A stretch of DNA of 64,000 bases from Chrysophaeum taylorii. Lineage: Eukaryota; Sar; Pelagophyceae; Pelagomonadales; Pelagomonadaceae. The notes beneath the pieces are model-generated. The model made no database searches and was not told the origin of the DNA. It saw nothing but the letters and a program-made list of their open reading frames with translations. Of the stretch, positions 1-64,000 are shown piece after piece. Within the stretch, counting starts at the first letter, position 1. Each line of letters begins with the position of its first letter. The DNA lies in the NCBI GenBank assembly GCA_029834535.1, contig JAQMWT010000025.1, positions 62,001 through 126,000 on the forward strand. The letters are read 5' to 3'. Made by a program: the position numbers and the translations under genes.

Positions 1-49
1 CACAAAAGCTGTTCAGGTCATCTCAAATTCAGGTCACCATCCATTTGAC

Positions 50-1017
50 GTTCCATATCGGAAATTTTGTGTTGACTGCACTCTCCACAAGAAAAAGTTC
101 CCGCACCCCCGCAATTTAACGAAACAGCCATCCTTCGAAAAGACTTTCCAACCTGGGCATGTGATGGTGGATACATATCTATACTCTCCGAGTGGGGTCA
201 ATTCCGTCACATTTTGGTCTTCAGGTGTCTTACTTCGAAGTTTTTGTTAGTGTACTTCTGTCGCACTACGAATGCTAGCGAATCCTGTAAAGCACTCGAG
301 CTTGTTCGCAATTTCTGTGCTACCTATGTCCATGTGAAATTGAAACAAATCTACTGTGACTATTTTAAACCCTGTGTCCTATTTGTCCCAGTATGTTACA
401 ACTCCTTATCGTGTTGAACTTGGCATTTATATGTCTGCTTCCCCGCCTTATTTACATGACTTTAATCATGAGGTAGAAGCCGCTGTTAGTCATATAGCAA
501 CTGCTGCGCCCACTAGACTTAGGAGCCTACTGAATGTGTCATACAAGGGTCACCCTATAAAAGACCCTGCTCCACATTTTCCGTGGGCTGTAATTCATGC
601 TGTTCAATCGTATAATCTCCTTCCTAATGTCTCTCTCGAACGTATTTATAATAAAGTGTTAAGTACCCAACAAATGTTGTTGGACCAGTGTAATGTCCCC
701 CAATAAGACTATCTAAAACCATTCGGTTCTGTATGTTATTTGCATTTGGAATCTAATGAGTTTCATAAATACGAACCTCGCTGTCGTCCCTACATCTACT
801 TATGTGGCGCTAATGTCATTAACCCGCTGGTTACACCCCATGTTAACCACTTAGCTGATGTTGTTCTCAATCCCGAGAACGGCCAAGTCCGTGTCTCTTC
901 AAAACTTACCTTTTTCCATACTTCACTTCTAAATCTCCTCCCGATTATGAACAATCCCCACCACCTGCACCTTCTCCTGAAATACCCTTTTATGTTCAAG
1001 GCAGTCCCAGTGATGCG
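50..1017 (+). pseudogene. copia integrase remnant
   Basis: Seen in several frames: a CxxC of the HHCC zinc finger (C-V-D-C, about 70-85), the first catalytic-Asp neighbourhood (G-H-V-M-V-D-T, about 155-175), then in the ORF at 356-706 the segment H-F-P-W-A-V-I-H-A-V around 575-605, which corresponds to the copia 'P-x-FWAEA' region. About 770-800 follows K-Y-E-P-R-C-R-P-Y-I-Y-L, the equivalent of the copia motif K-F-D-x-R-A-x-x-G-I-F-L. At least three frame changes separate these pieces, so no functional integrase is encoded. A Pro/Ala-rich linker (about 960-1140) continues towards the RT. Confidence 0.75.
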
Positions 1018-2891
1018 TTGCAGAGGGGAATTGCTGTGTCACCCGACACTGAACACGAGAGGAGGGCTACCTCTACTCCAGCTCCAGCTCCAGCTTCAGT
1101 TCCTGCACCCGCCCCAGCTGCTCCAGTCGCAACACCTACGACACATGAGTTAGCACCAAATGCATTGCCTATCTTGCAAACATTTCGTGAGCTCTTTTCA
1201 CAAGATGACCTTCGTCTCACTCGAGGTCCTAATCAACCTCAACCTCGCCTTAAAACCAATCTTCAAGCTGTACAAGCTCGCATTACCCCGCCGACGATGG
1301 AAGCGTATAAGCAAGCTGGTGGTACGCTCGTCGATTTCAAATATGATTTGTCCAAGCAATACATCACTGTCTTCGACCCCACCCTCCACTCCCTGCATGC
1401 TGCTAATGGCATCCACTGGCTGGCTATGCCTCCAGAGGGGGAATTTACACAAGCCCTTCATCGTCACGTTCACCAAGCGCCATCGCAATCTCCTTCACGC
1501 TCATCTTCTGGTGTGTGTCAAGGCAGTCACATCCATCCGTCGGGTGCCACACCAGTTCTCCCTCTTGATGACCCTAGCCTCACGGATTTCCACTTACCTC
1601 GTGCTCTTGTTCATCTAATCACCGAACATGCCCAAGCATTCCAAGTTCCTCCCGCTCAATACGCGTACGCTCTGCTAACGCCCCCATAATGGCACACAAT
1701 GAAGCCCCCTATGGAGCTTCAGAGCCCCACCTCTCCGACATCGAGGACTACATCAGCGAGCAGGCTCACTATATTGAGGCTCACCTCCACGCTGATCCTC
1801 TACTTGTAGTTCAACTAGTCGAAATTCCCGAACATACTACCGCTCACTCAGATGCTGATTCTTACGAGATCACCTATTTAACCCAAGATCAAGATCCTAG
1901 CACGGTCGGCTCTGATGAGTACAAGATCCAAGCTAAAGACATCAAGATCGATGAGTATGAGGTGACCTGCCTAAAAGGTCTTTCAGACGCTGATCGCAAG
2001 GCCTACATCTCCGCGATTTCCTAGGAGATCTTCGACATTGCTAAGTTCGGCTGCTTCAGGTTATCGCTGCCGATGGCCAACTCCAAGCCCATTGATACCC
2101 GGCTGGTGTTACGTATAAAGACCAACGCCGCCGGCGAGTATCTCAAGCACAAGGCAAGATTGGTGCTAAGGGGGTTTCTCGCTTCCCTCGGTACCGACTT
2201 CTTCAACACGTTCAGCCCGATGGCGCAACTCACCGGCATCCGTCGTGTCCTAGCTCTAGCTGCACATCTTCGGCTTCCCGTCTATTATATAGACGTGGCC
2301 AACACGTTCGTCCAAGCCCCCATCGATTCTCATGTCTATGTTGAGTTACCGCAAGGCACTCACTTCATGGATCCTGAATATGCTAAGTACCAAGGACGTC
2401 GTCTTCCCAAGCTGCTCAAGTCGCTTTATGGACTACGACAGAGCCCTGCGCTCGGGAATCAAACAATTAGTGGTTTCTTTGACGCGCTAGGCTATCATCG
2501 CTTTCGGACGGACACACGTATTTATGCGAAAATCCGAGATGACGCTACTTTCTTGTTATGCACTCTATCCGTGGATGATGTTGTTGTCATTTGCACTTCA
2601 GAAGTCCTCCGTCTCGAGTTTCAACAAGCTATGAAAAAGAAATATTCCGTCGAAGAGTTCGAAAAAGTTCACGCGCTCTTGGGTATGCGAGTAACGCGCA
2701 CTACAGATGGTTCTATTTCACTGGATTGTCAAGCTAAACTTGATGCCATTTTTGAGGAGCACTCTATTTTTAAAAATTACGACCATCTTCGACCCCCATG
2801 TCTCCTTCAACTGTTTATAAAACTGAAGAGCCGTCCACAGAGACGGAAGAGTTCATCCTCCACACTTTCTCGACACTTCTGGGTAAATTAA
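1018..2891 (+). pseudogene. copia linker and reverse transcriptase
   Basis: The first part (to 1688) is a Pro-rich linker and a region of unknown function. From 1689 one frame runs to 2891 with a single in-frame TAG at 2022-2024. It contains the copia RT signatures K-H-K-A-R-L-V-L-R-G-F (about 2148-2180), F-N-T-F-S-P-M-A (about 2200-2225) and the catalytic box S-V-D-D-V-V-V-I (about 2568-2595), where the usual first residue Y is S. RT copies the element's RNA into DNA. A frameshift near 2798 separates it from the RNase H frame. The stop and frameshift make it inactive unless recoded. Confidence 0.85.
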
Positions 2892-3745
2892 CTTTTGTAC
2901 AGCTAGCCTGCCGACCAGGTCTTTCTCAAAGTCTAAGTCGCTGTTCCCGTGGAATGCATGGTCCTTCCTACCTGCACGTCCAGATACTAGCTGGAGTGTT
3001 TCGCTATCTCCGTAAGCCAGAAAATCGCAATCTTCGCCTATGGTATTACTCACAGTCCTCCGCGCTAATGGAGCACTTACGTACTATTGTTGGCAATCGC
3101 TCAGATATGGCAACCATGCTAGATTACACTGATGAACAAGTGGATTCCGGTAATTTTGATCCACTGGTTGCATTTGTGAATGCTGATAATGCGCCTTCTT
3201 ATGAACATGACCGTAAAAGTACAACTGGTTGCGCCATTTTCGTATTTGGTTCCCTGATAACTTGGAAGTCTAAGCTACAGCCCATAACAGCCACGTCCAC
3301 TCGTGAGAGTGAACTAATTGCTGTCAGTACTTGCGCTGATGACGTGGTTTGGTTACGTAAACTGCTAACGGAAATGGCTTTCGCTATAAATCCCCGATAC
3401 TATCTTCGCCAACCTTCAGGAAATGATTCGTTACTAGATTATGATGCCCATGACAATCCTCTACCATCGGATATGTCATTCATTCGCAACAGTCCCATTC
3501 TTGGAGACTCGGCTTCTGCTATCCATTTGTCAAATAACCCCGACAGTGCGACCAAAGCTAAAGCCATCAGCACGCGCTGGTTTCGTATTCGCGACTATGT
3601 CCAGCTAAAACGTATTCGGCTGCACCACATTTCTGGTACCCAAAACGTTGCCGACGGATTCACTCAGCCCTTCGGCGCTCCTCTTTTCTCCACGTTTCGT
3701 ACGTTACTTGGTTTACAACAACCCATCGTCCAGCAAGACGATTAA
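2798..3745 (+). pseudogene. copia RNase H domain (end of pol)
   Basis: An open frame of about 315 codons overlaps the RT frame by about 90 bases. It carries the copia connection domain and RNase H: S-T-T-G-C-A-I-F-V-F-G (about 3217-3250), S-T-R-E-S-E-L-I-A-V-S (about 3298-3330, the usual S-S-T-E-A-E-Y-x-A) and the C-terminal I-R-L-H-H-I-S-G-T-Q-N-V-A-D (about 3613-3655). RNase H degrades the RNA strand of the RNA/DNA hybrid. The reading frame is intact over its whole length, so the frameshift at about 2798 is the main lesion here. Confidence 0.85.
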
Positions 3746-3875
3746 GCCTTACCCTCATCTTTATGTCCGCAATGACATTAAACTAGACCTCGCAGCAACG
3801 GAATTGCTAAAAGTTGTTTCATGATGCGGCTCGCTCTGATAACAATATTTCATCATCTTACACATAAATCCCTGA

Positions 3876-5929
3876 TTGCTGAAGATGAATGCTTCAAAGA
3901 ATAACGCCGACGCCAAGCGTCGCCATACTTTGCTTTCCCGTGGACGTGGTGGTATTTCCACCTTAAATTCGTTAACTCCTACATTCTTTGGTGCTGGCTC
4001 CCCAATCGCCAGTTCTTATTGCAGGAGACCGTATTATCTTTCGGTCGCGATGGCTGCTCCACCAGTCACTCCGACGGCAGAAACAGTCCTAAAGACTGTG
4101 GATAAAATTCCTTCTATTTTGGACGCTTACGTTTTGGCGAAACATGCTATAAGTTCGAGTTGACAGCTATGTTGGCCGGAAATGTGTTCTTTAATAATAA
4201 TCAATTAACCAATTTCTTCTTACCGCCCCCTGATGATAAAGAATGTTGGTCGCAGCAATCTGTCCAACAAATTATTACAGGAGCGCATGACTCTGGCGAC
4301 GCGAGCAACCTTTGTTATCTCAGTTCGCTGATGTGTATCAGGTCCAAAAGGATCAAGAACGCACCTAATGTACCTGCCAGCAATGGCATACGAATTCTCA
4401 AGTTTCCTCCTATAAAGGGAGTTGTCAAGACGCACATTCTCTGTACTAAGTGCCTTGCTAAAACTGAAGCACCTGGTACGCCACTCATTCTCTCGACACT
4501 GGTTCTGAGGATGCGTTTAAGTCAAAGGATATTGATAAAATAATTGACGACCACCTGCAATCAGATGAACACATCGCGCACTGTTTTGATGTACCCCGTC
4601 CAGTCTATCTCGATGTCTGCGCAATATGCAACTTGTCCAAGCAATGCATTCCCAAAATGAGGTGCTGCTTTGATAAACCCAACTTGTCTTGTGCGTATGA
4701 GCAACCTGCTCATATCCGTGCTGCAATTTTGCGCTTTGGGAAGTCTATTCCAATCAACAAACAACTTAAAGAAGCTACCTTACACCACTTGTCAGCTAGG
4801 AATGTTAATAATTCCGACTTCTTAGTAAATCCTGACGACGATAAAGGTGATTTACTCTTTCAACTCCCTATATTACCGATCGTAAGTATCGAGGTCCTCA
4901 TTGTCTGCTGGTCTCTGCTACATTCTATGGAGGACAAATGCCCTGTCGTCAGTAACCCGGGCGAGTTACTCGAGGTTCTCATCGAATCTTTCGTCTCTGG
5001 TGTTCTACGACAACTGGAGCTAAAAGGATCCTCTAAACATATTGCACTGCCCTCGTTACTGGATTATTTCTCAGAGCTTGTGCCTGATCATCAGACAGCA
5101 TTCAAAAATGTTCTTGTTCAAGTTGGATACCCTTCAACGATTGTTGACGCGTTTTCTACTTCAAAACCGACTGAAGATGAACAGGTACTCGCTAAATTCA
5201 GTACCTCTTCTGTGGACGAATCCTCCGACAGTACCTCTGATGCAATAGAGGCACTCGAAACTAAAGTCAATGATTTATCACAAACTGCCATCAACCTACA
5301 GGATAAACTATCAACAATGCAAGGGTCTAATGACCAACGTACTGCTAGAATGAAACAGTTTAACAAACTTACTGCTAAAGTGGAAGAGTTTAATGCACAG
5401 CTCACCGACAATACCAAGAATTTGAAGCTCTTAAACGGTCGTCTATACGATCAACAGGTTGAATTGGAGTCGCAGCTCACCGATAATACCAAGAATCAGA
5501 CGCTCTTAAATGATCGTTTGTCGGATCAGCAGGTGCACCCGTATGCAACCTTAACGCAGCTATTGGCCTGCATGAAGCCATGTCCGATGCAACTAATAAT
5601 TTAACATCTGGTTCTAATCTTCGTGTCGTGCAACCTGCTGCTGCTCTCTCTTATGTATCATCTGCTGAAGATGAGGAGGAGGAGGACAGCGACGCCGAAT
5701 TCGAGCGCGAGATCGGCCATGGTCGTCGCCGCCGTCGGCGACCCAGTAGAGGTGGATAATTTCATTTTCGCCATGACCCCCACCACACCCGCCCTCTCTA
5801 TATCGCTAACACACTACATACACGCCTGTCAAGTGCTGTCCCTGCGTCGAAGGAGACAGGACGCAGAGAGGACAAGCACTTCTACCACTGCGACAAGGAC
5901 TCCGCCCAGGTGACAACAAATTTTGTGTA
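3876..5929 (+). pseudogene. ORF region downstream of copia pol, unknown, with coiled coil
   Basis: Same strand as pol and only about 130 bp after its stop, too close for an intervening pair of LTRs. Three successive open stretches (3876-4163, 4160-4543, 4633-5604) continue with frame changes to about 5750 and possibly 5929. The longest (323 codons) has Cys-rich segments near its start (C-A-I-C, C-C), a hydrophobic run at about 4855-4920 that could span a membrane, and a heptad-like coiled coil with near-repeats of Q-L-T-D-N-T-K-N at about 5400-5540. The tail after a frameshift is acidic and then Arg-rich. I do not recognise the family. The position after pol is that of env-like ORFs in some plant copia elements (sireviruses), but nothing in the sequence proves that role. 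Confidence 0.45.
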
Positions 5930-5930
5930 A

Positions 5931-7845
5931 CCAAAAACCAACCAGCTCCCCAAAGCAGCTCCCAGGGACCCCACCGACACTCCGGGAGCTACAGTCATGC
6001 TTATTTCGACACCTAGTCTGGCTCGCCATCCTCTCCTTGCTCATCGCTGGTACTTTTTTGTGTCGGGTACTGCTAGACATTACCCCACACCATACCACGG
6101 TCACGTTAAACTGGGGTATGGCGTGCCCCAGGTCCGAAAGGAGAGTGGTCGGGATTGCGCCTGAGCGTCTCACATCGCTCGTTGGTCGAGTTCGGTCCAT
6201 GGTGCGGCCCTGGCAACAAAAGTGTAATTTTTAGTGTCGGTCCGCCTGTACTTTTCAATATATGAGGACACCGGACACTAACCAATAGCGTCTTTGTGTG
6301 GGTACTCAAAGGCCCTGCTGCGCCGCCTACTAATCTGCTAAGCACATCTCGCTCGCAAGTGGTGACGACGACGAGCGGAAGAGGAGGCTCGGGCGGAAGA
6401 AGAGGCTGGAAGACGTCTTACACGTTGTTAAACGTCGTCGCGTCATTGCGCTCGTGGATTGCGACGAGCGGGGCGCCGCGGCACGCCGCGGGCCCACGCC
6501 GCTTCCTTTTGTCCGCCTTAACCTTGTGTGTCCGCCTAAACGTGCGAGCGCATAGCTTTAAGATACATTATTCTTTTGGCTCGGAAACGGGAGTTCAGAG
6601 GGGCGCAGAGGTCAAGCGGGCGCATATAGGCACGCAGGTCGGCAAACTATTTTTTGACCGTGGTGGTGCTGGCGACAAGGCCAGGGCTGGGGAACGGGGT
6701 GAGATTGGTGAGATCCTCGGGGTACCGTCCTTGCTACGGAAGAGGTTCGCGTCGAGCTCGGGGTCGTCGGGCGTGTTGAAGGTAGCGGTCGCCTTTTCCC
6801 AGAACTAGTTGGTGTCCTCAACGTCTAGCTCAGCCCACGTTGCCGTCTGGTCCCGTATGAGAAAGTCTGCCCCCAGCTTGACAAAGACGCTGACCATCCG
6901 CGGGCGGCCGTGCCGGCGAGTCCAGTGCTGAGTCGCACGAGGTGGCGGCGAATTCGGGCCAATATGAGTGTGCGACGGCTGCGTCCGTACCGGCGCCGCA
7001 GCAACACCGAGCGCAGCTGGTCCCGGTATGACCGTGTACACGGTGCCCGCGCCGGTCTCGTTCCAGTCGTCGTCCTCATCGTTCGGTGATTCATGCCTCG
7101 CAAGCCAGTCAGTCATTGCCTGCCAGTTCCAATTCGAGGCGCGCGTCGCTTTCTTTCCAGAATTTGAGCCCCTCGCGCTACCTCCGTCTTCAAGGAAGTG
7201 CTGTCAGGGCACGTAGCAGGCGGATATATCAGGCCTGCTTGGTCATTGGGGTCCACCCAGGCGCGATCGACCGCAACGCCAACCGCTTCTGCTCTCGCGA
7301 CACCCCCCGAGCCATCAACTTGGCTTTTGAAACAACTTCGATCGACATTGAGGGTTGCCTCGCTTGGGCTCGAAAATAAGGGCCTGAAAATCAAAGATGA
7401 CCAAATCGAACTTGGCAAATCCTGCAACTTCGATGATTTGAAGCGTGTAGAGAACGGCCTTAGCTTTCTAGTAGTTCGGATATATCCATGTTTTTCTTTC
7501 AACACCTCTTAGACAACGAGCCACATATCTTCCACGACCACTGCCGCCACTTCGCGGTCATCCAGCGCCGCCAACCCGACCACGACTACGCCGCCACCAC
7601 TTCTCTGTCATTCGTCATAATATCCGAGGACTACGATCAATTTGAGTCGCGACGGCCGCCACCACAGCCATATGCTCGATGATCCAGATACCTTTGATGG
7701 CGGCTTTTTGCAGCAAACTGTAGCCAAACCGATATATTGTATGAGCAACATAAAAAACTATGCACCTATGCGCAATGCGGGGGCGGTGAGCGACCAACGA
7801 TCTCGGCCATGTCGAGCGAACGGTTAAGCTGTGCGCCCACAGCCA
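5931..7845. other. no recognised gene; possible decayed ORF on minus strand
   Basis: No domain is recognisable. On the minus strand one frame is open from about 7116 to 6650 with a single TAG near 6810. It begins acidic (E-S-P-N-D-E-D-D-D-W) and has natural-looking composition, but its family is unknown. The 3' LTR of the copia element could lie in the first part of this stretch; I cannot define it from one copy. Confidence 0.3.
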
Positions 7846-10800
7846 CTACCAAGTGCAGCCGCAAAAAGTACAACGTTGTATGTCCAGATCACATCTTTCG
7901 GTGACTGTGCGCCAGTCACCGTGCAGTACGTATGGTGCCCAAAAGTACGGCGACTTGAAGTTGCGATTTTTACGCAATTGAAGCATGGCATGTTGCAGAG
8001 CGCGCGCTTTATCCATCGGACACCGCTCGCTCAAGATGAGCGAATAAAAGCAGCTCATGACATCTGCAGTAGCCGCCTCATCCGATTTCCACAGGGTTGC
8101 CAAGATCGCGCTGGCACCAGCAAAGTGGAAGGAAGGAATCAACCCTAGTGGTTCGTCTCCTATATTGATTTCATTTGCTCCACTTTCGCAAGCAGCTAGC
8201 GTTACGAGTTCTGCATCGATTCCTCGCAGGTCGAACACCTCACTCGCAGTCAACACTTCCATCCCGTACAATTTCAGGTGCGATTGCATAGGGTTTTGCG
8301 GTGAGAATATAGCATGGCCATTAAAGTGGATGTGGCTTGCACCTTTGCTGTGGTCTGCAAATGATTGAAGATTGACACCCTCACCAATAAGAGAATGAAA
8401 GCCAAATTCCGAAGCAAGCCGCTCGACGCTCTCAAGAGCTTTGCGGCGATCTCTTGAAGGATCACCAAAGGCAACAAGACGGCGTCGCTTACTTGCGCCA
8501 CCTTTGTCCTGGCGCAGTCGGGCATAGCGCAAGAGACTCAAGCTCATCGTATACACAACGGGATTGCGCTCGATCAACAGTCGACCTGAAAGCTCAAGTG
8601 CATGGAATGGGACTCTGTGCAGACAGTCTGATGGAGAGAGTACAAGAAGGTCGCCCTCGCGGGTTGCATGCTCGAGTGGGCGAATGAGTTCATTGAGCCT
8701 TTGCCATCGTTCAGGCTCGTATATCAACGCTTCATCGTCCATCGCATCTTTGATTGTTTCTCGTGCAATTCTTCGTGTCATTTGTAAGCGTTCTACAAAA
8801 ACAGGTGAGCGCGAGCTTTTGATGAGAACAAATATGCCCTCATCAAATACTGTCCAGTCGATTGCAGTCCACGTACTGCCGTCTGCCATCTGCATGTCCT
8901 GCAATGAAGATCCGTCAATCGTAGACCCAGAACAAGCCTCGATGTATTGCTTTAGATATGCATCCTCATTCATCTTCTGGTAGACCGCACGCAGTTCATC
9001 TAAAAGGGGTCCGCGCTCTTCCAGTTGCCTTCTTGAAACACGCGCAGCGAGGTCTCGTTCCTGTTGCAGCACACCGCGCGCTTCACTCGTGGCAGCTTCC
9101 AGAAAGCGAGTGAAGACCCGACGGCCAAGTCCAACGATGTCAGTCAGACTCCGAGCCTTGGCATGCTGCACCACACTCCAAACGTCGTCGGCACGCTTGT
9201 AAGAGAATAGAATTGTAAACTTCAAACAGTATACTCGCCGACTCTCTGCGACGAAGTTCTGCTTTGCTCGCTGCGTTTGTCGAACGTCATCGTGAATGCC
9301 GAACTCTCGTCGAATGTCGTCGTAAGTTTCAGCCGCATGGTCAAGGAATTTGAGGGCATCCCAGTCGTAGCAGGGTTTGGACAGTTTAATCGATGCTTTG
9401 TAAAAAAGCAGGGCCAGCATGTAGTGAGTATTCCCCAATTCTCGGCGCATGGCCGTTCCCTGGTAAAATCGCGCGGCATCTAGCAAGAGTGCACGCGCAT
9501 TGTTGAGTGCATGTAGGAGCTTGCCAAGTGGTGTTGTATTGACGGCATTGAGCGCCATGACCCCAAGAATATAGCAACAGTTAGCTGCATGGTACTGCAT
9601 GTTCTGAGCTCGACAGAGAGAATGAGCCTCATACCAGGAGCTGCGGGTCAAATCATGCTCACCCTGCATTTCAAAAACGACTGCTCGTAGTTGAAGCAAC
9701 TCGGCACGCTTACTCACTTTCTTTTTGGTATCCAAGAGACTCGGAAGTTCTGCCTCGGCCTGCTCGTAATCTGCAAGTGCAGATTGGAGAAAGTCGCGCC
9801 GTTGCCTACTACCAAGCTCTGCGCGACGTGCCTGATTCACAAATATGTGTCCTCTCAGCAAAAGCTTCCCAATCGCGTCATCACGACGGTCCGCAGAGAC
9901 GTCTTTCTCGATCCATACCGCCAGCATGTTACGTGCGCACTCGCAGTTGCGTTCAGATGACATCGACCCGAGTTGGTTTGCCATTACAACAATCACGTTG
10001 GATGCCTGCTCAATCGCTCCACACGCCTCAAACTCAAGCCAGGCCGTGACTCCATAAAGCAAGGTCATTTGTGTATCATTGACAGATGCATAGGCGGATG
10101 CGGTCAATAGTTTGAATTGCGCCTGGTTAACGCTTTGGATTCCTGGAAGACGGGCGGTATGTGATGCCAAGAAGCCGAATTCGGGTAATTGATTGTCTTC
10201 TTTTGTTTGTTTGTCAAGAAGTTTCCGGCAGTAAGACACAATTAGTTTGTTGTGCATTGACTCTCTGCAAACCCTGATCGCCTCTGAGAACATAGCGCTA
10301 CGTTGGTAGAGAGAGGCGATCGTCAGCCGGTGGAGACTTCGGGCAACGCCCATCCCACACGTTTCTGCGAGAGCTATGGACCTTTCAAGGAACTGCTTTG
10401 CAACGTTATTCTCGCCATTTGTATGGGCAAAAGTCGATGCATCACGAAGTGCACCTAACATGCCGCTGTAATAAGAGATGGCCTCGTACGCAGAGATGAC
10501 GCCGTTCAGCGTAGTCACTGAGCTTCCAAGTCTCTCCATAGTCACGAGCGCAAGTTGCCGATCGGCGTCTATTCTTCCGTGACCGTGACCAGCGGCATCG
10601 AACAATTGGCGAGCACGCTTGAGCGGCTGCTCTATCTCCTCTCTGCTACACGATGTTTGTCGACGTTTTTCGCCGAGGGCAAGCAAAGCGCGCGCAGCAA
10701 GCACAGGCGAGTCAGCTTGGAGAAATTCGCGAGAAAGGGCATGAAGTCGGTTACAGCTTGCTTCAACAGGCTCAGACATCGCCAGAAGCAGTTGCGCTTC

Positions 10801-11334
10801 CATCGCGAGATATCGCCGTGCAGATGATTCTTCCCCAAGCCCGCTAATCGCCTCTTTCATGCGATCAGCGTACTGTCGCTTTGCTCTCGCGTAGCACCTA
10901 TCTCCGACGCGAAGAAAGGCAACGGAAGCAGTTAGTTGCATCCGCGCCAACATGTACTGCGCCTCAACCCAGTCTCCCTTCTCAACGCATGTCACATCAA
11001 CAAAAGCAACGAATGTCTCGGCGACAGAGACCAAACTCAATTGGTCGTCAAAGCGAAGGATTTCGATTCGTAAGCGTTCGAGCACGTGTAACAAAACGTC
11101 GCCCGCCGTGCCGCTTGTCCGCCAGTCGACTCGACCCGCCGTCGTGCTCGCTTCGTGATACCGACCTTGAGCTTGCAACGCTCTCGTGAGAATCAAATTC
11201 GTGGATGGACTCGCTAAGATGGGAGAGTCAAGCGGGATTTTTTCTCCGATGACCTGGTAGTGGCCGAGATGCAGGAGCTGCAATAGTTCCTCATTCGAGA
11301 GCGTAGGGACTATTTTGTGCGGGCGGCACGTCAT
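7846..11334 (-). CDS. TPR-CHAT domain protein (caspase-like protease candidate), 1162 aa
   Basis: A single uninterrupted frame. I start it at the ATG whose first base is 11334; the frame is open a little further but only to a GTG, and the chosen ATG has A at -3. Residues from about 50 to 750 are alpha-helical and repeat-like, rich in A-L-x-x-Y/A patterns, consistent with degenerate TPRs. The C-terminal third is a CHAT domain (caspase HetF-associated with TPRs). The His is in F-N-G-H-A (His1007, 8314-8316) and the Cys in L-A-A-C-E-S-G (Cys1049, 8188-8190), followed by G-A-S-A-I-L-A-T-L-W, all typical. CHAT proteins are clan CD peptidases related to caspases and separase, so proteolysis is expected from the dyad but the substrate is unknown. 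There are no introns, the flanks are mobile elements, and third-position GC looks lower than in the gene at 24963, so horizontal origin or element-borne history is possible. Confidence 0.9.
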   Translation of the reverse strand: MTCRPHKIVPTLSNEELLQLLHLGHYQVIGEKIPLDSPILASPSTNLILTRALQAQGRYHEASTTAGRVDWRTSGTAGDVLLHVLERLRIEILRFDDQLSLVSVAETFVAFVDVTCVEKGDWVEAQYMLARMQLTASVAFLRVGDRCYARAKRQYADRMKEAISGLGEESSARRYLAMEAQLLLAMSEPVEASCNRLHALSREFLQADSPVLAARALLALGEKRRQTSCSREEIEQPLKRARQLFDAAGHGHGRIDADRQLALVTMERLGSSVTTLNGVISAYEAISYYSGMLGALRDASTFAHTNGENNVAKQFLERSIALAETCGMGVARSLHRLTIASLYQRSAMFSEAIRVCRESMHNKLIVSYCRKLLDKQTKEDNQLPEFGFLASHTARLPGIQSVNQAQFKLLTASAYASVNDTQMTLLYGVTAWLEFEACGAIEQASNVIVVMANQLGSMSSERNCECARNMLAVWIEKDVSADRRDDAIGKLLLRGHIFVNQARRAELGSRQRRDFLQSALADYEQAEAELPSLLDTKKKVSKRAELLQLRAVVFEMQGEHDLTRSSWYEAHSLCRAQNMQYHAANCCYILGVMALNAVNTTPLGKLLHALNNARALLLDAARFYQGTAMRRELGNTHYMLALLFYKASIKLSKPCYDWDALKFLDHAAETYDDIRREFGIHDDVRQTQRAKQNFVAESRRVYCLKFTILFSYKRADDVWSVVQHAKARSLTDIVGLGRRVFTRFLEAATSEARGVLQQERDLAARVSRRQLEERGPLLDELRAVYQKMNEDAYLKQYIEACSGSTIDGSSLQDMQMADGSTWTAIDWTVFDEGIFVLIKSSRSPVFVERLQMTRRIARETIKDAMDDEALIYEPERWQRLNELIRPLEHATREGDLLVLSPSDCLHRVPFHALELSGRLLIERNPVVYTMSLSLLRYARLRQDKGGASKRRRLVAFGDPSRDRRKALESVERLASEFGFHSLIGEGVNLQSFADHSKGASHIHFNGHAIFSPQNPMQSHLKLYGMEVLTASEVFDLRGIDAELVTLAACESGANEINIGDEPLGLIPSFHFAGASAILATLWKSDEAATADVMSCFYSLILSERCPMDKARALQHAMLQLRKNRNFKSPYFWAPYVLHGDWRTVTERCDLDIQRCTFCGCTW

Positions 11335-11454
11335 GGTCGCGCAGTGGCAAGGGCACCAGAGACGATGCACTCCTGTAGCCTTCCAGTCCGAACCACTGAT
11401 AAGGAAAACAAGCACACGCGCATGCTGCACATGCCAGTCCTATAGTCGTCTCTA

Positions 11455-11648
11455 GGCGACCCCTAGGTCTGAAAAACTCGGCCCTAATCTGAGTCTCGCG
11501 GCTGGGCAGAACTTTTCTAGCTAAAAGCTTTTGCGTGTCGGTTCTGTGGGACCCCTAGGTCTGAAACTAGGCCCTAATCTGAGTCACGCTGAGTCGTCAC
11601 CTTGGCATGCTAATCTTTGCGTGTCGGCTCCCCGTATCTTTGTGTGGG
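11455..11648. repeat. imperfect tandem duplication, about 95 bp unit
   Basis: The phrase gacccctaggtctgaaa...ggccctaatctgagtc occurs at about 11458-11500 and again at about 11551-11590. The unit lies between the upstream end of the CHAT gene and the LINE tail. Function unknown. Confidence 0.6.
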
Positions 11649-12035
11649 GAAATCTAACTAACTAACTAACTAACTAACTAGTTAACTAACTAACTAACTT
11701 CAGACCTCTCCCGAGTCGAGTGACCCTAGGCATGGGAGCCAGAACATGGGAGCCAGGCCGCACCGGCAGGAGCCGGTGCGGGCGCACCGGCAGGAGCCGG
11801 TGCGGGATCTCAGAGGAAACAAATCGCGCAGTTGGGGCAGAGGCGAGGGACGAGGACGGACATGTTGATGGCGGACCCCCACTGCGCGCGGTCTTGTGCG
11901 AGGTCGTGCAAAAGCGTCCCAGGCCGCGAACGTGTCGGTACACGAACAATCAACCTGTCCGTCGCGTTCTGTCCAACCGAGTGAACCCTATCCCAGCGCG
12001 GACTTTCCGGGTGCTATCCGGCCAGCCCGTGTGGG
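11649..12035 (-). mobile_element. LINE 3' end, copy A, with (TTAG)n tail
   Basis: Read on the minus strand this matches 16440-16784 over about 300 bp at high identity, including gctggctcccat, cgggagaggtctgaag and a (TTAG)n tail (here taac repeats at 11649-11698). One frame encodes L-A-Q-D-R-A-Q-W, which resembles the A-x-D-R-x-x-W-R segment at the C-terminus of LINE reverse-transcriptase proteins. A conserved 3' end plus a tetranucleotide tail is the hallmark of a non-LTR retrotransposon. This copy has an internal duplication of a 20-bp palindromic block (caccggcaggagccggtgcg, about 11760-11805). Confidence 0.65.
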
Positions 12036-12043
12036 GAAATCAG

Positions 12044-13627
12044 CGAAGATACCGGTGGTTGCGCACACGCTCCGCGGACGATATGACTCGACCCTCCGAT
12101 TGATCAAGGCTTATTTGCCTGAAGCAGAATGGTCATCGTCGATGTGTATAGCGTCTCCACCCTGCGTTCATTCCGCACTCTGCAACTTGACATCCAGAGA
12201 TGTTGCAAGGGTGTTATGGCCACTAACTGGTCGATGAAGCTGTGCAAAATGGCTGGCTTCATTATGTGGCTGATCGAACAGGAGGCGTCCATTATTTCTT
12301 ATATAGCGCGCTTACACCCTTACGTGTACGTCGTCAATTTTCATGATACCACGCCCACTCTGATGAGCTCTCGCGTGCGATTGTTGGTTTCCAGTCACCC
12401 ACTGCACTTGCAAGAGGCTCCGAAGACATGTGTGAACATGCAACAAAAATTTGCTGCAGCTTTAGGTTATGCTCATGAACGCCACCTGCTCCAGCTGAAT
12501 AATCTTGGCTCCTCCCGAGAAGCAACAGATACAGCCTACACCGTTACGCGGGTTCCTCTTCGTTTGGGACCGCATCGCTCGGACACTCAGCCTTTGACTC
12601 TCGAGATGACGGCCGAGTTGCCTACGATGCCGGTGGACCATGATTGGGCTAGCTTGTCTAAGACAGACTCGTTCAAACATTTCGCGTCTGTCGTCCCTCC
12701 AGACACTCTTGCGATTTTAGCAGTCGATCTGCACAACTCCGTGACCAGAGGTTTCCGCCAAAGTGCCGAAGTCCTGCGGACCGCGTTGGGCCCGACAGAT
12801 CGATCCTTTGAGCAGTATTTGCGAATCTCCGACACCACCTTTCGTCACGTACAGATTCCGCTGTTAAATACGCGTACTCGTGTCGTTAAGTGGGTGTCAA
12901 AGGATGATCTCCAGGATCCCACTAAATGGGAACCGCCAGAAGTCCCTATGCTTCCGCTTCCAACAGATGCGCCGGGGACGGCTCATGCTTTTTCTGCTGG
13001 GCCACCCCGACAATCAAAAGTGGACGTTCCGCCGGATCCTGAACCTGAACAGGAGCCGAAAGTAAGGAGCGAGCCGAATGTGCGCGTCAAAGGTGAAAAG
13101 ATCAATAAGAGCCACCATGAGGTGAGGTTCAAATACGAAGAAAAGTTCGATGTGCCATGGAAGGATGCGCCGCGCGATGCGGACGGTGTACCGTTACCGC
13201 AGACTCCCGAGCACGTCAAGGACAATGATGCGATGAAAGTCGTAATTCCGACGAAGGAATATGTCGAAAAGGTTGTTCGAGATCGGGGAATTCCCGACAA
13301 CCCGCATCTGGACGATGATGCGAAGATGATGTTGAGCCACTGCGTGCAATACGCGTGGGCTTTCTTTGATCCGATTATGAGACCCGTGGACTCGCCACCA
13401 GTTTCTCTACGATTTAAAGACGCAAACCCACGACCGATCAAGATGACGCCTTATACGTTGACGCCAGCAAAGCTCGAGTGTCTCAGAAAGCAGATCACTG
13501 AGTGGTGTCGCGATGGAGTCATCCGACCGGCGAACTCTCCGTGGGGATTCCCTGTACTGATGCTGCCTAAGAAGGGAGCAGAGGCCGGGACGTCGAATGC
13601 TTTTCGTGCCGCAGTTGACTTGCGTCA
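12044..13627 (+). pseudogene. Ty3/gypsy fragment: methyltransferase-like domain to start of RT
   Basis: Homologous throughout to 48125-49720 of the full-length element below. It starts in a methyltransferase-like domain: I-A-S-P-P-C-V-H-S-A (P-P-C at 12157-12165), a frameshift near 12200, W-L-I-E-Q (about 12272) and L-M-S-S-R-V-R (about 12362). It continues through a shared linker (F-D-V-P-W-K-D-A-P-R-D, about 13146) into the N-terminal RT motif V-I-R-P-A-N-S-P-W-G-F-P-V (about 13520-13560). Homology stops abruptly at A-V-D-L-R (13627), exactly where RT proper should begin, so the 3' side is truncated. The 5' side abuts LINE copy A. The linker frame of about 500 codons is intact, suggesting moderate age. 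Confidence 0.8.
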
Positions 13628-14214
13628 GTCACGCAGTTGACACTGTATAGACATTCTAGGGGGGTCTGTCTATCGGTGTCTATGTACACTCATGCGTCAT
13701 CGATGGGAAAATGTCTATTTGACAACTGTGCAAGCTGTGAGTCCAGAGTAGTGCCGCTAAGCGTGGTCACTCATGGCAGCTGGTTATTTTGGTGCTCTCA
13801 AGGAGCTTGGTAGGTGCATTGCCATGGAATGTACGAGTGGACGTACCCAAAATATTCCATAACACGTGTGCAAGAGTACAGGTTAGGCAACTTACACACA
13901 CATCAACATTAACATGACAATACGATACTATGAACAGGTGCAGACAAGGTTACACGATCACGTGTGCAAAATATGCTATATACAGCCCAATGGTAATGGC
14001 GTTATATTAACAAGCGTGTTTGCGTGGCGAGGCTGGACCGGCGCGGTAACAGTCCAAAACCCATAGGTTACGTGCACGCGTTGACACATGGCTTCTCAGG
14101 GACCCGCCTGTGCCCATAACCTGCAGAGCATTTGGCATGCAGTGGTAAGTCACCTGGGAAACCATCCCGTCTCATCATGAGCGTCTGGAAGTATTTAATT
14201 CGGGGAATAAAAGG
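13628..14214. other. no recognised feature
   Basis: Moderately AT-rich sequence with no convincing ORF or repeat. It separates the gypsy fragment from LINE copy B. Confidence 0.4.
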
Positions 14215-14516
14215 TTATGTAGGTTGCGGCGTAGGTTGGCACCCATTCGCCTCCCGGACGGGCCGGTTGGCAGCCGGAACGTTCGCAGTGGGACGGGGTA
14301 TGGCCGGGGGGGCGCAGACGGAAGGTTATCGACGAGTTGGTTGTCAGTCACATCGCGGTCTCCTCGTCGCATGGCGACAAGCTTGATGATCACTCTCCGC
14401 CGACCCACCTTTCGGCGCCCCTCGTCTACAGGCCCGTGATTCCGGACTGGCTCCTGTCGGTCCGGCCTGGCTCCCATGCTCGGGAGAGGTCTGAAGTTAG
14501 TTAGTTAGTTAGTTAT
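14215..14516 (+). mobile_element. LINE 3' end, copy B (divergent), with (TTAG)n tail
   Basis: The terminal 40 bp (ggcctggctcccatgctcgggagaggtctgaag plus ttag repeats) is nearly identical to copies A and C. The interior follows the same plan (cgggccggttggcagccggaac corresponds to cgggctggccggttagcacccgg of copy C) but is much more diverged. It is therefore a related subfamily rather than a duplicate. Orientation matches copy C and is opposite to copy A. Confidence 0.6.
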
Positions 14517-15260
14517 GAAAGGTTATGTTCCCTGTATCCTCAGAACACGACAGGCGGCATCTAGAACTAAACGAGAAAGGTTAAGTGTATAGTGCTACAT
14601 ACCTCGGGACGCGCTAGACCATGATGATGAGCTTGAGCACAAATCAGAGGACTAATTGACTGTGTAGAAAGGAAGAAGAAGGGTAAGGAAGAGATCACGT
14701 TCTCAACGGACGGATAAGGGTAAGAGGCAGCAGATTTCCCTGCAAACCGATTTGGTTAAACGGTCATATCTCTTCGTGGGATAACGCTGCCGCTCAGTCA
14801 CATCGTCGCACTCTTACTAGCCCAACTTTAGTCACCATAGAATCTCATTCCTATGGCCACTCTCACTATTCGCCTTTCGATCAATCATTGGTCTGCTGTA
14901 CAATTCACGACTGCCTGACCCATGATCCCTACTACTGTTATCAGTTAGACCACCCGTTCTACTACGAGGATCCCTCAGCCACTTAGGATATATCCACCCG
15001 CACGCACCGTCGTCCTATGTCACGGAAGACCCACGACTTAATGGATGCGACTCTCGACTTCAACGATGACACTAGTACACTCGCTTATTCTTCACGGTGC
15101 TTTCATTACATCCTTCTTTCATCAGTCACTGAACAAGATGATGATCTGCTATCTAGTACTGAATTCGCCATATTTCACCATTAGCCCGCCTAGCATCTTC
15201 TTCCGCGTTCCCTCTTCTATACGATCGATGCTTTCCCCCTTTTCGATTGTGCGCCTCTTC
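14517..15260. other. no recognised feature
   Basis: AT-richer sequence without a convincing ORF. Nothing identifies it as part of the neighbouring Helitron or LINE copies. Confidence 0.4.
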
Positions 15261-16318
15261 CTAACTACTAATCGACAGATGTTTGTCTGTCTGTCTGTTT
15301 GTTTGTTTGTCTGTCTGTTTGTCCCTCGATTTAGGGTAAGGATCAGGTAGGCGCGAGAGTAAGGATCAGGTAGAAGCGAGAGCCAGACAGTGATCCTCCA
15401 AGCCGTCTACGGCGACCTCGCAGACTATTTCCACGACCCGCGGCGGCTCTTTCAGCGCGCCATTCTCACGCCCCGTCGAAACGATGTTGTCGATGCTGAC
15501 AACGCGCGCATGACCGCGGCCTTTTTTTTCCCGAAGACGAGGCGTCGGAGTTCTTTTCGGCCGACTAGGTTGGGTCGGAAGCCGACGCCTCGCTCTTTAC
15601 AGTCGAGTTTTGAACTCCCTGACAACCAACGGCATGCTGACTTTGATCGCGAGCTTAAAGTCTTCGCAACCTCGACCCGTCGCACGGCCACTGCAACGGT
15701 ACCAGATACATGATCGATCGTGTCGTTGTCACCGAGGCTCCTCCAACCTGTATCCCGTAAGGCCCGCCGACGCCAAACGATCACCAAGAGCCAGGGCCAG
15801 ACGCCCCGCGAGGTCGGCGTCCTCTTGCCCACAAGCCCGTCTTCTGTCACGTCCAGCTCTACGTGGCTCTCTGTCGATCGGCAACCCCGAGAATATGCTC
15901 TTCTGAGTCGACGACTCCACCCTACCTCACACGTGCTCCGCAATACCGATAAGCCCCCTCCCGGCGTCTACACGCGCACTGTAGGTGAACTTACTGGGAC
16001 CAGGTGAACTAACTGGGGTTTGAGATTGGGATAGGTGAATATAGTGACCAGGTGAACTTACTGGGACCAGGTGAACATACTGGGGTTTTAGAGCAAATAG
16101 AGCAAAGGGTTTTTAGAGTAAACTCACTCAAAGGTAGGCGGGCGCGTGCGGATCGAAGCAGCTTAGATTGGCGGAGGCGAGAGCGACGAGCTCAAAGGAG
16201 TTGGTGTGAGCTAGGTGAACTTACTGACCAGGTGAACTTATATGAAACTTACTGGGAACCAGGTGAACTTACTGGGGTTAGAGATTGGGACTAGGTGAAC
16301 TTACTGGCCTGCACTTGT
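15261..16318 (+). mobile_element. Helitron fragment, copy 1 (3' part of Pif1-like helicase)
   Basis: About 1.05 kb repeated at 53390-54417 with high identity. It begins with a tgtctgtctgtt-type microsatellite. It then encodes, across frame breaks, the C-terminal part of a Helitron Pif1-like helicase: F-Q-R-A-I-L-T-P-R-R-N-D-V-V-D (about 15450-15495), T-N-G-M-L near 15620, and K-S-Q-G-Q-T (about 15790-15810), the signature of helicase motif V/VI. Downstream is a short-period array of aggtgaacttactgggacc variants (about 15980-16300), then a shared end cctgcacttgt. The helicase of a Helitron unwinds DNA during rolling-circle transposition. This copy is non-functional. Confidence 0.8.
15980..16310. 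repeat. degenerate minisatellite, unit about aggtgaacttactgggacc
   Basis: Seven or more imperfect copies of aggtgaacttactgg(g)acc / actggggtttgagattggga occur at irregular spacing. The same array follows the helicase fragment of copy 2 (about 54100-54410), so it travels with the Helitron 3' end. Confidence 0.7.
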
Positions 16319-16394
16319 CTTGCATTATCCTTTTCATTTTGTTTCCCCTAACCCTGAAATCGCTAACCGTTGGTTGCGATGGAGGGCGGCGCCT

Positions 16395-16784
16395 AACACG
16401 CTTGCTCCCTGCGGCGGCCCCGGCCGTCCCGGAGTGAGACGGTGCCTGCTCTCCTCTCGGGCTGGCCGGTTAGCACCCGGAAAGTCCGCGCTGGGATGGG
16501 GTTCGCTCGATTGGGCAGAACGCGACGGACAGGTCGATTGTTCGTGGACGAACACGTCCGCGGCCTGCGTCGCTTTTGCACGACCTCGCACAAGACCGCG
16601 CGCAGTGGCGGTCCACCATCAACAAGTCCATCCTCGTCCCTCTGCCCCAACTGCGTGATTTCCCTCTTGGATTCCGTACCGGCTCCTGCCGGTCCGGCCT
16701 GGCTCCCAATCTCGGGAGAGGTCTGAAGTTAGTTAGTTAGTTAGTTAGTTATTTAGTTAGTTAGTTAGTTAGTTAGTTCCCCTT
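16395..16784 (+). mobile_element. LINE 3' end, copy C, with (TTAG)n tail
   Basis: One frame encodes L-H-D-L-A-Q-D-R-A-Q-W-R-S-T-I-N (about 16573-16625), matching the conserved C-terminal tail of LINE RT proteins. The conserved 3' end ...ggcctggctcccaatctcgggagaggtctgaag is followed by 13 or so ttag units with one ttat variant (about 16729-16784). It lies directly after Helitron copy 1. Truncated at the 5' side, as LINE copies usually are. Confidence 0.65.
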
Positions 16785-17456
16785 TCAACCTATTCCACGT
16801 TCTACTTTGCGCTCTGTCTCCTTTCTCACTCACACTCACCTGTAACTCCGCTCTCCTCAATCTCTTTCGTGTACTTCGCACACTTCTCATTCAACGCCTC
16901 CTCACAACTCAACGTTTATTTGTCTTTGGCCAGACATTTGTTTTGTTTGTTCCAGATTTCGCTCATCACCGAGTTCTTCAATCGGCGAGGTCGTAGAGAT
17001 AGGATGTTTGATTTAGGGTTAGAACCCCCCCTCCCCCACCCCACTCACACTTACACCCAATAAATAACCAATAAAATCACTGTGTCGAACACCGTGCCGC
17101 TCTTTGTGCCGGTAGAGACAGGGCGTTAAAGACGGCACTACCACTTCCATCATTCTCTACCAGTAACAGCACAGTGATTTTTCCTGTCTATAATAACGGA
17201 ACGAAGGCATCGAGCAACTTAAAAAATCCACCCCTCGTGAGTGATCTGCCAGCCCTAGGTGGAGGAGGACTCAAAAACAGCACGGTCGCGGATCGCCGGA
17301 TACATCTTCTTGTCATTCTCCTAGTTAAAACTCCCGGAAGGAAGATTCTTCTTCTTCAAAGACGTCAACACTCCAAGCCTTTCGTGCGTAGCTCCCTATT
17401 ATTCGAGAGAAAAAAAAGCTTCGTCGTCGTAGAGACACCGACCTACCTACCTTCCT
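16785..17456. other. no recognised feature; 3' flank of U-box gene
   Basis: Low-complexity pyrimidine-rich stretches (about 16785-16870 and 17025-17060) and no convincing ORF. Confidence 0.4.
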
Positions 17457-18311
17457 CTACGTGTAGATTTTAAGACGGCGAAGCTTACGGAGATCGGCCC
17501 TGAGAGCGGGGCCGATGCGGTTGAAGCCGAGGCGGAGCGTCGAAAGTGTATGGTTGGTCTCGAGGGCCACCTTGAGGTGGATCGCGCCCTCGTCGCCGAT
17601 GTTGTTCCACATGAGTCCGAGGGTCTGGAGTGCGCAGTTTGTCCCGAGAGCGGCGGAAATTACCCTCGCGCCACGGTCGCCGATATTGTTGAGGCTCAGG
17701 TTGAGATTGGTGAGATTTCCGAGATTTGCCGCGATCCTCGCTGCACCCACGTCGCCGACGCGATTCCCTCTGAGGTCCAGACTTGTGATCTTGGACTTTC
17801 CCAAGCAAGCGGCGAGTACCGAAACGCCTTCGTCGCCAACGTCGTTGCCTTCGAGCGACAGCGACGTGAGCGCTGTCTCGCGCGTCCCGAGCGTCGACGC
17901 GAGTCTCCCCACATCCTTAACGCCGTCCAGCTTGAGCTCGGTAGTCTCGTCGTCGAGGACCGGCGCGTCGACCGGCACTCGGCTTTCGTCGATCGGCTCC
18001 GGCGGCGTCTTCTCTGGCAGCGCCTCAAGATGACGTGAATGACCTGCCGAGCGCCAGCGGTCGATCGCGGATTTGAGAGGCCGGTTCGGCGCGAACCGCA
18101 GCGGCTCGCAGTGCTCGATGTTGGATATGGGGTCTCTTTTCGGGTATCGCGCTAGCCATCGTTCCAATTCGGACCGTTCGAAGCACCGACCAGTTTCCGT
18201 GAAAAGGGTCACGGGGTCCTCCATCACTTCCAGAGTCAGCGGACACTTGAACTCGTCCGGTGGAATCTCCTCCTCCTCCTTGATTTCACCCAAAGTCGTC
18301 GAGACCATCAT
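17457..18311 (-). CDS. U-box / leucine-rich repeat protein (probable E3 ubiquitin ligase), 284 aa
   Basis: Single exon, starting at an ATG-ATG pair whose first base is 18311. Residues about 15-90 form a U-box: F-K-C-P-L-T-L-E-V-M-E-D-P-V followed by the E-R-S-E-L-E-R-W-L helix and N-x-P-L-K-S-A-I-D-R-W. A U-box binds E2 enzymes and promotes ubiquitin transfer. Residues about 125-280 are ribonuclease-inhibitor type LRRs with five or so L-x-L-x-x-N-x-I/V-G-D-x-G-A units, presumably for substrate binding. This compact U-box plus RI-LRR layout is unlike the plant U-box/ARM proteins. A CCTTACCCTAATCC motif lies about 8 bp upstream of the ATG, implying a very short 5' leader. Confidence 0.85.
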   Translation of the reverse strand: MMVSTTLGEIKEEEEIPPDEFKCPLTLEVMEDPVTLFTETGRCFERSELERWLARYPKRDPISNIEHCEPLRFAPNRPLKSAIDRWRSAGHSRHLEALPEKTPPEPIDESRVPVDAPVLDDETTELKLDGVKDVGRLASTLGTRETALTSLSLEGNDVGDEGVSVLAACLGKSKITSLDLRGNRVGDVGAARIAANLGNLTNLNLSLNNIGDRGARVISAALGTNCALQTLGLMWNNIGDEGAIHLKVALETNHTLSTLRLGFNRIGPALRADLRKLRRLKIYT

Positions 18312-18318
18312 TCCTATA

Positions 18319-18332
18319 GGATTAGGGTAAGG
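18319..18332 (-). promoter_or_regulatory. CCTTACCCTAATCC motif upstream of U-box gene
   Basis: Read on the minus strand, it ends 7 bp before the ATG. The same core is found upstream of several other genes here (54433, 54803, 24883, 63716) and inside the gypsy LTR. It resembles a telo-box and may mark the transcription start. Confidence 0.45.
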
Positions 18333-19050
18333 CTCAATGTCGTCGTCCCTTCATTCAGAACACCCTGGATTTTTTTTTGTTTAATTTTTGGCGCAGTACA
18401 TCATCAAGGTCACACTTGTCATTCTTCTCTTAGGCAAGGCGAAGTTCCTCGCTTGCCAGCGCGCGTTGCGAGTAGCGCACGCTCACGAGGAGGCTAAGTT
18501 GTTGTATAGCGCGAAGCAAGATGAAAGATGATTTGGCGAAGGTACTACTCGTGAAGAGGCTCAAGTCTGAAAACCCAAGTCGGACGGAACAAGAGCTCAT
18601 GCATGGCTGCGAACACGAGCCGGCGGTACAAGAGCTTCGACATCGATAACTACGAGATCCCTAGAGGGCTGCAGTCCCCCGCGTTTGTTTGCTGATAGGA
18701 ACTTCTTCTTCTTCTTCTTGGGCTAAGTCGTCTAGTGTCCAGACCGCCGCATGATCAAGGCGGGCATCCTGCGCCGGCAGGCCTTTATTGACGGCGCTCA
18801 CTGCATCGAAAACAAACAGGTGATGATTTCAGTGACCGGCCGTTATGCCAACAACCACCTGATGATGATATCCACTTCGCCGTGGACCACGACCGAGTCC
18901 GCGGAATCGATCGGCAACGTCATCCATCATCAAACTGACCGTCGCGAGCATCCCGCAGATATATAAATAAATAAGTAAAACACTCCGGGATTCGTCATAC
19001 TACAGGAAATCAAAAGGGAGGCCTCACTCATAGCGCACGTAAAACCGTGA
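18333..19050. other. no recognised feature
   Basis: Upstream region of the U-box gene; no ORF with recognisable content. Confidence 0.4.
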
Positions 19051-21850
19051 GTGACTTCGCCAGCATCCTTTGATTCCTCGTCTAATTCCGATTCCTGCGC
19101 AGCAGCATACGCCCGAGGCCGACGCCTTCTCGTGCAGTCAGTCTTCGATGAGCTGTTTAGTCACGTACTACTCTTCATGAATACGCCCTATTTATTCACA
19201 GTGAATCACGGCAGCAGGAAGTTACATCGCAAAACTCGCGGAATCCGGGGACGCCAAAATAATATTCCGTCGCTTTGTTGAGGGAGGCGCCTTCGAAGAC
19301 GGCTAGCGACGCTTTGCATGTCCAGCTTTCTGCTAAAGGCCAGCGTTGGGCGAGTCATAATCTCCTCGTGGCATTGAGGTTTTTGGCGCTTGCCATTCGG
19401 CGCGCATATGCGCGAAGAAATGTCAACGGCCAAGAAGCGGACACCCTCACACTGTTAGACGGGCCACTCCTTGCCGCGAGTACAGACCCGGCAGAGGCCT
19501 TCAACAAGAAGCACATCAACGCTCGGTTACGCAACGGGGTCATGTCCCTCTAGACCTTGTTCGCCGAGGAGGTAAAGAGTTTTACGCGGATAAGAGCGCA
19601 GAGGCCGTCCGGTGCTCAAAATCCGGCGAGAGGCTCGCGCGAGTGTTCCTCGTGTTCGGACGTGCATCTTGTTGCGTCATTAATTTCGTCTTGTCTTCGA
19701 TCAAAGTTGTGTAGTATTTCCCCGCAGACAAGCTCATCAACCCTCTCAAATAATACGTAATACGGACCTTCGTCTTTTCGGATCAAACTTCTTCCGTTGT
19801 TATGTTCAAACTTATCGGGTTGTAATAACCAAACATAATCGTGAACCGTAGGCCCCAATTCAAGAATGATGCCCAAGTCAAGATTGGAAAATCCAGACTC
19901 ACATAATCAGAGTTCAGTCTTAAGGCGGCGGCGCTGGGGCCAATAAGGGGACGTTCTTGGTGTATGTCAAAGGTGACGACAAGCGGCAACTTACGTCCAT
20001 CGTTGTTCTCGGACAGAAGGGATACGCGAATTTTGAAGATTGTGAGCAACTCGACGACACACTTTCTTGTAGCTGTGGCAACTACGCGCTCTCTCGCTTA
20101 CCGTCTGCATGATTGGAGCTCAGCTAGCTCGCGGTGAGCCTGTTGAGGATCTCCATCCACTTTGGACCACGACGCAGCGTTGGGAAAATCAGTGTCGGGT
20201 CGGGGGGCCGTTTCCGATTACAAACGCGATGGAGATTGAATCGGCACAAGAAGCAATTGAAGCCGAATGCAAAGAAGGGGATGAGGAGTTCGAGCCCTGG
20301 CTGCCTTCCACGATCGGGCCCCGACGGACGGGCAGGTCAAAGAACGACCAACGCCAAGAATCCTCGCTGCGGAAGAATACGGTTCGAAAAAGGACCGGAC
20401 GCGTGGTCGAAAAGAAATAGGCCAAGAGGCTCGCCGGGTTGTACCCAGAAGGAGCTGCTACCCGGGCCGCCAGTAAAAAGCGGAAGAAAGGAGCCGGCAA
20501 ACCCACCCCCAAACAAACGACAACTACAGCGGCACCTCCATCGTTCAGTGCATCAGAAGAAGAAGAAGAAGAAGAAGAAGAAGAAGCACCAGCCGCGGCA
20601 GTAGGATCGTTGGATAATGCCGCCAGTGCTGACGGCGCCGTTAGCCTTATAAGTAACGTCACAAGCGACAACCTACGGAGCTATCCGCGCTTACCGAGCC
20701 TCCCGCTCTTACCGAGCCCCCGAGCAAGCGGCAGAAAGAGTCGTCTACAAGCTCGTTTCCTCCGTGGTGGCGAACAGACAAAGAAGCGTGCGACCGTGCG
20801 CGCGCTGAGCTCACCGCTGCCCTCGTTAAGCTTATGGCGCGCGGAAGGAGTGGCATATCAGTCCGGGTGATGGCTTCTGACGTGCCGTATTCTGCTGCGC
20901 AGCCTAAACACTACGTTCCAGAAACAGTCACCTACTACAAAAATAACTTCACCGTCACGCACGACAACGGGGACGATACGGAGCAGTTTGATGCGAATGA
21001 CGAAGACAAGGGAATTCTTGCCGAGCTGAGTAGTAGTGGGCTACTTCTTACCTTTCGAGGACGATTCGGTGCGATATGTGTATAGCCTGTGTTCAAATAA
21101 TGTGTGTTTTTAAGGGAGTGTCCAAGAGTGTTTGCAGCAGCCAGATCGTGTGACCCACGGTCCTATCGAGCATGTACACCCAACACACTCGACACGGAAA
21201 CAACAGGCTTAGCGCAGGAATCCTCTCAATCAGGACGTCCTACGCGCGCTCAACCGGCCAGAAAGCCTCGCTCCAAGAAAAGGAGCCAGTGCGCCATGTT
21301 CTCCACTTGTTCAACAACAATGCACACAGGTGACTTGTTTATTTCCAAGCTCCCGCGTCAACTTCAAATCCATGGTTCATTTACGCCCGGGGGGCACTTC
21401 GACATAGCTATGTGGTTGCCTCGACGAGACCGCCAACGACAACCTCCACAACACTACCCTCCTTAGAACGAACATGTGATGCGCGCTCTCGACCCTGAAT
21501 CGATTCGCAAAGACGCTCTCCCTCTCGGATTTAGGGATCCAGAATGGGGTGATCCGTCTCTATACCTTTGTCATTTGACGCCCGCCTGTGTGCCTAAGAA
21601 TATCGGACGACCACGGCAACAGCACCATGGTGAGTCGCTGTTTGGGATGCTCCTACGATGGAAGGTGCGAGAATGGGCCCAGCTTAACCGCGCCAAGCCG
21701 TGGGAAACTGCTGGTGAGGCCGCGTGTCGCTGCCCTCAATACGCGAAGCTCCTCGCGTATCGCCGCGCTGTCTTAGGATCTCCTTCTAAGGCGGTCATGG
21801 GTGGATGCCCATGCCGTGCGTGCAACGCCACGGTAGTAGAATCGTAGCTG
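19051..21850 (+). pseudogene. decayed unknown element or gene region
   Basis: A series of plus-strand open stretches with natural-looking composition and frame changes: 19275-19553 (ending in A-F-N-K-K-H-I-N-A-R-L), 20109-20420, 20560-21085 (acidic E-run encoded by a gaa repeat at about 20563-20585, then V-T-Y-Y-K-N-N-F-T-V-T-H-D-N-G-D-D) and 21476-21847 (Cys-rich C-terminus R-C-P-Q-Y and C-P-C-R-A-C). I do not recognise a family. The part at about 21230-21640 is homologous at DNA level to 57280-57610, so at least this section belongs to a dispersed repeat. Confidence 0.35.
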
Positions 21851-22520
21851 CAGCACCTAGCTCTCGTACTTAACGCATTTTCTTACCAATCACACGCCCT
21901 CTTAAAGTGCCTCATTAAGCTTGATTGTAAAGTTTTTGATCAATACTATGGAAGTTTGAGTAGAGATCAAACTTGTTGACCAAACTTTGGGTAATGAATA
22001 ACCAAACTTACATGGTCATTAATCACACTCGAATGCTCGATTGATCAAACAACTTAATGCAACTTCGGAGTGACCAAACTTAACTGATAAAACTTTAGCG
22101 AATGTGATCTAATTTATAAAATTTCCACCACAAACAACCACTATATTGATGATCAAACTTCGAAGAAATTGACCAAACTTTCTGATCAAACTTGACCGAT
22201 CGTTTTTATTAACAAAGAGTGACGACACTTAAAACAATTTACAAAATGCGTCGTGACATATAAAATTTAAATGCAAGAGCGGTGACATTTATGATAATTA
22301 AACATCAAAAAATGATACATATAAAAATTACGAATGAAATTGACATTTATAGCATTTAATTATATTTTTTGACACACATTACACAATTTACGAAAAAAAG
22401 TAGTGACACTTATAACTTTTTTTTTGTACGAAAAATGACACTTATAACCACCACCACCACCACCAGCAAATATACTAAAATTTTACTTACGACAAATGTG
22501 ATATGACATGTATAGACACC
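21851..22520. repeat. AT-rich block of caaactt and tgacacttata repeats
   Basis: Strongly AT-rich compared with its surroundings. The first half (about 21930-22200) contains roughly ten copies of gatcaaactt / gaccaaactt at irregular spacing. The second half (about 22215-22450) contains copies of (g)tgacacttataa / tgacatttat. There is no ORF. A short ccaccacca run is at about 22450-22465. Confidence 0.7.
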
Positions 22521-23248
22521 GCACCCATTTTTTTCCCGGACGCTCACTCACTTCTGACGTTTTTTTTCAACCAAGTTTGAACAAGCGCGAGGCTTAAATT
22601 CGCTTCGGTCCCATCCTCTTCGTGATTCACCATCTCAGCCAGCTACCAATTTCAAATTCCCCGCTCGCTCACTGACACTCGGTGACCATACTGCTTTCAA
22701 CCAACCAACCAAGCTTGGTGTTAGCAACAACTGGTCCTCTTTTTATCGCAAGTGCATATTATCCAGAGGGAATTTACTTATTTATGCGGAGCTTTTGGCA
22801 GGAAAAGGGAGACAGAGCTTGTTATTGGAATTCTTTAATTATGACTTTTTTTGGTGTAGCAAACTTCAAGTAAGGTAAGGGTCTTGTTCTCGCCCGCCGT
22901 CGAGAGCGTCCCACTCAAAGCACGAAATATGGGCAACGTCCCAGCCAAGCCGCCGCAACAGCCGGGACTTGAAGCGCGTAGCGCCGTTCTCGGTCCTCGT
23001 TTGTTTGAGATAGTGGGTTTTCCCCGTCGACTTCGACCGCGCGCTTCGTGTCAGGTTGAGCCGTGTCGAGCGACAATCCCTCTTCTGTCAACACGTGCTC
23101 GAAGACGTGCGGCGTCCACCCAACTCGGTCTAGCGCGGTCGCAACGTCGCGTTGGAGTTGGGATGGTGATGGGTCCTGACGTTGACACGCTCCTGGAGCA
23201 TCTGCTGGTGTGTTGACAGCGAAAAGTTCCGGCGTTCGGGTCAGTCTT
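22521..23248. other. no recognised feature
   Basis: No convincing coding sequence. A short hydrophobic open stretch at 22682-22873 has only a GTG start and no recognisable family. Confidence 0.35.
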
Positions 23249-23305
23249 GAAAGTGAAGCGAAGCTAGGAAAGTGAAGCGAAGCTAGAAAAGTGAAGCGAA
23301 GCTAG
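23249..23305. repeat. 19-bp tandem repeat, three units
   Basis: gaaagtgaagcgaagctag occurs three times head to tail (third unit with one change), immediately before the end of the OPR pseudogene. Confidence 0.85.
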
Positions 23306-24245
23306 GTCGAGTCGTGACAGTTCACACGATCATCATCAAGGGCATCGACATCCGTGACGGCGACGCATTCGAGCTCGGCGAAAAACTCGGGGTCATCTTT
23401 CCAGTCGACGCAGGCAAATGCCCACGCTGTGGTGGCGAGGGCCTGCGGATTGAACTCGCGCAGCTGCGACCGGGCCGCCATAGCAATAGCGTCGAAGAGT
23501 TCGGGTGACTCGATGCCTGTCGTCGCGAAGGCATACGCCGTGTTGGCGAGGTTCTGGGGATTGAACTCGCCAAACCGCGATGAAGCCTCGCGGGCGATCA
23601 CAGCGAAGAGCTCGAGAGCCTCGATACGCGCCGTCGCGAAGGCCCGCGCCGTGGTGGCGAGGTCCTGGGGATTGAACTTGCCAAGCCGCGACGAAGCCAC
23701 GCCAGCGATCGCCGCGAAGAGAACTTAGATGCCTCGATGCCCGTCGTCGCGAAGGCCCGTGCTGTGTTGGCGAGGTTCTGGGGTTTGTTTGAACTCGCCA
23801 AGCCGTGATCAAGCCGCGCCAGCAATCCTGTCGAAGAGCTCGGGTGCCTCGATACGCGATCCTCTGCGAAGGCCCACGCCGTGTTGGCGAGGTTCTGGGG
23901 ATTGAACTCGCCCAACCGCGACGAAGCCGCGCGGGCGATCGTCACGAATGCCTCGATGCGATTCCCTCTGCGAAGGCCCACGCGGTATTGGCGAGCGCCC
24001 GCGGATTGAACTCGCCAAGCCGAGATGTAGCCGCGCCGGCGATCGCCGCGAAGAGAACTTAGGTGCGTCAATGCGCGATCCGCTGCGAAGGCCCACGCCG
24101 TGCTGGCGAGGTTCCGGGGATTGAATAATTTTATGCAGGGCCGACAAGCGTCCGCGAGGGCCACATCGCGCGACAATCGCGCTGGACAGACAACATGGTT
24201 TCGGACTCCAGACTCCTCGGCGACGCGGTGCGCAGCAGTCGACAA
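23302..24245 (-). pseudogene. OPR-like repeat protein pseudogene
   Basis: On the minus strand, about eight units of roughly 36-38 codons carry the octotricopeptide-like consensus F-N-P-Q-N-L-A-N-T-A-W-A-F-A, spread over all three frames (for example about 23660-23620, 23565-23525, 23910-23870, 24120-24080). OPR proteins bind organellar RNA through tandem helical repeats, which points to a plastid- or mitochondrion-bearing host. The units are similar enough at DNA level to be a tandem array of about 111 bp. Frame changes between units break the protein, so this is a pseudogene or a fragment. No RAP domain was seen. Confidence 0.7.
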
Positions 24246-24882
24246 GTTGCGAGCGCTGAATTTATCGCCCTGAGCCGCAAAGAGAGTGAGAGAATCGTCG
24301 CACCGCGGTCCGTCGTCTGCTTCCCCCGTTCTATTCGTTGCCGTCGCGGTACCTTACTGCTGGGCGGCGAGGGAGTCTCGGCGTCGCGCAGCGGGCACCA
24401 CGACGGCGCTGCGTCTCACCCTCTTGTCGTCGCACCGGCGACTGAGAACGGCGCCAAATTTTGACCACCGTCGCGCCGCCGGTGGTCGCGCGCGAGAATT
24501 GATCTTCGCCTCGGCGATGTTGAACGGTGCTGCGAGTCTCGACCGTAACGGTTCTTTGCTGCGCGGTCGGGGATGCGTCGTCGCATCGGCGAACGGTCTC
24601 GATCTGCGGTCGTCGTGACGTCGTTTTTGCTAAGACCCTTCCACGTTGTGATCATATCCGACGAGTTGTCGCGTTGGCTCCCCTCCTCTGTCCTCATAAC
24701 TGCTGCGCCGCGGGTTTTGGCCATCTGTCGACGGCGAGGCGTCACTTCTGATCGTCTTCGTTGCGTCTTTCTTTTTCGTAGCGATCCATCGTTTTCACAC
24801 GACCTGCTGCGACTCCGACTCTAGGACACGACGTATTTTTGGTCGCGGAGGCTGGGATTTTTTTGTAGGGAGTAACTCACAA
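24246..24882. other. intergenic, no recognised feature
   Basis: Only shadow-like open stretches on both strands; upstream region of the coiled-coil gene. Confidence 0.4.
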
Positions 24883-24895
24883 CCATCCTTACCCT
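24883..24895 (+). promoter_or_regulatory. CCATCCTTACCCT motif upstream of coiled-coil gene
   Basis: 67 bp before the ATG at 24963. Nearly identical to ccatccttacccc in the gypsy LTRs (42446 and about 52990). A GA repeat (about 24921-24940) lies between motif and start. Confidence 0.4.
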
Positions 24896-24962
24896 CTCCG
24901 GATTGTACGCCGAAACCCTCAGAGAGAGAGAGAGAGAGATGATGAGGCCGTAAGCGGTTACG

Positions 24963-27900
24963 ATGGAGGAAGCGCTTCGCGCGGAGGTTTCGCGACTGAA
25001 GACGGAGTTGCTAGGGGCGCGGGAGCGGGAGAGAGAGGCGCGGGACGCCGAGGCTGTGTTGCGGCAGAAGCTCGCGCGGTCCAAGGCGCAGTCGGTTGTG
25101 GACGTCGCGTCGCGAACCTGCGAGATGGCCGAGATCGCAGAGGGCGCGGTCTCGCGGCGCGAACGGTTCGAGGGACGGTGCGCCGAGCTGCTGGACCTCG
25201 TGACAGAACCCGGGAAGCCGGTTCCCGACCGGCTGCGGGGGCTGGTGCTGCGCGTGTTGGAGGAGAGGAGAGAGTTGGGGGAAACGAGGAGCGATCTGGA
25301 GAAATCTCACAAAGACGCGTCAGCTCTGAACGACGCGCTCCAAGGCGCGACCATCGAAATCGACGAGCTCCGGGGCGAGCGCGAGTCGGCGGTGGAGGCG
25401 GCGCGGGTCGAGAGAGACGCCGCGCTGACGGCGCACGCGGCGCGCGTCGACGAGCTGAGATGCTCCGAGTCGGCGAACCAAGCTCTGAGAGCGCACAACG
25501 ACGAGCTGAAACGACAGGTTGAGGAACTGGCGAGGGTGGGTACCAAGGCTGTGGAGGATAGGAGGACCCTGCAGGAAACGGCACGGCAGCTGGAGGCGTC
25601 GAACGCAGCGCTTAAATTGTGTCACGAAAGGAATACTGATCTCGAAGCTAAGGATACGGACGCTCGAATCGAAATCGCGGATCTAACGCGTCGCGTGGGC
25701 GGCGCCGAGGCGCGCCTCGAGGCGAGGAACGCGGAGTGCGAGAGAGCCGAACGGGAGACGAGGCGACTCGAGGAAGCCCTCGCCGCGAGCGAGGGACGAG
25801 CGCGAAGAAACGCGGACGAGCTTATTGCCGCGCGACGCCAACTCGAGGAAGCCGCGGCTTATCGCCGAAATTCTCTCGTCCAAGAAGAAAGGGCGAATTC
25901 AGATCTCGCGTTGCGGGTTGCCGAGCTCGCGGGCGTCGAAACGCAGCTCAAGGCGCGCGTCGAGGACACCCAAGCGCAGCTCAAAGATACGACCACGCGA
26001 CTAGATTCCTCGACCGATTCTCTCCTCGAATCTCGAGCCCAAAATGTCGAACTCGCCCGTCGCGCGGCTGCCCTCGAAGCGAAACTCTCCGAGTCGTTGA
26101 CCACGGAATCCCGGTGTGAAGCGAGATTCGAAGACTTGACGGTCAAATTGGACCAAACGACCGGCGAGCTCAGCATAACTCAAGTTCAGAACGCAGACCT
26201 CTCCCGCCAGCTCGAGGACGCCGACCGGCGCGTTCGAGACACCAAACAGAACCTCCTGGATTCGCGAGCTCGAAACCTCGACCTTTCGCGCCAACTGACG
26301 GAGATGGCGAAGGAACGAGACGAGGCGACGAAAGAGCTTGCGGCGGCACGGAGCGAGACGCTCCGACAGTCGCAGTCGCACGATCTAGAACTTTCGCGCA
26401 GCGTAGCGGACCTGGCTGGTGTCGCGACCAAGCTTGCTGAGGTCGAGAGAGAGCGAGACGAGGCGCAAAAAGAGCGAGACGAGGCGACGAGAGAGCTCGG
26501 GCTTTCGAACGACGCGCTGAGTGCGACGCAAGCGCACAACTCAGAACTGTTGCGCCAGGTTGAGGTGTTGAGAAGCGTCGAGGCGCAGCTAGACGAGGCG
26601 ACGAGAGAGCTTACGGCTGCACGGAGCGAGACGCTCCGACGGTCACAGTCGCACGATCTAGAACTTTCACGGAGGGTCGGTGAGCTGACCGGTGTCACGA
26701 CCAAGCTTGCTGAGGTCGAGAGAGAGCGCGATGAGGCGCAAAAAGAGCGAGATGAGACGGCCAAAGAGCTCGCGCTTTCGAACGACGCTCTGAGTGCGAC
26801 GCAAGCGCACAACGTCGAGCTAATGCGCCAGGTTGAGGTGTTGAGAAGCGTCGAGGCGCAGCTAGACGAGGCGACGAGAGAGCTTACGGCGGCACGGAGC
26901 GAGACGCTCCGGCAGTCGCAGTCGCACGATCTAGAACTTTCACGGAGGGTCGGTGAGCTGACCGGTGTCACGACCAAGCTTGCTGAGGTCGAGAGAGAGC
27001 GCGATGAGGCGCAAAAAGAGCGAGATGAGACGGCCAAAGAGCTCGGGCTTTCGAACGACGCGCTGAGTGCGACGCAAGCGCACAACTCAGAACTGTTGCG
27101 CCAGGTTGAGGTGTTGAGAAGCGTCGAGGCGCAGCTAGACGAGGCGACGAGAGAGCTTACGGCGGCACGGAGCGAGACGCTCCGGCAGTCGCAGTCGCAC
27201 GATCTAGAACTTTCACGGAGGGTCGGTGAGCTGACCGGTGTCACGACCAAGCTTGCTGAGGTCGAGAGAGAGCGCGATGAGGCGCAAAAAGAGCGAGATG
27301 AGACGGCCAAAGAGCTCGCGCTTTCGAACGACGCTCTGAGTGCGACGCAAGCGCACAACGTCGAGCTAATGCGCCAGGTTGAGGTGTTGAGAAGCGTCGA
27401 GGCGCAGCTAGACGAGGCGACGAGAGAGCTTACGGCGGCACGGAGCGAGACGCTCCGACGGTCACAGTCGCACGATCAAGAACTTTCACGGCGGGTCGCG
27501 GAGCTGTCAGATGCCAGAACGAAGCTCGTTGAGGTTGAGAGAGAGCGAGACGAGGCGAGGAGCGAGTTCGCGCTTTCGAACGACGCTCTCAGTGCGACGC
27601 AAGCGCACAATGTCGAGCTAATGCGCCAGGTTGAGGTGTTGAGAAGCGTCGAGGCGCAGCGAGAAGAGGCCACGAGAGAGCTTACGGCGGCACGGAGCGA
27701 GACGCTCCGGCAGTCGCAGTCGCACAATCTAGAACTTTCACGGAGGGTCGGTGAGCTGACCGGTGTCACGACCAAGCTTGCTGAGGTCGAGAGAGAGCGC
27801 GATGAGGCGACAAAAGAGCTCGGGCTTTCGAACGACGCGCTGAGTGCGACGCAAGCGCACAACTCAGAACTGTTGCGCCAGGTTGAGGAGCTCGAGGACA

Positions 27901-30704
27901 TCAAGGCGCAGCGAGACGAGGCGACGAGAGAGCTTACGGCGGCACGGAGCGAGACGGTCCGACGGTCACAGTCGCACAATCTAGAACTTTCACGCAGGGT
28001 CACCGAGCTCACCGGTGTCACGACCAAGCTTACGGAGGTTGAGGCACAACGAGACGAGAGGACCAAAGAGCTCGCGCTTTCGAACGACGCTCTGAGTGCG
28101 ACGCAAGCGCACAACTCAGAACTGTTGCGCCAGGTTGAGGAGCTCGAGGACATCAAGGCGCAGCGAGACGAGGCGACGAGACAGCTTACGGCGGCACGGA
28201 GCGAGACGGTCCGACGGTCACAGTCGCACAATCTAGAACTTTCACGCAGGGTCACCGAGCTCACCGGTGTCACGACCAAGCTTACGGAGGTTGAGGCACA
28301 ACGAGACGAGAGGACCAAAGAGCTCGCGCTTTCGAACGACGCTCTCAGTGCGACGCAAGCGCACAACTCAGAACTGTTGCGCCAGGTTGAGGAGCTCGAG
28401 GACATCAAGGCGCAGCGAGACGAGGCGACGAGAGAGCTTACGGCGGCACGGAACGAGACGCTCCGGCAGTCGCATTCGCACAATCTAGAACTTACACGCA
28501 GGATCACCGAGCTCACCGGTGTCACGACCAAGCTTACGGAGGTTGAGGCACAACGAGACGAGAGGACCAAAGAGCTCGCGCTTTCGAACGACGCTCTCAG
28601 TGCGACGCAAGCGCGCAACGCAGAACTGTTGCGCCAGGTTGAGGAGCTCGAGGACATCAAGGCGCAGCGAGACGAGGCGACGAGAGAGCTTACGGCGGCA
28701 CGGAGCGAGACGGTCCGACGGTCGCAGTCGCACAATCTAGAACTTTCACGCAGGGTCACCGAGCTTTCAGACGCCAGAACGAAGCTCGCCGAGGTCGAGA
28801 GAGAGCGAGACGAGGCGACGAGCGGACTCGCGATGTCGAACGACACTCTGAGCAGTAGCCAAGCCCAGCTGATGCGCCAAGTCGAGGAGGTCGAAGACAT
28901 CAAGGCGCAGCTCGGAGAAACAACGCGCCAGCTCGAGGCGGCGAGCCAGGCGCTCGAGCAGAAACGATCGCACAACCTAGAACTGACGCGGCGCGTGACA
29001 GAACTATCGAAGGCGACAACGAAGCTTACGGAGGTCGAGGCGCAACTGGACGAGACGACGGGCGAGCTGAGCATAAGCGAAGTCCAAAACTCCGAGCTTT
29101 CCCGACAAGTCGAAGATACCGAGGCGCGGCTGAAAGAGACAATGCAGCGGCTGGAAGCATCGCGCGAGGCATTCCGACAGACGCAGTCGCACAATATCGA
29201 ACTAACTCGGCGCGTTACCGAGCTGACGGGCGTCGCGACGAAGCTGAACGAGGTGAAGGGTCAATTAGACGCGGCCATGGGCGAGCTGCGGTTGAGCCGA
29301 GCGCAGACGACCGAGCTCTCCTGCCAGGTAGAAGACGGGGAGGCGGAGCTCGTAGAAACAAGACAAAAGCTCGCGGCGTCGAGCGAGACTCTGCGGCAGA
29401 CGGAGGCGCACAACCTCGAGCTCACTCGGCAGGTGACGGGCGTCGCGAGAAAGGTGGACGACGTAGAATCGCAACGAGACGAGGCGACGAAGGAGCTGAG
29501 GCGTTGCCAAGTCGAAAAGGCGGAGCTGTCGCGGCTGGTCCGAGGGTCGGACGAGGCGCTCCGGGCGACGCGAGGCGAGCTCGAAGCTTACGAGTCCAAG
29601 CTCTCGGAGAGTCGCGCGGAGGAAAGGAGATTGAGCGCGGCGCTGGGCGCGAGCGAGGTGGTGTACGAGGCGCGGGTCTCCGACGAGTTGAGCGAGAGCG
29701 CGCGAGCGGCGCACGCCGTGGACGTCGAGCGCGCGAAGTCCGAGCGGTTCGAGTCGCGGGCGTTGGAGGCGGAAAAGGCGTGCCGCGACGCGGAGGTGCG
29801 GTGGCGCGACGCCGAGGGCGAGCGCGCGCGCGCCGAGCTGCGCGCCTCGGCGGCCGAGGAGCGGCTGGACCTCGCCGAGCGACGGCTCGCGGCGGTGCGC
29901 GAGTCGAGACGCGCGGACCGGCGGCGGCTCGCGGCGGCCATCGAGGTCGTTCCGGTCCCTAAAGTGTCCGTGCTGTCCACCCCGTTCCGGGCGAACTTCG
30001 AGAACATCCTCGTCCCGAAGAAGAAAAAAAACGAGGTGGTGCCCGTCGTCGGCGGCGTAATAAAGGTGTGCGAGGACGACGACGTCGACGTCGAGAAAGA
30101 GATAGTAAGAGAAGCCGTGGACGCGGCGGCGCTCGCGGTCGCCGAACACCTGAGCCGCGAGTTTGTCGGGTGGCACTGCGAGGCGCTGGAGCGCATAGCC
30201 GCCGTCGCGCGCAAAGGTCGTAGCAGGAGTAGCGCGAAAGAATTGAACTTGCTCGCGACAAAAATTTCTGCATCGTACGCCTACAAGAGGCACCTCGAGC
30301 AGGAGCTCGAGGCGGCCAGGGACGCGCTGGCCGCGACGCGCGCCGAAAACGAAGCTCGGCTCGCTGTCCTTCGACGAAAATTTGAGTTGGATCTTTTTGA
30401 CTACGAGACGCAACTAAAAAAAGCGTTAGCGCTCTCGAAATCCGAGGCAGACGCGGCCCGCGACGAGGTCGTCGAGGCGCGGGCGCAGAACGCGCGATTC
30501 GCCGCGGACCTCAACGACAAAACCCGCGAGTGCAAGCGCCTCCAAAACGAGCTCGCCGCCGTCGTCGAGGCGGCCCACCAGTCCCTCGCCGCCCCTACAA
30601 AAAAATCCCCGAGGGAGCGGGACCTCGAGTCGAACCTCGCGACGCTCGCCAAGCTCAACGCGGACCTCGTTAAAAAGTGCGAAAGGCTTATGCTTCTTCA
30701 CTAA
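24963..30704 (+). CDS. giant coiled-coil protein with tandem repeats, 1913 aa
   Basis: One uninterrupted ATG-to-stop frame. Residues about 1-510 are non-repetitive heptad-rich coiled coil. Residues about 514-1290 (DNA 26502-28832) form a tandem array with unit boundary L-S-N-D-A-L-S-A-T-Q. Steps between units are 273 bp three times, then 252 bp five times; the short unit lacks a 7-residue insert (A-Q-K-E-R-D-E). Units are almost identical, implying recent expansion or gene conversion. Residues about 1290-1650 are diverged coiled coil. The C-terminal 260 residues are different: a basic patch (P-K-K-K-K-N-E), an acidic patch and a conserved-looking helical domain. Such proteins typically scaffold centrosomes, flagellar rootlets or Golgi. 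The exact role is unknown. It ends 11 bp before the stop of the convergent AMPK beta gene. Confidence 0.9.
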   Translation: MEEALRAEVSRLKTELLGAREREREARDAEAVLRQKLARSKAQSVVDVASRTCEMAEIAEGAVSRRERFEGRCAELLDLVTEPGKPVPDRLRGLVLRVLEERRELGETRSDLEKSHKDASALNDALQGATIEIDELRGERESAVEAARVERDAALTAHAARVDELRCSESANQALRAHNDELKRQVEELARVGTKAVEDRRTLQETARQLEASNAALKLCHERNTDLEAKDTDARIEIADLTRRVGGAEARLEARNAECERAERETRRLEEALAASEGRARRNADELIAARRQLEEAAAYRRNSLVQEERANSDLALRVAELAGVETQLKARVEDTQAQLKDTTTRLDSSTDSLLESRAQNVELARRAAALEAKLSESLTTESRCEARFEDLTVKLDQTTGELSITQVQNADLSRQLEDADRRVRDTKQNLLDSRARNLDLSRQLTEMAKERDEATKELAAARSETLRQSQSHDLELSRSVADLAGVATKLAEVERERDEAQKERDEATRELGLSNDALSATQAHNSELLRQVEVLRSVEAQLDEATRELTAARSETLRRSQSHDLELSRRVGELTGVTTKLAEVERERDEAQKERDETAKELALSNDALSATQAHNVELMRQVEVLRSVEAQLDEATRELTAARSETLRQSQSHDLELSRRVGELTGVTTKLAEVERERDEAQKERDETAKELGLSNDALSATQAHNSELLRQVEVLRSVEAQLDEATRELTAARSETLRQSQSHDLELSRRVGELTGVTTKLAEVERERDEAQKERDETAKELALSNDALSATQAHNVELMRQVEVLRSVEAQLDEATRELTAARSETLRRSQSHDQELSRRVAELSDARTKLVEVERERDEARSEFALSNDALSATQAHNVELMRQVEVLRSVEAQREEATRELTAARSETLRQSQSHNLELSRRVGELTGVTTKLAEVERERDEATKELGLSNDALSATQAHNSELLRQVEELEDIKAQRDEATRELTAARSETVRRSQSHNLELSRRVTELTGVTTKLTEVEAQRDERTKELALSNDALSATQAHNSELLRQVEELEDIKAQRDEATRQLTAARSETVRRSQSHNLELSRRVTELTGVTTKLTEVEAQRDERTKELALSNDALSATQAHNSELLRQVEELEDIKAQRDEATRELTAARNETLRQSHSHNLELTRRITELTGVTTKLTEVEAQRDERTKELALSNDALSATQARNAELLRQVEELEDIKAQRDEATRELTAARSETVRRSQSHNLELSRRVTELSDARTKLAEVERERDEATSGLAMSNDTLSSSQAQLMRQVEEVEDIKAQLGETTRQLEAASQALEQKRSHNLELTRRVTELSKATTKLTEVEAQLDETTGELSISEVQNSELSRQVEDTEARLKETMQRLEASREAFRQTQSHNIELTRRVTELTGVATKLNEVKGQLDAAMGELRLSRAQTTELSCQVEDGEAELVETRQKLAASSETLRQTEAHNLELTRQVTGVARKVDDVESQRDEATKELRRCQVEKAELSRLVRGSDEALRATRGELEAYESKLSESRAEERRLSAALGASEVVYEARVSDELSESARAAHAVDVERAKSERFESRALEAEKACRDAEVRWRDAEGERARAELRASAAEERLDLAERRLAAVRESRRADRRRLAAAIEVVPVPKVSVLSTPFRANFENILVPKKKKNEVVPVVGGVIKVCEDDDVDVEKEIVREAVDAAALAVAEHLSREFVGWHCEALERIAAVARKGRSRSSAKELNLLATKISASYAYKRHLEQELEAARDALAATRAENEARLAVLRRKFELDLFDYETQLKKALALSKSEADAARDEVVEARAQNARFAADLNDKTRECKRLQNELAAVVEAAHQSLAAPTKKSPRERDLESNLATLAKLNADLVKKCERLMLLH
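26502..28832 (+). repeat. in-frame tandem array, 273-bp then 252-bp units
   Basis: The phrase ctttcgaacgacgc recurs at 26502, 26775, 27048, 27321, 27573, 27825, 28077, 28329 and 28581. The first three steps are exactly 273 bp and the remaining five exactly 252 bp. All are multiples of three. Confidence 0.95.
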
Positions 30705-30715
30705 AATTTTTTTTT

Positions 30716-31457
30716 TCAAGAAGAGCAGGAGTAGTAGACGGTGGTGCAGGCCTTTTGGCGGTAGCGGAGTGTCACGCCGAGAACCATCATCCCGTCTTTG
30801 ATCGCGGTGCAGTAGAGGTGGTTTAGGGCGACGTGCTGGGGGAGAGGGAGCGCGTTCGGATCGTTCGCCGGCGGAGGTTTATTAAGAATGATGTGCCGGA
30901 GGTGCGGCGGCAGGGGCGGCGGGTCTTTCGTGTATTCGTCGAGATCGGGAATTTCCCGAGCGTACAGATCCGCGACGGATTTGTCCCGACGCAATAAAAA
31001 ATTCTCGTCGCCAGTATACCCCTCGAAGCCTGGGATTTTGAGATAAGCCTCTTGCCACAACAATAGACACCAGCTGCTGAGACAGGACTCACTGCTAACG
31101 TCGATGTAATTGTTGATCCTGCCCTCGACGTCAGCGACGGTCGGCTGGTCCGGCGCGAAGCGCCACTCGTCGTCGACAACAAACTTGAAGGCGTGTTTCC
31201 CTTTTTTCAGGTTGTGGATGTACGTAAAGTCGTTGCCGCTCCGGTGCATCGGAATCTGAACATAATATCATCACGAACAAACAACAATGCCTTCTCGCCT
31301 GCTTCTGCCAGTCGTTGAAGGTCCCCGTCAGATACACCTGCCGCCCGCCATGCTCCCACCGGAACACGGTCGGCACCTCCTCCTCGTCCTCCATTTTTAT
31401 CACACCAGGAGGACTCGATGCTTCAGCCTCACGACTAGGCGCCGCGCCCATCATCAT
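30716..31457 (-). CDS. AMPK (SNF1) beta subunit, three exons, 218 aa
   Basis: Joined exons 31457-31299, 31255-31093 and 31050-30716 give 219 codons including stop. The first intron (31256-31298, 43 bp) is GC-AG, phase 0. The second (31051-31092, 42 bp) is GT-AG, phase 1. The protein starts M-M-M-G-A-A-P-S-R; a start at the third ATG would expose Gly2 for N-myristoylation, as in animal beta subunits. Residues about 28-100 are a CBM48 glycogen-binding module (V-F-R-W-E-H-G-G, Y-L-T-G-T-F-N-D-W, then K-H-A-F-K-F-V-V-D). The C-terminal 100 residues are the alpha/gamma-binding domain, ending L-N-H-L-Y-C-T-A-I-K-D-G and V-T-L-R-Y-R-Q-K. It scaffolds the energy-sensing kinase. It is shorter than the human subunit (about 270 aa). 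Confidence 0.92.
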
Positions 31458-31479
31458 CAGGATGCAACGGCATCGCCAA

Positions 31480-31899
31480 CGGATCGCCTACGTCCTGACG
31501 CACGCACACACACACCAGGATGGGATGGATACCACCAATAATAATTCCTTTTTTTTTGCCGTCAGAGGGAGGGTGCTGCTGCTGTGGTGTAAGCGGCGCG
31601 CGCTCACACCACCACGTAAGCGCTCACAGCTCTCCAGGCCAGCGACGCCGCCGACGCGACCATAGATGCCCCCCCCGACCTTCCCGAGGCACACCTAATG
31701 CTCTGGTCTCTACGCAATTTATTAGAGCACGGCGGACGCGCCACTAGGCCGAGAGAGGTGTGGTGGGGGAGTAAGGAAGGAAGTCGACGCGCCAAAATCG
31801 AGGTGCTCGACCTAATATCGTCGGCACCAGTGGGCCCGTCGTCGCCGCCGTCATCGTCATCATCAGCAGCGCCACCATCTGCCGCGGTCGCCTCCTTCA
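31480..31899. other. no recognised feature; upstream of AMPK beta
   Basis: A short gt/ca run (about 31500-31515) and acidic or GC-rich shadow ORFs; nothing convincing. Confidence 0.35.
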
Positions 31900-33400
31900 C
31901 GCGCTTCGCGTCTTCATTTTGCGGGGTCGCTTCTTCAGATACCAGGCGGCGAGGAGACGCGCGTAGAGTTGGTCCCTCGCTTTTGGGAGAGAGCGCTCCT
32001 CCTCCGCGCTCTGGCGCTTGGCCTCGGTCTCCTGAGCTGCTCGGGCAGCCAGCCTCCTGGGCTCTGCGCTTCCCCAGAATGTTCGACAGCTTAGCCGAAC
32101 CGTGGCCGTCGGTGACCTTGATCCTGGACACGTCGGTCTTGTGCGACTCGGCTTCTTCACTGGCAGGATGCCGGCCTCCTTGGGGTCGAGGACTGGTACT
32201 CGATGATGATGGCCTGGGCTTTCTCGAACTTGAAGTAATCGGCGGAGTTCTTCGCAACGCCCGCGGGCGACACGATTTTTTTCATGTCGAAAAAAAAAAT
32301 CTCGGGCTTCTTGCCGACCGGTGGCGGTGAGTGCATCGCGAAGTTGGACCGATCGACGTTCTGCGGCACAAATCCGGCTCGATGCCCACCTTGCTGAAAG
32401 CGTGGATGCGATCCGACGGTGTGCTCCAAAACTTGCGAAAAGATTATCGGATACTCCTCCATTGCACTTTAAATATGATGACGGACGGCCAAATTATGGA
32501 GAGGATTTTGAGCTAGTGTAGTGTCCTGGGCGCGGTCGCCAACTTTCTTCTTGTAGAGGTTCTTCTCACTGCTGAAGAACGCCTCGTGGAACTTCTCATT
32601 GTACTGGTCCAGGGCCCGGAGGAAGCCGGACGCATTCGACGGCTCGAAGAAGAGGCGGATGCCGCGCTCGAAGCACCACTCGAAGCATTTTGCACCCTTG
32701 GTTGTCGGACGTGAAGACAACAGGCCGAGGTACTCCCTCCCTCCGCGGGCTGAGAGCTCCTCGTCCAGCATCTTTATCCGCTCGAAGAAGGACTCCGCGG
32801 TCTGGACGCCGCACTCGGCGTTCGAGATCATGCCGAAGGAGCTGTGCTTGAAGTGCTCGAAAATCGTGAAGAAGTCGGAGATCTCATCGGGGGCCAGGCT
32901 CTCGGTAATGGTCTTGCGCGCGACAACGAACCGCAGACCATAGTTGAAGCCGTCGAAGCCTCTTGGATCATCATCACGGTGTTGCACTCACGGTTGGAAT
33001 AGGCCGCCCTGATGCAAATGTCGCGGATACCGGCCGCGGACTTTTTTTTGGCGTCGCCCTTATTGTCCGCGTAGTCCACGAACTGAGGCGTCTCGTCGTC
33101 GTCGAGGGTCGGTGATTTTACCTTCCCCATCCATGATGCCCGCGTCCTTGAGCTCGGTGCGCAAGCCGTGGATGCCCTCGAAGTGCTCCTCAACCATCTC
33201 GTCGCAACTCACCGCGGCGCGCTTGGCGTCCATCTTCTGCAGGACTTTCTTGGTTAGCCGGTGGTTTGAGCGTCGCGAATAAAACCCGACGAAGAACCAG
33301 GTCGAGGGCACTTGCCGCAGAGAGTATCGTAGGCGGGACGGTTGAAGGGCACATGCTTGCGGCCGCACTTTTTCAGTTCTGGTGGCGCCGCGCCAGCAAG
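31900..33400 (-). pseudogene. pogo/Tc1-superfamily DDE transposase, frame-broken
   Basis: Minus-strand pieces appear in order. First, W-F-F-V-G-F-Y-S-R-R followed by M-V-E-E-H-F-E-G-I-H-G-L-R (about 33300-33160), the DNA-binding to DDE junction. Then D-D-D-E-T-P-Q-F-V-D-Y (about 33105-33070), corresponding to the N-x-D-E-T catalytic Asp motif. Then N-R-E-C-N-T-V (about 33000-32980). Then T-S-D-N-Q-G (about 32715-32695), the second Asp motif, in a different frame. Then F-F-E-P-S-N-A-S-G-F-L-R-A-L-D-Q (about 32660-32610), the L-P-P-x-T-S-x-x-L-Q-P-L-D equivalent. At least three frameshifts occur. An Asp/Glu-rich stretch about 32060-31820 may be its C-terminus. The transposase would catalyse cut-and-paste transposition. 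Terminal inverted repeats were not found. Confidence 0.7.
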
Positions 33401-34395
33401 ATGTGGCGCACCTTTATGCCCAGGTCGTGGTCGCTGACCGCGTCATGCGCCCGATTCTTCGCGAAATATCGCCCACTCCACCAGTGAGCTCTCCTCGACC
33501 TCCGTCAGCAGCGACTGGTCCCGACGCAGGTGCACCTCGACATTCTCGTCGAACGACACTTTCCCTCTGAGCCGATCATCGAGCTGCCGCCAATTGATCC
33601 ATTCATTCCACTCAGGGTTCTTCGACGAGCACTTTCTCGCTCCGACGCTTTCCTCCCTCCCGGCAGCATTTTTTCAAGGCCTTCAAAAAAGTCTGTTGCT
33701 GCTTCCGCTTCTTGGCAGCAACGCCGTCGCCTTGTCGTATGACCGCCGATTTTTGGGTGCGTCGTCCTTCGGCGCCCGGCGCATCTCCCGCGCCGACTTG
33801 GGTTTGGGGCCCTGTTTTTTCGTCATCGCGCCTCGAGGACGGCGGCCGCGTGTCGCCCCACTGACATCGAATGAGGCAGCGATTATTGGTGTCCAATTAT
33901 TTTTGGTATCCAGCCGCCTGTACCTGTTAATCTCAAGTTTTTGAAGAGGAAAATCTCTCCGCAGCGCAGCGCGACAACAAGATAGGCAACCCGTTAACGG
34001 GCCGAAACAACGGCCCATGGTCTTGTCTTGAAGCCCTGACGAGCTGGGGTCGAGCGGCGGGGTCGGTCGTCCGATTTGACCGGTCCGAAGTTGGTCACTT
34101 TCAGGTGGCTTCCGGGGGGGGTGGCTTCCGGGTTTTTGAAGGATAGTCACCACGTACTCCCACGCCCCCCCCCCCCCGACACCGGAACTTCTGTGGAGCT
34201 CTGCCATGCTTCCGGGTGGACGACCTGCACAAACAACTTAGTTTAGGTGAGGTGGTTGAGTGCCATAACTCTCACAGGCTTGAGGTAGTCTTCAGAGCTT
34301 GAATGAGGGAAAGCGGCCTTGTCCGCCTGTGAATACGATTACATCGTCGGCTTTCTTCTTCTTCTTCTTCTTGGGTGGTGGCTGCGTGCGGGCGT

Positions 34396-34425
34396 TCTCA
34401 TCTCATCTCATCTCATCTCATCTCA
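34396..34425. repeat. (TCTCA)6 microsatellite
   Basis: Six perfect pentanucleotide units. Confidence 0.95.
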
Positions 34426-34720
34426 TCACCGGGTGCAAGCTTAAGGCCCTCGGGGAGCCAGGCGAGTCGGATCTAGATGTCGTACTGTGTTTCGAGGTGG
34501 CGAATGATGGCGATCTTTCCGGCGTCCTGGGTGGTGTACGGTCCGAGGTTGTGGGTCTCGAGCATCTGCTTGATCTTCTTGACTGAGTAGCCCTTGACGT
34601 TGCTGGCTGCCTGCTTGAGTTACGAAGTATTGCGCTTCCTCTCGGCGTATGCCTGACCGACTTTCACACCCACTTCGCGTCAGAGCTTGTTGCGATCGTC
34701 CATGATCTTCTAAAGGCCCC

Positions 34721-34755
34721 GATTCGATTTGATTTGATTTGATTTGATTTGATTT
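34721..34755. repeat. (GATTT)7 microsatellite
   Basis: Seven units, the first with one change (gattc). Confidence 0.95.
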
Positions 34756-35155
34756 CCCCCGGCAGCAAAGACTGACGCCCACCCCGCGCTCGCTTTGTTG
34801 ATCCACAGGCTCCGGCGCTCCACGAGCGGCAACTCCGGCGGCGGTCTTGGCGGCGGCGGCGGCGCGTGCGCCTTGATCATCTCCTCGGCCCCGGTACCCT
34901 TCAGCTTCCTCACCGACCCGCTTTTTTTTGCGACTGCTGTGTAGCTGACGTCCAATTACACGCCGCGTTTTCGTTTCCAAAAGCGCGCTCTCCACCATTC
35001 CTCCACCACGCGGTATGAGTCGGATGGCGGCATCATCGCGGAGGAGCCGAGACTTGGGTATAAGCGCGCTGTCCGTCTCTGGCGCCTCAACCAGCGCTTT
35101 TTTGCCGCACCACGATCCTGCAGCCTTCAAAAACGTGACACACAGGTATCCTTCT

Positions 35156-35908
35156 CTACAGGAGGGTGGTGGCTGTGGTGGTGGGTCTGGCTGTAGGGAC
35201 TGGCGAGGTCGCCGCGAGGAGCTGGAGGATTTCATCCTGGGAGAGAGAGACGTTGTAGATGACCAAGTCGGCCATCGTGCCAGTGAACCAGACATTCACG
35301 ATGAATTGGGCGTCGATGTCGGCGTAGCCAATGTAAAAGTCCGTTGGGTCCCCGCCGCCCGTGTCGAGCTCGACATAGCCCGACGCCATAACGACGCCGT
35401 CGACGTAGCTCGTCGAGATGTTGTTCTGGTCGTAAGTGGAACAATAGAAATGCCATTCTCCGGTCACCGGAAATGGCGTCTGCCCGTCGATGTCGCAGAC
35501 TTCCCAGAACTGGAGGCGGAAGATTTCCGTGCCATTGAGCGTCCTGAGTCCGTACTGTTCGCACACCGCTCGATTCCCGTAAGTGTGGAGAGCGCCGTCG
35601 TCGAAGGCTTCAACATTCGCATGTACGCAAATGCTTCTCTCCGCGCCCCCCGATATGCTGGCGGTCACTTCGGGGGGACACACGAAATAGTCGCCATCGC
35701 CGTCGAAATATGTCGCGCCGCCGTCGACGCCGTTGTAGTCGACTGCAGCGGAAGGATCGTTCGTCGAATTGTCGCCAAAAGTAGGTCCGAGGTCGCAGTC
35801 AAAACCGCCGAGGACGTCGATCCCGTTGCCGTCCAGCGGATAGTACGCGAGCGGCACCTGCGCGACGACCGCCACCAAAGCCCCCGCCGCAAAGAACAGA
35901 AATCGCAT
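35156..35908 (-). CDS. secreted LamG-like (concanavalin-A fold) protein, 250 aa
   Basis: Single exon starting at an ATG whose first base is 35908. Residues 1-16 are a signal peptide (M-R-F-L-F-F-A-A-G-A-L-V-A-V-V-A). The mature part opens with A-Y-Y-P-L-D-G-N-G, the standard start of a LamG/laminin-G-3 jellyroll, and continues with W-H-F-Y-C-S-T-Y-D, Y-V-D-G-V and F-Y-I-G-Y-A, ending G-T-M-A-D-L-V-I-Y-N-V-S-L-S, all typical of the fold. There are four N-glycosylation sequons. The C-terminal 20 residues are Thr/Pro-rich. Such domains bind carbohydrate or surface ligands; specific ligand unknown. Confidence 0.88.
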   Translation of the reverse strand: MRFLFFAAGALVAVVAQVPLAYYPLDGNGIDVLGGFDCDLGPTFGDNSTNDPSAAVDYNGVDGGATYFDGDGDYFVCPPEVTASISGGAERSICVHANVEAFDDGALHTYGNRAVCEQYGLRTLNGTEIFRLQFWEVCDIDGQTPFPVTGEWHFYCSTYDQNNISTSYVDGVVMASGYVELDTGGGDPTDFYIGYADIDAQFIVNVWFTGTMADLVIYNVSLSQDEILQLLAATSPVPTARPTTTATTLL

Positions 35909-37429
35909 TTCTTATTCCAAAATTTCAACTCAATTTTTCGTACTGCTGCTGCTGTACTCACACAAATCTGTTTTTAATACATAATAGTAGCAGTTTTTTT
36001 TTCTTCTTTAGCACTATTGTTGTTGTTGTTGCTACTGAAGAAAACGGCGCGCAGTTATCGGACGACAGGCAGAATTTCCAGGGCCTCGTGACGTCATATA
36101 TCCATATCTTTGCAGAAAACTCGAAAACTATGTGGTGGTGGTGACGTGCATCATCATCCTTTCTAGGTCCCGACGACGCCGCGGAAGTTTTTTTGTCTCG
36201 CGTCGACGACCCTGTTCTTGCTGCAGTCCTTCGCACGCCCACCGGCCGACGCGCCTGGTCCGATAGTCTTTTTGAAAGAGACCCTCGAGCAGAGCAAAAC
36301 GCGGGCTTGTTGGCGTCGCCGAACTCTCGTACAATCGAGATCCTCAGCATCAACCGCGGACACCCAGAGATCCTCCAAGCTTTCGGCCCGCGCTCGACGC
36401 CATTTAATAAGCCTTCGTCGTCGTTCGTGAAACAGTTCACCATCGCCGCCTTTGAGAAAGGCGAGGTCGACGAGCACGTGCCGCGCGTCGACAAGGTTAA
36501 GCTGTCGGGGGCGTCTCGGGCTTCGTCAAGAATAATTTCGAGCAGGCGCCTCGCCAGTTCAGAGTGGCCCAAGGACGACTACCAAGGTACGCGACGAGGC
36601 GCAGCAGAAGAAGGACGAAATCGCGCGCGCGCGCGCGCTAGAAGAGCTGAAGCAACACACCTACACTACTCGCTTCGCCAGCTCACCACCATAGAACTGT
36701 ACACGTACCCGGATCGACTTCAAAGGCCGCAGCAAGCTCGCGTTCAAGGCCCAACCTTTAACGCGCCGTGCGACAGCCTCGAGCTCTGCCCGCCACCGGC
36801 CGAGGAGTCCACGACGGCTCTGAACAACCTTTGCGTGTCCAGTCATACGAAAATTAGCACAACAACGAAACAACATCTGTATAATGCTAATTAGTATGTA
36901 TCTTTTGACGGTCCAGTATGTATCTACGACATTGTGTGACGTGGTAGAGGAGGCGGAATAAACACCTGCCCAAATCTGATGCACCTATATTATAATAGTC
37001 TGCACGAAGCCAGCCCTCGCGACTGTCATCACAGCCAGCCAGGAGTAGGAGGGGGCAACCAAAAAGGAGTGGCGCGCTACTAGAAGGTTGTTTAAAAGAA
37101 ACGAAGCAGAGAGAGTAGCGGCGGGCGTGTTTATGAAGACGATGAGACGACGCTAGGAGACTGAGGTCGCAGCATGATGCCAGACACGCCCCAAATGGTC
37201 GGTCTTTCAGGCCGCTACAATTTCGTCGTCCGGGCGAGGCGATGACAAGCACAAAGGGTGATATAATTAGAAGATCCGCCGGCAAAGAAAAATGACCGCG
37301 CACTCCGAATTTAAATTATTATAAGCAGTGCAGCATGAAGATGCACGAGCGTAGCCACATCAAAGGCTCTGTCTCAGCGGCTCGGAAGAAAGAACCGCGG
37401 TGACACGAGGGACAACATCAAAACCCCCA

Positions 37430-37430
<1 letters not shown>
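35909..37430. other. no confidently recognised gene
   Basis: A plus-strand frame at about 36193-36590 has coding-like composition (for example F-V-K-Q-F-T-I-A-A-F-E-K-G-E-V-D) and is followed at about 36590-36680, in another frame, by a charged helix (E-A-Q-Q-K-K-D-E-I-A). This could be exons of an unrecognised gene. A (GC)n run is at 36623-36640. Confidence 0.3.

Positions 37431-37468
<38 letters not shown>
37431..37468. repeat. (GCA)n microsatellite
   Basis: Twelve or so uninterrupted gca units. Confidence 0.95.
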
Positions 37469-37470
<2 letters not shown>

Positions 37471-37900
37471 GCTGCCGGGTAACTCGTAATGGCACACGAC
37501 TTTTGGCCGCGCTCGAGCAAACCCCATGGCCGCTGGAAGAAGGTGCGGAGAACGTAGCCGGGGGTGTGTCGCGACAGTCGTGGTCCGGGGGTATGGAAAG
37601 AAAGTTCAATCAAGAATCGCATTTTAGAGCGGCACTTTCCGCGAAGATAAAAAAGACTCGGGGGGGGGGTCGAAAACAGTAATAAGCCAAAAAATAGGAT
37701 GGCCCGCGAATACCCTTCGGAGTATTTCACCTGGATGATGTCTCACCACACCTCTTGCGCAGCAAGTGGTGACAATTCTTAAACCCGGAGCAGAATATGA
37801 TTGTTTGGAAAGCGCAGACTACTACTACTACTACTACTACGACTACATTTTCTCGTTTCGGCAGTGCGTCGTCGCAGTTAATAAGTAGAGATAACGTCCC
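37469..37900. other. no recognised feature; 3' flank of P-loop gene
   Basis: Includes a short (TAC)n run at about 37820-37845. No ORF of interest. Confidence 0.4.
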
Positions 37901-38815
37901 TCATTCCGGATGCGTGTGTTTCGCGCAGGGCAAGGGAAGCGTGCAGGTAGGACACCTCGGCGTCGGCATGACGACGTCGTGGATGTCGAGCGGATGGCGG
38001 AGCGAGCAGCGCCCGAAGGCGTTGAAGACGGGACAGGCGCCGGTCCTCAGGAAGGTCGCGCAGACGAGAGAACCGTTATTGTTGTTGGGAAGTTGTTGGC
38101 GCCTGCGAAGGCCGCGGATTGCGAGTTGAGTTTCGTCGAAGTGACGGCAGGGCGGAAAGAGCGTACACTTGTCGCAGCGGCGCAGATCGAGCGCCGCCCT
38201 GGCATGGACCTTTGGTTTCGACGAACCCCCAAATTCCTTGCAGGCGTTTTCGAACGAGACAAAGGCGTGTTTCTGAAAAATTTGTTGTAAGTTTCGAACG
38301 ACGTTGCCCTCTCGAAACAAAACCCTTACACCTTCTCTCTCGAAGCCGACGCGCTCTGCCACCGCCACCCGCAGCACGAGTTCGAGCTTTTCCTCGTCGG
38401 CGAGTGGTTCGAGAGAGATGACGTTTTGTGAGAGATCTTCGACGACGGGGCCGCTCGCTACGAGGACCGCGTCCGAAACGTCGAGATTTAGTTGCTCTCG
38501 AGCAGCAAGACCGTCGAGATCAATGACGCGGCGACCAGACGCCCTGGCCGTCGCCATCTTACCGCTTCCCGGGGGCCCGCGGACGAGGACGGTTTTGTCG
38601 GGGGGCAATTCGCATCTCGGATACATGTAACGGTCGTACCAATCATCTTCAACCCCCGGCAACCGCGGCTTAACCGTCCGATACTTGCGCCAAACAGGAT
38701 GTCGCCGCGAAAACAGCCTCGGCTTGATGCATACCACTTCTTCTTCTTCTCTCTCCTCCTCCTCCTCCTTCTCCTCCTCGAAGACGTCGGCGTAAGCTTC
38801 GATCCCATCAAACAT
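37901..38815 (-). CDS. P-loop NTPase-like protein with C-terminal zinc motifs, 304 aa
   Basis: Start chosen at the first ATG (38815); the frame upstream has only a GTG. Residues about 12-27 are an almost pure Glu run encoded by a ctc/ctt repeat. A Walker A motif G-P-P-G-S-G-K is at residues 80-86; I see no clear Walker B, so ATP or GTP use is unproven. The C-terminal 90 residues contain two copies of a mini-motif C-x2-C-T-L-x-x-P-C-x(1-2)-H (residues 214-225 and 288-300). They bracket a CCCH-like segment C-x8-C-x8-C-x3-H (252-274), whose spacing differs from the classical C-x8-C-x5-C-x3-H. Together these suggest a zinc-binding, possibly RNA-binding, tail on an NTPase. Family unknown to me. 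Confidence 0.75.
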   Translation of the reverse strand: MFDGIEAYADVFEEEKEEEEEREEEEVVCIKPRLFSRRHPVWRKYRTVKPRLPGVEDDWYDRYMYPRCELPPDKTVLVRGPPGSGKMATARASGRRVIDLDGLAAREQLNLDVSDAVLVASGPVVEDLSQNVISLEPLADEEKLELVLRVAVAERVGFEREGVRVLFREGNVVRNLQQIFQKHAFVSFENACKEFGGSSKPKVHARAALDLRRCDKCTLFPPCRHFDETQLAIRGLRRRQQLPNNNNGSLVCATFLRTGACPVFNAFGRCSLRHPLDIHDVVMPTPRCPTCTLPLPCAKHTHPE

Positions 38816-41800
38816 CCAAGAGGAGTGTATATTGACGTGGAATGACGTGGAAGAATATATCTTGTCTTTGGCACGCAAACGTATGGTCACAGATCGCGCT
38901 ACAACTTTGCGTTGGTCAGACCTGTTGCGCGAGAAGCCCGTGCGGCGTTTGAGAGCACTTCGCTCCTACCGCTTCGTCGTGCATCTCTCGTCGGAGCTTA
39001 CCAGCTGCGTCCTCCGCATCGAGCGTTTCGGGTCTCGAGCGACTGGCGATCCACTTTCTTCAACCGAAAAATTATACCTCGACCGATGTCCAAGAGTCGA
39101 ACTCGACGTAGAACTCCTGTTCGATCCCAGGCACAGGCTGGCCGCCACCTTGCTGGAACGAGGGCGGGTCCGCAAGATGCGGTCGTTGTCTCCCTAAGCC
39201 ACCAACGCTGCTCGGTTTGAACAGAAGCGCCACGACGTCAACGAAAAAGAGGCTGCTCTTTAAGTTGGCACAGAGCGAAGCCGCTGCCGCCAGGTCATGG
39301 ACCGACACTGCGCACGAAGATTGCCGCTGGGTGCCGACTCGAGCGACAACATAGAGGTTCGGGAGGAGGAGGTTAACGCCACCTTCGCGGCAGACATCCG
39401 CTGACTTTGTTTGGTCGACGAGCCGTCAAACAGAAGACAAGCTAGCGTCTTTGGGGTCCAGAACTCGCCCTCCCGCGGTCACACAGGGCGCGGCTACTCC
39501 ACCAAGGACCGCTGGGGCTCCTACGACTCTGAGCGCGCCTCAAGAACGCCGCCCAACAACTGCATCATCGACCACTCCGGTGTATGTATGATGTCCAGAA
39601 TGACGTCGCTGGCTGCTGGCGCTACTGGGGGGGGGGGGCGATGCGAGCACGGCACTCGTGGTCAGAAGGCTTTGGGAGTGAGTGAGTCCCCGGGAGGATG
39701 ATCCGCAGGGCCATGTCTTCCCGTGCATGCCGATTCGCGTAGCTTGGGCCCGCGGAGGACCTGTTTGAGCGTCAGGGTCGCGCGCCACGGGGTCCCCAAT
39801 TTTTTTCAGGCCGAGTGCAGCACACGGTCGACCCGGAGAGAGGCACGTGTGCCGTCCCCGAAAGCGCGAGACCACCAGTACCTCTTCTTTTTTTGAGGAC
39901 ACACGAAACTCCGGTCCCAGTCTCCCCGCGGAATGAAATGGTCGAATGTATAAACGTAGACTTCCGGGATAAGAGTTGCACTACGCACGGTGTGAATGGG
40001 ATAGGTCAAAGGTACCCAGTGTTGCGCCCGCGGTGCCTGGAAGCTTCTTTCATCGGGATCGAGTCGCGGGGCCCCGATCGCTAGTCGTGCGCGTTCTGGC
40101 ATACGTGCGACGGAGTATGACAGACATCCACCCCTCTGGGGGTTTCAGGACTGCCCGAGGCGGCGGTTGGTGGCTAAGGGCGGTGGGGGCGCAACGTGCC
40201 CGGCCCAACAAGACCGAATCGCGGTCGATAGATGCGGCGAACTCGTAGGACTTCCTCAACCTTAAAGTATGCACAGCCACTGGACTTTCACCCGAGTTAT
40301 TAAAGGTTTAAGAACCGCGAGTCGCCGCCGCGCGGAGACTTTTGTGTGAGGCGCCCAACAAGCGCCGCGATGGTACGAGATTGTTGTTGAACGTAGGCGC
40401 CGTGGACACGAGGATATATATCCCCGATGCACGTTTTGCCTTTATTAGCCGTAGATGCGCGAACAAAGACCCGAGGACAGAGCGGGGATTGCGGCCCAGC
40501 AAGTCGCCAGCTGGCCTCTTGCTAGTCCGCATAGATTTTTGAGGAAGATCCGGCCGCGAGCATCGAAAACCAGTGCCCAGATCTAATGCTCGAGCTGGAG
40601 AAGGACAGCCAGCGCACACCTCGGTGGTATCTCGCGACGCGTTCAAAGACGCCGCCGCGACCCGACAAGCATCGATGATCGAAAGAGTGTCGCTCCCGAG
40701 ACGCTTCGCTCTGAGAAGTTAGAGCACGCTGAAGCTCGGGTACGAGCGCGGTAGGTCAACGAGAGACAAACTCGGACATCGGCGTCGTCAAAGCGGGGAG
40801 TCCACGCGCGCCGATGGAGTAGCGGACCAATATGCGTTGTTGGGAGACGTTATGGAGCTTCGAATAGTATAGCTATCGTCAACCTCGTAGAGACGATACA
40901 GACGTCCGTCCCCGCGATAGGCACGCCGTAGAGAACGCGGCCGTCGGCGACAAAAATGGGGATGCCGGCAAGTGCCGTACGTGGTGTTCCTGGCGGCGAT
41001 CAAGGAGACTCGTGCTAAGCACTGCACTTATTTGTCGAGGCGGAGCTTGGAGATCACGCGAGGAGACAACCAGGACCTCGCGACAACCACGAGAACGAGA
41101 GACGACGCCGTCGTCCACACAAAAGCGTGCGTAGCCGCCACGCGGGCGTCAAGGGCGTCGCAGAGCAATAGGCAGGCGGGGTGACAAGTTCATGAGAGTC
41201 GAAGGGGGCAATCGGGCGATAAACCGCCGCCGCCGCCAACTGAAGTTACGAAATAGCCCCAAAGGCTCGCAGCTTGGTGTGTCCGTCCACATCGGTCCGC
41301 CTTTCGAGCTCGCCGCAGGCGATGCAGTTGTCGAGCACTGTAAATTTTTTGGTGCGTAGGCGATTGCCAGGAAGCTATTCAGCGAATGTCAACAAGCGTG
41401 CCCGACCGACCGAACGCGGAGAAACATTGGTCGGGCGATGGTATGGAAACCGCGCTTTATTTTTATTCGAGCAGTACGTCGTCGCCTGATCGGAGGTCGT
41501 GTTGACAAAAAAGTGAAGTGGCCTATCGTCCGGTTCGGCGACGCAGTAAAAACTGGCGATATCGTACCCGCTTGAGGTCCGGAGTTTACGACGCGACCAT
41601 CATATTTGTGCCGAGAGTTCTCTTGGCGATGATAACGAAGAGCGCTAAGCGGGGGCATGCATATTTTTCGAGAGGAGGTGAATGCAATTGGCAAGGAGCT
41701 GCTGGAAGTCACCTTCTTATTTATTTATGTGAAGGCAGGAAAGTAGTAACGCGAAATGTGTTAAGGCCAGGGCGCTTTCCAAATTTTCGCGGCGGATCGC

Positions 41801-42419
41801 GTTAAAGACTAGCTTTAGTTGATGTGGCCAAGACCTGTGCCGTCGTTCTTTGGCAGAGAGCCGGCGGGAGAAGGATCTCCTAGACCGCCGAGTCCAAACA
41901 GCGGCTGTACATCGATATGGCGGAGACACGAGGGATGTCCAATTGCAGAGTCCAAAGGAGGGGGGTGATTTTACATCCTGTAACGAGAGTTATAAGAAAA
42001 GCCCTAAAGGGTCTGGGCGGCAATCGATTTTGTCTCGACGACGACGACCCGCGGTCGTTCCTTCAGATCCTGCCACCGATGAGTAGCTTCTTCAAATCTA
42101 TCGGAAAGATTTCCTCCTCGGTGATGTATCACGTGATAGGCAGCGGCGGCGGCTGATAAAATAATCTTGAGCGTCGTAGTCGTGGCTCGAGATCGCTCGG
42201 GCATTTGGCGCTTCTGGTGTCGATTCTGTCTTCCACTTCTGGGTCGTCCGCATATTCTGGCTTGCCGCTGGAAGGCAGCTTGCCGTAGTCATCGCGATGG
42301 TTGCTCAAGGAGGAGGAGGAGGAGGAGGTGGCCTTTGACGTAGGCAGGGGCCCTCGAACCGTAATGTATGTGGTAAATGCGTTCGGAGGAGTAGCTCCGT
42401 GCTTTCGATGCGAAATGAC
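38816..42419. other. no confidently recognised gene
   Basis: Several GC-rich overlapping open stretches on both strands but no domain I know. The best candidate is plus-strand 38883-39197 (ATG start, about 104 codons, no disruption), which would be head-to-head with the P-loop gene. Poly-G (about 39630-39637) and small gga repeats (about 42309-42330) occur. Confidence 0.3.
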
Positions 42420-42732
42420 TGTGGCGGTAACCCTTACTTACACCGCCATCCTTACCCCTAGTTCTATCGAGTTCTCTACCCCACTTCTACTTCCAACCCC
42501 TGACGCACGTATTGCAACGCTACCAGGCGCCTCCCTCTTTCTTTCAAATCGACTAATCTCAACCATAAATCATCATTTCACGAGTCTTCGGATTGAAGCT
42601 CGTGGGCAGTTTGAAGAAGTTTGATCGACAGGAAGGAAGCGCTCCTCAACCCGCTCGGCACCCTCGAGACGTCGAGGACACGGTCGAAGCAGGGTAAGAA
42701 GTCAGCGCGCATAATCCTCTTTCCTGCCGCAG
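42420..42732 (+). repeat. 5' LTR of the gypsy element
   Basis: Begins tgtggcggtaacccttac and ends cctgccgca(g), so TG...CA ends are present. It matches the 3' LTR except for scattered substitutions and a 13-14 bp insertion in the other copy. It contains ccatccttacccc at 42446-42458, very similar to the motif upstream of host genes. Confidence 0.9.
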
Positions 42733-43225
42733 GTGGTGGAGGAGGATACGAGAAATTGCTACATCGGCGAGATCTCCTCCGAACCTGCAACCGCAAGTCA
42801 AGCGTTGGGAACAACACAAGCACCGCCGGTAGTTGCCGCGGGGAAAGGGTCACCCCCGAAGCTCTTCAAGGCGCTCGAGAGAAGACTAGCACACGTAACG
42901 TGCTCCGTACGATCGTCGACGACGAGATCGTACGCCCGCGCGAAGACACGCACAACAACAAAAGAAGGGTACCCAGCCGAGACAACATCTCTCGGTATCA
43001 CCACCAGTTTGGGAACTGAGTGGCAAAGAAGCTCCCCGACGTGGTCCTGAGCGGAGCGTCGAACGCGGCATACGTGTGAAAAACGTATATTTTGCGCGGA
43101 ATTTGGAGACGAGCATCGACTCGCCCGAGGACAACCAAAGAGCCGACCACCGGAAAAGAGTGAGCGGAGTCCGAGAAGACGGGCCAAGCCAAACAGAGGC
43201 ACTGAAAGAGACAGCGTCAGCAGCA

Positions 43226-45569
43226 ATGCCGAAGCGGCGCATCATACGAGAGAAAGACGTCCCCCGCGACGCCGGGAGAGAAGGGGCGGAAGAAAAAGAG
43301 ACCCCGCCGACGCAGCCACCCGCGCCGGCGCCGGCCGCCGCACACGAGCCAGGCCGAGAAACCGAAAGACCGGCAGAAGCCGAAGAGAGAAAAGACGAAG
43401 AGTCGACGGGCGAGCAGCCGAGCGCCCCGGCCACGACTCGAACCGAACCCGCCGATGAGCGCGCCGTCGAAGGCTCCCGAGCAGTTCGCGAGCTGCGGGC
43501 GATGGTATCGTTGCTCCAAGACCAGATGCAGCAGCGCAATCGGCAAGATGAAGAAGTGCGAAGCCTGCTGCGAGAGCGGATCCGAATACAAGATGAGGAG
43601 AGTCGAAAGCAAGCGCAAGAGCGCGAGGAGGAGCGCGATCGGTTTGCAAACCGAGAGATACAGAAGCAGGCGCAAGAGCGCGACGAAGAACGCAGCTTGA
43701 TCGCCCAAGAAATCGCGGCGCAGATCGAAGAGGCGGCGACGGCTCGACTCGAAACCGCGACCCGTGAGGAGAAGGAGGCCCTTCAGAACGAGCTCCGACG
43801 CGCTCGCGAGGACGCGCAGCACGCTCGCGAAGCTGCAGCGACCGAAATCCAACATCTTCGGGAGGAGATGCGCTCGCTCAAGACGCGTCGAGAGCAGCGA
43901 GCGCAACCACCGCGACCCGAATCACCTCGCCCGACTCGAACCACGACGAATCCGACTCCGAGCCGCCGAGCAGCGAACCGCCGGTCCGACGCGCGGAGCA
44001 AGCGAATCGTCCGCGAGCCCACGAGGAAGAGAAGGAACCCACGGAAGCCGACAAGATCGTCGCCGCACTGGTGAGAGCCGCCACGGGCCGAGGGCTATCC
44101 ACCGCCGCCCTGGCCTCCCGAAGATACGAGGACGCGGCTGCCCCGAGGCACCGACGTCTCAAGCTGGAGATGATCAAGCTGGACATCGAGGGCAAAGACC
44201 AGCGGCAGTTCGATCACGAGGCCGCCCTCATCGTCGGAGAGTTGTCGAAGGACCACTATTCTATTAGCTCGCTGTCGTTTGGCGTCGCGGACGACGTGCG
44301 CCAGGCCGTGCTACCTACTACGTTGGAGGAAGGGCGAATGGCGGCCGAGGCACTGTGTACCTCGTTCGGCCACCCCGAGTCGTTCTATCTGCAATTCCAC
44401 GCCGACAGCCAGACGCCGTACAAGGAACAGATCCGACAGCTTCGCGACACGAACCTCTCCCACGTCCAGCGGATCCTCCGGCAGCTCCGCCAAGCCTGCC
44501 GAACCGCGCCTCGACCGGAGGAAGCCTTCCACAAGGTCCGGAACATCACGCAGGCCACCACGCCGAAGAAGGAGGGCGAATCTTGGGTCCTGACCTACCT
44601 CAAGTCGCTGCAGAAGGAGGCTACGGCCTATACAGCGTTGACGGGAACGTCGATGGATAGCATCGAGATGATTCACTCACCAAATGAATGACCGCCGGAC
44701 TGGCATCGACGAAGCTGCAACAAAAGATTCATATGGGGCGGTGCGATCAGCCTAGATTACAGTACAACACCTTCGCAGATGTACAAAGTCTAATCCTCCG
44801 GCACGAGATCCAGCTTTTCAACGCGTGGCAGAAGGCACACCCCGGCAAGACCACCAACCCGCCGCCATGCGACCCGCGCGACCGCAAGAAACCCGGCGCC
44901 TACGCGACGCAACAGGAAGAGCCAGAGGTAGACGATGATCCGAGGCCCAGTATGCGAAACAAGGACACATGGACGCAGAAGATGAGCAACCGCGGAAACT
45001 ACAAGATCGACCATACGCGAAACGCGGATGGTTCCCTCCGATGCCCGCGCCCGAACGCGTACAAGCAAGCGATGAAAGCGCGGCGACGGCAGGGACAAGA
45101 ACCCATCCTTTACGGAGCCTGGAAGAGAGAACAGAAAGTAGCACGACCCAACGGCGACCGACGACCGCCCGCGAATGCGAACGCCACCGCCTCGCCGGGT
45201 ACTGGCATGGTGCAGGTCAACCAGGTCGAAGCGATCGTCGAGCGCATGCTCGCAGCGCGAAACTCCTCGAGCTCGAGTACGCAATCCTCGATGGACTACG
45301 CGGGGTCTTTCTTTGGGCTTCAATCGAGGGACGGAACCGCCGGATGCTCCCTCGCCGACGCCACGCCCCTCGGGTCGGCCAGCAGCACCGACGGAGAGTT
45401 TTTTGGAGCCCTGCGGCCGGTCTCCGTGCCCCCGGTGACACCACCGAAAATGCCGGGCCCCCCGAAGCGGACGTCGATTTGGAGCAAACGGTCGACCCGC
45501 GCTCGCTCGCCCCCCAGGTGCCCGATGCCGATCAGCCAGATCCCGGGGAGAACGCGCGATCGCTTCTAG
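43226..45569 (+). pseudogene. gag-like region (coiled coil plus capsid-like part)
   Basis: First ATG at 43226 (M-P-K-R-R). Residues 1-110 are charged and Pro-rich; about 130-260 form a long coiled coil rich in E-R-D-E-E-R. The frame then has to shift by -1 near 43910 (an S-P-D-S-N-H-D-E-S-D acidic frame continues) to reach the next open stretch ending at 44691. That stretch and the following one (ATG at 44688 overlapping the TGA at 44689) look like the capsid region: Y-N-T-F-A-D-V-Q-S-L-I-L-R-H-E at about 44763-44810. No CCHC zinc knuckle was found. Two -1 steps could be decay or recoding. Confidence 0.65.
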
Positions 45570-46680
45570 TTGAGTCGACCCTCCGAAACGCCGCCGACCT
45601 CGAGCGGAAACTGTACGAGTCGAAATATCCTCGGTCGCCAGCGACACCTCCGAAACTTCGAGTTCGCACGCCCGAGAGGATGTTGCCAGTCGAATCAGCG
45701 GCGCCACCACGCACGTCCCGCACGAATCGGACACGGACGTCTCCGGCCTCATCGAGGACACGTCCAACAGCGACGACGACTCCGACTCGAGCACGGACGC
45801 GACCAATGAGCACTCGTGCGACTCCGACAGTGATAGTAGTGACCGCGACAAAGACTCCGACCCCGACGCGAACCGAACGGGATCACCGGAGGCAAATTCG
45901 CGCGACGATGAAGAACTCCCCGACCTCATCGACGATGACACCGATTTGGACAGCGACAGTTCGGACGAACGCGAAAGTCAACCCGGAGAGTTGTTCCAAG
46001 CCTTAGTCAGTCATCCGCACGGACCCAAAACCGCCAAGGCAATAACAGATGCCCTTCTCCAAGCTTCTGCGAACCCGCGCCGACAAAAAAAAACCTGCGG
46101 ATGCGGTCGGCTACGTGCCCGACCGAAACGACCACGACGCCACCGGCAGCACAACCGACAACGATATCATCCCCGATTCAACGTCGACGGCGACGCCGCA
46201 CTCTCCCCCAAGGGGGTACCCGCCGCGGACACGGCCGCGATATTGGCAGCGGAAACAGCGAGTCGCCACCAGTCGGAAACAGCGAGTCGCCACCAGTTGA
46301 GGAACCGATCACGCCGGAAGAACCTGAAGGATCGGACAAAGCAGCCGAAACCGACAGGGATCCCTCGCGCGGAGCTCGAGAAGAGACAAGCCTCGAGGAA
46401 GTTCCCGGCTCGAGAACACCCCGCGTGCGGCAAAGGAGGAGCGCCAGATTGAGAACTCCGCGCCGAGTGTTGGGGATACGGACGAGAATCCAGCAACTCT
46501 GGAACAAAAAGAGTCCAGAGCGCACCCGAATCCCTGATTCGAGAGCGCGAAGAAAGAGGCCGGGGATTGCAGCGAGGAGAATCCAGGAGCTACCCGCCGA
46601 CCCGCGAACGCACCGACAGAACTGGTGGTCGAGAGCCCGCCGTCTCGTCGCGGGACGCGCGCACGTATCGATGCCGATGG
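45570..46680 (+). pseudogene. acidic linker between gag and protease
   Basis: In one frame (about 45715-46080) the sequence is rich in Asp and Ser (D-T-S-N-S-D-D-D-S-D-S-S), ending G-E-L-F-Q-A-L-V-S-H-P. A 21-bp direct repeat (gagtcgccaccagtcggaaac/gagtcgccaccagtt) occurs at about 46260-46300. No domain recognised. Confidence 0.4.
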
Positions 46681-47200
46681 CAGGGACAGAGGACGACGCG
46701 ATGTGCATGCACTCATCGTTCAACGCCGAAACGATCGACAGAGACCTGCGCGTCCTCAACTGCTTGGAAGCCGGCTTCCTAACGTTCGTGCCCATCCATA
46801 TATTCGACAAAACGGGCAAATCATCGTCTGCCACGGTGATTGGGGTGGACGGAATGGCCGACGTCACCTACATCTGTCGCGACCTCGCCCGCCTAATGAG
46901 GAAGCGAGGCATGTTACTGGACAGCGGCAAGCTGCCTTTCGAGCGCACGCTCTTCGGATCGGGAAAGAACGCGTCCTCGATTTCTGAGTGGATCGCCCTG
47001 CGAATATCCGTATCGGACGAAATGGCCGTGCCGGTCGTCGCCATCGTGGTACACACACTTTCTGCTGGGAGCCCGCGACATTCGAGCCTTGGGCGCCGTT
47101 GTCGATTACCCCCGAGACCGAATTTCCTTTTTGCGAACCCAAACACAGTCTTCCAGATGATGAAGCTACCGCACGCAGGGAAGATTGTTCGGTCACCCGC
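46680..47200 (+). pseudogene. retropepsin-like aspartic protease domain
   Basis: The segment V-I-G-V-D-G-M-A-D-V-T-Y-I (about 46837-46875) aligns with the retropepsin active site V-D-T-G-A-D-V-S-x-I, but the D-[ST]-G tripeptide is D-G-M here. After a frameshift near 47050, F-L-L-G-A-R-D-I-R-A-L-G-A-V-V-D-Y (about 47057-47107) matches the C-terminal I-L-G-x-D-x-L-x-x-x-x-x-x-I-D-Y motif. Retropepsins process Gag-Pol. The altered catalytic triplet and the frameshift argue that this copy is inactive. Confidence 0.6.
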
Positions 47201-47930
47201 CATTCTCTTTCGGGCAGCCTACGAAGCACACCCCGTCGTAGCGCCAATTTACGGGTTCCGGGGGCAAGCGCTGCGCAGAGTCGGAGTCAAGGTGGCGAGA
47301 GAGCTCTTCCACCCCTACTCACGGCAGAGGAACTCCTCTCGCCGCCTCCTCAGCGGGCGTCGGCCGCCATCACCTTATAGCCGAGGACCCATCTATGCCG
47401 AGCAACGACCCGAAAACGTCCGCGCCCGAGATCCGAGCGTTCGCAACCGGCTCCCTGCGCATCGACCCCGGTCGAACCCACAACATCCCGGTCAAGCGCT
47501 GAGCCAAGCGCTCAAGCCCGGAGAAGCCTTCGTCGCCACCGCGCCAAGCGTGGAGCACCTCGGCGTCGTCGCCGGAACCTGCTCGACACATGACCGCTCC
47601 GACCCGGCCGCGGTGGCCATGTCGTCGATGGACGACACGCCGATGTCGATCCTCCCAGGTCAAGAGCTTGCACGAGGGGAAATCGTCAACTGCCAAGAAG
47701 AAGTTCAGGTGACAACCCCGCGGCCAAGCGCCGACCCTGGAAACTCACATGAAAGCGAGCACGAGGGCACGGCCTCCTTCACGGTCTCGGTCACCAGTGA
47801 TCCAACTCCAGACCCCGGAGAAACAGACGGCCAAGCATTTCGAACGTCTTCAGTCAAGCCGCGCCTGCAAGGCTCGCAGGCGCAAGAACCGCCGAAGTCC
47901 CGGCCTGCCGAACAAGCGATCATCGACAAG

Positions 47931-48560
47931 CACCAGGCGCTCTATTGGATCCCGGAGAACGTGACGCCCGTCGTGATGTTCTTCGGCGGGATTGGAGGGG
48001 GCACCCAGGGTATCTACCGGAGCAATGAATGGTTCGGAACCGCGTATAAATAAGGTCGTGCTCGTCATCGACGCATCCGACACACCGCCAAATAAATCAA
48101 TGAGAGAAATTTTCCAGAAATACCCGTCGTCCAGCACACCCTCGGCGGTCGGTACGACAGGGTCCTTTCTCTGGTCAAAGGTTACCTGCATGAAAGCCTA
48201 TGGCCCACGGCACTTTTCGTTGGCACGCCCCCATGCGTCGATTCCGCCTTGTGCAACCTTACGGCCCGCGACGCCGGGAAAGGAGTCTCCGCGACCAATT
48301 GGACCATCAAGCTCTTCCAGCTCTCCGGAGTAGGACGCTGGATCATCGAGCACGCACCTTCCATCCGCTCGAAAATCACGCTGAGGCAAGGTTTCATCAC
48401 CGTCGTCGACTTATGGACGACGACGACGCCGGACCTCATGAGCACCCGTCGGCGCATGATCATCACGAGCTGGCATCTTCAGCTCATCCGACGTCCCAAA
48501 ACGTGCGGCACTATTCAAGATACCTTCGCCGCCAAACTCGGACTCGACCCTGCGCAGCCT
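47931..48560 (+). pseudogene. C5 cytosine methyltransferase-like domain inside the gypsy pol
   Basis: Four ordered motifs. Motif I: M-F-F-G-G-I-G-G-G-T-Q-G-I (F-F-G-G-I-G-G-G at 47979-48002), matching D-L-F-x-G-I-G-G of the SAM site. A motif II-like V-V-L-V-I-D-A-S-D follows in the +1 frame (about 48055-48082). Motif IV: F-V-G-T-P-P-C-V-D-S-A, with the candidate catalytic Cys at 48234-48236. Motif VI: W-I-I-E-H-A-P (48339-48359; usually E-N-V). Motif VIII-like: L-M-S-T-R-R-R-M-I-I-T. Two frame changes lie between 48050 and 48125. The copy at 12044 keeps P-P-C, W-L-I-E and S-S-R-V-R. Such enzymes methylate C5 of cytosine in DNA; activity of this copy is unlikely given the frame breaks. Confidence 0.7.
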
Positions 48561-49516
48561 ATCATCCAGCGCAGCAACTATGGATGGATGCACGCGAGAG
48601 GCCACGGTACCGATAATACACCATCACGCGGAACGGGGTACGAACGGGGCGCCTTCGGACACCAAAGCACTCAAACTAGAGGTGCTTGCGGAGGCTCTCA
48701 CAATGCCGAGCGATCTCGCATGGGGTAACCTCGCAGTCACGGACCGAATGAAGCATCTAGCTGCCGTGATACCCCCGTCTTCCATGGCGTACATAGTCCT
48801 CGACGCACACAACGCGCTCCCGCCCACGCTCCGCAACATCGGAATGGCGCGCCCGAACGTAGTCGTACCCACCGACAAACCCTCCGAAACATACATCATC
48901 GAGCGCGCCCGCTCCGACCGCGCCCGCGTTGGAGCCACCGCACCCGAGCCCCGAAGCGCCCTTGTGAACGTTTCGACTCGCGCAATTCACTGGGTGCCGA
49001 ACCGCGACCTCCAGGATAAAGCGAAATGGCAACCGCCGGACCTTCCTTTAACCCCTCCGAAGCCCGTTGCATCAGGGACGACGCACTCATCTTCCCAAGG
49101 GGGTACCCGCGCGAGCAAAAACGATGCAACCTCGAAAGGCGAACCAAGGGACGGAAAACTAACCAAGGAACCAACGAGCGACAAGACCAAAGAGCCCGCC
49201 GCCCGGTTCAAATACGAGGAATGGTTTGACGTGCCATGGAAAAACGCACCCCGGGACGACGACGGCGCACCGCTACCGCAACAGCCCAACCATCTGAAAG
49301 GGAACGAGGCCATGGTTCACCCCACGAAAGAAGAGGTGGACAAGGCCGTCGACGAGCTAGGGGCATCCCGAACAACCCGCACCTGGACGAAGATGCCAAA
49401 CTCATGTTGGCGCACCGCGTTCGATACTCCCGGGCGTTCTTCGATCCCGTCATGAGACCTGTGGATTCTGACCGGTATCCCTCCGATTCAAAGACGCGGA
49501 CCCAAAACCCATCAAG
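48561..49516 (+). pseudogene. linker between methyltransferase-like domain and RT
   Basis: Open frame from about 48580 to 49370, homologous to the linker at 12580-13440 (shared F-K-Y-E-E-x-F-D-V-P-W-K and A-P-R-D). It may include a methyltransferase target-recognition part at its start (A-V-I-P-P-S-S-M-A-Y-I-V-L-D-A-H), but I cannot assign it. Frame lost near 49350. Confidence 0.5.
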
Positions 49517-50395
49517 ATGTCGCCGTACCGCCTCGCTCCAGCCAAGATCGAATGCCTTCGACAGCAGATCGCCGAATGGCGCCGAGACGGAGTCGTAAGA
49601 CCTGCCAACTCCCCTCGGGGGTTCCCGATCTTCATGCTTCCGAAGAAAGGGGCAGAGCTCGGGACATCTAACGCTCCCCGCGCGGCCGTCGACTTACGTC
49701 CGCTCAACGATCAGTTGGTTGCAGACAGAGGGCCGAACCCGCCGCAAGAGGACGCCCTAGCGTTCCTGGTCGGACGAAGGTTTCCGGACCTCGATCGACA
49801 TTCGGTGGGGGTACCACAACCTTCGACTGGACCCGCAGGCACAGGACGCCGTGACGATGGACAGCCCGCTCGGAGCCCACAGCTTTCTCCGAGACTGCCC
49901 TTGGGAGTGAAGACCGCGGGAGCCCTCTTCTGCAGGCAGATGACAGCCGACCTCGCGAAATGGACGTACCGCGACCTGGTCAGCTTCATCGACGACATCA
50001 TCATAGGAACGAATAACGTCCACGATCATTTGCAGTGCCTGATCGAAGTCCTCTCCCACTTGGCCTCCAAAGGATACAGTGGCCAGACAGCCAAATTCCA
50101 CTTGCTCCAAGACGAAATCGAGTTCCTTGGTCATATCTCAACCCCCGACGGATTGAAGCCTAACCCCAAAATGTCGGAAGCACCACGAAAGATGCCGATT
50201 CCTGGGACGCTGAAGAAAACCTCCCCGAAGACGCAAATCCGTTCGTTCATCGGGATGAGCAACTACGGCCGGAGATACATCAAGGACTATTCAAAGATCG
50301 CGGACCCCTTGCGACGCCTGACGTTGGAGGAAGTGCCGTTCAAATGGACGCCAGAGTGTGCCAATAGGCGTGGGACACCATCATCGACGCACTAG
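49517..50395 (+). pseudogene. Ty3/gypsy reverse transcriptase
   Basis: V-V-R-P-A-N-S-P-R-G-F-P-I-F (about 49590-49632) and A-V-D-L-R-P-L-N are the N-terminal RT motifs. The first catalytic Asp region, D-I-R-W-G-Y-H-N-L-R-L-D (about 49800-49835), lies in another frame, with two frame changes. Then L-P-L-G-V-K-T-A-G-A-L-F (about 49900) and the catalytic box F-I-D-D-I-I-I-G (49987-50010; Y/F-x-D-D), followed by F-L-G-H and the S-F-I-G-M-S-N-Y-Y-type thumb motif. A stop ends the frame at 50395 just before RNase H. Confidence 0.85.
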
Positions 50396-50928
50396 CGGAT
50401 TCCCGCGGAGTGTACCATCCGGATTACGACCTCCCCTTCCACATCAGGACCGATGCCTCCAAAGACGGTCTCGGAACTTATCTCTTCCGAATCGTCGAAG
50501 TCCAGGACGACAAGGGTCACACCGGTCGCGAAGAACGAGTTATCGAGTACTGGAGCCGAGCGGTGCCCAAAGAGATGCGTAATTACGAGCCGCGCCGTCT
50601 GGAGCTCCTGGGAGTGATCCTGTCCCTCGAACACTTCCGCCCGTTCATCGAAGGCCGCCGAACCGTCCTCGAAACCGACCACCGGAATCTGACATTCCTC
50701 CAGAACACGACCCACTCCACCGGACAGCTCGCCCGATGGGCAATGCGGCTGGCCAATTTCGACCCCGAACTCGGTTATAAGCCCGGCAAGTCCCCGAGGA
50801 TGAGCATCCCCGACTGCCTCTCGAGGAATGGGATCGACCATATCATCGAGACCGACGAATTCGGAGACCCGCTCAATCACGCGTACTTGGTCGTGCAAGA
50901 GCTGCCGCTCCCCGACGGCGAAGCCTGA
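50396..50928 (+). pseudogene. gypsy RNase H domain
   Basis: F-H-I-R-T-D-A-S-K-D-G-L-G (catalytic Asp, about 50440-50478), R-R-L-E-L-L-G-V-I-L (Glu, about 50596-50625) and L-E-T-D-H-R-N-L-T-F-L (Asp, about 50670-50702) are the canonical RNase H residues. The domain itself is in one clean frame ending with TGA at 50926-50928. Confidence 0.85.
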
Positions 50929-50939
50929 TGTCACGTCAT

Positions 50940-52759
50940 CCTCAACTTGATGCAGACCGAGATACCCGAGGACCTCGAAGACCCTCCGGATGATCCGATG
51001 GGTTACGCCGCATCGCACGCCGCGCAACATCGCAAGAAAGTGGCCCTGCGGTCGCGCAAGCCACCGTTTCAAACCGACGTCGGGCTACAGAAGGAATTCA
51101 TCGACAAAATCCCTGACAACATCTCACTGGAAGAGATTGCTGAAGCCCAAAAGGATGACCCTCTACGGGATAGTATCCGCACCGGGGATGAACCAAAGCG
51201 ATGCTCGCCGCCGATTCGGAGCCAACGTCCGATATGATGTATGGAAGGGAGTTTTGTACCGGTACGACATCGACCTCCGCCCTCTGATCGTCGCGCCCGC
51301 AACCTTGCGAGAGAGGATCATGCGCATCCACCACAGTTCGCCCCTGGGAGGACATCTCGGACGCGATAGCACCGTCAACGCGATCGCCGAACGGTTCTGG
51401 TGGCCGCGCATGTCCCACCAGGCTGGAGTCTTCGCCAACGAATGCCTAGTTTGCCAAAAATCGCGACGAACCCCGGAGCCAAAGCGAAAAGGGATGCTCC
51501 AGCAGCCGATATACGACGGAGACGGCGCCGTTCTGTGCACGGACCTTTTCGGACCTCTGCCGAGCGCCGGCAAGTCCACGTACATCCTCGTGATGTTCGA
51601 CCCGTTCTCGCACTACTATCTGGTCTTGGACGTCATAAGCACCAAGTACGCCGAAGCCATCTTAGAATCCTTCGTGCGAAACATCCTCCTTCAGGGATTT
51701 ATTTCTCCCGCGTATGATCCTCACCGACAATGGTCGCGAGTTCGTCAACCGGTTGCTACGGGCCTTCCTCGTAGAGTTCGACGTCCGGTACAGAACGACG
51801 ATACCGTACCACGCCCAAGCGAACCCCGCGGAGCGAGTCAATCGGTTCCTCAAGGCATTCCTCCGAGCCTGCCTCGAAGGTCGCAGCGTCACCGACTGGC
51901 CGGCCTTCGTCCGGTACGTGTCGTTCTGCTACAACCGAAAGTTCATCCCCGGCACGCAAATCTCCCCGTTCGTGTTGCGTCTGAACCGGCAGCCGATGTT
52001 GCCCACGGACTACACCTTGTTGGTTCAGCCCGATCCTGTTCTGCCGCGACACCGATCCGACGCCCTCCTGGAGATCAAGCAAAACTTCCAGTATTACTCG
52101 AAAGGTCGTCGCGGAAGCACACGAGCAGGCCAAGAAGACGCACAAGCTCGCGTACGACGCCGATAACATCGATGTCGAATACAACGTCGAATCGCGCGTG
52201 CTGCTGTACATTCCGCAGTCCCAAAACCAATTTCGGACCGGAGTGGCGCGGTCCCTTTCTCATAACCGAGCGCCTTTCGCCCGTCTCGTACAAGATCCGA
52301 TCTGTTTACGGAGCCGCCGAGGAGCGAATCGTATCGGTCCAACAGATCACCCCAGTATCGATGCCTCCCGCACTCGACGCCACGATTCGTCGTCCGAGCC
52401 CCGGATTCCGCGACGAGTACGAGCGCGGCAAGCTCGTCATTTTCCGAATCCCGTCGGCCCGAGACCCCGATTGGCGCAAGAAGCTCTACGTCGCCGAGGT
52501 TTTCGAAGACTATGATGATCTTCAAGACCGAGTCGCCCTCCACTTTTACTCCGACCTGGGCTCGCGCGACGACCCATCGTATTTCGACCCGACCTCCCTC
52601 AGCTTGAGTGTGTCGCACGCCGAGCCCGGAATTCAAGACGGCACTCGGTCGCGGCTTCACTCGCACCGAGAAACTAACACCTCAGTGCACTCCTTGCGTA
52701 ACCGACTTCGCCCCGGACGAGATCGACGTCCTGGTTCCCCGGTTCAAGCTCCAGGGTAA
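50940..52759 (+). pseudogene. gypsy integrase with C-terminal extension
   Basis: The zinc-binding H-H/C-C domain is visible (I-H-H-S-S-P-L-G-G-H-L-G, then C-L-V-C-Q-K-S, about 51325-51465). Catalytic Asp 1 is in C-T-D-L-F-G-P-L-P (about 51536). A frameshift near 51705 leads to I-L-T-D-N-G-R-E-F (Asp 2, about 51715-51743) and P-A-E-R-V-N-R-F (Glu, about 51826-51849). Two more frame changes follow (about 52090 and 52220) before G-P-F-L-I-T-E-R. The C-terminal tail (about 52430-52600) reads L-V-I-F-R-I-P, W-R-K-K-L-Y-V-A-E-V and V-A-L-H-F-Y, a beta-rich region that might bind chromatin; not a clear chromodomain. Confidence 0.85.
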
Positions 52760-52963
52760 ATCAGTTCCTCCCCCGATCGTCCAGCGAGTCAAAGATATTC
52801 TCGCGCATCGCGCGCGCCAAGAACAAGAACAACTCCAAGCTCAACAACGCGATAATCAGACGCGCACTCAAGTCCCGTCCACCGACGGTCCGCGCCGAAA
52901 CTCTCGTCAGTCGCACCACCGCCGTCGCTGAGGACAGCAGCTCCCATCAAAGCAGGGGGGTCC

Positions 52964-53290
52964 TGTGGCGGTAACCCTTACTTACACCGCCATCCTTACC
53001 CCTAGTTCTCTCAAGTTCTCTACCCCACTTCCCGTTTACTGGACTCTACTTCAACCCCTGACGCACGTATTGCAACGCCACCAGGCGCTTCCCTCTTTCT
53101 TTCAAATCGACTAATCTCAACCACAAATAATCATTTCACGAGTCTTCGGATTGAAGCTCGTGGGCAGTTTGAAGAAGTTTGATCGACAGGAAGGAAGCGC
53201 TCCTCAACCCGCTCGGCACCCTCGAGACGTCGAGGACACAGTCGAAGCAGGGTAAGAAGTCAGCGCGCATAATCCTCTTTCCTGCCGCAG
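52964..53290 (+). repeat. 3' LTR of the gypsy element
   Basis: Direct repeat of the 5' LTR, preceded by the purine tract aaagcagggggg-tcc. It carries an extra 13-14 bp (cccgtttactggac) near 53030. Confidence 0.9.
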
Positions 53291-53389
53291 TGGAGCGTAA
53301 ATGTGTGTCGAAAAGCCGCCGGGCTTCGTACGCGTTAGATTGGCGACGTGGGAGGTTAGGGTTAAGTCTTAACTACTAATCGACAGATC

Positions 53390-54417
53390 CTAACTACTAA
53401 TCGACAGATGTTTGTCTGTCTGTTTGTCTCTTTGTCTGTTTGTCCCTCGATTTAGGGTAAGGATCAGGTAGGCGCGAGAGTAAGGATCAGGTAGGCGCGA
53501 GAGCCAGACAGTGATCCTCCAAGCCGTCTACGGCGACCTCGCAGACTATTTCCACGACCCGCGGCGGCTCTTTCAGCGCGCCATTCTCACGCCCCGTCGA
53601 AACGATGTTGTCGATGCTGACAACGCGCGCATGACCGCGGCCTTTTTTTCCCGGAGACGAGGCGTCGGAGTTCTTTTCGGCCGACTAGGTTGGGTCGGAA
53701 GCCGACGCCTCGCTCTTTACAGTCGAGTTCGACTCCCTGACAACCAACGGCATGCTGACTTTGATCGCGAGCTTAAAGTCTTCGCAACCTCGACCCGTCG
53801 CACGGCCACTGCAACGGTACCAGATACATGATTGATCGTGTCGTTGTCACCGAGGCTCCTCCAACCTGTATCCCGTAAGGCCCGCCGACGCCAAACGATC
53901 GACAAGAGCCAGGGCCAGACGCCCCGCGAGGTCGGCGTCCTCTTGGCGAAGCCCGTCTTCTGCCACGTCCAGCTCTACGTGGCTCTCTGTCGATCGGCAA
54001 CCCCGAGGATATCCTCTTCTGAGTCGACGACTCCACCCTACCCCACACGTGCTGCGCGATACCGATAAGCCCCCTCCCGGCGTCTACACGCGCACTATAA
54101 GTGAACTTACTGGGACCACGTGAACTTACTGGGGTTTGAGATTGGGACTAGGTGAACTGAGTGACCAGGTGAAACTGGGACCAGGTGAACATACTGGGGT
54201 CTTTAGAGTAAAGGGTTTTAGAGTAAACTCAAAGGTTGGCGGCGCGTGCGGATCAAAGCAACTGAGATTGGCGGAGGCGAGAGCGACGAGCTCAAAGGAG
54301 TTGGTGTGAGCTAGGTGAACTTACTGACCAGGTGAACTTATATGAAACTTACTGGGACCAGGTGAACTTACTGGGGTTAGAGATTGGGACTAGGTGAACT
54401 TACTGACCTGCACTTGT
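53390..54417 (+). mobile_element. Helitron fragment, copy 2 (3' part of Pif1-like helicase)
   Basis: Same unit as 15261-16318, starting about 100 bp after the gypsy 3' LTR. Here the C-terminal helicase reads better: T-I-D-K-S-Q-G-Q-T-P-R-E-V-G-V-L-L (about 53896-53946) and K-P-V-F-C-H-V-Q-L-Y-V-A-L (about 53947-53985), the standard Helitron helicase motif V/VI block. The upstream F-Q-R-A-I-L-T-P-R-R-N-D-V block is at about 53570-53610. Frame changes keep it inactive. The aggtgaacttactgg array and the end cctgcacttgt match copy 1. A short duplication (aactactaatcgacagatcct) sits at the left edge (53370-53400). Confidence 0.8.
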
Positions 54418-54432
54418 ATTAAAAAAATAACA

Positions 54433-54445
54433 CTTACCCTCATCC
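54433..54445 (+). promoter_or_regulatory. CTTACCCTCATCC motif upstream of YCII-like gene
   Basis: Ends 19 bp before the ATG at 54465; same core as at 18319 and 24883. Confidence 0.45.
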
Positions 54446-54464
54446 TAAGTTCTTCAACCCGAAT

Positions 54465-54797
54465 ATGCGTCGCGCGCTCTTGCTCCTCGCCTCGGCGAAA
54501 TCGCTCGCGCCGACGAGATACTGGGCGCTCCGGTATACGTACGTCGAAGGCATGCTCGAGAAGCGAGCGCCCTATCGCGCCGCACATCTCGAAGGCCTCC
54601 AGCGCCTTGGCGAGATGTGCGCGCTCGGCGGCGCCTTCAACGACCCCTGCGACGGCGCCGTCGTCCTTTTCCAGAATTGCACCAAGGACGAGGTCATTGC
54701 CTTCGCCGAGGCCGACCCCTACGTCATCAACGGCCTCGTTCCGACCTGGTCGGTGTCGGAGTATGTCGCAGTCGTCGGTGCGCTCAAACCCGAGTAG
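54465..54797 (+). CDS. YCII-related domain protein, 110 aa
   Basis: Single exon with ATG at 54465 and tandem TAG-TAG stops. The protein follows the YciI pattern: Y-V-E-G-M-L-E-K-R-A-P-Y-R-A-A-H-L (residues about 26-42), G-A-V-V-L-F, then F-A-E-A-D-P-Y-V-I-N-G-L-V (residues about 80-92), and W-S-V-S-E-Y near the end. YCII proteins are small ferredoxin-fold enzymes or ligand binders of mostly unknown reaction; the conserved His and Asp (H-L and D-P-Y) are present. The first 18 residues are basic and hydrophobic and could target mitochondria. The next gene starts 43 bp downstream on the same strand. Confidence 0.85.
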   Translation: MRRALLLLASAKSLAPTRYWALRYTYVEGMLEKRAPYRAAHLEGLQRLGEMCALGGAFNDPCDGAVVLFQNCTKDEVIAFAEADPYVINGLVPTWSVSEYVAVVGALKPE

Positions 54798-54802
54798 TAG
54801 AA

Positions 54803-54814
54803 ACCCTAATCCTC
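54803..54814 (+). promoter_or_regulatory. ACCCTAATCC / telo-box-like motif in a 43-bp intergenic gap
   Basis: aaaccctaatcc lies between two same-strand genes, followed by cccttac. AAACCCTAA equals the plant telo-box; the placement 26 bp before the ATG at 54840 suggests a promoter function. Confidence 0.4.
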
Positions 54815-54839
54815 AAACCCTTACAACCGTTAGACGTCG

Positions 54840-56384
54840 ATGCGACGATACGCCAACTGGTCTCCGGCGGCTATCTTCGGCGAGGGAAAAAGGAAGCGAT
54901 GGGCAGCGCGGGTTGTGCAGCTGTGGTGGGTTTCGCGGCGGGAGGCGAAAGCGCGTCGGCGGGCAAGGGAAATGCAGCGTCGTCTGCGGATAATGGCTGC
55001 AACGGCCCTCGCAACCGCGTGGCGGGCGCGCGCCGGGAGACTCAACCTGGCTGAGAGGGAGAGACGGGCGCTCGTCATCGACCGTCTAGCCCGCGGCCAT
55101 CTTAGCCGACGACGAGCTCGAGAATCACGGCACGCAGCGGTGTGCATTCAGCGTTTGGGCCGCGGGCGTATTGCCCGACAACGCGCCGAGCGTCAGCTAG
55201 AAGCTGCGTTAAGAATTAGTCGGGTAGCCAAAGGACATCTCGGCCGAGCCAAGCACGAGAGACACAGGCAGCGCGCGGCGCTCGTCATCGACCGTCTGGC
55301 CCGCGGCCATCTTAGCCGACGACGAGCTCGAGAATCACGGCACGCAGCTGTGTGCATTCAGCGTTTGGGCCGCGGGCGTATTGCCCGGCAACGCGCCAAG
55401 CGTCAGCTAGAAGCTGCGTTAAGAATTAGTCGGGTAGCCAAAGGACATCTCGGCCGAGCCAAGCACGAGAGACACAGGCAGCGCGCGGCGCTCGTCATCG
55501 ACCGTCTGGCCCGCGGCCATCTCTGCCGACGACGAGCTCGAGAATCACGGCACGCAGCGGTGTGCATTCAGGGTTTGGGCCGCGGGCGTATTGCTCGGCA
55601 ACGCGCCGAGCGTCAGCTAGAAGCTGCGTTAAAAATTAGTCGGGTAGCCAAAGGACATCTCGGCCGAGCCAAGCACGAGAGACACAGGCAGCGCGCGGCG
55701 CTCGTCATCGACCGTCTGGCCCGCGGCCATCTCTGCCGACGACGAGCTTTCATGGCTCGACGAAACGAGCATGCAGCGTTGGTCATCGACCGTCTGGCCC
55801 GCGGCCATCTCTGCCGACAACAAAAGGCCCAGAGAGAACGAGCGGCGTTGGTCATCGACCGCGTGAGCCGAGGGCACGCTCGCCGACGACGAGCGCGCGT
55901 CGAAGTTAGGGCAACGGTGGTTATCCAAGGGCTCGCGCGCGGGCGGCGTTGCCGACGGGCGGCAGTAGAGGCGCGCGTCGCGGCGATGGTCCTCGGGCGC
56001 GTGGGTCGCGGCGCCCTCGGGCGCAGCGTCGCGCGCACCGCGCGACACTTGGCTCGGATGCGGTTCCGATGTCGGAACTGTGGCGCCGTCGAACCGACGG
56101 GCGAGTACTGCAAACGGTGTGGCTACCGCCGTCCGCCGCGAGAAGATGCCGACCTCTATCTCCCGGGACCCCCCAGACTCCCGAGGCGACGCCTCTCGTT
56201 GCCAACCCCCGAATTGGTTTCGCCGTCGGGCCGCGACCACCCGACGGGCACGCTGTTAAATCGGGGACTAAAAGTGGCGGCTAAGACCGCCCTCCGCGCG
56301 CAGCAGCTCGAACACCCGACCCGGCTCCTTCGACCAGCATACCGACGGTCGAGCTTCGACGCCAACAGCCGCCCCTTGTTGTGA
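54840..56384 (+). CDS. multi-IQ-motif protein with C-terminal zinc ribbon, 514 aa
   Basis: Single frame from ATG 54840. Residues about 75-400 consist of IQ-like motifs (V-I-D-R-L-A-R-G-H-L-x-R-R-R and C-I-Q-R-L-G-R-G-R-I-A-R) that bind calmodulin-type light chains. In most of them the signature I-Q is I-D, with the R-G-x-x-x-R half retained. DNA 55071-55700 contains three exact-period 210-bp units (70 aa, three IQ-like motifs each), followed by shorter degenerate ones. A zinc ribbon C-R-N-C-x9-C-K-R-C lies at about residues 407-423, then a Pro/Arg-rich tail. The gene ends 4 bp from a convergent gene. Likely a calmodulin-binding structural or cytoskeletal protein; precise role unknown. Confidence 0.85.
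   Translation: MRRYANWSPAAIFGEGKRKRWAARVVQLWWVSRREAKARRRAREMQRRLRIMAATALATAWRARAGRLNLAERERRALVIDRLARGHLSRRRARESRHAAVCIQRLGRGRIARQRAERQLEAALRISRVAKGHLGRAKHERHRQRAALVIDRLARGHLSRRRARESRHAAVCIQRLGRGRIARQRAKRQLEAALRISRVAKGHLGRAKHERHRQRAALVIDRLARGHLCRRRARESRHAAVCIQGLGRGRIARQRAERQLEAALKISRVAKGHLGRAKHERHRQRAALVIDRLARGHLCRRRAFMARRNEHAALVIDRLARGHLCRQQKAQRERAALVIDRVSRGHARRRRARVEVRATVVIQGLARGRRCRRAAVEARVAAMVLGRVGRGALGRSVARTARHLARMRFRCRNCGAVEPTGEYCKRCGYRRPPREDADLYLPGPPRLPRRRLSLPTPELVSPSGRDHPTGTLLNRGLKVAAKTALRAQQLEHPTRLLRPAYRRSSFDANSRPLL
55071..55700 (+). repeat. in-frame tandem repeat, 3 x 210 bp, in the IQ gene
   Basis: ctcgtcatcgaccgtct begins at 55071, 55281, 55491 and 55701, exact 210-bp steps, with very few differences between units. 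Confidence 0.95.
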
Positions 56385-56387
56385 TCT

Positions 56388-56840
56388 TCAAACGCCGTCG
56401 TAAGAGTAGTTCGCGGCCTCGGAGTTGGCCATCGAGCTGCCGTCTGGACACGCGGCAAGCGGCATCTCTTGAAAACTGTCACGACGCTCCATAGACCGCG
56501 CCCCGCCGTGCGAACATATCGCCAAAAACAACGTGTCGTCGGAAAATTTGAACCGCGCTCCCTCGAGGAGGAGGAGGAGGAGGAGGAGGTCAAATCCATT
56601 TCGACGTAACGTCTCAAACTGGCGACGGACGCGACAATTGGTCGTCAACACCGTTCCTGGACGATCCGTGCGTGATCCCCTGCGCAGTTGCTCACAACGC
56701 GCGACGACCGCCGCGCCATCATCCGAGCCAAATCCTTGGACAGTATCGCAGACGCTCATCCCGATCTCGTCGCAGCTTGCCTCGATACGAGCGACGATCC
56801 ATGATCCGTCGACGAAGCAATACGAGTCGCTACTGTTGTC
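56388..56840 (-). CDS. unrecognised protein, tail-to-tail with IQ gene (C-terminal exon at least)
   Basis: Open frame on the minus strand; an ATG lies at 56759 (123 aa to stop), but coding-like sequence continues upstream in frame to about 56840 (D-S-Y-C-F-V-D-G-S-W-I-V-A-R-I-E-A-S-C-D-E-I-G) before a stop, so the true start may be in an upstream exon. A poly-Leu run (eight residues) is encoded by the gga repeat at about 56563-56588. The C-terminus reads F-K-F-S-D-D-T-L-F-L-A-I-C-S-H-G. The stop is 4 bp from that of the IQ gene, matching the convergent pair at 30704/30716. No family assigned. Confidence 0.5.
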   Translation of the reverse strand, partial: DNSSDSYCFVDGSWIVARIEASCDEIGMSVCDTVQGFGSDDGAAVVARCEQLRRGSRTDRPGTVLTTNCRVRRQFETLRRNGFDLLLLLLLLEGARFKFSDDTLFLAICSHGGARSMERRDSFQEMPLAACPDGSSMANSEAANYSYDGV

Positions 56841-57270
56841 AACTGGGGGGTGGTCCCAACATCACAAACGAAAAACTCTCGCAACGCCGAACGCAACGCC
56901 TCCAGCACATGCCAGCAACCTGAAGCAGGCCCGTACGCCAGCTTCCTCTAGCGAGCGTACGCGCGGGCGGCAAAAAAAAAAAAACGGCCAAGTTTTTACA
57001 TATCTGAGGAGAAGCTGCATCGGACCCCCTACGCACTGAATGATTGAGAGATAAATTCATACCTTTTGATCTCATCTACAGCGCGAAGGGCACCGAGATG
57101 GTGGAACAGGTGGTTGTACTCGTCAAATGCCGGGCGCACCGCGCGTCAATCATCCAACTTGTACTCGAGTCCAAAGGATCCCGCAATAGACGATCACGTG
57201 CAACACTCTTCCAAGGCTGTGTAAGAATAGTCACCTGTTTTTTTTGAGGTCAGCAAATTAACCGCAATCA
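56841..57270. other. no recognised feature
   Basis: A poly-A run (about 56971-56983) and no convincing ORF. Upstream exons of the preceding minus-strand gene could lie here. Confidence 0.3.
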
Positions 57271-57274
57271 GGAG

Positions 57275-57620
57275 GACTTGCGATCCCAGCTCGAAGACAC
57301 AGATGTCAGTCGAGTGGATGAGGTGCTACTCGCGCGTGGTTCGTTGTCCCAGCAACAACAACAACGGTCCCGACATTTAAGAAGAGACTGGTTGGTGACA
57401 CACAGGCTTTGTGCACCTGATGGCCGATTCTCGAGTTGGAGGGCACTTGACATTTCTACGTGGTTGTTGCCTCTTCAAGACGCTCTAATATCAACAGCCA
57501 CCCTCCCTGGAACATGTGATGCCCTCGACCCCTCTAGTCGATTCGCAAAGTCTCTCTCTCTCTCGGATTCTGGGATCCCGAATGCGGTGATCCGCAGGAA
57601 AAAAACAATGCGGGGTTTGT
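57275..57620. repeat. diverged repeat homologous to 21230-21640
   Basis: Matching blocks include ggcacttgacat...tacgtggttg..., ccctcc..gaacatgtgatg, and cgattcgcaaag..ctctc..ctctcggattctgggatcc against the corresponding phrases at 21390-21545, in the same order and orientation. Identity is moderate, so both are old. Family not recognised. Confidence 0.55.
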
Positions 57621-59300
57621 ACACACACCTGGTGGTTACTTAATGAACGAACAACCTGGGGAAATTTCATTTAATCCTGTTGATATGGAAGGGAGTTCCA
57701 TGAACAGCCACGAATCGAATCCTGTTGATGGAACGGAGTTCCATCATTAACCAAAACGACCGGCCAAGTATCTTTGCGGGCGACCGTCCTGACCGTTAAA
57801 TGGAATGTTTGAGCAAGTTTCCAACAACGAAAGGTCCAAAAATTCCGAAGAAATGATGGCGACGCCTTAGGATTTCTCGGACCAGCGACGGCGTCTCGTG
57901 TTTAAAGAGCGGCGCGATCGCGAGAGAACACACCACACCAAAGATGCCGACGCCTCAGGAACTCGCGCACCGACGACGGCGTCTCCTCGAAAATGACCGG
58001 CGTATTAATCGCATTCGACTCCCTCGAAAAAGAGCGAAGCGAGAGACACGCGCGGCTCGCGCGGCACCGCCAGAGCGAAGCTGAGAAGCAGCAGAAACGC
58101 CGCAACCTCGACGCCGACCAGAAACGCCAGCGTCGTGCTGGCGCGCTGCCTGACGAGAGCGCCGTGCTAGCGGGCGCGGGAGAAGGAAACGGAACGCGAG
58201 CGGGCGCGAGAGCGTCGGGCGGCAGACAAGCACGAGGATCCCGCGAAGAAAGCGGCGCGGTGTCGTCGTGGTCGCGACGAGCAACGGGCGGAGCGACACA
58301 AAGAGCTTCGAGATGATGATCCCGTGGGCTTGGAGCATCTTTGCGACTGCGATGCCAGCGCCGCTCTTCGCTTGGCTCGAATAATCGCCGATTGACTTTG
58401 AAGAAGACGACGACGACGACGACGACGACAAAACGGAGGACGACGAGGAGAGCGCCGTGCCCGTCGTCGACGAGCCGACGCGCAACAAGGACGTGTTCGG
58501 AAGACGACGCGCAGCTGCGCGACGTACGAGTTAGTCTGGCGAGGGAGCGCGGACGAATACGAGATCACTGCCGCCAAGCCCGAGGGCGGCGCCTACGAGA
58601 ACGGGCAACGACCGGAAGGCTTGACGACGGTGCTCCTCGACGAGCACAGCTTTCGCCACAGTCGCTGGGACTTGGTTCGGAGGCCCGCCCTGAACGCGAA
58701 GAGGGACGAGGTGACGCGGCGTACCCGGGGTTGCGAGTTCCGGCAAATGCAACCCGGGGTGCGGCGCCAAGGCACGAAGATCGCGAAAAAAAAAGGCGTC
58801 GAACTCGTCGTCGGCGGCGCGCACTCGAACCACGACCAGACCAGCACCACCAAGAGAGGAGTCCCGCGTCGCGTAAGCGGGCCCGTCGAGCCCTACTTCT
58901 CGGGAAAATCAAAAAAATCCGCGTTCTCGCGAAATCCGCGACTCTCTTATCGAGCAAGGCTGGCTTCATCTCGGAAACTGAGTTCGCGCTGGACAAAAAC
59001 AAAAACAACAACCGCCAGATTTTCGTGGCCTTCCTCCGCCGCCGCCGCCGCCGGAAGCGCCTGAAAAATCTCAAGAACGCCAAGAATTCTAGCAGCGGCG
59101 GCGGCTCCGACGAATCCACCGACGAGATGATCGACTGACTGATGATTGAAAGGCGCGAGAAGAAAAAAATTGGGTCGCGTCAACCACCCGACGTGGAAAA
59201 GTAAGCGCATTGCTGTGCCTCAAACCTTTAACGTCCCTAAAGGTTTCGCCCTTGGTTCCTTCCTTCCTTAAGAGCAGGCGACGGGAGCCTACTTCGGGTG
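57621..59300 (+). pseudogene. decayed charged-protein region, unknown
   Basis: A short duplication aatcctgttgat(at)gga..ggagttccat occurs at about 57676-57745, and another (tc/gcaccagcgacggcgtctc) at about 57880 and 57970. From 57944 several plus-strand frames in succession encode Arg/Glu-rich coiled coil, an Asp run (58405-58430), then about 58520-58760 a natural-looking stretch (V-L-L-D-E-H-S-F-R-H-S-R-W-D-L-V-R-R). Frame changes occur, and no family is recognised. Could be a broken gene or an element. Confidence 0.3.
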
Positions 59301-59509
59301 CGAAGATTCTTGAGGCGACGGGAGCCTCAAGAAAGCGTTGCTGCTGACACGTGCAGAATTGGACGTTCCCCGAGCATGCGGAGAAAATGCTGCGCGTCTT
59401 TCGAACTTGGGGACGACGACTGCGGACGTCGGTGGAGCTCCGCGCTTCTCGTCTTACGGTGGCGCCGAGCGAGGAACACGTGTCGCTGCTGCGGTTGTCG
59501 GCCCAGTGC

Positions 59510-60009
59510 CTATCGAGAGACATACCTTCGAATCGCTTCGTTCGCGGTCTTGAGATGCGATTCCTCCACGAGGTCCTTGCCGCTCTCGAAGAGCTCGTCG
59601 CCGCCGAAGTGGATACCTCTCGCCCCTCGCAATGCTGTGTCAATCGCGCGGCTGGGCGATGGCCGACCGGTTCCTGGGGATACGAGCTGGTGCGGAGAAT
59701 CATCGAGGACCGTCGTGGAGCGAGCCGCCGCCGCCGCCAAGGCCCTCCCGGCTGCCGGTAGGGCATCCAGAATCTCGCCAGCCGTGACCCCTCCAGCAGC
59801 TCGTCGAGGTGGCGGTAGGCAACGAAGTCGGCGAAGAACAGTGGGAGTCGCTGTCGACCGTTGAGCGCGCCAACCTCGTCAAGGTCTATCACGCGAAGTT
59901 CTCGGTCTCGCGCGTCGTCGTGTTCGAAGCCAAGCTCCTCGAGGATCTGCTTAAAGACTCGCTCGAGCACCACCTCCTCGCTGAACGAGATAATCCGTGT
60001 ACACTGCAT
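59510..60009 (-). pseudogene. possible minus-strand coding remnant, unknown
   Basis: ATG at 60009 opens a frame with natural composition (I-S-F-S-E-E-V-V-L-E-R-V-F-K-Q-I-L, L-P-L-F-F-A-D-F-V-A-Y) to about 59700, and a second frame (F-G-G-D-E-L-F-E-S-G-K-D-L) continues to 59510. The opposite strand is also open with coding-like codons (59351-59761 and 59809-60213), so strand is uncertain. Confidence 0.3.
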
Positions 60010-60213
60010 CCAGGGGATTCGGCCACGAGCTTCGGCTCGTCGCCATCAACCAAGGCCGTCGAAGTTTTAAGGAGGTGTACTCGAGCGGAAAATATCGCCG
60101 CAGATCCTTCGACGCCGTCCTCAAACAGAATCCCAGCAATGTCGCACGGTGCGCCAGATCTTTCTGACGATGCCGCCGGTGGCGAAACGCCGCGAGCTTC
60201 AACCAAGGTGTAG

Positions 60214-62060
60214 TGCCCTCAAGAAAGTTCTTCGTCTCGGAATATTCTCACAAATAAGGTCCAGCAGACGATGGAAGGCGGTAAAACAACTGCGGCGGAG
60301 GAGCCTGCCAGCTGGTCTATGCAGGCAGCACCAAGGCGGAACCATCACCCCGGCGCATCCCGAATCTCGAGACGAGACGCCCTAGTCCGTTGCCTTGCCT
60401 GGAGAGAGCAAGATCTGCGCGGAACTCAAGTTCAGCCGTCGAACCAGACAGCCGCGTCCTTCCTCGACCAGACGAGGGTGCTGGAGCTCACGCAGGTCCC
60501 CTCGGACAACCACGTCAGCCGCAACGAGTCAACGTGGTGCCGCCTGGACCGGGGCATCTTCTTTGAACCATCTAATTCTGGCCGTGCGTTCTATGGGATC
60601 CGCCTCGGTTAAATCCACCACCGCTGGTATTGGAGCACTCCAAACCGTTCGCATCAGCTCCTTCTCCAAGGTTGTTGGGACCAAGCAGACGCCGGGCAAT
60701 CGGCCCACGTTCGTCCTGCACTCGCTGCCGGCGGTCGGCGAGAAGGACCTGCTGACCATCAAGGACGCGGTCTTTAAGTCAAAGCTGTCGTGCGTCATCA
60801 TCATCGCGAGGTAAAGCCGAAGAGGAGGAAGAGTGACGCGCCACGCGTTCGGATCACTGACGGGTATGAATCGCCCGATGACCTCCTGGGCAGGAGTCCT
60901 GACGAGCGCAGGAGCGCCGAGAACCCAGTTATCGCCAAGCAGGACGCGGAGCTTTTGGGAACGGCTAAGTCGTCGGCGAGGAAATCTTCGCGGAGGAGGC
61001 CAGGCCAGGCCAGGCCAGGCCAGGCCAGGCCAGGCCAGCCAGCCGCCTCGTCGGATGCGACTTGAAGAAGAAGAAGAAGAAGCAATGCGGGAAGATGATG
61101 TGCGCGAGGCGGCCGCCCCTACGAGAAAGTCGGAACAACAACAACGTTGAAGTTCTTTCTTCGGTGGTTGACATTGCAGGAAAAAAATCTGATAAGCGAA
61201 ACTGTCAGCAAAAAATCGAGGTAACAATAGCGACAAAAGTGCCTGGGAAGAGTTGCGTTAGGCGATTGTTGCCACCGAGAATCATCGCAGCGGGGCAAAG
61301 ATAGCGGGAATACAGGCTGGGGTGGTATACATGATGGCGGTGTACCAGACGTCTGATGATGATGAGAACGTGGCCTCTGGGCCACCAAAGATATGGTGCA
61401 CGACGATGGTCGGAGTCGACAGAATCAAAAACAGTCGTGAAGAGGTTTGATGATGCGAACGTGGGTGTTTGGTTGTTGTGGCGCGAGCAAGTTGCCATGA
61501 TGGGCACGACCGCGTCCTGTACGCGAAGATGGAAGACTTCTTACGCGCCAGCGTTTGTAAGGAAGGAACGAACGAACACGGGGAGACCAGGCTGCTGTAT
61601 GCCAGCCTGCTGTGGCAGATAAGAAAGTGGCCCTTCCCAAGAACGAAGTTGCCATCCATGTGGGCCAACTTTTTTTGAGGAGCAAGCGGCGATATCGCCA
61701 TCCTCGAAATAAAGCAGAAGTTGACGATAGTGACAAAACAGTGGTGGCACGTCGTAAGAACGTTGCAGATAGCGTCGTCGCAGCGACACGTAATAAGAAC
61801 AGTGCAGCAAAAAAGTCTTTTTTTCGATTGTCTCCAATCATCATCCAAGTCTTCGCCGACCACGTAATAATTATCGCGACTTTCGCACTACCCGGCTTTC
61901 AGAAGACGCCCGCTGCTGGACCTATGCTCCCTCCTCGTGGCTGGCGAGCACTATCTGTAGATTCGCTTCGCTTCTCACACAACTTTTGTTGTTGTTGTTG
62001 TTGTTGTTGGTGTCCTGGACTCGAGGCCTCGTTCCTATCTACAAGCTATTATATTTTTTT
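60214..62060. other. no recognised gene
   Basis: Plus-strand open stretches at about 60560-60815 (S-K-V-V-G-T-K-Q-T-P-G-N-R-P) and 60815-61000 (D-G-Y-E-S-P-D-D-L-L-G-R-S-P) look coding but are of unknown family. A (CCAGG)n run is at about 60998-61038 and a gaa run at about 61064-61082. The rest (to 62060) is AT-richer, with a (TTG)n run at about 61985-62010. Confidence 0.3.
60998..61038. repeat. (CCAGG)n microsatellite
   Basis: About eight pentanucleotide units. Confidence 0.9.
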
Positions 62061-63694
62061 TCAAATACAGGTGAATTCAACTTCCCGGAATTGGCGGAAC
62101 TGGTTTGTGATTGCGAGGGTCGCTTTTAGACCAGCGACGAAACTAGGGTCGACGACTTGAACATCCGTGCGCTGCCAGTGCGGAAGCCACTCGAACGTGC
62201 CCGTTACGGCGTTCGCGACGTAAGAGCCGGCGTGCTTCTCGTTTTGCTTGAAAATGTTTTGCGTCGCGAAGGAGAGACGACTATTCGCACACTTTACGTC
62301 GTAGACGAGCGGACGAACGTAAAATCTCTCGGCGCTGTACATTTTCCACCCGTCCAAGACACTTCTGGTGCAGACGTCCTCGTCGCAGCCGTCGCCGAAA
62401 ATTTCCAATTGCCACGCGACCGCGCGGGTTTTCGTAATCTCCATCACCCGAACGTCAGCGCTTCCGGTTTCGTTCGTCAATTTCGTCGGCCACCAGTTGG
62501 TCAACGCGTTCCCCGACGGGAGGCGGTCGTTATCGCCGAAAACTTCGGAATACCCAGGAAATTCGTATTCCCAGACGACACGAGCTTCGGAGTTTTCCCA
62601 CTTCAAAACGACAGCTTTGGAATTGTTGTTGGTTTCGTAATTGTTGTCGAAGAGGTAGAAGTAGCCGTCGCCGAAGTATTCGGCGTTGTGCTGTCCGTAG
62701 AACAGACTCGAACGACGGTTGCCTTCTTTGTCAAAAAGTTTCACGCTCCCGCCTTCGCCGATGATCGTTTTTTCGGCAGTGCTCCTGTCGTACCAGACGA
62801 TGTTGCTCGCCGACCGGTCGCTCAACACGATCGCGTCGTCTAATACTTGCGCGTGGTTGATGTCGCCAGAAGTGATGTCGTAGGTCGCTTCTTCTTTTTC
62901 GCCGCCGTATAGTAGAACGCCTTCGTAGGTCGGGACCCAGATCGAGCCGTCGTCCCACTGCGCGTCGTGCGAATTCACTTTTTGATCGGAAAATTTCTCC
63001 AATTTTCCTCCTGCCTCCCAGTGCCACAGGTAATTGTGACCAAATTCGTCGTAATCTTCGTTGCTGCTCACAAGAAACGTTTTCGGGTTCACGGGCTTGA
63101 ACCTACACCCACCAGGATTCGATTCGATTCACAACAACAACAACAGTCGGCCACGACGACCAACCAACACGCGGGCTTTTGATTATTCCTCGATTGATTC
63201 GCGAGCAGCAGCAGCAGCAGCAGCAGCAGCAGGCTCGATTCCTTCACAAGAGGCGGCCTCCTCGACAAACACTTGGCTCGATTGCTTGATTCGCAACTCG
63301 CACAACAACTACTCACGCGTCAAAGTGCGTTCGCGTGAGGCCAGGATCGAGGACCGAAACGAGTTCCCCGGTCAACGAAACGACGCAGAGATAACAAACT
63401 TCTTCGGAATACAACGCAAACCCGACGTAGCCCTCGGCGGCTTGCGGCCCGATCTCTCCGTGGGTCAGATCGCTCACCGTGAACTTGAGCTCGCGCGGCG
63501 CCTAATCGCGACGCTTTAGCGCGTCTCACTACTACATTGCGCACCTTTTTGTGCGTCCCCGCGGCCCTGATGAACTCGCGCCTGTCCACGACCACCTCGC
63601 GCAGCAGGGGCGCCGACCTCTTGTTAGAAACAACCAACGCCACCAACACGGCCCCGCCGACGCACGCAATCAGACGCACGCGAAACCCAACCAT
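62061..63694 (-). CDS. arylsulfotransferase (ASST)-like protein, three exons, 452 aa
   Basis: Joined exons 63694-63545, 63483-63317 and 63102-62061 give 453 codons with stop. Introns are 63484-63544 (61 bp, phase 0) and 63103-63316 (214 bp, phase 2), both GT-AG; the splice joins H-F-D-A to F-K-P-V-N-P-K. Residues about 7-23 are a hydrophobic signal or anchor segment. Family features of the Arylsulfotransferase_2 beta-propeller: N-Y-L-W-H-W-E, H-D-A-Q-W-D-D-G-S-I, I-N-H-A-Q-V-L-D-D-A-I-V-L-S-D-R, Y-G-Q-H-N-A-E-Y and G-D-N-D-R-L-P-S-G-N-A-L. Bacterial ASST transfers sulfate between phenols; eukaryotic algal members are uncharacterised, so substrate is unknown. The second intron contains a (CTG)n run. 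Confidence 0.88.
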
Positions 63695-63715
63695 AACAAT
63701 CTTGCCACTAAGTGA

Positions 63716-63723
63716 AGGGTAAG
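63716..63723 (-). promoter_or_regulatory. CTTACCCT motif upstream of ASST-like gene
   Basis: Minus-strand cttaccct lies 21 bp before the ATG at 63694, matching the motif found upstream of four other genes here. Confidence 0.45.
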
Positions 63724-64000
63724 CGAGTCTTCATATTCCTTCCGCCCCTCCTCTATACAGCCGCATGGGGGTAAGGAGGGCCTGCGGGGGCAAAAGCAGA
63801 GAGGCTGTGCGAGAGAGGGAGGGTGAGCGAGGGGCACTCTCTCTTTCTCTCTCTCTCTCTCGGCATCAGAGTGCGCGGAGCGGCTGCGGCGCTTACTGCG
63901 CTGAGTAAGCAGCGCTTCAAATTCCGGTTAGTAACGGAGCCGCCATGTCCCGCCTCGCCGGCCTGGCATATCCTCGCAGCTCCCTCGCTTCCGCGGAGGC
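63724..64000. other. intergenic, GA/CT-rich
   Basis: A gagaga/ctctct-rich stretch at about 63815-63862 and GC-rich sequence beyond. No ORF seen before the window ends. Confidence 0.4.

What the first reader, a model, noticed from the sequence alone, without database searches (positions are those of the whole stretch)
47931..48560. C5 cytosine methyltransferase-like domain built into a Ty3/gypsy polyprotein
Between protease and RT the element encodes, in the right order and roughly the right spacing, F-F-G-G-I-G-G-G (SAM-binding motif I), a V-I-D-A motif II-like strand, T-P-P-C (motif IV with the catalytic Cys), W-I-I-E (motif VI Glu) and an S-T-R-R-R segment (motif VIII). Retrotransposon-encoded cytosine methyltransferases are known to me from dinoflagellates and charophyte algae (de Mendoza and colleagues, 2018). 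This would be another lineage, placed between protease and RT. A self-methylating element could silence or camouflage its own copies.
Basis: partly seen in the sequence, partly recalled or inferred. Interest (0 to 1): 0.92.

Follow-up and report, generated by a model that had tools for sequence, protein, structure and literature searches.

The report
Methyltransferase-like domain inside algal retrotransposons
Families of jumping genes in an alga's genome carry, inside their own polyprotein, a divergent but selectively maintained relative of the enzymes that put methyl marks on cytosine; such captures have been described in a few other lineages, and what the enzyme does here is untested.

The parts
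42420..42731 (+). 5' LTR (TG...CA), 312 bp
   Evidence: direct repeat: 8 substitutions in 312 aligned bases plus 14 gap positions between the LTRs
52964..53289 (+). 3' LTR (TG...CA), 326 bp, preceded by the purine run AGCAGGGGGG
   Evidence: I saw no target-site duplication in the flanks printed
43768..46740 (+). Gag-like region by position only, in several frames
   Evidence: ORFs; no Pfam match above cut-off for 43768-44688 and 44688-45566
46839..47130 (+). retropepsin-like region: IGVDGMADVTYICRD 46839-46883 and, in another frame, LLGARDIRALGAVVDYPRDRISF 47062-47130
   Evidence: places; sister copies L071 and L072 read GVDGMADVSYI and LGAVVDYPHDRI / FGAIVDYPRNRI. By eye only; no Pfam match
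47931..48795 (+). C5 cytosine-methyltransferase-like domain, broken in this copy by several frame changes
   Evidence: motif places; for the domain in sister copies
47970..48011 (+). motif I (SAM binding) VVMFFGGIGGGTQG
48058..48084 (+). motif II strand VLVIDASDT, other frame
48216..48239 (+). motif IV FVGTPPCV with the catalytic Cys
   Evidence: PPC in 53 of 58 other loci, Cys in 56 of 58
48339..48362 (+). motif VI WIIEHAPS (Glu kept; Asn-Val of ENV replaced)
   Evidence: Glu in 56 of 58 loci
48438..48464 (+). motif VIII MSTRRRMII (RxR kept, Gln lost)
   Evidence: R184 57 of 58, R186 58 of 58
48670..48795 (+). motif IX/X-like LKLEVLAEALTMPSDLAW and RMKHLAAVIPPSSMAYI (Gly-Asn of motif X lost), other frame
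   Evidence: weak
49472..50392 (+). reverse transcriptase (RVT_1, 1e-10), SFIDDIII at 49982-50005
50368..50925 (+). RNase H of Ty3 type (RT_RNaseH, 3.7e-25)
51209..52162 (+). integrase H2C2 zinc finger (4.9e-17) and core (rve, 0.04, below cut-off)
   Evidence: rve passes its cut-off in sister copy L071
12043..13640 (+). second, truncated copy, nearest to clade B: domain from the stretch before motif IV (IASPPCVHS 12148-12174) to motif X, then the start of RT; motifs I and II missing

Best explanation
It is a C5 cytosine-methyltransferase domain captured long ago by a Ty3/gypsy LTR retrotransposon lineage of a red-plastid alga and kept as one piece of the polyprotein, ordered Gag-like region, protease-like region, methyltransferase, RT, RNase H, integrase. 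Shown: homology over motifs I-IV, its place upstream of RT, the kept Cys, Glu and RxR, and purifying selection. Inferred: it is made with the other Pol parts, packaged in the particle, binds SAM and methylates the element's nucleic acid (most likely the new cDNA, before or at integration), a transient modification that helps the copy pass a host check on foreign or unmodified DNA, and not lasting CG methylation that silences the genomic copies. My odds: C5-methyltransferase descent 0.95; still enzymatically active 0.6; cDNA as the substrate, given activity, 0.55. The window copy itself is dead.
For: PF00145 above the gathering score in clades B and C: 26.7, 26.9, 23.4 vs 22 bits, 3 of 3 copies tested; NCBIfam dcm E 0.001-0.01 in the same 3, far below its cut-off. 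hhalign of 21 copies against 9 C5-methyltransferases: prob 96.1, E 3e-9, 251 columns, motif I to X in order; best of 30 column shuffles 1.1, reversed 0.1; without the algal enzyme L001 95.2 over motifs I-IV. Searches of PDB sequences: the best two matches are DNMT2 (E 0.03), and the further methyltransferases listed (3g7u; 4h0n) are C5 enzymes too; the other 9 of 12 and 4 of 7 rows are unrelated proteins at E >= 0.3. Models. Conservation: Cys 56 of 58, Glu 56 of 58. dN/dS medians 0.20, 0.24, 0.19 within A, B, C; 0.06 for B vs C, where dS is about 2. Upstream of RT in the window and in one copy opened per clade.
Confidence: 0.7

Rival explanations
1. The domain still has the fold but no longer methylates; it is kept as a SAM- or nucleic-acid-binding or structural piece of the polyprotein.
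For: ENV, the Gln of motif VIII and the Gly-Asn of motif X are replaced in all 21 aligned copies (my reading); the domain is far less constrained than RT.
Against: The catalytic positions (Cys, motif VI Glu, RxR, PP of motif IV) are invariant in 21 copies of clades of which A differs from B and C at half of all positions.
Confidence: 0.3
2. It is an RNA cytosine methyltransferase (as DNMT2 is) acting on the element's RNA or on the primer tRNA.
For: The best sequence matches among solved structures are DNMT2, and DNMT2 is among the top folds. de Mendoza 2018 raises RNA methylation for SymbioLINE-Dnmt (PMC5890265, section 11). No CpG mutation trace in DNA.
Against: E-values of 0.03 and Z differences of 1-2 do not separate DNMT2 from DNMT1 or bacterial enzymes; no tree with eukaryotic families was built.
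Confidence: 0.15
3. The element methylates its own genomic copies to lie low (self-silencing or camouflage).
For: Fits the enzyme class; an apparently host C5-methyltransferase gene (L002) is present.
Against: Pairwise CpG transition rates are 0.76-1.13 times the non-CpG rate over all sites and 0.94-1.31 at third positions; CpG observed/expected is 1.04-1.32 in the domains and 1.29 in the window element, as in the whole window (1.25).
Confidence: 0.2
4. Generic Rossmann-like domain; the motif resemblance is coincidence.
For: The model without foreign enzymes reaches only a Rossmann-like fold.
Against: Curated cut-off passed by B and C, shuffled and reversed profiles fail, catalytic residues kept.
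Confidence: 0.04

Closest known systems
KnitGypsy-Dnmt3 of Klebsormidium nitens (de Mendoza 2018, PMC5890265; abstract and sections 6, 9, 10, 11 read)
   Same: C5-methyltransferase inside the Pol ORF of an LTR Gypsy element, under purifying selection (there Ka/Ks < 0.2), key residues kept.
   Different: Host is a red-plastid alga, not a charophyte. The domain here is very divergent (the clade A copy escapes PF00145) and is not shown to be Dnmt3. Ordinary LTRs here; the KnitGypsy repeat structure is described as DIRS-like. KnitGypsy gave no methylation in yeast (reported as inconclusive).
SymbioDIRS-Dnmt3 and SymbioLINE-Dnmt of Symbiodinium (same paper)
   Same: Retrotransposon-borne C5-methyltransferases in high copy; SymbioDIRS enzymes methylate CG de novo in yeast.
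   Different: Other element classes (DIRS, LINE); the DIRS enzyme groups with Dnmt3, the LINE one is an orphan lineage.
Orphan eukaryotic DNMTs (PMC12344493; section 5 and passages read)
   Same: Lineage-specific, poorly placed C5-methyltransferases, some of them in transposable elements.
   Different: No Ty3 or Ty1 element of an alga of this kind is described in that section.
Dam-like methyltransferases of DIRS elements (as told in PMC5890265) and a methyltransferase gene in the Ectocarpus Sola1 transposon (PMC12477816, passages read)
   Same: Mobile elements carrying DNA methyltransferases.
   Different: N6-adenine, or N6-adenine/N4-cytosine, enzymes, not C5-methyltransferases.
DNMT2, DNMT1, M.HhaI, M.HaeIII (solved structures)
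   Same: Catalytic Cys and Glu, motif order, modelled fold.
   Different: The element domain lacks ENV, QxRxR and GN in their full form (motif names recalled) and shows 11-19% identity in the rows.

Membership tests
C5 cytosine methyltransferase (PF00145) | score above the curated cut-off, clades B and C | tested here: met
   3 of 3 copies
C5 cytosine methyltransferase (PF00145) | score above the curated cut-off, clade A (the window's own) | tested here: not met
   1 of 1 copy without match, nor the broken window pieces. Clade A is therefore called a descendant through its 49-50% identity with B and C, not filed under PF00145 by its own score
C5 cytosine methyltransferase (PF00145) | motif I FxGxG(G) and motif IV PPC with catalytic Cys | tested here: met
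   Cys in 56 of 58 loci, PPC in 53 of 58
C5 cytosine methyltransferase (PF00145) | motif VI ENV | tested here: inconclusive
   Glu kept (56 of 58), Asn-Val replaced
C5 cytosine methyltransferase (PF00145) | motif VIII QxRxR and motif X GN | tested here: inconclusive
   RxR kept; Gln and Gly-Asn lost; profile signal of the C-terminal half barely above shuffles
C5 cytosine methyltransferase (PF00145) | class I methyltransferase fold with C5 enzymes as nearest structures | tested here: inconclusive
   49 of the 50 Foldseek rows shown and all 50 rows shown are C5 enzymes, but with viral-contig enzymes in the alignment and mean pLDDT 45.9; model without them: 7 of the top 10, no match at E <= 0.001
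C5 cytosine methyltransferase (PF00145) | methylates cytosine | not testable with these tools
   needs an assay
Ty3/gypsy LTR retrotransposon | LTRs, RT then RNase H then integrase | tested here: met
Ty3/gypsy LTR retrotransposon | retropepsin | tested here: inconclusive
   GVDGMADVSYI and LGAVVDYPxDRI by eye; no Pfam match
Dnmt3 (as in KnitGypsy and SymbioDIRS) | groups with Dnmt3 in a tree | not tested
   I had no Dnmt3 or published retrotransposon sequences to align

The most novel reading that the evidence does not exclude
In one alga, two LTR superfamilies (Ty3/gypsy and Ty1/copia) took up different C5-methyltransferases independently, each placed after the protease region, and both are kept by selection as a modification of the element's own cDNA. 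The Ty3 enzyme would be an orphan class that drifted beyond PF00145 in one clade while keeping its catalytic residues. From memory and the searches named in the report I know of no earlier Ty1/copia element shown to carry one; PMC12344493 mentions 'LTR Copia' but cites the 2018 work, which says Gypsy.
Probability: 0.45. Interest if true: 0.78.

Novelty: new variant of a known kind. Interest (0 to 1): 0.62.

Why it matters
Retrotransposons that carry the host's kind of silencing enzyme are a paradox. Two LTR superfamilies that both keep such a domain in one compact genome, with many closely similar copies and no CpG mutation trace in the Ty3 copies, would make it testable whether the enzyme works on cDNA in the particle and not on chromatin, and would suggest that such capture is a recurrent strategy, not an oddity of two lineages.

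Tried and rejected
Protein searches for relatives: alignment A2 (7,995 candidates scored, those sharing most words), an 1165-aa piece of L014 restricted to the domain (1,818 candidates) and the copia-type ORF (273 candidates): none at E <= 0.001. These searches need shared 5-residue words and similar length, so this is not proof of absence. Viral contigs with A2: 79 pattern stretches, none a relative. Species of the host: the rRNA family search did not complete, an rRNA pattern gave 0 matches, Rfam found nothing in the window; the host is known only as an alga with 84 matches to light-harvesting proteins, exon pieces and possible second haplotypes included, of fucoxanthin/red-lineage look (my reading). 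A programmed frameshift between the methyltransferase and RT ORFs was considered because L071 and L072 show overlapping frames; I rejected it, since their frames part at different places (by eye) and in L070 one open frame holds both the domain and RT; what the longest open frames listed (up to 3067 aa) span was not checked. A common origin of the Ty3 and copia domains found no support: hhalign 0.7% with each other, 96-97% with the reference enzymes, but this does not exclude a remote one. No tree with eukaryotic DNMT families was built. A window copia RT (2025-2888) is only 32% identical to the RT near the methyltransferase-bearing copia, so it is not shown to carry one. Literature: seven searches, judged from their listings and from passages of PMC5890265, PMC12344493, PMC9998398, PMC6338049, PMC12477816 and PMC5963040, showed me no report of a Ty3 or copia C5-methyltransferase in an ochrophyte or haptophyte; PMC6338049 (passages) does speak broadly of Dam- and Dcm-encoding Ty3 and DIRS elements in, among others, stramenopiles, without detail in what I read. 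PMC5963040 (Tisochrysis TEs) holds no 'methyl' in its main text. The absence of a family from the lists says nothing.

Full report
WHAT IS IN THE WINDOW. The window is C25:62001-126000 of a 70.8 Mb, 697-contig eukaryotic assembly. It holds an LTR element of about 10.9 kb: LTRs at 42420-42731 and 52964-53289, 8 substitutions in 312 aligned bases, JC distance 0.026. RT, RNase H and integrase zinc-finger matches follow Ty3/gypsy order. The motifs of the finding are at the stated place, but in alternating reading frames, and the domain runs on to about 48795. The window copy is thus broken. A second, truncated copy of a sister clade lies at 12043-13640. C521 carries the same stretch at nearly the same offset with 100% identity to the query, which suggests that both haplotypes are in the assembly; copy counts may therefore be doubled.

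THE FAMILY. A search with the window's 210-aa piece gave 150 matches, the number scored out of 688 candidates, so a lower bound: 23 at 78-100% identity (the window copy and its likely allele on C521 included) and 127 at 40-49%, with a gap between. I fetched 18 of the other 21 near ones (L011-L028) and 40 of the 127 far ones. By best-scoring query these 58 fall into clade A (window; 18), B (28) and C (12). In many copies the domain is one open stretch; in one copy opened at length per clade it lies upstream of RT, and a protease-like region precedes it in L071, L072 and the window. Sampling is by similarity to the window, so decayed copies are under-represented.

IS IT A C5-METHYLTRANSFERASE? 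For: PF00145 is passed by the clade B and C copies tested (26.7, 26.9, 23.4 bits against 22; residues 27-83) and not by the clade A copy; NCBIfam dcm is weak for B and C and absent for A. Alignment of 21 complete copies has 97 of 305 columns invariant, among them F32, G34, G37 (motif I), D60 (II), P112-P113-C114 (IV), E152 (VI), R184 and R186 (VIII). In 58 loci PPC is intact in 53, Cys in 56, Glu in 56, R184 in 57, R186 in 58, D60 in 52 (one of the six D60 misses, L016, may be a frame effect). That is near the average conservation of 95% per position in the same loci, so the argument rests on conservation between clades, not within them. hhalign of the 21 copies against nine C5-methyltransferases (eight of the eleven fetched from phages and plasmids, and L001 of this genome) gives 96.1%, E 3e-9, 251 columns from motif I to X in order. 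Thirty column shuffles reach at most 1.1% and the reversed alignment 0.1%; 30 shuffles of the clade A set reach 1.3%. Results that weaken this: clade A alone gives 79.8% or 53.1% without L001; without L001 the full set gives 95.2% but only over motifs I-IV; with 22 viral-contig enzymes as the reference it gives 43.6%, E 2.4e-4. The C-terminal half alone scores 24.3 against a maximum of 21.3 in 40 shuffles, at the right place. Searches of PDB sequences put human DNMT2 first (E 0.03), in register over motifs I-II; most other rows are unrelated proteins at E >= 0.3.

SELECTION AND SPEED. dN/dS (NG86) medians: within A 0.20 (10 pairs), B 0.24 (36), C 0.19 (21); B vs C 0.057 with dS about 2 (62 of 63 pairs finite); A vs B saturated (0 of 45 finite), A vs C nearly so (4 of 35). 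All 21 are open-frame copies, which biases dN/dS down. Between clades the domain evolves faster than the core enzymes: A-C 49% identity against 82% for RT and 86% for RNase H; the 200 aa before it are 30% (one copy per clade; one stop lies in the clade A stretch before the domain). So it is kept, less strictly than RT.

DNA METHYLATION TRACE. Between copies, CpG transitions are 1.09 (A), 1.13 (B), 0.76 (C) times the non-CpG rate, and 1.31, 1.19, 0.94 at third positions; CpG observed/expected is 1.29 in the window element and 1.25 in the whole window. There is no clear sign of lasting CG methylation. Efficient repair, recent insertion or non-CG methylation could hide it. The copia copies were not tested for this.

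HOST AND OTHER METHYLTRANSFERASES. The genome has 84 matches to light-harvesting proteins, exon pieces included, of fucoxanthin type as I read them. L002 is a long open frame with a C5-methyltransferase domain (PF00145 7.9e-18), apparently a host gene and DNMT5-like by recalled motifs; L001 (360 aa) lies close to light-harvesting exons on C634, so it is not obviously contamination. Of the 57 PF00145 matches in the genome I opened nine: L001, L002 and seven (L003-L008 and the C582 one, L074) that share a second domain (AGGLHQEGF, CEINPTMRARAQ, FTLPCQHLS, IVENVPP); the other 48 were not opened. This second domain sits in a Ty1/copia-type element: in L074 a protease-like LIDGGAS before it and an integrase-like stretch after it, both by eye; on C120 an rve match at E 0.09, below cut-off (L069), and RVT_2 at 1.2e-40 further downstream on the same strand (L084); that these belong to one element is inferred from order and strand. 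The copia-type copies pass PF00145 (38.6 and 34 bits for the two ORFs scanned). dN/dS median is 0.14 over 21 pairs, mean dS 0.61. The domain matches the reference enzymes at 97.5% but the Ty3 domain at 0.7% (eight rows, of which L004 and L069 are one copy). This points to two separate captures.

MECHANISM. Shown: place in the polyprotein, descent, kept catalytic residues, selection. Inferred: packaging with RT and methylation of cDNA, as de Mendoza and colleagues propose for SymbioDIRS (PMC5890265, section 11), whose enzymes methylate CG in yeast while KnitGypsy gave no activity, called inconclusive (section 10). The lack of a CpG trace favours a transient mark, a non-CG or RNA target, or loss of activity over self-silencing.

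NOVELTY. Capture of a C5-methyltransferase by a Gypsy element is published (2018). The host lineage, the divergence of the domain and the copia case appear new within seven full-text searches of open-licence papers, read as listings and passages; subscription papers and preprints were not searched. Hence: new variant of a known kind.

Noticed in passing
L069 (C120:36000-45900), L074 (C582:13500-23400), L084 (C120:31500-36100): Ty1/copia-type elements with a C5-methyltransferase domain after a protease-like motif and before integrase-like and RVT_2 stretches; ENV kept in most of the seven copies opened; purifying selection.
   Followed up: partly
46839-47130, L071, L072: Retropepsin-like region whose active-site motif reads D-G-M-A in the window (clade A), L072 (B) and L071 (C), where D-T/S-G-A is usual (by eye, recalled motif).
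   Followed up: partly
2025-3742: Fragment of another Ty1/copia element (RVT_2 2.7e-37), 32% identical to the RT near the methyltransferase-bearing copia.
   Followed up: partly
L001 (C634:8824-9801): Stand-alone C5-methyltransferase matching nearly the whole PF00145 profile, close to light-harvesting exons.
   Followed up: partly
24954-30704: 1916-aa open frame of long internal repeats, coiled-coil-like by eye, strongly purine-skewed on the + strand.
   Followed up: no
7846-11436 (-), 17457-18347 (-), 35156-35908 (-): Genes with CHAT, U-box plus LRR, and laminin-G-like domains.
   Followed up: no
C25 and C521: Two contigs with the same element stretch and a light-harvesting gene at nearly equal offsets: probably two haplotypes.
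   Followed up: no
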